DNA of 33,116 nucleotides from Deltaproteobacteria bacterium. Lineage in GTDB: Bacteria > Desulfobacterota > Dissulfuribacteria > Dissulfuribacterales > UBA3076. The DNA is taken from the NCBI GenBank assembly GCA_003194485.1, contig PQXD01000020.1:1-33116 (forward strand), written 5' to 3'. This document shows, piece by piece, positions 1-33,116 of this stretch; positions within the stretch are counted from its first letter, which is position 1; each line of letters starts with the position of its first letter. The translations under genes were made by a program, and so were the position numbers. The notes under the pieces are model-generated. The model was not told where the DNA came from and did not search any database. It was given only the letters and a program-made list of their open reading frames with translations.

Positions 1-69
1 CAAGCACAAATTCTGAAGGCCTTCGGCTATAAAATCAAAAAAGGGGTCTTACAAGAAGTCGGGAAGTAA
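1..69 (+). CDS. 3' end of an unidentified gene (partial)
   Basis: Frame 1 is open from the first base to a TAA at 67-69 and encodes 22 residues ending KKGVLQEVGK. The body of the gene lies outside the window. The basic tail with an ILKAFGYKIKKG stretch would fit the C-terminus of a transposase, but that is only an impression and no family can be assigned. The open frame is short enough to be chance. Confidence 0.3.
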   Translation, partial: QAQILKAFGYKIKKGVLQEVGK

Positions 70-265
70 TTGGTTGTTATTGCGAACTTTTATGGGGATC
101 AAATAGGGTTAACGGTTAAACTCCTGTCAAAGAGCTAAAATGTTACGAAAATAGAAATTTGGGGATGGTTCCACGCATTGTGATATATCCGAGATATTTG
201 TGGAATGTGCAAAACGATTTGAACCTCTGGAAAATCCGCCACAATGCATCCGGCAATATCCCGTA

Positions 266-288
266 GGGGCAGCCCCCGTGCCTGCCCC
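266..288. repeat. small GC-rich hairpin downstream of the activase gene
   Basis: GGGGCAG at 266-272 pairs with CTGCCCC at 282-288 around a 9-nt loop. It lies 45 bp beyond the activase stop codon, in the 263-bp gap 70-332 that otherwise shows nothing recognisable. It resembles the short GC-rich hairpins scattered between genes in many bacteria. It has no T-tract, so it is not called a terminator. Confidence 0.4.
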
Positions 289-332
289 GGAGGCTCGTTT
301 TGACAGTTCCTCCCAGCACAGGATATTGATGG

Positions 333-3300
333 TTACAAGCTGATTTTGCGCCTAATATTCCTCGCTTTTTCCCACATCCCCAGGCCGGACACCCATGCCC
401 TCCATTTTTCAACGTCCAATGATACGTAATTATTGAAAGCATATAGTTCGCGCGGCAATATATTGGGGATGGTAAAGTGCCTGATTGTTCCCGGCCCGAT
501 CACCGCTTCCCCGTCACGGGCAAGCCGCTCTCGTGCTCCCATAACCATGAAATGCAGTCGATTTAGTATGTTTACCTCACTTGCCCCCGCGTCCATATCG
601 AGCGAAAGCAAATTAAAATCAGGGAACATTTCCTTGAGTTTTTTCTCCATCCCCCTCCCCGTAATGTGATTGGAGATGCAACCGAACGGCTGCAGGCAGA
701 CAATGTTGCTGATCCCTTCATTGGATATGGCGATCATTTCGGCCGTCAATAACCACCCCTCGCCGAACTGGTTGGCCAGGCCGACCACCTTGCCGGTGAT
801 TTCAGCCAGTTTTCTCAGGTCGTGAGATTTTCGGTAAAAGCGAAATTCCTGCATACACGATTCAATATGACCAAGGTAGTAATTTGAGTAAATTTCCAGC
901 AGTCTGAATCTGATCCGGTCGACAAAAGAACGTTTAAACAACGCCTCCTGGTCATATGTTTCGTTGATAAATCGTTGGGCAAAAAAACTCTGTAAGGGAG
1001 GAAGGACCACTTCCACCCCTTGGCCGGAAAGCCATTCGATGATATTCATATTGGCAAAAAAGTTGTATTTGACGAAAATTTCGCCCACGATTCCGATTCT
1101 GGGAATGGATCCGTTGTTGATTTCAATCCTGTTGAAGTCTTCAACCGCCTCTTGGAGAAGATTAAGCAGAAAACGGTAATCGGCGTTCTCGATGCCTGCC
1201 TCCATTTTGGTGAGGTATTCGCTATGCAGGGCCTTGGACCTTCCAGGCACCTTTTCCCTGACCACGGTGGACAGGTACATATTGGCCAACGGATCAGCAA
1301 AAATAATTCCCAGGGCCAGACGTTTGACCAATTTTTTTGTATCGATTTCAAATCCCGGTTGGGGATTGATTTCCTCATTGGATATGGCGATGACCGGGAC
1401 ATCACTCAGATTGGCGGCGGCAAGTCCTTTTTTGACGAGAGATACGTAAGAGGATGCCCTACATTGACCGCCGGTCTGAATCAGAATAACCGCAGTGTTT
1501 TGAGGATCGTACCGGCCTGATTGAAAGGCCTTGATAATGTCGCCGGCGACCAGGATAGAGGGGTAGCACATGTCATTGTTAACGGTTTTAAGACCCAAGT
1601 CAACTGAGGTCTTGTCCTGAGGCGGCAGCACATCCACACGGAAGCCTAAAGGCCTGAAGGCAGCGGGTAAGAGTGGTGAATAGAAAGGGGAAAAATATGG
1701 TGCGATCAGGGTCCTTTTTTGGTCTTCGGCCATGAATATCCGGTTTGTTTTCTTTTGATCGGCCACAGTCGCCTGTGGTTTGTTGTCATTTTTTTTCACC
1801 GCATCCAACATGGAGCGCAGCCTGATCCTGATCGCGCCCAGGTTGGCAATTTCATCAATCTTGATCAGAGTGTAAACCTTTCCGCTGTGCCGGATAATTT
1901 CCCTGACCTCGTCGGCAGCGATAGCATCCGGCCCGCAGCCGAAAGAGGTTATGTGCACCAGTTGGACATTGCGATTTTGATTAACCCACTTGGCCGCAGC
2001 ATACAACCTGTTGGTATAGCTCCACTGGGTCAGCACATTGACATCATCCAGGGATACCTGATCGGCCTTTAAAGGAATGGAATTTTCGCTGACAACATCA
2101 ACCCCCAGTTCGGTCAGGAGGTTTGGGATGCCGTGGTTGATAAGTGGATCTATGTGATAAGGCCGTCCGGCAAGGACAACTACGATCCGCCGTTTTTTTT
2201 CGGCATCGGTTATCAGGGCTTTTGTACCGGCCCTGAGTTTTTCCTTGTAAGCCTTTTGGGCGTCCACTCCTTTCTTCACCCCCAGAGACACCGTCCGGTA
2301 ATCTATTCCAAACGGCTTAAAAAATAGATAAAGCTGATCCCTTAACAGGTTCAGTCTTTTGAAGCTGACGGCCGGATTATCAAGTGGAATTCCATGCTTC
2401 CCCGCGGGATCAATGGCGCTTTTCAACAGGTCCGGATATCCGGTAATGACCGGACAGTTAAAACTGTTCAAGGCATCGTCATGTTCCTGTTGTTCATAAA
2501 CCACTGTGGGATAGAATATCCTGTCCACTTTTTTTTCAATAAGATCGAAAATGTGACCGTGGGCAAGCTTGGCTGGAAAACAGATGTTTTCCGACATGAC
2601 CGTGGGTGCACCCTTTTCGTAAAGTTTGAAGTCGGAAGGGGAGGAAAGAGCTACCCTGAACCCGCAAGTGGTCAAAAAAGCACACCAGAACGGAAAGTTT
2701 TCATACATGTTCATGCAGCGGGGGATGCCATAGGTGAGAACCGGCTCCTTTTCCGGTTCCATCTTTTGGTCAAATAAGAACTTTATCTGTTCATTGATCA
2801 GATTTTTCCCCTTGTGTTCTATGTCGGGATTGTTGCTGAAATGCCGCTCACAACGGTTCCCTGTATAAAAACGGTTTCTGTTGGCGAACGTAAGCTGCAA
2901 GACATTACATCTGTTCTCGCAACCATTGCAACGGATTTCCTTTTTGGAAAAGTCAGTTCCACTTTCCATGTCCTCAAAGGTGGTAAAAGAACTTGCTTTA
3001 CCTGATCTGCTGCGATGATTTGAAAGGGCGGTCAGGGCCGTGCCATAGGCACCCATCAATTCGGAAATATCCGGTCTGACAACCTTTTTGTTGAATAAAA
3101 GCTCTAAGGCGCGCAGCACGGCAGGATTGCGGAATGTCCCTCCCTGGGCAACGATCTTGTTTCCCAAGACGTCGGTGTTCTTTAATTTGAGCACCTTGTA
3201 CAGCGCATTTTTGATGACCGAATAGGCCAGTCCGGCTGAAATATCGGCGATCGTCGCATCCTCCCCGATTGCCTGTTTGACCTTGGAATTCATGAAGACA

Positions 3301-4781
3301 GTACATCGGGTCCCCAGATCAAAAGGTGAATTTTTTTCACAGGCGATTTTGGCAAATTCCTGAACAGTGTATCCCAACGAGTTGGCAAATGTTTCAATAA
3401 AAGAACCGCATCCCGATGAGCAAGCTTCATTGACCTGGATTTCTGACACGGCGTGATTCCGGACATAGATTGCCTTCATGTCCTGGCCGCCGATATCCAA
3501 AATAAAGGAGACATCAGGTTCAAGATGTCGAGCTGCCCTGTAGTGCGCTATAGTCTCAACTACGCCGTCATTTAAGCCAAAAGCCGCTTTGATCAGGCAT
3601 TCACCATAACCGGTGGCGGCTGTCCGCACGATACGAGGGCCAAAACCGACTGTTGCGAATTTTCCCCTGAACTCGGCCATCCCATTTTTTGCCGCCTGGA
3701 TTGGATCACCATTATTGGCGCCGTAATAGCCAAGTACAAACTTTCCATCCTCATCGACCAGGACAATCTTGGTAGTTGTTGACCCGGAATCGATCCCTAA
3801 AAAAAGATTTTTCCCGTTTACCGCAGCCAAATCAATTCTGGGGACTCGACTTTGTGCATGCCGTTCCTGCCACAGATTAAAATCAGCTTTGTTTGTAAAC
3901 AGGGGCGGCAGCCTTTTGGTGCCGCTCGTTGTTTGCCCGCCCGCGCCATTTGCCGGTATTGATAAAAAGTTACTGATTTTGGCCTGGCAGGGGTTTCCGT
4001 TCCGGACCATGGCCGCGCCCATGGCGGGAAGCAGTTCCGGATGCTCCGGAATGATCAGGCCATCCGGATTCTCAATGCCAAGCAGATTCACAAAGGCCTT
4101 GCGCAGCTCCGGGTTGAAAGTCAGCGGGCCGCCGCCGAAGAGTATTTTTTCTTTAATATCCCGGCCCCTGGACAGGGCGGTGATTACCTGCAGGGCAACC
4201 GCATTAAATATGGAGGCAGCAATATCTTCCCTGGATACATGGCGGCTAAACAATGCCTGTATATCGGTCTTGGCAAAGACGCCGCAGCGGGAGGCAATAG
4301 GGTAAATGTCCGTTGATTTTTTGGCCAGCGTGTTTAGCTCCGCCACCTTAACAGCCAAAAGAACGGCCATTTGATCGATGAAAGCGCCGGTTCCCCCTGC
4401 ACAACTGCCGTTCATCCGGATGTCGGGACGAAAATGTTCGTCGAAAAATACGATCTTGGAGTCTTCTCCGCCGATTTCAATAAAAGTTCTGACTTCAGGA
4501 AAAGTTTTCTCTATAAAGTGAGCTGAGGCCACTACTTCCTGGACAAATGGCAGCCCGAAGGTTTCGGCCACGCCCATCCCCGCAGATCCGGTAACCGCCA
4601 GATCAAGCACCACGTCGCCCAAATCTCCAACGGCCTCTTCCATGATACCCCGTGCGGTTTCCACTGTTTTGGCCTGATGACGCCGGTAGCGAGAAAAAAT
4701 AACCTTGCCGTTCTCATCTAATACGACTGCCTTGGCAGTTGTTGAGCCGATATCAATTCCAGCAAAATAGGCATTATCCAC
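333..4781 (-). CDS. giant BadF/BadG/HgdC-type CoA-dehydratase/reductase activase
   Basis: Encodes about 1482 residues. Two tandem ASKHA ATPase domains are visible: the first begins GIDIGSTTAK, with GGEDSK and the cluster-cysteine region NGSCAGGTGAF; the second begins GIDSGSTTTK near residue 330, with GGQDMK and NEACSSGCGSF. A cysteine-rich segment (RCNGCENRC, near residue 620) opens a long C-terminal half of the DUF2229/HgdB-like type. Known relatives use ATP and a [4Fe-4S] cluster bridging a dimer to inject low-potential electrons into 2-hydroxyacyl-CoA dehydratases or benzoyl-CoA reductases. This large form has no settled substrate. The GTG at 4781 is preferred because CAGGAG lies 9 nt upstream; an ATG at 4811 is in frame without a clear site. 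The gene overlaps the upstream HD gene by 8 bp, so the two are probably co-transcribed. Confidence 0.9.
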   Translation of the reverse strand: MDNAYFAGIDIGSTTAKAVVLDENGKVIFSRYRRHQAKTVETARGIMEEAVGDLGDVVLDLAVTGSAGMGVAETFGLPFVQEVVASAHFIEKTFPEVRTFIEIGGEDSKIVFFDEHFRPDIRMNGSCAGGTGAFIDQMAVLLAVKVAELNTLAKKSTDIYPIASRCGVFAKTDIQALFSRHVSREDIAASIFNAVALQVITALSRGRDIKEKILFGGGPLTFNPELRKAFVNLLGIENPDGLIIPEHPELLPAMGAAMVRNGNPCQAKISNFLSIPANGAGGQTTSGTKRLPPLFTNKADFNLWQERHAQSRVPRIDLAAVNGKNLFLGIDSGSTTTKIVLVDEDGKFVLGYYGANNGDPIQAAKNGMAEFRGKFATVGFGPRIVRTAATGYGECLIKAAFGLNDGVVETIAHYRAARHLEPDVSFILDIGGQDMKAIYVRNHAVSEIQVNEACSSGCGSFIETFANSLGYTVQEFAKIACEKNSPFDLGTRCTVFMNSKVKQAIGEDATIADISAGLAYSVIKNALYKVLKLKNTDVLGNKIVAQGGTFRNPAVLRALELLFNKKVVRPDISELMGAYGTALTALSNHRSRSGKASSFTTFEDMESGTDFSKKEIRCNGCENRCNVLQLTFANRNRFYTGNRCERHFSNNPDIEHKGKNLINEQIKFLFDQKMEPEKEPVLTYGIPRCMNMYENFPFWCAFLTTCGFRVALSSPSDFKLYEKGAPTVMSENICFPAKLAHGHIFDLIEKKVDRIFYPTVVYEQQEHDDALNSFNCPVITGYPDLLKSAIDPAGKHGIPLDNPAVSFKRLNLLRDQLYLFFKPFGIDYRTVSLGVKKGVDAQKAYKEKLRAGTKALITDAEKKRRIVVVLAGRPYHIDPLINHGIPNLLTELGVDVVSENSIPLKADQVSLDDVNVLTQWSYTNRLYAAAKWVNQNRNVQLVHITSFGCGPDAIAADEVREIIRHSGKVYTLIKIDEIANLGAIRIRLRSMLDAVKKNDNKPQATVADQKKTNRIFMAEDQKRTLIAPYFSPFYSPLLPAAFRPLGFRVDVLPPQDKTSVDLGLKTVNNDMCYPSILVAGDIIKAFQSGRYDPQNTAVILIQTGGQCRASSYVSLVKKGLAAANLSDVPVIAISNEEINPQPGFEIDTKKLVKRLALGIIFADPLANMYLSTVVREKVPGRSKALHSEYLTKMEAGIENADYRFLLNLLQEAVEDFNRIEINNGSIPRIGIVGEIFVKYNFFANMNIIEWLSGQGVEVVLPPLQSFFAQRFINETYDQEALFKRSFVDRIRFRLLEIYSNYYLGHIESCMQEFRFYRKSHDLRKLAEITGKVVGLANQFGEGWLLTAEMIAISNEGISNIVCLQPFGCISNHITGRGMEKKLKEMFPDFNLLSLDMDAGASEVNILNRLHFMVMGARERLARDGEAVIGPGTIRHFTIPNILPRELYAFNNYVSLDVEKWRAWVSGLGMWEKARNIRRKISL

Positions 4782-5805
4782 TTTTTTTGTCTCCTGATTC
4801 CGAACGAACATAGATGATGGCTGCCTTTGCGGTTTTGCCTTGTCTCTTCACGCTCACATAATCTCTTGCAGAACAAAATGTATCTACAAGAGAAACGATC
4901 AAGGACTCCATGTAACGCGGTGGGATAATGGTGAGCGGCCACATGTGTTTTTTGATAATATCCTCTTCTTTTTTGGAAAGATGTGTTATTTTACGCGCGT
5001 TTTTCAGGGCAATATTATGGTGCCGGAAGGCGTGCAGCCTTGGACCTTCATGCAGCCAGTCATAATAGAAAAAATCGTGCAGTAATGCGCCCCTGATAAT
5101 CGCCTCACAGTCCAGGGAAAACCGCTTACCCCAGAGAAAGCTTAAGTAAGCTACCTCCTTTACATGGTCTAACCTTGTCTTATCCCTGTGGTGTTTGCAC
5201 TGTGAAAGTTTTTTCACCATTGGATCTTCAAGCAGCGGCCTTGCTTTGTTTATGAATTGTGTCTCCGTCAAGGTTTTCTCTTCCGGCGTCATACTGAGAA
5301 AACTCCTGATTGAAACCGTCAGGAAATCCACCAACATTATTGAAACCGTCATTCCCGCAAAGAGGCCTTTGAAAGCCGATGAAAGCCGGTTGAGAATATC
5401 TTGATATGGTGGCAATATGAGATATTCAAAAGCAAATGCCAGTAATATCCAGTAAACAGAAAATTTAAGGCAGATATGTCCTTTATAATTAAACCGCTGA
5501 TCCGAATAGTCCCAAAGACGGGTCTGAAAAAAGTATTGGGCAATAAGTCCTGAACTCAGTTCAAGTCCGGTTGTAATAACAAAATAGGCGAGTGCTTTAG
5601 TGGCCAAATTGGATTCCCGCAACAGGGAAACCGTTCCCATGAGTATCAAGGCGCCCGTGCCGTAAAGGATGAGATACGGTCCCTTTAAGAGACCGGGGTT
5701 GACGAACCGCCTGTCACGCACAGAACGATAGGAGACCTCAAGCATCCATCCAAGAATGGAAAAGAAGGAAAAAGAAAAAATTATGCTCAGAATATCAGGC
5801 TTCAT
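4774..5805 (-). CDS. putative membrane protein (ABC_trans_CmpB-like) fused to an HD domain
   Basis: A 343-aa protein. Residues 1-165 are hydrophobic with several membrane segments and conserved features GWMLEV and GPYLILYGTGA, typical of the PF06541 putative ABC-transporter type IV family. Residues 200-330 form a cytosolic HD domain with H214, the H243-D244 pair, the HH at 262-263 and H287, consistent with a metal-dependent hydrolase. The joined architecture is unusual and the substrate is unknown. The frame ends 8 bp inside the activase gene, implying an operon. The start ATG has no strong ribosome site, and a dispersed repeat begins 7 bp upstream, so the promoter probably lies within or beyond that repeat. 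Confidence 0.75.
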   Translation of the reverse strand: MKPDILSIIFSFSFFSILGWMLEVSYRSVRDRRFVNPGLLKGPYLILYGTGALILMGTVSLLRESNLATKALAYFVITTGLELSSGLIAQYFFQTRLWDYSDQRFNYKGHICLKFSVYWILLAFAFEYLILPPYQDILNRLSSAFKGLFAGMTVSIMLVDFLTVSIRSFLSMTPEEKTLTETQFINKARPLLEDPMVKKLSQCKHHRDKTRLDHVKEVAYLSFLWGKRFSLDCEAIIRGALLHDFFYYDWLHEGPRLHAFRHHNIALKNARKITHLSKKEEDIIKKHMWPLTIIPPRYMESLIVSLVDTFCSARDYVSVKRQGKTAKAAIIYVRSESGDKKSG

Positions 5806-5811
5806 CTTGTA

Positions 5812-5989
5812 TAACCGTTCACGGGGTTACAACGCCCGTTTTGCCGCAACCCACCGGACTGTAAGCGTTTACAGGGTGCTGCAGATGCGAGGCGGAGGGT
5901 ACGCAGGCGTACTTCCTGTACTTCAAGTGCCTGACCTGCCTGCCGGCAGGCAGGCAACAAAGCAGATGCGGTGTCCTGTGAACGCTTAC
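5812..5989. repeat. REP/MITE-like repeat, copy A, with long inverted arms
   Basis: 5812-5876 matches 8229-8293 over 65 bp with nine mismatches. Its last 16 bases (5861-5876) pair with 5974-5989 as an inverted repeat with two mismatches. Between the arms, GCAGATGCG occurs twice (5881 and 5962), there is a GTACG/CGTAC hairpin near 5900, and a perfect 20-bp palindrome (CCTGCCTGCC and its complement) lies at 5935-5954. No coding signal is evident. The element fills the gap between tetR and the HD-fusion gene. Confidence 0.7.
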
Positions 5990-6024
5990 CATCTTGTGAA
6001 TTTTAATCCGTGTAGTTTAGGTGC

Positions 6025-6612
6025 TTACCCGGCACTTTTCTCAACCACCAGCCCGGAAAAAAGGAGGTTCAATAATTCAGTAAGATAATGTTCAATTTCT
6101 TCTTCGCTCTCTTGAATCAGCCAGTTAAGTTCAAACCCTCTCAATGCATAACCAATGGATTTGGCGGAAAGGAAGGCATCGTTTAACCGGAATACCCCTT
6201 TTTCTATACCTTCCCTCAAAATTGAGTCGATGATATTAACCTCTCGTTCAAAAAAATCGTTTCGAATGTTCTCGGCAGCAGGCAAATATTTCCCTACTCC
6301 TTCCCGATCCAGGTTAAGGATATTTATCGCCTGACGCATATATTGGAATTTGGCGCGAAAAAAGGCAGCAAATTTCGCTTCCGGTGAAATTTCCTTACCC
6401 ACAGATAATGATATTTTTTTTAAAAGCTCATCTGTTTCCCGGCTAAGAACTTCCAGATAAACCCGATCTTTGCTCCCGAAATAGTTATAGATGGTACCCT
6501 TGGCCACTCTTGCCATGCGAGCAATCTCATCAAGGCTTGTCTTTCTGGGACCGTATCGGGCGAATACCTTTTTTGCGGCTGTTAATACGGCCTCCAACTT
6601 TTCCTGCTTCAT
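6025..6612 (-). CDS. TetR family transcriptional regulator
   Basis: A 195-aa repressor-type protein. The N-terminal helix-turn-helix region is clear: VFARYGPRKTSLDEIARMARVAKGTIYNYFGSKD, followed by a helical ligand-binding and dimerisation domain. The ATG at 6612 matches the usual start of the family (MKQEKLEAVLTAAKKVF) and has a weak AAAGG upstream. The longer in-frame extension to 6693 would run through the palindromic regulatory region and is rejected. It is divergent from the aldehyde dehydrogenase gene, so by the usual logic it probably represses itself and that gene. The ligand cannot be read from sequence but may be an aldehyde, acyl or aromatic compound. Confidence 0.9.
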   Translation of the reverse strand: MKQEKLEAVLTAAKKVFARYGPRKTSLDEIARMARVAKGTIYNYFGSKDRVYLEVLSRETDELLKKISLSVGKEISPEAKFAAFFRAKFQYMRQAINILNLDREGVGKYLPAAENIRNDFFEREVNIIDSILREGIEKGVFRLNDAFLSAKSIGYALRGFELNWLIQESEEEIEHYLTELLNLLFSGLVVEKSAG

Positions 6613-6636
6613 GGTTTTTTTACCTTTGTTATAACT

Positions 6637-6680
6637 TTTTGAACTAATATAGTTTTTCAGTTCAAAATTTAAGAAAAACT
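6637..6680. promoter_or_regulatory. overlapping palindromes, candidate TetR operator
   Basis: TTTTGAACT (6637-6645) and AGTTCAAAA (6659-6667) form a perfect 9-bp inverted repeat with a 13-bp spacer. AGTTTTTC (6651-6658) and GAAAAACT (6673-6680) form a second perfect 8-bp inverted repeat interleaved with it. Both lie in the divergent region between tetR (start 6612) and the aldehyde dehydrogenase (start 6742). A TATACT box at 6705-6710 could be the -10 of the rightward promoter. Operator function is inferred from position and symmetry. Confidence 0.55.
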
Positions 6681-6741
6681 GATGGAGTGTCAAGGGGGAA
6701 AGAGTATACTATCGAATTGAATGCCGATGAGGAGAACCATC

Positions 6742-8205
6742 ATGACCGAGTTTATGGCGGCATCACCGCATCATGTGACAAAAAATCGCGCGGTCGCCCC
6801 GTTGATCGACGAGATGGATCTGATTTTTCAGGCCCAGAAAGAGGCCTTTCATAAGGCACCGATGCCGGATGCTCAAGAGCGAATTACCCATTTAAACCGG
6901 CTCAAAATCGCCATGATCCGCTATCAGGACCGGATTGTCCGGGCCATTGATGAAGATTTCAGCGGCCGGGCCCGTGATGAAACCCTGATTGGCGAGTTTT
7001 TTCCCTCGGTCGAAGGCATCCGGTATGCGGCCAAACGCATCCGCCGCTGGATGAAACCCCAACGGCGACGCATGGCCCTGATGTTCCAGCCGGGCCGGGC
7101 CCGGATCATCTATCAGCCGCTCGGGGTGGTGGGGATTATCGCGCCGTGGAATTATCCGCTGTATTTGACAGTCAGCCCGCTGACCGCGGCCCTGGCCGCC
7201 GGCAACCGGGTCATGATCAAGATGAGCGAATACACCCCGAAAACTGCCGAAATTGTCCGGCAGATGCTCGCCGATACGTTCAAGCAGGACCATGTGGCAG
7301 TTGTTACCGGAGGTGCCGGCTTGGCGGCGGCATTTTCCGCAAAACCATGGAATCACCTGCTGTTTACCGGGTCAACCGCTGTAGGCCGCCATGTCATGCG
7401 GACTGCGGCCGAAAACCTGACCCCGGTCACTCTGGAACTGGGGGGCAAATCCCCGGCCATCATCGGCCCGGACACCCCGGTGGCTGAGGCGGCCGAACGG
7501 ATCGCCTTCGGCAAGGCTTTTAATGCCGCACAGACGTGCGTTGCACCGGATTACGTATTCTGCCCCCGGCCGCACGTGAACCGGTTTGTGGCGTCGTTTC
7601 AAAGGTGTGTGGCAAACATGTATCCGACCATGGAAACCAATGCCGATTACACATCGATTATCAATTCGCGCCGGCATGAGCGCCTGCAGCAACTGATAGC
7701 GGATGCAAAAGCAAAAGGCGCCCGGGTGGATGTCATCAACCCGGCCGGAGAGGCGTTTGCCGATACCCGGAAAATGCCGATCTATGTATTGCGTGATGTC
7801 ACCGAAGACATGAGTGTCATGCAGGAAGAAATTTTCGGCCCCATTTTACCGGTGATGCCGTATGATGCGCTGGCCGATGCGGTGGCCTATGTCAATGCCC
7901 ATCCCCGGCCCCTGGCACTTTATTATTTCGGTTATACCCGACAACACAGGGATTACATCCTGGACCAGACCCATTCCGGCGGCGTTCTATTCAACGATAC
8001 CCTGATCCATGCGGCTCAGGATGATCTGCCTTTCGGTGGGGTGGGCGCGTCCGGCATGGGGCGCTATCATGGCCGGGAAGGCTTTATCACCTTTTCCAAT
8101 CCCAGGGGCGTGGTGTTCAAACCGCGGTTTAACAGCTCAAAAATGATTTATCCACCTTATAACCGGCCTATCCATCGATTAATTTACAAGCTTTTTCTGC
8201 GATAG
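6742..8205 (+). CDS. aldehyde dehydrogenase, coniferyl-aldehyde dehydrogenase type
   Basis: A 487-aa NAD(P)-dependent aldehyde dehydrogenase that oxidises an aldehyde to the acid. Visible motifs are the cofactor-binding APWNYPLYL and FTGSTAVG, the general base in LELGGKSP (E232), the nucleophile in AAQTCVAPDY (C266) and the late EEIFGPILPV motif. The overall pattern, including the FGGVGASGMGRYHG ending, fits the coniferyl aldehyde dehydrogenase (CalB-like) group. The ATG at 6742 is preferred over 6721 because TGAGGAGA at 6728-6735 gives a strong ribosome site at good spacing. The C-terminal YPPYNRPIHRLIYKLFLR tail is basic and hydrophobic and may associate with the membrane, an inference only. 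The gene is divergent from a TetR regulator; the physiological aldehyde is unknown. Confidence 0.92.
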   Translation: MTEFMAASPHHVTKNRAVAPLIDEMDLIFQAQKEAFHKAPMPDAQERITHLNRLKIAMIRYQDRIVRAIDEDFSGRARDETLIGEFFPSVEGIRYAAKRIRRWMKPQRRRMALMFQPGRARIIYQPLGVVGIIAPWNYPLYLTVSPLTAALAAGNRVMIKMSEYTPKTAEIVRQMLADTFKQDHVAVVTGGAGLAAAFSAKPWNHLLFTGSTAVGRHVMRTAAENLTPVTLELGGKSPAIIGPDTPVAEAAERIAFGKAFNAAQTCVAPDYVFCPRPHVNRFVASFQRCVANMYPTMETNADYTSIINSRRHERLQQLIADAKAKGARVDVINPAGEAFADTRKMPIYVLRDVTEDMSVMQEEIFGPILPVMPYDALADAVAYVNAHPRPLALYYFGYTRQHRDYILDQTHSGGVLFNDTLIHAAQDDLPFGGVGASGMGRYHGREGFITFSNPRGVVFKPRFNSSKMIYPPYNRPIHRLIYKLFLR

Positions 8206-8228
8206 GTCACCCGATGTTTGAAAAAGAG

Positions 8229-8293
8229 TAACCGTTGACGGGATTACAACGCCCGTTTTACCGAAACCTACCGAACTGTGAGCGTTCACAGGA
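8229..8293. repeat. dispersed 65-bp repeat, copy B
   Basis: This segment is 86% identical to 5812-5876 in the same orientation and equal in length (nine substitutions, no gaps). Each copy holds an ACGGG...CCCGT mini-hairpin and ends near GAGCGTTCACAGG or its variant. Copy B lacks the second inverted arm seen downstream of copy A. The two copies bracket the tetR / aldehyde dehydrogenase pair. Confidence 0.7.
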
Positions 8294-8333
8294 AATCTTT
8301 GTAAGATTTGCATTCATTCCATCAGGTTAAACA

Positions 8334-8365
8334 CGGACGACCAGGTAATGATGTATGGTCGTCCG
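8334..8365. terminator. shared hairpin between convergent genes
   Basis: CGGACGACCA (8334-8343) and TGGTCGTCCG (8356-8365) form a perfect 10-bp stem with a 12-nt loop. AAAC/GTTT pairs continue outside a single mismatch. It lies between the convergent aldehyde dehydrogenase (ends 8205) and the exported coiled-coil gene (ends 8380), so it could terminate both. Neither side has a strong T-run, so efficiency is uncertain. Confidence 0.55.
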
Positions 8366-8379
8366 GGTTTCAGACATCC

Positions 8380-9459
8380 TTACTCTTCTCCTTTGACCTC
8401 CACTCTCTCAGCCGCTGATTTAAGGAGATCGGAAAGCTTTTTACCGGCCTGCTTTTCCCCTTCCTTCAGGGCGTCTTTGGTGTCATCTATACGTTTTTGC
8501 ATTTTCTGAAATTCCAGCCTGGCCGTTTCTTTAGCCTGACTCTGGGCCCGGGCATACCAGGCCTTTGCCTCGTCAAGATAGGATTGGGCCTGTTCAAGGG
8601 TCGCCTCTGCACTGGCCGCCAATTGGGCCTTAAGCAGGGCGGCCCGGGCCTCAAGCTCGGTGTAGCGCTTTCTGAGCAGCACTGCCTCCTCGCTTTCTGA
8701 CACCTGTTTGCCGTAAGCCTGAAGCTGCTCTTCGGTGTGTACTACCAGGGCATTGGTTTTGTCCTTGGCCTTACCGACGCCTTCGGTGACAGCCTGCTTG
8801 GCTGCTTGTGCATCGAGTTCAAGCTGTGCAATACCCTCAGCAGTCCGTTTCGAGGCACTCGCCTTGGCCTCTGCCAGGTATTCTTGAGCCTCTTCCAGTG
8901 CCCGCATGGCTTTCTCCGGAGACTGTTCGATCTCAAGGGCAATCCTGGCCTTAAGGGCAGCGGCCCGGGCCTGAACCAGGGCTATCCTGGTGGAAGTCTC
9001 CTTTTTGAGGGCGGTCGCCTTGGTCTGAGTCTCTGCTATAGCTGCATTGAGAGTGCTTTCGCTCTTGTCAGCCAAATTGGTCAATTCCGGGTAGGCCTTG
9101 TCGCTTTTTGTACGCAGGGCGGTTTCCGCGGACTTGATCTGTTCTTGCAAATCGGCAATCCGCCTTCTTGTAACAGTATCGGCCGTCCCGTATGCCTTGC
9201 GTAGATTCGTTTTGGCATCTTCGAGGCTCTGGAGAGCGGCCTCACTGTTCTTCTCCAGCCAAAGCTCGGTACGCGCCTTGAGAAGATTGACTTTTGCCCT
9301 TGCCAGGGCGACCTGTGCCTTGAGGGCCTGTTGCCACTCCATTTCCGTGGCTTCCCTGTCTTTTGTCTGGCCAGTCTGCTCAGCCGATAAAACTCCTTGC
9401 ACTGTAAAACCACTGATCAGCCAGAATGCTAAAAGAGTTGCTGAAATTGCCTTTTTCAT
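8380..9459 (-). CDS. exported alanine-rich coiled-coil protein with three internal repeats
   Basis: A 359-aa protein of unknown function. Residues 1-25 form a typical signal peptide (MKK, hydrophobic core, cleavage after LSA), so the mature protein is periplasmic or surface-bound. The rest is almost entirely charged or alanine-rich helix. A unit of roughly 40 residues occurs three times at about 110-residue spacing: near 50-89 (ARAKVNLLKAR), 160-199 (VQARAAALKAR) and 267-303 (LEARAALLKAQ), each followed by a L-E-x-A-x-x-x-L segment. No enzymatic motif is visible. Its start overlaps the stop of the frameshifted small gene upstream (TAATG), showing the two were translated together. A structural, cell-envelope or membrane-remodelling role is possible, but nothing in the sequence settles it. 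Confidence 0.8.
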   Translation of the reverse strand: MKKAISATLLAFWLISGFTVQGVLSAEQTGQTKDREATEMEWQQALKAQVALARAKVNLLKARTELWLEKNSEAALQSLEDAKTNLRKAYGTADTVTRRRIADLQEQIKSAETALRTKSDKAYPELTNLADKSESTLNAAIAETQTKATALKKETSTRIALVQARAAALKARIALEIEQSPEKAMRALEEAQEYLAEAKASASKRTAEGIAQLELDAQAAKQAVTEGVGKAKDKTNALVVHTEEQLQAYGKQVSESEEAVLLRKRYTELEARAALLKAQLAASAEATLEQAQSYLDEAKAWYARAQSQAKETARLEFQKMQKRIDDTKDALKEGEKQAGKKLSDLLKSAAERVEVKGEE

Positions 9460-9764
9460 TATTTTTTCTCCTTATCCTTTTTCAAGACGTCCTTTGTACC
9501 ACGGATCATCCCAGATACTGCTCCCTTTGCTATATCCAGTGCCCGTTTTGACAGTTGTCTGGCCTCATCGGCTGCGGTGTGCACTGTCTCTTCGGTAAGA
9601 TGCGCCGCTTTACCATCTGTCTGGCGCCTTCCAGGGCCTCGCGCACATCTTCAGACAGTTTCTGTTCCTCTCCACCTAGACGGGTCTTTAGTTTTGGTTT
9701 GTCATTTGTTTCTGATCCCCGTGCTGTCCGTGTCTGTGTGTAATTTGTCCTATCACCTCCTTTA
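9459..9764 (-). pseudogene. frameshifted small helical protein gene upstream of the coiled-coil gene
   Basis: Read on the minus strand, one frame encodes KLKTRLGGEEQKLSEDVREALEGARQMVK and then breaks near position 9605. Stepping back one base gives AAHLTEETVHTAADEARQLSKRALDIAKGAV through to KKDKEKK and a TAA that overlaps the next start. Both halves share the same helical, charged, alanine-rich character, so one lost base (probably in the AAA run) explains the break. A strong AAAGGAGGTGAT site lies at about 9754-9765, yet no ATG, GTG or TTG follows at normal distance, so the start may also be damaged. A sequencing error at the A-run cannot be excluded. About 95 residues if restored; function unknown. 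Confidence 0.6.
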
Positions 9765-9777
9765 GGCAACCTGCAAA

Positions 9778-9910
9778 AATTAAAACACCGGCCTTGCTTG
9801 TCTATGGCTCCGTCTTCTACATTGCGCCAAGGGTTACATACCGCGAGTATGCGTCCCTTGGCGCGCCTTGAATGCAAAGCCCTATCCTGCGCAATTCCGG
9901 CATTTTAATT
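9778..9910. mobile_element. MITE-like element with terminal inverted repeats and a central hairpin
   Basis: The ends AATTAAAACACCGG (9778-9791) and CCGGCATTTTAATT (9897-9910) are inverted repeats with two mismatches. A perfect 10-bp stem GCGCCAAGGG/CCCTTGGCGC (9824-9833 and 9855-9864) sits in the middle, with ATAC/GTAT pairing in its loop. The element is 133 bp, non-coding, and no target duplication is evident. It lies between the frameshifted small gene and a tetR stump, within the decayed strip. Confidence 0.6.
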
Positions 9911-9927
9911 TCTTCCGCTTGCCTTAA

Positions 9928-10026
9928 TCAAAACCCCTCTAAAAAAAGCTTGAGCGCGGCAGCAAGCATCTCATTGCGACGCCTGAGTCTTTCTCTTTCC
10001 CGCCTGGGTAGCTTCTTGTAATACAC
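9928..10026 (-). pseudogene. truncated TetR regulator, N-terminal stump
   Basis: A 32-residue frame opening with GTG and reading VYYKKLPRREREKLRRRNEMLAAALKLF (one E/R difference in the actual reading) closely matches the first residues of the intact regulator at 23199-23822 (KKLSRREREKLRQRRDMLAVALELF). It stops at a TGA soon after, before any helix-turn-helix. No continuation of the domain is seen downstream. It is best read as the remnant of a paralogous TetR gene, perhaps from a related efflux locus. Confidence 0.6.
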
Positions 10027-10056
10027 GATTGATCTCCGATGGCCTTTATCCGTAAG

Positions 10057-10149
10057 CTACGGCCAGAGGACCGTAAAGAAAAAGGCAATCACAAGGAATA
10101 CGCTAAGAATCTGCTGGAGAATCTCACCGGATTGGTCGAGCGTCTTCAT
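10057..10149 (-). other. possible small membrane peptide or gene remnant
   Basis: A 30-codon frame begins MKTLDQSGEILQQ and ends with a hydrophobic segment (ILSVFLVIAFFFTVLWP) able to span a membrane once. No ribosome site is visible upstream. It lies between the SMR gene and the tetR stump in a decayed region, so it could equally be the tail of a lost gene. Reported because the hydrophobic run is distinct; no function is proposed. Confidence 0.2.
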
Positions 10150-10193
10150 CGGATGGCGTATATCCCGCAACCAGTGCCGAGGGTATATGTTCC

Positions 10194-10517
10194 CTATCCT
10201 GCCCCGCCCAGGTGCAGGCCAACCACCCCCGCGACAATCAACAGGATTGAACCCACCTTCAATAAGGACACCGGCTCCTGAAACCAAAGAATACCCACAA
10301 CCGCCACCAGCACCGTCCCCACGCCGGCCCAGATGGCATAGGCAATACTTACATCGATCCGTTTCAGTGCCAGTGCGAGTGCTGCGAGTGAAAAGAGGTA
10401 AAATACCGCCAACAGCACCGATGGAAGGAGTCGGGTAAACCCATCGGAAAGCTTCATGGACGTGGTGCCAGCCACCTCCAGGACAATCGCTGCTACCAAC
10501 ATCAACCAACTCTGCAT
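10194..10517 (-). CDS. small multidrug resistance (SMR) family transporter
   Basis: A 107-aa protein with four predicted membrane helices. The first helix carries the essential glutamate in context (AIVLEVAGTTSMKLSDGF), followed by the family pattern LALALKRIDVSIAYAIWAGVGTVLV in helix 3. Members exchange protons for cationic drugs or guanidinium-like compounds, usually as antiparallel dimers. The ATG at 10517 gives the canonical N-terminus and is better spaced from AAAAGGG than the ATG at 10526. It follows the LpxR relic on the same strand. The reading frame is intact despite decayed neighbours on both sides. Drug range cannot be deduced. Confidence 0.88.
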   Translation of the reverse strand: MQSWLMLVAAIVLEVAGTTSMKLSDGFTRLLPSVLLAVFYLFSLAALALALKRIDVSIAYAIWAGVGTVLVAVVGILWFQEPVSLLKVGSILLIVAGVVGLHLGGAG

Positions 10518-10582
10518 CTTTTGCATCCCTTTTCGTTAATAAATAATCACTCCAATTTACATCACACTCTGATTCCGTCTGT

Positions 10583-11054
10583 TCAAAACCGCCACTCGAC
10601 ATCGATGGTGCCCAGACGCTCTTGTCCCTCTGCATCGGGTGCTTTGCTCGTATCCACATCGTCGCTGGATATCAATACATTAAGGTGGATCCCCCAGGAT
10701 GAGGTCACTTCGCGAAAGATCATCAGGCGTCTGAATAACCTGGCCAATGGCGATCCCCGCCCGATAAACCAGATCGTCCTCTGTCAGGGTGGGAATGGCC
10801 TTTCCCCAGCGCCTGACGAACCCGGGAACATGCTCCAGCGTCTCCCAGCTCCCTGCGACTGCTGAATGTTTCTGCAACGACCAGCCACTGGATATCTTGC
10901 TGTCCTTATTGAATATGAAGTCGTTATCGAACTCGAATCGCCAGGTTGCCGACTCGACCGATGCGCTGTCAGATGCCGCCTGCGCCAATGCGCTTCCCGC
11001 ATTTGCACACACAAGAAACAGGATTATCAGGATAATTCGTCGCCGATTGTTCAT
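10583..11054 (-). pseudogene. LpxR-like (DUF2219) outer-membrane gene with an internal deletion
   Basis: The N-terminal part starts at an ATG (11054) with GGAG 6 nt upstream, encodes a signal peptide (ending ALAQA) and continues WRFEFDNDFIFNKDSKISSGWSLQ, then GIAIGQVIQTPDDLSRSDLILGDPP before a stop. This matches the start of the LpxR/DUF2219 lipid A deacylase-like family. Immediately after, in another frame, comes SWGIHLNVLISSDD and a C-terminus ending VEWRF (stop 10583-10585), typical of the last strand of a beta-barrel. The middle of the barrel (normally a couple of hundred residues) is missing. The product is almost certainly nonfunctional. It sits in line with the ABC exporter genes. Confidence 0.7.
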
Positions 11055-11076
11055 TATTATCTCCAGCCTCAAAGAA

Positions 11077-12246
11077 TCATCTAAATTGTCTCCGGAAGCG
11101 CCAGACACCGAAACCAAATACCAGACTGCCGAGCAAGCTGAGGCCAAGCAGGGAGTCCCATAGAATCCCGATCCCCGCTCCCTTCAGCAGAATGCCGTAG
11201 GACACCTCGATATAGTAATAGAGCGGGGAGATATACATGGCCTGGCGAATACCCGCCGGCATGGCCTCAGCTGGCGTCCAGGCCCCGGACAGGAGGATGA
11301 TCGGCATCATGATCATGATGGTCATCATGGCGGCCTGGGCAAGGTTGCGGCTCATGGTCGAGATAAACAGGCCGAGACCTGACATGTCAAAGGTGTACAT
11401 GGCCGTCACCGCAAAGAAAAGCGGCAGGCTGCCCTTCATGGGCGCATGGAAAATCCCTTTTATGACCAGGGTGAGGCTCAGCGCCGTTCCCAGCAGGATA
11501 ACCAGGGTCATGGCAATGACCTTGGGCAGCAGGATCTGTATCGGTGTCAGCGGTGAGACCAGAAGTTGCTCGATGGTGCCGCGTTCCTTTTCGCGCACGG
11601 CGGCCGCGGCGGGCAGCATCATGGCCAGCACGGTAATCACGGTCAGCAGTTCGGAGATGGACATGAACCAGGAATCCTTCTGGTTCGGGTTGTACCAGAC
11701 CCGGTGGCGATCGACGAGCATAGGCACGGCAGCAAGACCTTCACCGGTCAGCCCCATGCGCTGCAACGCCGCATCAAATCCGTATTGTCCGATGATCTGC
11801 CCACTGTAGCTTGCCGCAAGGGTCCCGAGGACCATGTTGCTGGTATCTATTTGTACCTGCACCTCCGTCGGCCTGCCCTGGATCAGGTCGTGCTGAAACC
11901 GGGGCGGGATGTCCAGCACCATCAGTGCCTCGCCCTGGTCCAGCAGCCGGATTCCTTCGTTCTGGTCCAGAATCTCACCCCCCAGTTGGAAATAAGGCGG
12001 CTGGAAACGATAGATCATCTCACGGGATGCCAGACTGTGATCCATGTCATGGACCACGACGTTCGCCTTGCTGAGATCCATCTTGACCCCACCCGCCATC
12101 ATGATGTCGAGGGTGAACAGATAGAGCACGGCCAGCACCAGCAAGGTATCGCGTGCAAGCTGCAGCAATTCCTTGCCGGTCATGGCGGCCATTCTCGACC
12201 ACCACAAGTAAATGGATCCGCTGCTGTTCCATATGGAATGACTCAT
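11077..12246 (-). CDS. ABC-2 type exporter permease (YbhR-like)
   Basis: A 389-aa inner-membrane permease. It has one N-terminal membrane helix, a large periplasmic loop (residues about 50-200, starting VVVHDMDHSLASREM), and a C-terminal block of five to six helices with the conserved VREKERGTIEQLLVSPL segment that contacts the ATPase. The ATG at 12246 overlaps the stop of the upstream permease by 4 bp (ATGA), a sign of translational coupling. A longer in-frame extension to 12561 overlaps that gene and is rejected. It should pair with the adjacent permease and the twin-ATPase to export drugs or other hydrophobic compounds, as in YbhFSR. Confidence 0.88.
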   Translation of the reverse strand: MSHSIWNSSGSIYLWWSRMAAMTGKELLQLARDTLLVLAVLYLFTLDIMMAGGVKMDLSKANVVVHDMDHSLASREMIYRFQPPYFQLGGEILDQNEGIRLLDQGEALMVLDIPPRFQHDLIQGRPTEVQVQIDTSNMVLGTLAASYSGQIIGQYGFDAALQRMGLTGEGLAAVPMLVDRHRVWYNPNQKDSWFMSISELLTVITVLAMMLPAAAAVREKERGTIEQLLVSPLTPIQILLPKVIAMTLVILLGTALSLTLVIKGIFHAPMKGSLPLFFAVTAMYTFDMSGLGLFISTMSRNLAQAAMMTIMIMMPIILLSGAWTPAEAMPAGIRQAMYISPLYYYIEVSYGILLKGAGIGILWDSLLGLSLLGSLVFGFGVWRFRRQFR

Positions 12247-13397
12247 GAGCGCACCCTCTTGTGAAACAGCAGGTAGGAGGCTGTCCACAATACACCGGAA
12301 TAAAACAGCAGCGCGCCCACCCGGCCCCAGAGCTGCCCCACGCCGATGCCCTTCAGAAAACTCCCTAAAACAATATCGGTATAGTACATGGCCGGAAACA
12401 GGTGGGCCTCGAATTGCGAGGCGGCATCCATCGAGGCAATCGGCACCAATAGCCCTGAATAGAGCACCGCCGGAACGATGGTGACTATCACCGTGATCAT
12501 CATGGCCGCCACCTGGGTGCGGGCGAACAGGGAGACCAGGAGCCCGATGCCGGTGGTACAACTGACATAGACCACCGAGGCCAGGAAGAAGAACAGCGGA
12601 TCGCCTTTGAACGGTGCGGCAAACACCAGTACGGCCATCAACCAGAGGATGATTACATTGATTATGGAAATGCCCAGATAGGGCAGCAGCTTGCCGATCA
12701 GAAACTCTGCCCGGGTCACAGTGGAAGAGTAGATGTTATAAATGGAGCCGTTTTCTTTTTCACGAACCACCCCAAGTGCGGTGAGAAAGGGTGGAGTCAT
12801 CAACAGAACGAACATCATCATGGACGGCGCAACAGACCAGATGCTCTTGATCTCCTGGTTGTACAGGTAGCGTAGCTGAACCTTCACTGGTCCCGCCAGG
12901 GCAGCCGCCTGCTCGGGCGGGATACCCATTTTCCGGCTGATAAAACCAGCTAACAGCTTGCCGTTGAAGGCGTTGTTGATGGCGATGACGTAGCCTTTGC
13001 TGGTCGATGTGCGAAATGGAAAGGTGCCATCAATGAGGGATTGCACCGCCACCGGCCTGGCTGCCTTCAGATTTTCCTGAAATTTCGGCGGGACGATGAT
13101 CGCAAAGCGGATCTTGCTGTCTGCCAGCAGGGGTTCAAGTTCCCGTTCGCTCTGCACATGGCCCTTGTAGTCGAAATAACGGGAGTCCATGAAAAGATGC
13201 AGATAATCCCGGCTCATGGCCGTGCGATCCTGATCCAGGACGGCAAAGGGGATATTCTCCACATCCATCATGATGCCGTAACCAAAAATCAGCATCATGG
13301 AGACAGGGAGGATGAAGGCGAGGGCGAGGAAGAGGCGATCACGCAGGATCTCGCGCCATTCTTTATAAGCGAGCGCTTTAATACGGGCTGGATTCAT
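12243..13397 (-). CDS. ABC-2 type exporter permease (YbhS-like)
   Basis: A 384-aa inner-membrane protein with the same plan as its neighbour: an N-terminal helix after KALAYKEWREILRDRLFLALAF, a periplasmic domain of about 130 residues, and C-terminal helices following GVVREKENGSIYNIYSSTVTRAEFLIGKLLPY. It overlaps the ATPase gene upstream (ATGA at 13394-13397) and the second permease downstream, so expression of the three is coupled. The order adaptor-ATPase-permease-permease is that of E. coli ybhGFSR. Substrate unknown. Confidence 0.88.
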   Translation of the reverse strand: MNPARIKALAYKEWREILRDRLFLALAFILPVSMMLIFGYGIMMDVENIPFAVLDQDRTAMSRDYLHLFMDSRYFDYKGHVQSERELEPLLADSKIRFAIIVPPKFQENLKAARPVAVQSLIDGTFPFRTSTSKGYVIAINNAFNGKLLAGFISRKMGIPPEQAAALAGPVKVQLRYLYNQEIKSIWSVAPSMMMFVLLMTPPFLTALGVVREKENGSIYNIYSSTVTRAEFLIGKLLPYLGISIINVIILWLMAVLVFAAPFKGDPLFFFLASVVYVSCTTGIGLLVSLFARTQVAAMMITVIVTIVPAVLYSGLLVPIASMDAASQFEAHLFPAMYYTDIVLGSFLKGIGVGQLWGRVGALLFYSGVLWTASYLLFHKRVRS

Positions 13398-15340
13398 CGA
13401 GAACGGGCCTCCTTTTCCCGCGCCATGATGCGATAAACAAAGACATCCTCCATGCTTGGAATACGGGGGGTGATACCCAGCAGGGAGATGCCCTGTTGCA
13501 TCAACCGGGACTCGATCTGTTGGCGGGCCTGTTGCGGATCTTTTGCTAACAGGTGAATACGTCTGCCGAACAGGGCCACGCCAGCGAAACCGGCCTGTTC
13601 CAGTACTTTCAAGGCCATCAGCGGCCGATCGGTGGCAACATCCAGCAGTTGCCCTGCCTCCTGCTGCAAGGCCTGCTTCATCTCGGCCGGCGAGGCGTCG
13701 GCGATGATGCGGCCGGCATACATCAGGGCCAGGTGATCGCAGTGTTCCGCCTCACTCATGTAGTGGGTGGTTACCAGGATCGCCACCTGTTCCACCCGCG
13801 CCATCCGCACCAGGATGTCCCAGAAGCGGCGCCGTCCGATGGGGTCCACACCCGATGTTGGTTCATCCAGGAACAGTACCCGCGGCCGGTGCACCAGGGC
13901 GCATCCCAGGGCCAGCCTCTGGCGTATACCCATCGGCAGTTTTCCGGCCAGACGGTCTTCGACACCCTGCAATCCCGCCATCTCGACAACCCAGTCAGTG
14001 CGCTGTTTGAGCCGGCTGCGCGGCACGGCGTAGATGCGGGCGTAAAGGCGGATGTTCTCCAGCACCGTCATATCCCGATAGAGGGAGAATGCCTGGGACA
14101 TGTAGCCGATGTGCTCCTTGACGGCCTGGCGGGCGCGACGCATGTCCGCGCCCGCCACACGGCCTTCCCCGCCGGAGGGCGGGAGAATGCCGGTGAGCAT
14201 CTTGATCACCGTGGTCTTGCCGGCGCCGTTGGCGCCGAGCAGTCCGAATATCTCACCCTGAATGACATGGAAACTGACCTGATCCACGGCCCGGAAGCTG
14301 CCGAAGTCGCGCGTCAGACCACGCGCCTCAATGGCAACCTCGTCACCGGCCGGCGGCTCGGCGAGCGGAGTCCCTGCCGCCCCTGCCGCAGGTTGCCCGG
14401 CCAGCTTTTGCTGACGCAACAGGGCCACGAAGGCATCCTCAAGCTCGGGATCAACCGCCTGGATTGCCTCGACAGAGAGATCGTCAAGCGATGCCGCCAC
14501 CTGCTCTCGCGCCGCCCCGGAAGAGACCCCATCTACGAACACCCGCACAACCGGGCCGACCGCTTCCACCTGTGGATATTTCGCCTTGAGCCGATGCAGT
14601 GCCTCGATCTGGGGCTTGACTGTGACCTCCACCAGGCTGCCTGGCACGGCCTGACGAATCTGATCCGGTTCCCCTGCTGCCAGTATCCGTCCTTCATACA
14701 TAAGGGAGAGTCGTTGAAAACGGGTGGCTTCATCCATGTAGGCGGTAGAGACCAGGGCCGTGATGCCCCGCTTGCGCAACAGCTCGGCAAGAATGGCCCA
14801 GAAGTCCCGCCGCGAGACCGGATCGACACCGGTGGTGGGTTCGTCCAGGATCACCAGTTCTGGTTCGTGAACCAGGGTACAGGCCAGGCCCAGTTTTTGC
14901 TTCATGCCGCCGGAGAGCTGTTTCATGGGGCGATCCCGGAACCTGTCCAGCCGCGTCATGGCCAGGAGTTGGCGCTTACGCTGCGCAAGCAACCCGGGCG
15001 GCACCTCGCGCAACTGAGCGAAGAAATCGATATTCTCTTCCAGCGAGAGTTCCGCATAGAGATTGAGTCCCAGCCCCTGTGGCATGAACCCGATCCGTCC
15101 TTTGACCTTCTCCGCCGCCGCCTCGGAATCTATCCTGATGCCGAACACCTGCACCTCCCCGCCCTCGAAAGAGAGGACGCCGGCGATGGCCTTCATCAGG
15201 GAGCTCTTGCCGGCGCCGTCCGGGCCGATGAGGCCATAGATCTCACCAGGCTGAATGCCCAGATCCACGCCGTCCACTGCCACCTGCTTGCGGTAGCGCT
15301 TGCAGAATCCCTGAACTTCGACGACCGGGGAAACCGGCAT
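13394..15340 (-). CDS. twin-domain ABC transporter ATPase (YbhF-like)
   Basis: A 648-aa cytosolic protein containing two complete nucleotide-binding domains. Domain 1 has Walker A GPDGAGKSS near residue 38, signature LSGGMKQ and Walker B LVILDEPTTGVDP. Domain 2 has Walker A GANGAGKTT near residue 365, a degenerate signature LPMGIRQ and Walker B VLFLDEPTSGVDP. The linker near 320-335 is rich in alanine and proline. Fused ATPases with an altered second signature are usual for the YbhF/RbbA group. It energises the two adjacent ABC-2 permeases. It starts 5 bp after the stop of the HlyD adaptor and overlaps the first permease by 4 bp. Confidence 0.92.
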   Translation of the reverse strand: MPVSPVVEVQGFCKRYRKQVAVDGVDLGIQPGEIYGLIGPDGAGKSSLMKAIAGVLSFEGGEVQVFGIRIDSEAAAEKVKGRIGFMPQGLGLNLYAELSLEENIDFFAQLREVPPGLLAQRKRQLLAMTRLDRFRDRPMKQLSGGMKQKLGLACTLVHEPELVILDEPTTGVDPVSRRDFWAILAELLRKRGITALVSTAYMDEATRFQRLSLMYEGRILAAGEPDQIRQAVPGSLVEVTVKPQIEALHRLKAKYPQVEAVGPVVRVFVDGVSSGAAREQVAASLDDLSVEAIQAVDPELEDAFVALLRQQKLAGQPAAGAAGTPLAEPPAGDEVAIEARGLTRDFGSFRAVDQVSFHVIQGEIFGLLGANGAGKTTVIKMLTGILPPSGGEGRVAGADMRRARQAVKEHIGYMSQAFSLYRDMTVLENIRLYARIYAVPRSRLKQRTDWVVEMAGLQGVEDRLAGKLPMGIRQRLALGCALVHRPRVLFLDEPTSGVDPIGRRRFWDILVRMARVEQVAILVTTHYMSEAEHCDHLALMYAGRIIADASPAEMKQALQQEAGQLLDVATDRPLMALKVLEQAGFAGVALFGRRIHLLAKDPQQARQQIESRLMQQGISLLGITPRIPSMEDVFVYRIMAREKEARSR

Positions 15341-15345
15341 TTCTG

Positions 15346-16455
15346 CTACCAGCGCGGCTTGGCCCAGGGCGCATCCTCCTGCCAGCGGATCACGGCATCA
15401 GCGGGCAGCCCCGGCGTTAAACGATGCTCCGGGTTCGCATCAAGGTAGAGCTTGACCGCGTACACAAGCTTGACCCGTTCATCCGGGGTCTGGACCTCTT
15501 TTGGCGTAAATTCCGCAGTGGAAGAGATATAACGCACCGTGGCGGGAAAGGGGGTATCCGGAAAGGCATCGGTATAGATCCGGGCAGGCAGCCCCAGCCG
15601 CAGCTTGCCGATCTGTTTTTCCGGCACATAACACTTTAGATAAAGACGATCCAGATCGACGATATCGAACAGGGGGCTGCCGGCTACAATCACCTCGCCG
15701 GTATCCACTATCCGGGTGGTGATCATTCCTGTTGCCGGAGCATAGATGGTAAGATCGTCCAGTACGCTTTGCGCCTCGGCCAGAGCAGCCTGTGCCTGTT
15801 TCAACTGCGCCTCCAGGGCGGATACCTGACTTTTCTTGCTCTTGATCCGGTCCCAGCCCAAATCGGCCTCGGCCAACTGCTTTTTTGCCCGGGTCAATGC
15901 CGCACGGGCTACTGCATGGTCCTCTTTGGCGACCCTGAGCGCAAGATCCGCATGTTCACTTTTTTGCCTGGATACTGAATATGTCTTGACTAATGTTCCA
16001 TAACGCCGGGCATCCCGGCCGGCCTGCTCCAGTTTCACCTCTGTTGCAGCCAGAAGGGCTTCCGCATGGACGACCCCGGCCCTTGCAGTGTCTATCTTCA
16101 ACGGGACTGTTTTCTTTAATGTGCTCAGGTCGACTCGTGCTGCCTTGAGTTGTGCATCTGATGCCTTGGCTGCCGCCCTGGCCTGTTCGACCCGGGCCCG
16201 TATTTGAACATCATCCAGCTTAATCAAGGTCTGGCCCGTTCTTACCCAGTCCCCTTCATGCGCCAGTAACCGGACAATGCGGCCGGCCACTTTGCTGGCA
16301 ACGGTGTAGTGATCGCCCTCGATACGGCCGTTGGCCTGGATGAGTCCTTCGGGCAGCGGTTTCTGCCGGCCCCAGAACCACCAGGCGGTCACTGCCGATC
16401 CGGCCAGGGCAATTCCCAGCAGGATGCCGATTGTCCTTTGAGTTTGCTTTTTCAT
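15346..16455 (-). CDS. HlyD-family periplasmic adaptor (YbhG-like)
   Basis: A 369-aa membrane-fusion protein. One N-terminal membrane anchor (residues about 9-28) is followed by the first half of a lipoyl domain (GRIEGDHYTVASKVAGRIVRLLAHEGDWV), a long alpha-helical hairpin (about 80-230) with many alanine/lysine heptads, the second lipoyl half (IYAPATGMITTRIVDTGEVI) and a beta-barrel (LYLKCYVPEKQIGKLRLG). It links the ABC permeases to an outer-membrane channel. None is encoded next to it, so the TolC-type lipoprotein at 17325-18749, two genes upstream, is the likely partner. Only 5 bp separate it from the ATPase gene. Confidence 0.9.
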   Translation of the reverse strand: MKKQTQRTIGILLGIALAGSAVTAWWFWGRQKPLPEGLIQANGRIEGDHYTVASKVAGRIVRLLAHEGDWVRTGQTLIKLDDVQIRARVEQARAAAKASDAQLKAARVDLSTLKKTVPLKIDTARAGVVHAEALLAATEVKLEQAGRDARRYGTLVKTYSVSRQKSEHADLALRVAKEDHAVARAALTRAKKQLAEADLGWDRIKSKKSQVSALEAQLKQAQAALAEAQSVLDDLTIYAPATGMITTRIVDTGEVIVAGSPLFDIVDLDRLYLKCYVPEKQIGKLRLGLPARIYTDAFPDTPFPATVRYISSTAEFTPKEVQTPDERVKLVYAVKLYLDANPEHRLTPGLPADAVIRWQEDAPWAKPRW

Positions 16456-16478
16456 AAAAATGCTCCTTGGCTTATACC

Positions 16479-17300
16479 TTAATGGAAAAACAAAAGCTCA
16501 GGGACATCATCGATGGCACCCAGTTGTCGGGCTTTTCTCAGATAGGTGAGAAATCCCTGCTGGTATTCAGGGCCGAATTCAAATTTCAGACCTGTGAAAT
16601 AATCCTTTAAAAATTCTGTTGAAAAGACATCCCATCGGGCCGCTTCCTCTGCTATGTGGTCAACATGCTTTTTGCTCATCTCCATGGAGTGCTGAAAAGC
16701 GCGGATGACTTTGCGGACGTTTTCCGGATGTCTGGCGGCATAGTCCCTGCGAACGCACCAGACGGCGTACACCATTTTTTCGCCTGTAAATGCGGACCAT
16801 TCTTCTCCGAGATCGTACAGGTAATAACCGGACGGTGTCTGGAGCGCCCGCAGGGCGTCATCGCCGATCAGTAAGGCCGCCTGGGCCTCACGAAACATTT
16901 GGCCCAGATCCGGCGGGCATTCAAAATAGGCGGGGCGCAGTCCATATTTTTCTTCCAGAATTATCCGGGTGAGTAGCTGGGAAGTAGCTGACGTATTGGT
17001 CATGGCGACGGTTTTTTCGTCCAATTGCTCAATGGGGACCTTGCTGATCAACAAGATACTCATTACCTTGCCGTCGGAGCTGATGGTCAGATCAGGCAAG
17101 AGAAGCAGTTCGCCGGCATGCCGGGCGTATTCGATTGCCGGGACCGGGCTGATATCCAGTTCATCGGCCAGCAATCGATGACACAGGGCCTTGGGGCTGT
17201 CTTTGAAAAGGTCGATATTGAGCACTACCTGATTTTGAACCAGACAATGGTACAAGGGAAGACTGTTGAGAAATTGAATGTGACCGACGCGTGGTTTCAT
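16479..17300 (-). CDS. mqnA: MqnA/MqnD-family protein, probable chorismate dehydratase
   Basis: A 273-aa protein without a signal peptide. It opens VGHIQFLNSLPLYHCL and continues DISPVPAIEYARH and LLPDLTISSDGKVMSILLISKVP, which matches the MqnA family of the futalosine menaquinone pathway. MqnA dehydrates chorismate to 3-[(1-carboxyvinyl)oxy]benzoate in the cytosol. The fold is that of a type II periplasmic-binding protein, so a binding-protein-like paralogue is an alternative. Its setting is odd: about 24 bp separate it on each side from the TolC-type gene and from the HlyD adaptor, and no other menaquinone gene is nearby. It is clearly co-transcribed with efflux genes. The family is secure; use in menaquinone synthesis is inference. 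Confidence 0.8.
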   Translation of the reverse strand: MKPRVGHIQFLNSLPLYHCLVQNQVVLNIDLFKDSPKALCHRLLADELDISPVPAIEYARHAGELLLLPDLTISSDGKVMSILLISKVPIEQLDEKTVAMTNTSATSQLLTRIILEEKYGLRPAYFECPPDLGQMFREAQAALLIGDDALRALQTPSGYYLYDLGEEWSAFTGEKMVYAVWCVRRDYAARHPENVRKVIRAFQHSMEMSKKHVDHIAEEAARWDVFSTEFLKDYFTGLKFEFGPEYQQGFLTYLRKARQLGAIDDVPELLFFH

Positions 17301-17324
17301 GGTTTTCTCCCTCGAACATCGGCG

Positions 17325-18749
17325 TTACCTGCCGCCTCCGCCCAATACCGCGTAAAGCCGTACTTGGTTGGCGAATTTGGCCAGGCGCAGCGAGATAAGC
17401 CCCTGCCTTGCGGCATAAAGGGAGCGTTGGGCATCCAGCACGCCCAGATAGCTGTCGATTCCCTTTAAATAGCGTTGATTTGAGAGACCATAGGTCTCTG
17501 CAACGGCATCTGTCAGGGATTTCTGGGCGGATACCTGCTGGTTTATCGTGCCCTGCACGGCAAGCGCATCGGCCACTTCCCTGAAGGCCGCCTGGATGGT
17601 CTTTTCATACTGGGTCAGGGCTATCTCACGTTCGGTCTTGCTGACCCTGTATGCAGCCCAGGTACGTGCATCAAAGATGGGCATGGTGGCCTGGGACGCA
17701 AAGTTCCACGTCTTTGATCCGGAGCTGAACAGCCCGGACAGCTCATCGCTTGCGGTTCCCAGCGTGGTCGTCAAAGAAATCCGCGGAAAGAATGCGGCAC
17801 GGGCCGCGCCGATAAAGGCATACGCCCCCTTGAGGCGATGTTCCGCCGCAAGAATGTCCGGCCGGTTCAAAAGCGCCTCGGAGGAAAGGCCTGCAAAAAT
17901 TTCCTTTGGAGGAGTCACCTCTGATAAACCCTTTGGCAGGAGTGTTTCGGGCACCGGAGAGCCGGCCAGGAGGTTTAATGCGTTCTGGTCCAGGGCCGCC
18001 ATTTGCGTGTAGCGGGCGACGTCTCCCCGGGCGGTGTCGACCTGGGTCTGTGCCCGGCTGAGGTCCAGTTTTGTGGCGATACCGACTTCATACTGCCTGC
18101 GGATCAGGTCATGGATCTCCTGCTGGGTCTCAAGCGTGGACCGGGCGAGGTCCAGCCCCTCTCGGTCGGCGGCAAGGGTCAGGTATGCCCTGGCGACCTC
18201 GGACACCAATGCTATCCGGGCGCTTCTGCGGGCCTCCTCGGTGGCCAGGTATTCTTCAAGGGCCCTGTCTTTCAGGCTCCGGATCCGTCCGAAAAAATCG
18301 ATCTCCCATGCACTGATGCCGAGGTTTACTTCATACCGTTCGATGGTCAATGATTCCGGAAAGCCCATGACATTTGCAGGAATCCGTTGTTTGCCTCCGC
18401 CTCCTGAGGCGTTTATCGACGGAAAGAGTTCGGCCCGCTGGACACCGTACATGGCCCGCGCCCTCTCCACGTTCAGGGCGGCGAGCCGAAGATCACGATT
18501 GTTGGCCAGGGCCGTCTCGATGACCTCTTGAAGCCTCGGATCGATGTAAAACTTCCGCCAGCTGAGTTCATAGGGTGCCGGAGAGACAGGCTGGGCCTTT
18601 GCCTCCTTGTACGCCGCGCCGCTCGGCCACTCTGCAGGGATGGGGGCTTCGGGTCTGGTGTATTTCGGAGCCAGGGCACAGCCGCCCATAGAGATGGCAA
18701 TTCCAATAATTACAGGAAGCAGTTTCATGTTTTTACTCATCTTCATCAT
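17325..18749 (-). CDS. TolC/NodT-family outer-membrane efflux lipoprotein
   Basis: About 474 aa. A lipoprotein signal ends in SMGGC (C24), so the mature protein is acylated, and the N-terminus APKYTRPEAPIPAEWPSG is typical of the OprM/NodT group. Two outer-membrane efflux domains with long coiled helices follow (RQYEVGIATKLDLSRAQTQVDTAR in the first; NQRYLKGIDSYLGVLDAQRSLYAARQ in the second). Trimers form the exit duct for RND pumps. Two further in-frame ATGs (18746, 18740) are possible; spacing from AGGGGA favours 18746. It starts 16 bp after the pump stop, and it is the only outer-membrane channel in the operon. Confidence 0.92.
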   Translation of the reverse strand: MMKMSKNMKLLPVIIGIAISMGGCALAPKYTRPEAPIPAEWPSGAAYKEAKAQPVSPAPYELSWRKFYIDPRLQEVIETALANNRDLRLAALNVERARAMYGVQRAELFPSINASGGGGKQRIPANVMGFPESLTIERYEVNLGISAWEIDFFGRIRSLKDRALEEYLATEEARRSARIALVSEVARAYLTLAADREGLDLARSTLETQQEIHDLIRRQYEVGIATKLDLSRAQTQVDTARGDVARYTQMAALDQNALNLLAGSPVPETLLPKGLSEVTPPKEIFAGLSSEALLNRPDILAAEHRLKGAYAFIGAARAAFFPRISLTTTLGTASDELSGLFSSGSKTWNFASQATMPIFDARTWAAYRVSKTEREIALTQYEKTIQAAFREVADALAVQGTINQQVSAQKSLTDAVAETYGLSNQRYLKGIDSYLGVLDAQRSLYAARQGLISLRLAKFANQVRLYAVLGGGGR

Positions 18750-18765
18750 TGATCCCCTGATGGAT

Positions 18766-21700
18766 TCAATTGTTCGTCTTTGACCGCATGGTCTCCCCGC
18801 CGCGTTTGACCAGGGCCTTTCTGATCAACACATAGAAGAGGGGTGCAAAAAATACGATCAGCACGGTTGCCGTCACCATTCCGCCGAACACGCTGGTGCC
18901 GATGGCCCTCATTGACCCGCCTCCAGCGCCTCGCGCCAGGGCCAGGGGAAGCACCCCGAATCCGAAGGCAAAGGAGGTCATGACAATGGGACGGAACCTG
19001 AGCTTTGCGCCTTCCAGAGTGGCTTTTATGAGCTCCATCCCCTCGTCCACTCTGGCCCTTGCGAACTGCACGATGAGGATGGCATTTTTGGTGGTCAGAC
19101 CCAGCGTGGTCAGGAGGCCTATCTGGAAATAGACGTCATTAGGAAGCCCCCTCAATGATGAAGCTATGATGCCGCCGATTGCCCCCACGGGAAACGTGAG
19201 CATTATGGCTATGGGGATGGGCCAGCTTTCGTACAGGGCGGCAAGGCAGAGAAATATCACGAATACCGAAAAGGCGTAGACCAGGGGGGCCTGGGCCGTG
19301 GCCTGTCTTTCCTGGTAGGAAAGACCCGTCCAGTCAAAGGCTGTACCCTTTGGAAGCCTTGACGCGAGTTCTTCCATGGCGGCCATGGCCTCACCGGAAC
19401 TCCTCCCGGGCGCCGCCTCTCCCCAGATGTTGATGCTTGGAAAACCGTTGTATCTTTCAAGCTTCGGGGACCCGTAGCTCCAGTGCCCGGTGGCAAAGGC
19501 GGAAAAGGGGACCATCCTGCCCTCATTGTTTCGTACATAGATCTTTTCGAGATGATCCGGAAGCATCCTGAAAGGGGCGTCTGCCTGGATATAGACCTTC
19601 TTGACACGCCCGGCCCTGACAAAGTCGTTTACATAGGCGCTGCCGAAGGATGCGGCAATGGCATTGTGGATGGAAGAGATGGGCACTCCCATGGCGCCTG
19701 CCTTCTCCCAGTCGATATCTATGTAGTACTGGGCCACGTCCTCCATGCCGTTCGGCCTCACCCGGATGAGCCTTGGGTCCCGGGCCGTCATGCCAAGGAG
19801 CTGGTTTCGGGCCGTCATGAGCCTTTCATGGCCGAGTCCGCCGAAGTCCAGGAGCTCGAAATCAAACCCCTTGGCGTTGCCGAGCTCGATTATTGCAGGC
19901 GGCGGAAACGCAAAGACCATGGCCCCCTTTATCTGGGAAAAGACGCGCATGGCCCTTCCCGCCACGGCCTGCACCTTGAGATCGGGCCGGCGGCGAAGTC
20001 CCCAGTCTTTCAGATGGACAAACCCTATGCCCATGTTCTGGCCCTGGCCGCTGAATGAATATCCGGCAACATTCGCATAGGACTTGACTGCATCCTTTTC
20101 GTTCTTGAGGAAGTAGTCTCCCGCCTTATCGAGGACGGCCTGGGTCTGCTCCAGGGTCGAGCCGGAGGGGAGTATGGCCTGGACAAACAGCACGCCCTGG
20201 TCTTCGTCCGGAAGATAGGCGGTTGGCATGCGCATGAACAAAAAACCTGTTATCCCTGTAATTATCAGGTAGATGACCACGTAGCGGGCCTTTCTGCCCA
20301 GCATGTGCTCCACCAGCCGGACATAGCGGTTTCTTGCGCCGTAAAAGATGCGATCGAACCACCGGAGGAAGGGGCGAAGGAAAAAGACCGCGCTGTCTGC
20401 CGGTTCATGGCCGGGCGGCCGTGGTTTCAGCAGGGACGCGCAGAGTACTGGCGTGAGGATCAGGGCCACCAGCACCGAAAGGAGCATGCTCGAGGCGATG
20501 GTCACGGAAAACTGGCGGTAGATGATGCCGGTGGAGCCGGGGAAAAAGGCCATTGGGCCGAATACCGCTGCCAGCACCACTCCGATGCCTATGAGGGCAC
20601 TGGTGATCTGGTCCATGGATTTCGCAGCGGCCTCTTTTGGCGGAAGCCCTTCTTCTGTCATGATGCGGTCCACGTTTTCCACCACCACTATGGCGTCATC
20701 CACCAGGAGGCCGATGGCAAGGACCATGGCGAACATGGTGAGCATATTTATGGAAAATCCCAGGACCCCGATTACCGCAAATGTCCCGAGTATGACCACC
20801 GGCACCGCAATGGAGGGAATAAGGGTGGCGCGAAAGCTTCCCAGGAACAGCCACATCACCAGGAAGACCAGCAAGATCGCCTCGAAAAGGGCCTTTACCA
20901 CCTCATGGATGGCCACCTGCGTAAATGGGGTTGTGTCATAGGGATAAACCACCTTCATGCCCGGAGGAAAGTAGCGGCTCATTTCCTCGAGTTTCTTTTT
21001 TATGCGGTCTGCTGTTTCAAGGGAGTTTGCGCCGGATTCCTTTCGGATGGCAAGGAAAGCGGAAGGCTTGCCATTGTATTTGGCCACTACATCATAGCGT
21101 TCGGTTCCCAGTTCCACTCGCCCGACATCCCTGATCCTGACAATAGATCCGTCCGGGTTGGTGCGGATGGGGATGGCGGAGAACTCCGCCGGGGTCTTGA
21201 GGTAATGCTGGACAATGATGGAGGCGTTAAGGCGCTGACCTTTGACCGCGGGCGCGCCGCCGAACTGCCCGGCGGAAACCTCCACGTTGTAGGCCAGAAG
21301 TGCCCCGGTTACGTCATCTATGGTCAGAGAATAGTTAGTCAGCTTGTCCGGGTCGATCCAGACGCGCATGGCGTATTCCGTACCGAATGCTTCCACTTCA
21401 CCCACGCCCGGCACCCGTGCGAGTATCTTTTCCAGGTTGGATTTGGCATAATCCCTCAGATCGTGGCCGTCCATGCTGCCGTCTTCTGAAATAATCCCCA
21501 CAATCAACATGTAGTTCCGGGTCGATTTGCTGACCTTGACCCCCTGGCGCTGCACCACATCGGGCAGGCTTGCCATGGCAAGCTGGAGCTTGTTCTGCAC
21601 CTTGGACCAGGCAAGGTCAGGGTCTGTCCCGGGGGCAAAGGTGAGTTCGATGCGGCTTGCTCCCGAGGAACTGCTGCTGGCAGACAGATAGAGCATCTTG

Positions 21701-21921
21701 TCCAGCCCCGTCATCTTCTGCTCTATGATCTGGGTGACGGTGCTTTCCACGGTCTCGGCCGAGGCGCCTGGATAAAAGGCGTCAACCGCTATGACAGGAG
21801 GTGCGATGTTCGGGTACTGGGAGATGGGGAGAAAATAGATGGCCAGGGCCCCGGCACTCATGATGGCGATGGCAATGACCCAGGCAAAGACCGGACGGCC
21901 CAGGAAGAATCTCGACAGCAT
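18766..21921 (-). CDS. RND multidrug efflux pump, HAE1 (AcrB/MexB) type
   Basis: A 1051-aa inner-membrane proton-driven exporter of the usual length. It starts MLSRFFLGRPVFAWVIAIAIM and shows two six-helix blocks separated by two large periplasmic loops. The proton-relay aspartates are present in GLLVDDAIVVVENVDR (helix 4) and the partner lysine in TTLGLTTKNAILIVQFA (helix 10). The ATG at 21921 is chosen over an adjacent GTG at 21924: GGAGG lies 6 nt upstream and the start overlaps the adaptor stop (TGATG). It works with the adaptor upstream and the TolC-type lipoprotein downstream. Substrates are probably amphiphilic drugs, detergents or metabolites. Confidence 0.95.
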   Translation of the reverse strand: MLSRFFLGRPVFAWVIAIAIMSAGALAIYFLPISQYPNIAPPVIAVDAFYPGASAETVESTVTQIIEQKMTGLDKMLYLSASSSSSGASRIELTFAPGTDPDLAWSKVQNKLQLAMASLPDVVQRQGVKVSKSTRNYMLIVGIISEDGSMDGHDLRDYAKSNLEKILARVPGVGEVEAFGTEYAMRVWIDPDKLTNYSLTIDDVTGALLAYNVEVSAGQFGGAPAVKGQRLNASIIVQHYLKTPAEFSAIPIRTNPDGSIVRIRDVGRVELGTERYDVVAKYNGKPSAFLAIRKESGANSLETADRIKKKLEEMSRYFPPGMKVVYPYDTTPFTQVAIHEVVKALFEAILLVFLVMWLFLGSFRATLIPSIAVPVVILGTFAVIGVLGFSINMLTMFAMVLAIGLLVDDAIVVVENVDRIMTEEGLPPKEAAAKSMDQITSALIGIGVVLAAVFGPMAFFPGSTGIIYRQFSVTIASSMLLSVLVALILTPVLCASLLKPRPPGHEPADSAVFFLRPFLRWFDRIFYGARNRYVRLVEHMLGRKARYVVIYLIITGITGFLFMRMPTAYLPDEDQGVLFVQAILPSGSTLEQTQAVLDKAGDYFLKNEKDAVKSYANVAGYSFSGQGQNMGIGFVHLKDWGLRRRPDLKVQAVAGRAMRVFSQIKGAMVFAFPPPAIIELGNAKGFDFELLDFGGLGHERLMTARNQLLGMTARDPRLIRVRPNGMEDVAQYYIDIDWEKAGAMGVPISSIHNAIAASFGSAYVNDFVRAGRVKKVYIQADAPFRMLPDHLEKIYVRNNEGRMVPFSAFATGHWSYGSPKLERYNGFPSINIWGEAAPGRSSGEAMAAMEELASRLPKGTAFDWTGLSYQERQATAQAPLVYAFSVFVIFLCLAALYESWPIPIAIMLTFPVGAIGGIIASSLRGLPNDVYFQIGLLTTLGLTTKNAILIVQFARARVDEGMELIKATLEGAKLRFRPIVMTSFAFGFGVLPLALARGAGGGSMRAIGTSVFGGMVTATVLIVFFAPLFYVLIRKALVKRGGETMRSKTNN

Positions 21922-23144
21922 CACGCACCTCCGCCAGGACGGGTATCTTGCCCGGCTCCATCACCGCCTCGGGCGCCCATGGCGTTTTTGCCCTCATGGA
22001 AAGGCGCGGCCTTTACCGGCATCCCCGGACGCACGAATTGAAGGCCCTCTACAATAACCCTGTCGCCTGGAGAAACCCCCGAATCCACCAGCCATTTATC
22101 GCCAATGGCACGGTCGAGTTTAAGCATCCTCATCTCCACCCTCTCGCCTGCGCCCATAACTAAGACGTAAGGCTCACCCTTTGGCGTCCTGGCTACGGCC
22201 TGTTGGGGCACAAGGATGGCTGCCTCCCTGACCCCTTCCTTTATGACAGCACGGACGAACATCTTTGGCAGGAGAACCTTCTCGGGGTTGGGGAAGACCA
22301 TTCGAAGGATTACGGACCCGGTGGTGGGGTCAACCGAGACGTCACGAAACTGGAGAGTGCCTTCCAGCAGATACGGCATCCCGTCTTCCAGAATGAGCTT
22401 GACCTCGGTCTGATCCCTTCCATTGTGATCAAGATTGCCGCTTTGCAGGCGGCGCTTAAGGCGCAACAATTCCGTTGTGGAACGAGGCACGTCCACGTAG
22501 ATCGGGTCGAGTTGCTGGATGGTGGCAAGTGGAGTGGGTTGATAGGCCGTAACTATGGCGCCCTCGGTCACGTTGGACGGACCAATGCGCCCGGGGATGG
22601 GAGCGGTGATCTTCGTGTAGCCCAGATTGATGCGAGCCGTCTTCACCTGTGCCTTCCAGTACTCGATCTCCGCATCGGCCTGCTTGAGAGCGGCAGTTGC
22701 ATCGTCATAGTCCTGCTGGCTCACGGCCTTTGTGGCAAGAAGCTCCTTGAAGCGATCGGCCCTTAGCTGAATAGCGGGCAGATTGGCCTCTGCCTTGGCA
22801 AGAGCTGCCTTGGCATTGTCCAAGGCTGCCTGGAATTCAGCAGGGTCGATCTGATAGAGCACCTGGCCCGCCTTTACATCCGTTCCTTCTGTAAAGAGGC
22901 GCCTTTTTATAAGGCCGCTTACCTGGGGCCTTATCTCTGCAATGCGAAACGCCGCGGTTCGGCCTGGCAGTTCGGTTGAAAGCTCCACCCGTTGCGGCTT
23001 GACAGTCACCACCGATACTGCCCGTGGGCCAGGAGGCGGGCCGCCATGTTCTGAAGGCCCCCTGTCACAGCCTCCAAGCCAAAGGAATACGGGAAAAACA
23101 ACCAGGGTCAAAATTTTTAACAATATAGGTCTGGTATCAGCCAT
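21921..23144 (-). CDS. RND efflux periplasmic adaptor lipoprotein (AcrA-like)
   Basis: A 407-aa membrane-fusion protein. The lipoprotein signal ends in LWLGGC (C26). The lipoyl halves flank a helical hairpin: RIAEIRPQVSGLIKRRLFTEGTDVKAGQVLYQIDP before it and GYTKITAPIPGRIGPSNVTEGAIV after it. A beta-barrel and membrane-proximal domain follow (VLLPKMFVRAVIKEGV). The ATG at 23144 is preferred because GGAGG precedes it at normal distance; the frame runs on to 23186 without a site. It joins the RND pump to the TolC-type channel. It begins 54 bp after the TetR gene and overlaps the pump gene by one base. Confidence 0.93.
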   Translation of the reverse strand: MADTRPILLKILTLVVFPVFLWLGGCDRGPSEHGGPPPGPRAVSVVTVKPQRVELSTELPGRTAAFRIAEIRPQVSGLIKRRLFTEGTDVKAGQVLYQIDPAEFQAALDNAKAALAKAEANLPAIQLRADRFKELLATKAVSQQDYDDATAALKQADAEIEYWKAQVKTARINLGYTKITAPIPGRIGPSNVTEGAIVTAYQPTPLATIQQLDPIYVDVPRSTTELLRLKRRLQSGNLDHNGRDQTEVKLILEDGMPYLLEGTLQFRDVSVDPTTGSVILRMVFPNPEKVLLPKMFVRAVIKEGVREAAILVPQQAVARTPKGEPYVLVMGAGERVEMRMLKLDRAIGDKWLVDSGVSPGDRVIVEGLQFVRPGMPVKAAPFHEGKNAMGARGGDGAGQDTRPGGGA

Positions 23145-23198
23145 TAAAAATCCTCCAGGAAAGAAAATCGGCCGGTGAAGCCGCAATCACCCGGAACC

Positions 23199-23822
23199 TT
23201 AATCATTAAGCAGCCCCTTGAAAAGAATATTCAAAATGATGTCCGGGTCCTCCGGATAGGTATGGTTCTCTGGATCTTCGAGCCAGAGAAAAAGAAAGGC
23301 GTTGCAAAGACTGTCAAGGGCAACGGCCAGCTGATACGGCTCTGCGATCTTATGAAACCGTTTCTTTTTCATCCCGCGTTCAAAGACCGGGGCGAGGGTA
23401 TGCAGAAACTGGCCATATCGTTCCCGAATCTCCCTGTCAAGGCCTGCCTTGATATTGAAGCTCGCTCCCCGGGTTTCGGCAAAGTAGAGGCGAATGACCG
23501 GGACGTTTTCCATAAAGACAGCACCCTTGGTCTTCACATAATTTCGCAGTTTTTCAATTTCGTCATCCGTCTCTCCTATGGCCTTCGTGAGGGCCTCATG
23601 GAACCTGTCGGCCTGCTCAACGATAAGGGACTTATAGAGGTCCTCCTTGTTTTTAAAGAACTTGTAGAGCGTTCCGATGGCAAATTCGGCTTTCTCGGCA
23701 ATCTCGTGCATGGATACATTGTGGTATCCCTTCTCGGAGAAAAGCTCCAGTGCTACGGCGAGCATATCTCGGCGCTGCCTGAGTTTCTCTCTTTCCCGAC
23801 GTGAGAGTTTTTTCCTTTGCAT
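23199..23822 (-). CDS. TetR family regulator of the efflux operon
   Basis: A 207-aa regulator with the N-terminal helix-turn-helix ALELFSEKGYHNVSMHEIAEKAEFAIGTLYKFFKNKEDLY. The C-terminal helical domain would bind an inducer, presumably a pump substrate. It is the first gene of a same-strand run of nine genes extending to 11077, so it probably autoregulates the whole operon, as with AcrR-like or CecR-like regulators. The gap to the adaptor gene is 54 bp with no terminator. Its first 25 residues resemble the stump at 9928-10026. Confidence 0.92.
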   Translation of the reverse strand: MQRKKLSRREREKLRQRRDMLAVALELFSEKGYHNVSMHEIAEKAEFAIGTLYKFFKNKEDLYKSLIVEQADRFHEALTKAIGETDDEIEKLRNYVKTKGAVFMENVPVIRLYFAETRGASFNIKAGLDREIRERYGQFLHTLAPVFERGMKKKRFHKIAEPYQLAVALDSLCNAFLFLWLEDPENHTYPEDPDIILNILFKGLLND

Positions 23823-23884
23823 TATTCGGCCTTCGCTTGGTTTCGTGTTTCTATACTTTGTGAATCTGACGTCATATTAAATAA

Positions 23885-23930
23885 AATGACATATAATTCA
23901 TATTTTTAAGAATGAAATATATTTTGTCAA
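23885..23930 (-). promoter_or_regulatory. candidate promoter/operator of the efflux operon
   Basis: On the minus strand a perfect -35 TTGACA occupies 23930-23925. The best -10 options downstream are weak (AAAAAT at 17-bp spacing, TATGAA at 21). The region 23870-23940 is very AT-rich. It contains a TGACGTCA palindrome near 23868 and a second TGACATAT-type half-site about 18 bp further on, a possible TetR operator. Assigned from position and motif only. Confidence 0.35.
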
Positions 23931-23982
23931 GCAGATAATTGACTTAACCGGGCAAAAGGGCTAAGAAAAAATTGTTCAATAA

Positions 23983-24322
23983 GTAAATATCCGGTGAACC
24001 CGTTATATCCTGCCTTGGAGCGGTTTACCTTTTTCCGGGTTTCGAGGCAAACCGCTCCTGCGGCAGGGCACGGACGGCAACCGTTCACGGAAAGGGGATA
24101 TTTCTTTGAACAGTTTAACGGAAGCCCCCGCAGTTTTCCCGGCTTTTGCTATGGGGGAAACTGCATCGCCTTAAGCGCAGCGTAAGGCGAATGCAGAGGG
24201 GGGCAGGACATTCCCCATGTCAAAGGCCTTGAGAAAACAAGGGGCTGAATGGTGGAAGTGAAAAGAAATATCCCCTGCCACTGAACGGTTACGTGGGACC
24301 ACGGGTTCATAAGAATATTTAC
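23983..24322. mobile_element. MITE-type element, copy 1 (340 bp), with 8-bp target duplication
   Basis: The ends are inverted repeats: GTAAATATCCGGTGAACCCG on the left and the complement of ACGGGTTCATAAGAATATTTAC-type sequence on the right. TTCAATAA occurs directly on both sides (23975-23982 and 24323-24330), a perfect 8-bp target-site duplication. The first 60 bp are almost identical to copy 2 at 30034. No reading frame of transposase type is inside, so it is non-autonomous. It occupies most of the gap between the efflux tetR and hdrA and ends 57 bp before the hdrA start, so it may carry or displace the hdrA promoter. Confidence 0.85.
24079..24290. repeat. nested inverted-repeat element inside MITE copy 1
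   Basis: The 29-bp arms 24079-24107 and 24262-24290 are inverted repeats with four mismatches; each contains AACCGTTCA and AGGGGATATTTCTTT. The segment is absent from copy 2, where GGCAAC is followed directly by the right end. It looks like a second small element inserted in the first. No target duplication is clear. Confidence 0.65.
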
Positions 24323-24387
24323 TTCAATAAATTTTGCATAAGCTTTGTTTAGGCGGGAGTGAAAAGTTTTAAGAGGGAGACAGCCCT

Positions 24388-27300
24388 ATGTCAAAGGATG
24401 TAAAGGGATCGGTAATGGTTGTCGGTGGCGGGGTCGCCGGAATGCAGGCTGCGTTGGACCTGGCGAATTCGGGCTTCCTGGTGCATATAGTTGAAAAGTC
24501 CGCTGCCATTGGCGGCGTGATGAGTGCGCTGGACAAGACCTTCCCCACCAACGACTGTGCCATGTGAATTATTTCCCCCAAACTGGTCGAGGTCGGCCGG
24601 CATCTGAACATCAACCTCATCACCCTGGCGGATGTGGAATCCATCGAGGGTGAGGCGGGAAATTTTCGAGTAACTGTCCGTGAACGTCCCCGCTATGTGG
24701 ACATGGATAAATGTATCGCATGCGGGATCTGTGCCCAGAGATGTCCCCGCAAGGTAAGAGATGAGTACAACCAGGGCCTGGCCAAGCGCAAGGCCATCTA
24801 TGTGCAATATGCCCAGGCCGTACCGCTCAAATACGTGATAGATGCGGATCACTGCATCTATTTCAAGAAAAAGGGCAGGTGCAGGGCCTGTGAAAAGTAC
24901 TGTCCGGCAGGTGCCATTGATTTTACGCAGAAAGAGAAAATCCATAAAATCGAAGTAGGTTCTGTTATCCTGGCACCCGGCTTCGAGCCCTTTGATCCCT
25001 CCGGATTAGATACATACATCTATGCAAAACACCCTAATGTCGTCACCGCCATGGAATTTGAGCGTATGCTCTCTGCTTCCGGCCCCACCATGGGGCATCT
25101 CGTGCGATCTTCCGACGGGAAGGAACCCGAAAGGATCGCCTGGCTCCAGTGTGTCGGCTCAAGGGATATCAATCGATGCGACCACGGCTATTGTTCTTCA
25201 GTCTGCTGCATGTATGCCGTCAAAGAGGCGGTCATTGCCAAGGAACATGCGCGGGGCGTAAAAGCGACCATTTTCTATATGGACATGCGCACTCATGGCA
25301 AGGATTTTGAGGAATATTATAACCGGGCCCGTGATGAGCACGGCGTGCGGTTTATCCGTTCGCGCGTCCATACCGTAAATCCGGTAAAAGACGGCGATCT
25401 TGAGCTTATCTATGTCGATGATAACGGTAAATTAAAGAGCGAAATCTTCGACCTTGTAGTGCTCTCAACCGGCCTTCAGATAGGAAAGGATAGCATAGAA
25501 CTGGGAAAACGCCTCGGGATTGAGCTGGATAGATACAATTTCGCCTTGACGGATAGTTTTGTACCTGTAGCGACTACGCGAAAAGGCATCTTTGTATGCG
25601 GGGCATTCCAGGGGCCAAAGGACATCCCCCAGTCTGTCACAGAGGCCTCTGCGGCCGCAGCGGCATCCAGCGTGCTTTTGAGCAAGGGCCGCTGGACCCA
25701 GACCCGGGTTCATGAGATGCCGCCCGAGACCAGTGTGACTGGAGAGCCGCCGCGTATCGGGGTCTTTGTCTGCCATTGCGGAATCAACATCGGCGGCGTA
25801 GTGGATGTGCCTGAAGTGGTGGATTATGCCAAGACACTCCCGTACGTCACCTATGCCGAAGACAACATGTATACCTGCTCCCAGGATACCCAGGTGAAGA
25901 TGTCAGAAGTCATCAAGGAACAGGGTATCAACCGGGTGGTGGTTGCTGCATGCACCCCCAAGACCCACGAGCCGCTTTTCCGGGAGACCCTGATGAATGC
26001 CGGCCTGAACAAGTACCTGTTCGAGATGGCCAATATCCGCAATCAGGACTCCTGGGTGCACAGCAAGGACCATGCAGCCGCCACGGAAAAGGCCAAAGAC
26101 CTTGTGAGGATGGCGGTCAGCAAGGCGGCACTGCTGGAGCCCCTTTCAGACACGGAACTGGGCTTCAACCCGCTCACCATGGTAATAGGCGGAGGTGTTG
26201 CCGGCATGGTGTGTGCGAAGAACCTGGCGGATCAGGGTTATGAGGTCCATCTGGTCGAACGCTCGGAGGACCTGGGCGGCCAGGCAAAGTTCCTCCATAA
26301 GACATGGAGGGGCGAAGACATCCAGGCCTATGTGAATAATCTGGCAGACGAGACCGAGAGAAATCCCCGGATACATGTACACCGATCCACCGAGCTTACC
26401 AATGTGGAAGGTTTTGTAGGTAACTTCTCCTCCACCTTAAAAAACGGGGATAAGGAAACTGAGCTCAGGCACGGGGTGGCAGTGATCGCCACGGGTGGTC
26501 ATGAATACAAGCCCACTGAGTACCTCTATGGGGAGGATCCACGTGTGCTCACCCATCTGGAACTGGATGCACGCTTTATTCAGGATGATCCGGCCCTCAA
26601 GGATATCCGGTCAGCGGCCTTCATCCAGTGTGTCGGCTCCAGGGAACCTGACCGTCCCTATTGCAGCCGGGTCTGCTGCACACACACCGTAGAGAGCGCA
26701 CTGGAACTCAAGCGGCGCAATCCGGACATGGACGTGTATGTGCTGTATCGCGACATCCGGACATACGGGGAGCGGGAAGACCTGTTCAGAGAGGCCAGGG
26801 AAAAGGGAGTTATATTTTTCCGCTATGACCTGCAATCCAAGCCAAAGGTGAGTAGAGGAAAAGATGCCCTGGAGATCGGGCTGGAGGATCAGATCCTCAA
26901 GAGACCCATCATCCTCCAGGCTGATCTGCTTGTACTTGCAACCGCTGTAGTGCCGTCTGGAGCAGGGCAACTGGCCACATTCTTCAAGATTCCGGTAAGC
27001 GAAAGCGGATTCTTCATTGAGGCCCATGCCAAGCTGAGGCCGGTTGACTTCGCCACTGACGGGATCTTCCTTTGCGGGCTGGCCCATTATCCCAAGCCCA
27101 TTGATGAGAGCATTGAGCAGGCCCTTGCAGCGGCATCCCGTGCATCCGGCCTTATCGCAACGGGCAAGGTCTTTGCGAGCGGCACCGTGGCCGACATCAA
27201 TCCCATGTGGTGCAGCGGCTGCGGGGTATGTGTTGCCATCTGCCCCTACTCGGCGCCATCTATCATGGAAGAGGGGCGATTTGCGGGCAAGGCGCAGATA

Positions 27301-27414
27301 AATCCTGTACTGTGCAAGGGCTGCGGCCTGTGCGTGGCATCCTGCCGGTCAGGGGCCATAGACCTCAAGGGATTTGCCCAGGATCAGATCATGGCCATGA
27401 TTAATGAGGTGTAG
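24388..27414 (+). CDS. hdrA: HdrA-like FAD/iron-sulfur subunit, duplicated form, selenoprotein (Sec60)
   Basis: Reads through an in-frame TGA at 24565-24567 to give 1008 aa. Residues 8-36 form the first FAD site ([13 protein letters not shown]). The HdrA hallmark follows as [21 protein letters not shown], with U60 where relatives have cysteine. [4Fe-4S] motifs lie at C109/112/115/119 and C156/165/168/172. A second HdrA-like unit starts at [13 protein letters not shown] near 455, with its own FAD site ([12 protein letters not shown], about 600) but no FPTNDC-x-C/U motif. CVGSR...YCS.VCC occurs in both halves. Two C-terminal ferredoxin-type clusters lie at about 943-989. HdrA is the bifurcating flavoprotein of heterodisulfide-reductase-type complexes. 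AGAGGGAGA precedes the ATG. Ignoring the UGA would give a product beginning only at 24634 or later. Confidence 0.93.
24565..24600 (+). promoter_or_regulatory. Sec UGA codon and SECIS-like hairpin in hdrA
   Basis: TGA at 24565-24567 is followed by a hairpin at 24583-24600: CTGGTC pairs with GGCCGG (with G-U pairs) around a GAGGUC loop. The loop starts 21 nt after the UGA, within the range of bacterial SECIS elements that bind SelB, and has the loop guanines expected. The protein context supports selenocysteine strongly, the hairpin moderately. Confidence 0.75.
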
Positions 27415-27424
27415 GAGAAATTAT

Positions 27425-27856
27425 ATGAACGACTGGGAGCCGAAGATTACGACCTTTCTCTGTAACTGGTGCAGCTATGGAGCCGCTGATCTGGCAGGTG
27501 TGAGCCGTTTTCAGTATCCCCCGAATTTCAGGGTGATCCGCGTACCCTGCTCCGGCCGTGTGGGCCCGAAGTTTATATTGGCCGCCTTCCGTCACGGGTC
27601 TGACGGCGTCTGGGTATCCGGGTGACACCCCGGAGACTGTCATTACCTGGAAGGTAATTACTACGCAAGAAGAAAATTCGCCCTGTTGAAGGGGCTTCTG
27701 GAGCATATCGGGATTGAACCCGGCAGGCTGCATTTTTCCTGGATATCGTCTGCTGAAGCAACCAAGTTTGTTGAGGTGGCGCAGGAGGTGGCAAAAGAAG
27801 TAAAGGCCCTGGGGCCTGCGAAACACTTTATCAAGAAAAGGGCCGAGGTGGCATAA
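27425..27856 (+). CDS. FlxD/MvhD-like [2Fe-2S] electron-transfer subunit, selenoprotein (Sec67)
   Basis: 143 aa if the in-frame TGA at 27623-27625 is read as selenocysteine. The frame carries the MvhD family motifs [23 protein letters not shown] and [26 protein letters not shown], where relatives have GCHPGDCHY. MvhD-type proteins pass electrons between HdrA and a partner oxidoreductase through a [2Fe-2S] cluster. A ribosome site (GGAG) overlaps the hdrA stop, the start lies 10 bp after it, and the TAA overlaps the next start (TAATG). Standard calling would split it into two short meaningless frames. The FlxD name is given because FlxABC-like genes follow. Confidence 0.92.
27623..27658 (+). 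promoter_or_regulatory. Sec UGA codon and SECIS-like hairpin in the mvhD-like gene
   Basis: After TGA at 27623-27625, ATTACCT (27642-27648) and AGGTAAT (27652-27658) form a perfect 7-bp stem with a GGA loop. The loop begins 23 nt after the UGA. Small apical loops with GG are characteristic of bacterial SECIS elements such as that of fdhF. Confidence 0.85.
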
Positions 27857-28806
27857 TGCTGGAGTATGTCGAAAAGATCAAGGAAACCGCCAGAAAGCTG
27901 TTTGAAGAAGGCAAGGTGGATGTGTTCATCGGCTATAAGAAGGGAAGCGTTCCTATGATGAACCAGCCGGTCCTCATCAGTAATGCCGATCAGGTGGACC
28001 TCCTCTATTGGGACAGCAACTGCGGGTTGAACCTGTGCAATTATCTGACCAGACGCACGGACAGGATCGGAATCGTTGCCAATGGATGCAATTCCAGAAA
28101 CATCGTTACGCATATCACAGAAAACCAGATCAGCCGTGATCAACTCTATATTGTCGGCATCCCCTGTAAGGGCATGATAGATCACCGGGCTGTCCAAAGG
28201 GCCGTGAAACAAAGGGAAATCCTCTCAATAGAAGAACAGGGGGAGACCTTCATGGTAAAAGGCAAGGATTTTGAGGATACATTCAACAAAAGCGATTATC
28301 TCCAGCGCAACTGTTCGGTCTGTACCCACCGCAACCCTGTAATATTTGATGAGATGGTTGCTCCGCCTGTAGAGGAACAAATTGGAGTCGATGCATACAA
28401 GGATGTAAAAGAGATCGAGGGAATGGACCCTGACAAAAAATGGGAATTCTTTACCCGGATAATTGAGAACTGTATCCGCTGTTATGCCTGTCGCAACGCC
28501 TGCCCCCTGTGTTACTGCCCCACCTGTTTTGTGGATGAATCAAAACCCCAGTGGGTAGGCAAAAGCAGTGATCCCATTGATACCATGACGTTCCATATCC
28601 TGAGGGCCTATCACTGTGCTGGCAGGTGCACGGACTGCGGCGCATGTGAAAGGGCCTGTCCGGTTGGCATCCCGGTGAGGCAGTTTACTAAGAAGCTCAA
28701 CAAGGACGCGAAGGAGCTCTTCTCCTGGGAGGCCGGACTGACCCTGGACCAGCGTCCCCTTCTGGACGTATTCCGGCCTGATGATTACAACGATTTCATA
28801 AGGTAA
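27856..28806 (+). CDS. FlxC-like iron-sulfur subunit with FrhB-type region
   Basis: 316 aa, cytosolic. The N-terminal 190 residues resemble the FrhB/FdhB flavoprotein group (GIVANGCNSRNIVTHITENQI, IVGIPCKGMID). Cysteines of CSVCTHRNP follow, then two ferredoxin-type motifs: CIRCYACRNACPLCYCPTC from C206 and CTDCGACERACPVGIP from C258. It probably relays electrons between the NAD-binding subunit and the MvhD/HdrA part. Start and stop are translationally coupled with neighbours (1-bp overlap upstream, 6-bp gap downstream). The assignment to FlxC rather than another FrhB-like ferredoxin protein rests on gene order. Confidence 0.82.
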   Translation: MLEYVEKIKETARKLFEEGKVDVFIGYKKGSVPMMNQPVLISNADQVDLLYWDSNCGLNLCNYLTRRTDRIGIVANGCNSRNIVTHITENQISRDQLYIVGIPCKGMIDHRAVQRAVKQREILSIEEQGETFMVKGKDFEDTFNKSDYLQRNCSVCTHRNPVIFDEMVAPPVEEQIGVDAYKDVKEIEGMDPDKKWEFFTRIIENCIRCYACRNACPLCYCPTCFVDESKPQWVGKSSDPIDTMTFHILRAYHCAGRCTDCGACERACPVGIPVRQFTKKLNKDAKELFSWEAGLTLDQRPLLDVFRPDDYNDFIR

Positions 28807-28812
28807 CGCCTA

Positions 28813-29850
28813 ATGACAAAAAAGATCTATACCAAAGAAGAGTGGATAAAGGCACTGGCAGGCCTGAAATCCTCCTACAGGATATTTGTTCCGGTCATGG
28901 ACGGGGATTTTTACATCTTCAAGGCCATGGACGAGACGAAAATCCCCGGCTTTGACTTTAAGAACACCAGGCTCTCCCCGAAATCATTGATATATCCCCA
29001 GTCGGAGCGGATGTTTGAGTACACCCTGGATGAAAATGCCCCTGATGCCAATATCATCAAGGAGTCTGAAAAGGACTATTCTCCCAGGGCGATCGTCGGG
29101 ATAAGGCCATGTGACGCCCATGCCTTTCAGATCGTCAGGCCCAATTTCGACAATCCAGAGTATCAGGACCCCTGGTGGATAAGACGTTATGAATCAACCA
29201 CTTTTGTGGGACTTGGGTGCAATGAACCCGTCTCCACGTGTTTCTGTACCTCTGTAGGCGGCGGTCCGTTCAGTGAGAAAGGCCTTGACGTGCTCATTTA
29301 CGACCTGGGGGATACATTCCTTGTTAAGGCACTGACAGACAAGGGAGAGACGTTCCTAAATCAGGCACAAGGTGGAAAAGAGGCGGATGAGAAAGCAATA
29401 AGTGCCGGTGAAGACCTGGCGGCCAAGGCTGTGGACAAAATAAAGACAAAGGTACCTACAGACAAGTTGAAGGACAAGGTGCAGACCGAGCTTTTTGATG
29501 CCCCATTCTGGGATGATGTGGCCTTTGCGTGCATCAATTGCGGCATCTGTACATATCTGTGCCCCACCTGCTGGTGCTTTGATATCCAGGACGAGGTGTT
29601 TAAGAAACAGGGAGACCGGATCAGGAATTGGGACTCATGCATGTTTCCGCTCTTTACCTTGCATGGCTCAGGGCACAATCCAAGATCAAAGAAGGTACAG
29701 CGTGTGCGCCAGCGATTCATGCACAAGCTTAAATACTATGTGGACAAGTACAACAACGGAATCCAGTGTTCAGGGTGCGGCAGGTGTATCAGGAATTGTC
29801 CGGCGAATATAGACATCAGGGAGATTTGTGAATTGATGAATAGGTTTTGA
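28813..29850 (+). CDS. FlxB-like [4Fe-4S] dicluster subunit (AsrA/HydB type)
   Basis: 345 aa. It has an N-terminal domain of the type in sulfite reductase subunit A and hydrogenase beta subunits (VPVMDGDFYIFKAMDE, AIVGIRPCDAHAFQI, CNEPVSTCFCTSVGGGPF), a charged helical linker, then two ferredoxin motifs: CINCGICTYLCPTCWCFD from C240 and CSGCGRCIRNCPANIDIREI from C319. In Flx complexes this subunit connects the FAD/NAD subunit to the remaining clusters. It follows flxC by 6 bp and would normally be followed directly by flxA, but here a 429-bp repeat-filled gap intervenes. Confidence 0.85.
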   Translation: MTKKIYTKEEWIKALAGLKSSYRIFVPVMDGDFYIFKAMDETKIPGFDFKNTRLSPKSLIYPQSERMFEYTLDENAPDANIIKESEKDYSPRAIVGIRPCDAHAFQIVRPNFDNPEYQDPWWIRRYESTTFVGLGCNEPVSTCFCTSVGGGPFSEKGLDVLIYDLGDTFLVKALTDKGETFLNQAQGGKEADEKAISAGEDLAAKAVDKIKTKVPTDKLKDKVQTELFDAPFWDDVAFACINCGICTYLCPTCWCFDIQDEVFKKQGDRIRNWDSCMFPLFTLHGSGHNPRSKKVQRVRQRFMHKLKYYVDKYNNGIQCSGCGRCIRNCPANIDIREICELMNRF

Positions 29851-30259
29851 AGTGCCTAAAGTGCCTAAAGTTTAAAGTGCCTGAAGTTATGGTTGATTAG
29901 ATTGTAAGCGGTGAGAAATAAGTTTTTTGAGTATGATCATAATTGGATTATCTAAAACTCCGGTAGGAGTGGAGACTAAGTTGTAAATGGGCTGTTTAAC
30001 TGCTTTTTTTCCTTAAACTTTAGCTCATTTTAGGTAAATATCCGGTGAACCCGTTATATCCTGCCTTGAAGCGGTTACCTTTTTCCGGGTTTCAAAGCTC
30101 ACTCATCGCGGACCGGAGAGGCAGTGCAATCCGGCCCGCGATCGAAACCCTGCAAAAGGCAAACCGCTCCTGCGGCAGGGCGCGGATGGCAACTTCCACA
30201 GTGGACCACTGGTTCACCGAATATTTACCATTTTAGGCACTTTAAACTTTAGGCACTTT
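29850..30259. repeat. inverted GTGCCTAAAGT repeat array flanking MITE copy 2
   Basis: The left array at 29850-29887 has three GTGCCTRAA units. The right array at 30230-30259 is the inverse: about 28 bp of 29858-29885 pair with 30230-30259, with one or two mismatches. With the MITE and one target copy removed, the original element would be about 200 bp with these arms at its ends. It lies between flxB and flxA. No coding sequence is present. Confidence 0.7.
30034..30228. mobile_element. MITE-type element, copy 2 (195 bp), with 8-bp target duplication
   Basis: Left end GTAAATATCCGGTGAACC and right end GGTTCACCGAATATTTAC are inverted repeats with one mismatch. CATTTTAG flanks both sides (30026-30033 and 30229-30236), a perfect 8-bp duplication. 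The left 60 bp and the segment GGCAAACCGCTCCTGCGG through GGCAAC match copy 1. Unique to this copy is a 60-bp palindromic piece (about 30094-30157) with GCGGACCGG/CCGGCCCGC arms. It is inserted beside the right arm of the GTGCCTAAAGT element. Confidence 0.85.
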
Positions 30260-30279
30260 TATATACAGGGAGTATTACA

Positions 30280-31122
30280 TTGGAAAACCCTTACTTACCC
30301 TATCCGGTTCGTATAGATAAGATCGTCACAGAGACCGAAGACAGGAATCTCAAGACCTTCAGGCTTGTGTTCCTCAACTCCAAGGATGAGGAGAAGTTCT
30401 CATATATCCCCGGTCAGTTCGCAGAGCTGTCCATAGCCGGAAGGGGGGAATGTCCCATCGGTATAGCGTCTTCCCCCACGGAGAAAGGACATGTCACATT
30501 TACCGTAAATAAGGTCGGGTTGGTTACAACCCGTCTGCACAACATGAAAGAGGGCGACGTGATGGGCATCCGCGGGCCCCTTGGCAACTGGTATCCATGG
30601 GAAGAGATGGAGGGGAAGAATGTTGTCATCATAGGCGGCGGATTTGCCTTTACCACATTGAGATCCAGTATTGTCTATATGCTCCATCCGGAAAACCGTT
30701 CCAGGTTCAAGGATATTTCCGTGGTATACGGTGCCAGGACCCCTGGCATGCTGCTTTACAAGGATGAGCTTGCGGAGTGGGAGCAGAGGAATGATATCCA
30801 GATGCACATTACTGTGGATGGAACGGATGATCCGGAATGGAAATACAACATAGGTTTTGTCCCCACCATCACGGAGCAGAAAATTACCAGTGCGGATGAC
30901 GCCATTGCCATCGTATGCGGCCCGCCCATCATGATCAAGTTTACTCAACCTGTGCTTGAAAAAGTGGGGTTCCCCCCGGAGAGGATCATTCTCTCCCTTG
31001 AAATGCGCATGAAGTGCGGTATCGGCATGTGCGGCCGCTGCAATATCGGCGACAAGTTCGTGTGCAAGGACGGTCCTGTCTTCTCCCTGGCCCAGCTTAA
31101 GAATATGCCTCCGGAATATTAG
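30280..31122 (+). CDS. FlxA-like FAD/NAD(P)H oxidoreductase subunit
   Basis: 280 aa, cytosolic. It belongs to the ferredoxin-reductase-like group found in AsrB, HydG and FlxA: an FAD barrel (IPGQFAELSIAGRGECPIGIASSP), a nucleotide-binding domain (VVIIGGGFAFTTLRSSI) and a C-terminal [2Fe-2S] motif with C246, C251, C254 and C262 (KCGIGMCGRC). It would oxidise or reduce NAD(P)H and exchange electrons with the FlxBCD clusters. Translation starts at a TTG, with GGGAG 7 nt upstream; no ATG fits. It is separated from flxB by nested repeats, so it may need its own promoter or rely on read-through. End of the cluster; no terminator found. Confidence 0.88.
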   Translation: MENPYLPYPVRIDKIVTETEDRNLKTFRLVFLNSKDEEKFSYIPGQFAELSIAGRGECPIGIASSPTEKGHVTFTVNKVGLVTTRLHNMKEGDVMGIRGPLGNWYPWEEMEGKNVVIIGGGFAFTTLRSSIVYMLHPENRSRFKDISVVYGARTPGMLLYKDELAEWEQRNDIQMHITVDGTDDPEWKYNIGFVPTITEQKITSADDAIAIVCGPPIMIKFTQPVLEKVGFPPERIILSLEMRMKCGIGMCGRCNIGDKFVCKDGPVFSLAQLKNMPPEY

Positions 31123-31261
31123 GGAAAGCCGGGTTTTATGCATTACTTAAATTAAACGGACAGTATATGCTGTTGATATTAAAAGAGGATATTGGTAGGT
31201 GGCAGGACAATTGATGCGTTGCTGTGCACAACACTCCATTGAGCTTTAAGGACAAAATTGT

Positions 31262-31711
31262 CTATTTCCAATTTTCCAGATTGAAGTCTTCAGCAAAGGG
31301 GTTCACAAAACGGACTCCTTCAACGACGGCTCCCGCATCGAAATCTTCACTGAAAATTACCGGAATCTGATACAATCTCGCTGACGCCCAGATTTGAGCA
31401 TCCCAATAGGACATCTTGTATGTGCAAACGCCACGCACGGCCTCCAACACGATCGGCCCCGTTACATCTATTACCTCACAAGACATGAGGTAATTCTGAA
31501 TCCGTTCGTAGGCATCTTCCACAGTAAGCGGAGGATCAAGCCTGCGTGTGGCATTTACAAAAAATTCGACCAGTACCTGTGGGGTAAGAGCTCCGATGCG
31601 CCATGTAATAAGGCGATCCAGAACCGCCAATGCCTTCGGTTGTTTTACCGGCTCGGCCCTGTCATAGGCGTACAGCAATATATTTGTGTCTATCAAGATC
31701 CTATCGGCCAT
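31262..31711 (-). CDS. PIN-domain ribonuclease toxin (VapC-like)
   Basis: 149 aa. The four acidic positions of an active PIN nuclease are present: D8 (RILIDTNILLYAYD), E49 (VLVEFF), D104 (YWDAQIW) and E122/D123 (FSEDFDAG). Such toxins cleave RNA in a metal-dependent way and are held inactive by a cognate DNA-binding antitoxin. The ATG at 31711 overlaps the antitoxin gene by 11 bp, the usual coupled arrangement. A longer frame to 31864 overlaps the antitoxin far more and is rejected. RNA target unknown. Confidence 0.88.
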   Translation of the reverse strand: MADRILIDTNILLYAYDRAEPVKQPKALAVLDRLITWRIGALTPQVLVEFFVNATRRLDPPLTVEDAYERIQNYLMSCEVIDVTGPIVLEAVRGVCTYKMSYWDAQIWASARLYQIPVIFSEDFDAGAVVEGVRFVNPFAEDFNLENWK

Positions 31712-31979
31712 AGCGAGAGAGTCTCTCTTCATAGGCGTCTTCCCGCCTGAATTTACGACCTCCTGAAACGGGACCACCGGCCATCCGCTCAGCGATAAAG
31801 GCCTTTTCCCGCTCCCAGGCCTCCAGATTCCGAACTCCGGAATGCACAAGAACAACCTGGGCATCTATAGCCCTGCGTATCACTTCTGCCTCAGTAATAC
31901 CCAGCATGCGCGAGCGTTTCTTGAGTACAGTGTCTTGCATGGGTTCGATATACACCTGCTTGCGGATCATCTGCACCAT
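31701..31979 (-). CDS. ribbon-helix-helix-type antitoxin of the PIN module
   Basis: 92 aa. The N-terminus (MIRKQVYIEPMQDTVLKKRSRMLGITEAEVIRRAID) has the beta-strand plus two-helix pattern of a CopG-like ribbon-helix-helix DNA-binding domain; the charged C-terminal half (EREKAFIAERMAGG, FRREDAYEERLSRYGR) would wrap the toxin. Of two start options, the ATG at 31979 has AAGGAG at better spacing than that at 31985. It precedes the toxin in one transcript and probably represses it through the repeats at 32001-32020. Confidence 0.8.
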   Translation of the reverse strand: MVQMIRKQVYIEPMQDTVLKKRSRMLGITEAEVIRRAIDAQVVLVHSGVRNLEAWEREKAFIAERMAGGPVSGGRKFRREDAYEERLSRYGR

Positions 31980-32000
31980 TACCATATCTCCTTTTCATTA

Positions 32001-32037
32001 TATACATTATTTTATACATTACATATTGGTCTATCAA
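32001..32037 (-). promoter_or_regulatory. promoter and direct-repeat operator of the PIN toxin-antitoxin module
   Basis: On the minus strand, TTGATA (32037-32032) and TAAAAT (32014-32009) are separated by exactly 17 bp. TATACATT occurs at 32001-32008 and 32013-32020 on the plus strand, 12 bp apart and overlapping the -10. Tandem sites about one helical turn apart suit cooperative ribbon-helix-helix repressors, so autoregulation is inferred. Confidence 0.55.
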
Positions 32038-32146
32038 GAAACCGATTCCTTGAGATCAGATTAGACCTGGTCCTATACTAATGCCTGACATCCATCTCTC
32101 GTCCCAGTCAAAGTTCTCGATCTGACGCCGGTTTTGGGATACATAT

Positions 32147-32179
32147 TAAACCAATAAATTCAAACAATGGGATGGATCC
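32147..32179 (+). repeat. 33-bp direct repeat, left copy
   Basis: Matches 32920-32952 in the same orientation with three substitutions; both contain AAACCAATAAATTCAA and ATGGGATGGAT. The two copies are 773 bp apart and bracket the BrnT/BrnA-like module. The surrounding 31986-32306 gap otherwise holds only the two toxin-antitoxin promoters. Confidence 0.7.
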
Positions 32180-32262
32180 TGGGGGTGGGGGAAAGGCCTA
32201 GACTAGATTTTATTTAAAGTCCACTTGGTCCAGAACGTCCCTCCAGTTTCTCCTAGATAATG

Positions 32263-32302
32263 TTGACAATAGGCACACTTTTGGTCTATCATATGTCATA
32301 TG
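32263..32302 (+). promoter_or_regulatory. promoter and CATATG operator of the BrnT/BrnA-like module
   Basis: TTGACA at 32263-32268 and TATCAT at 32287-32292 are spaced 18 bp. CATATG palindromes at 32290-32295 and 32297-32302 overlap and follow the -10, a plausible antitoxin operator. Transcription would begin near 32299, only about 8 nt before the toxin ATG. No ribosome site is visible there, suggesting a very short or leaderless 5' end. Confidence 0.55.
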
Positions 32303-32306
32303 TAAA

Positions 32307-32576
32307 ATGAGTGAATTTGATTGGAACGATGAGAAAAATCTGTTTCTGGAAAAGACCAGAGGTATCGGTTTCGAGGATGTGGTGTTTCACATTCATAATG
32401 GTGATGTACTGGACGTTATCAGACACCCCGACAAAGACCGGTACCCTAATCAAAACATCATTATTCTCAATGTAGAGGGTTACGTTTATTTGGTGCCTTA
32501 TGTGAAGGAGAAAGGAACTCGATTTCTGAAGACAATAATTCCCAGTAGAAAAGCAACAAGGGAGTATTTGGCATGA
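32307..32576 (+). CDS. brnT: BrnT-family toxin
   Basis: 89 aa. It shows the BrnT pattern: FDWNDEKNLFLEKTRGIGFEDVV at the N-terminus, a central strand region (NIIILNVEGYVYLVPYV) and the C-terminal PSRKATREYL. BrnT toxins are small RelE-fold ribonucleases that cleave RNA and arrest growth. Toxin-before-antitoxin order is normal for this family. Its stop overlaps the start of the next gene by 4 bp (ATGA). No ribosome site is seen before the ATG, in line with the very short predicted leader. Confidence 0.8.
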   Translation: MSEFDWNDEKNLFLEKTRGIGFEDVVFHIHNGDVLDVIRHPDKDRYPNQNIIILNVEGYVYLVPYVKEKGTRFLKTIIPSRKATREYLA

Positions 32577-32857
32577 ATACTAATAAAATGAAACTTGACG
32601 AGGAAGAGCTTCAAATTCTGCGTGATTTTGAACGTGGAGAATTTGAAAGCATCCGTAATTTCAGAGAAGAAAAACGAAAACTGGAGGAGGCGGCTCGAAA
32701 GACTCTTCAGAAAGACAGACGCATCAATATAAGAATCTCATCCCGCGATTTGGAAAGGATCCGGAAAAGAGCCGCCAAAGAAGGTATTCCCTACCAGACC
32801 TTGATTTCAAGTACGTTGCACAAACTCGTCAGTGGGAAATTGAAAGAAGTGGCCTAA
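32573..32857 (+). CDS. BrnA/CopG-like antitoxin
   Basis: 94 aa. The N-terminal half is acidic and helical (LDEEELQILRDFERGEFESI). The C-terminal half contains a ribbon-helix-helix core (INIRISSRDLERIRKRAAKEGIPYQTLISSTLHKLVSGKL), as in BrnA and other CopG-like antitoxins, so DNA binding is C-terminal and toxin binding N-terminal. It is coupled to the BrnT-like gene by a 4-bp overlap and is expected to neutralise it and repress the shared promoter. An internal ATG six codons in is also possible. Confidence 0.82.
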   Translation: MNTNKMKLDEEELQILRDFERGEFESIRNFREEKRKLEEAARKTLQKDRRINIRISSRDLERIRKRAAKEGIPYQTLISSTLHKLVSGKLKEVA

Positions 32858-32919
32858 ATGTCATGACGAAGGGCTTGTCACCCCTGCACATGAAACTTCA
32901 TTTCGTCTGTGATAGATAA

Positions 32920-32952
32920 TAAACCAATAAATTCAAGCGATGGGATGGATTC
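32920..32952 (+). repeat. 33-bp direct repeat, right copy
   Basis: Second copy of the 32147-32179 repeat, 62 bp after the antitoxin stop. Similarity fades into purine-rich and TTTAAG stretches on the right side of both copies. The remaining tail of the window (32953-33116) is AT-rich with several TATATA runs, and no gene is recognised in it. Confidence 0.7.
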
Positions 32953-33116
32953 CAGAGGGAAAAGCCCTTTAAGTTCATTCAGAAACACCGTTATATATTA
33001 ACTCAGATAGAGAATATACCTCAAAAGCATATCATATATATCAGAAAAGAAATAGACTACCAAAAAAGAAACCTCCTGTTAAGATATATATAGGCACCAA
33101 CCAAATAAAATCTCAA

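Follow-up and report, generated by a model that had tools for sequence, protein, structure and literature searches.

Drug-insensitive duplicates of a target enzyme, carried beside efflux pumps, are a general kind of resistance. Among the pathways for which inhibitors have been described is the futalosine route to menaquinone: excerpts of PMC8788868 cite such compounds and present the pathway as a drug target pursued in Helicobacter and Campylobacter, and siamycin I appears as a futalosine-pathway inhibitor in an excerpt of PMC12730657. Tirandamycins, boromycin and aplasmomycin are further compounds reported to inhibit this route. In one Streptomyces, extra mqn genes are found in a naphthoquinone biosynthesis cluster, as described in excerpts of PMC4763440. 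Among titles and abstract openings we found no efflux-linked mqnA, the gene for chorismate dehydratase; excerpts of PMC6190872, where “futalosine” and RND terms occur together in gene lists of actinomycete isolates, give no efflux-mqnA linkage, and the word “efflux” is absent from excerpts of Zhi et al. 2014 (PMC3914697).

Here, we studied an mqnA-like gene in a deltaproteobacterial genome (GCA_003194485.1, hereafter G000; 2.55 Mb, 97.4% complete). The window, that is, the whole stretch of 33,116 nucleotides that was analyzed, is an entire contig of this genome (C20; PQXD01000020.1). Our reading of the locus, held with considerable confidence on the strength of comparative sequence evidence, is that the native mqnA has been replaced by a horizontally acquired copy lying within a TetR-headed efflux operon.

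The window gene and its operon

A sequence-only reading had placed an MqnA-family gene between a TolC-type channel and an HlyD adaptor, at about 24 bp from each, and the gaps bear this out: 24 bp on the side of the outer-membrane channel (OEP) gene and 23 bp on the side of the HlyD gene, with all three genes on one strand. That no other futalosine gene lies nearby also held, given that none occurs among the 19 window ORFs that were scanned against Pfam, and that genome-wide searches for PF02621, MqnC and MqnE add none on this contig. The operon (Table 1) runs on a single strand, from 23822 to 11077, in the order TetR-AcrA-AcrB-OEP-mqnA-HlyD-ABC-ABC2, and no gap exceeds 24 bp when the listed starts are used (the start of AcrA may be later). 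It thus brings together the adaptor, AcrB-type pump and outer-membrane channel of a tripartite RND system. Homology of the second ABC-2 permease begins near residue 114 of its open frame, which puts the probable true start close to 12220. Close to the end of the efflux block, a short frame at 10680-11147 matches approximately the first third of LpxR (PF09982) and is apparently a truncated gene.

Table 1. Features of the window discussed in the text (identities are to the corresponding proteins of G041 and G013, except for the right flank)
Feature	Position	Strand	Evidence and remarks
mqnA, foreign type (chorismate dehydratase)	16479..17300	-	PF02621; SCO4506 match; N/S/Y kept; native type not found
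TetR regulator, first operon gene	23199..23822	-	PF00440; 74% to G041, 87% to G013
AcrA-type adaptor	21921..23186	-	TIGR01730, 285 bits; true start may lie after the listed TTG; 60% to G041, 86% to G013
AcrB-type RND pump	18766..21924	-	PF00873, 1212 bits; TIGR00915; 75% to G041, 91% to G013
Outer-membrane efflux channel, NodT/OEP family	17325..18749	-	PF02321, TIGR01845; 68% to G041, 72% to G013
HlyD-family adaptor	15346..16455	-	PF16576, PF13437
Double ABC ATPase, part of RbbA-like ABC-2 exporter	13394..15340	-	PF00005 twice; NF033858 below cut-off
ABC-2 permease 1	12243..13397	-	PF12698
ABC-2 permease 2 (open frame)	11077..12561	-	PF12698; NF033858 from residue 114
Putative TetR operator	23869..23892	-	ATGTCA, 12 bases, TGACGT; overlaps 8-base palindrome TGACGTCA (23867-23874); read and inferred from the sequence, no statistic
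Promoter-like site ahead of TetR	23902..23930	-	TTGACA-17-AAAAAT; consensus match only
Dispersed repeat, right border of foreign block	23980..24332	.	few hundred bases
Native right flank, redox/iron-sulphur gene locus	24412..31136	+	six of seven congeners match in pieces (DNA identity about 73-92%)

The mqnA ORF begins with ATG and encodes 273 amino acids, of which residues 4-258 match VitK2_biosynth (PF02621) at 243 bits (E 3.5e-72; cut-off 26 bits). The nearest solved structures are entries for the chorismate dehydratase SCO4506 (239 bits), and in the phylogenetic tree described below the protein lies far from the MqnD clade; with a full-length PF02621 match above cut-off and SCO4506, rather than MqnD, as its closest counterpart, it was assigned to MqnA. 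The sole NCBIfam match, to the SsuA family, scores 36.7 bits (2.6e-9), far under the cut-off of 163.5. The sequence-only reading had also proposed comparing the active-site residues with solved MqnA structures, and this comparison, which covered three of the SCO4506 mutants (Asn to Ser in 7an7, Ser to Ala in 7an8 and Tyr to Phe in 7an9; 7an6 and 7ywc are further ones), found the mutated Asn, Ser and Tyr kept in all three cases. The same residues are present, by eye in the alignment, in the mqn-operon MqnA copies of G041 and G042, two genomes that each carry an efflux-linked mqnA as well. Six residues, including Phe171 and Cys182, are common to the efflux-linked trio and missing from nine canonical relatives in the alignment.

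The TetR regulator may control mqnA; a putative operator lies ahead of its gene, the first of the operon. A perfect-arm version of this operator stands ahead of a related TetR in the congener G005, and TGACGTCA also occurs ahead of TetR in G013, a genome from another family; the operator in its window form was not seen ahead of TetR in G041 or G014. Promoter-like sites number 12 in the region, with 7.6 expected. The G005 regulator (L211, 7414-8034) is 57% identical to that of the window and has a similar operator-like site, but it precedes an AcrA-AcrB pair that is only 35-40% similar, and regulator and pump may therefore have been exchanged.

Loss of the native mqnA and the rest of the futalosine pathway

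The window gene had been proposed as a possible orphan menaquinone gene. This is rejected, because the other genes of the pathway were found on two other contigs of G000, C3 and C8. A PF02621 search of the genome returned two proteins, the window protein and one on C8 that falls inside the MqnD clade of the tree and adjoins mqnB; we take the latter to be MqnD, partly from its CPNDTF motif (MqnD proteins have a Pfam match and no NCBIfam match). The adjoining mqnB matches futalosine hydrolase (TIGR03664) at 143.8 bits, above the cut-off of 124.7. On C3 the order is mqnE-mqnC-amidohydrolase-ubiE, with the adjacent mqnE and mqnC both above their family cut-offs and ubiE above the subfamily cut-off of TIGR01934; the amidohydrolase, labeled mqnX here, has aminofutalosine deaminase as its best NCBIfam match, at 172 bits and under the cut-off of 320. 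The remaining pathway, covering mqnB, mqnC, mqnD, mqnE and ubiE, is thus present. No second mqnA was found by PF02621 in the 97.4% complete assembly, so the window gene would be the working MqnA of G000; a second copy could only conceivably lie in unassembled DNA. It had been foreseen that a complete pathway lacking another mqnA would make this simply the housekeeping gene. The housekeeping role stands, and the word “simply” does not, as the native gene appears to have been removed and a foreign replacement taken on.

The site of the missing gene can still be recognized. In all seven congeners (G001-G007) a native mqnA follows the amidohydrolase gene, and the protein is 30-35% identical to that of the window; ubiE comes next in six of them (another ORF is there in G002), and mqnE lies ahead of mqnC-amidohydrolase-mqnA in six (the G004 contig ends within mqnC). 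On the 178,603-base contig C3 of G000, mqnA is absent and the end of the amidohydrolase gene (6372) and the start of ubiE (6307) are 64 bp apart. When G007 is aligned with G000 at this site, the flanks match at 87%, and between them G000 has 52 bp where G007 has 1165 bp. No remnant of a native mqnA was found in a 16-kb stretch of C3, where the best tblastn match had an E-value of 0.24. As judged from these alignments, the comparison shows a clean deletion of the native mqnA at an otherwise intact mqn locus. All 46 genomes of the order match the window protein somewhere, and none of the other 45 carries the window type: the best match is 28-40% identical in 44 of the 45, and in G016 the only match (25%) falls at a single MqnD-like PF02621 place. 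Taken with the evidence on its origin given below, the window protein is probably a working chorismate dehydratase that came from elsewhere.

Origin of the window gene and of the block around it

Relatives of the window gene were sought in samples of one genome per species, with match lists that were sorted by E-value and covered the strongest matches. A draw of 395 genomes across the phylum gave some match in 216, and 14 besides G000 had one at 46-65% identity, the next being at 39%. In 12 of these 14 genomes mqnA adjoins at least one of mqnC and mqnE; for L164 and L166, which make up the remainder, neither was seen within the stretch examined. The order of G117 has a window-type mqnA in 11/11 genomes, at 58-65% identity, adjoining mqnC or mqnE in nine. 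A collection of named genomes yielded 27 loci, the best at 77% (L036, in G041), 70% (L037, in G042) and 52% (L038). The maximum-likelihood tree was built from 109 rows (56/56 window-like, 45/60 native-like and 8/33 MqnD sequences, after matches of <200 aa and duplicates were dropped). It joins the window gene to L036 with support of 100/98 and these to L037 with 100/99, and nests the group among mqnA genes of the G117 order, at an open fork that points to no single donor. The tree shows a foreign phylogenetic position, from which it appears that the gene reached the G000 lineage from another MqnA lineage. Further members of the efflux-linked trio were absent among the matches listed in 257 genomes of the order of G041 (with the G041 copy as query), in 389 genomes drawn from the order of G042, in the 395 genomes from the phylum and in the 46 of the order of G000.

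Plasmid transfer of the window type was considered and rejected: 14 plasmid records matched, all at <60% identity and 12 of them from Streptomyces, and four of the 14 were inspected. Several of these plasmid loci are worth recording. Actinomycete plasmids L206 (NZ_CP108284.1, 9956-10861) and L205 (NZ_CP107850.1, 9959-10840) each carry an mqnA that is the sole mqn gene among those listed over 20 kb; the mqnA of a Streptomyces atratus plasmid lies near NRPS and type I PKS genes, and that of a Nocardia plasmid lies approximately 4 kb from a TetR/DHA2-MFS efflux pair. On the Streptomyces plasmid L203 (NZ_CP108000.1, 6512-12106), mqnB, mqnE, mqnA and mqnC sit beside macrolide glycosyltransferases, an arrangement that recalls the naphthoquinone cluster in excerpts of PMC4763440.

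The block surrounding mqnA has a GC content of 57.7%, as against 49-50% for the genome. At 51%, mqnA resembles the genome and not the block, and may therefore have been inserted separately. The dispersed repeat that marks the block's right border has at least 19 other copies in G000 for its part at 24045-24332, and its part at 23980-24043 recurs in the window at about 30031-30093 (up to 30193). Beyond it lies the flank shared with congeners, the exception being G001, which matches in short pieces only. AcrB has a best match of 41% in the seven congeners and of 90-91% in G013, and the pump is thus foreign to the genus. A locus of this kind might come from an error of assembly or binning, with contig C20 belonging to another organism, and the foreign phylogenetic place of mqnA would be expected in that case. 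The right flank, however, is common to the congeners, so the contig belongs to G000 and contamination is made unlikely; moreover, the native mqnA is gone from an unbroken locus, and without the window gene G000 would have no mqnA at all. We consider such an error extremely improbable.

A survey of how well the neighborhood is conserved, which the sequence-only reading had called for, took in 69 mqnA places, each with between 3.7 and 33 kb of surrounding sequence (two places may be pieces of one gene). RND genes, detected by blastp at E <= 1e-10, occur at three of them, namely the window and its two closest relatives, G041 (L036/L122) and G042 (L037/L125); generic ABC matches occur at five other places. 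In G041, TetR, AcrA, AcrB and OEP genes (identities in Table 1) are followed by a 191-aa methyltransferase gene and then by mqnA, downstream of which remnants of two ABC genes persist in window order, one from the ATPase (29 aa; E 2e-4, a weak match) and one from permease 1 (44 aa; E 3e-9). The methyltransferase (L122, 11335-11910) has a weak UbiE match (2e-8). The window and G041 share one module, and these are therefore not independent linkages. The efflux-linked mqnA of G041 is intact, with dN 0.14 and dS 1.28 relative to the window (rough values, dS being near saturation; it is saturated for the other pairs), and a second mqnA stands in an mqnE-mqnC-amidohydrolase-mqnA operon. G042 likewise has a second mqnA beside mqnE and mqnC, and the efflux-linked copy binned with this genome, on a 6.5-kb contig, comes after a TetR gene and close to another kind of pump (OEP 29%, AcrB end 47%). 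Its mqnB-like protein scores 47.8 bits, under the 124.7 needed for futalosine hydrolase, which makes the pathway label of G042 less sure.

In G013 the four pump-operon genes have no mqnA, and DNA similarity to the window stops with OEP; the pump therefore does not need mqnA. The OEP proteins of the window and G041 are 68% identical, as compared with 60% between G013 and G041, and AcrB is 75% identical to that of G041 in each case. This pattern fits loss of mqnA from G013 together with a change of OEP, or separate histories.

Why mqnA may be linked to pumps, and comparison with known systems

Under the explanation we favor, mqnA came from another MqnA lineage and is carried along within an RND/ABC efflux operon headed by TetR. 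The native gene has been removed from the mqnE-mqnC-mqnX-mqnA-ubiE operon, with the foreign copy in its stead, and the window MqnA would now feed the scattered mqnE, mqnC, mqnB and mqnD genes. Menaquinone synthesis would thus hang on an operon under a regulator that probably responds to substrates of the pump. As for the reason behind the linkage, where we are less sure, the MqnA copy could withstand a futalosine-pathway inhibitor, in which case the module would join efflux to bypass of the target. We tentatively treat target bypass as the leading functional reason because of the cited pathway inhibitors and because the gene is retained beside another mqnA and beside pumps; an extra target copy is present in each case, with the native one retained in G041 and G042 and replaced in G000. 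Recurrence of the linkage in two other genomes hints at a resistance module and is no proof of one. The fullest form of the idea, a horizontally moving, TetR-controlled module in which pumps and an inhibitor-insensitive MqnA together counter natural antibiotics of menaquinone synthesis, with the resistant copy as the sole one in G000, is on present comparisons a rather doubtful one.

A lack of any functional tie between pump and enzyme has about the same likelihood as target bypass, somewhat short of an even chance. On this account mqnA was caught by chance in a transferred efflux block and, being redundant with the native copy, allowed the latter to be lost by drift; it agrees with our explanation on the replacement and parts from it on why mqnA and pump are linked. 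A GC-rich block bordered by a dispersed repeat, an mqnA with a GC content of its own and a G013 pump without mqnA are all as expected from chance capture. It accounts less well for G041, where the efflux-linked mqnA is intact beside decayed ABC genes even though another mqnA sits in the mqn operon, and for a second relative, G042, in which the gene lies beside a different pump. The extra MqnA might instead serve supply or export, yielding 3-[(1-carboxyvinyl)oxy]benzoate or more menaquinone, for an exported product or for respiration when the pump runs. The structure of the operon, the small methyltransferase between OEP and mqnA in G041 and the Streptomyces naphthoquinone cluster in excerpts of PMC4763440 would be consistent with this, but beyond mqnA, efflux and TetR genes none was seen in common between the G041 locus and that of the window or G042 (blastp E <= 1e-4), and the enzyme in G000 must presumably serve menaquinone synthesis as well; we regard this reading as unlikely.

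Least favored among the functional readings is a non-enzyme, that is, a PF02621 paralogue binding an aromatic ligand akin to the pump substrates, as the sequence-only reading had suggested in the alternative. PF02621 shares a binding-protein-like fold, and the match to the SsuA family, although far below its cut-off, points the same way. Against it, the active-site Asn, Ser and Tyr of SCO4506 are kept, reading the N-terminus by eye reveals no secretion signal, and with no other MqnA found G000 would be without this enzyme despite having mqnB, mqnC, mqnD and mqnE. A ligand-binding paralogue is accordingly disfavored and very unlikely.

Were exchange of the first enzyme and a pump to be joined in one natural module, this would suggest a bacterial escape route from inhibitors of this pathway. 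Even if the link to the pump arose by chance, the locus is a clear example of the exchange of a biosynthetic gene, presumably an essential one, for a foreign copy from an efflux operon, with the lost native site still readable.

Compared with described systems, the window protein resembles SCO4506-type MqnA (PF02621) in whole-length homology, in its catalytic residues and in its best solved match, and differs in that its gene lies in an efflux operon rather than an mqn operon and has its nearest relatives in other orders. The upstream half of the locus has the gene order and the family of each part known from TetR-regulated AcrAB-NodT/OEP RND operons, whereas in the window this tightly packed operon continues downstream into mqnA and an HlyD-ABC-ABC2 exporter. 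With drug-insensitive duplicate targets it has in common that a target enzyme is present in an additional copy, within a cluster of efflux genes that includes a regulator; insensitivity is hypothetical here. The PM100117 cluster (gonM1-M4), as described in excerpts of PMC4763440, is alike in having a second mqnA that is apart from the housekeeping copy and tied to another system; there, however, that system is naphthoquinone synthesis with other mqn genes, whereas here a lone mqnA stands beside pumps.
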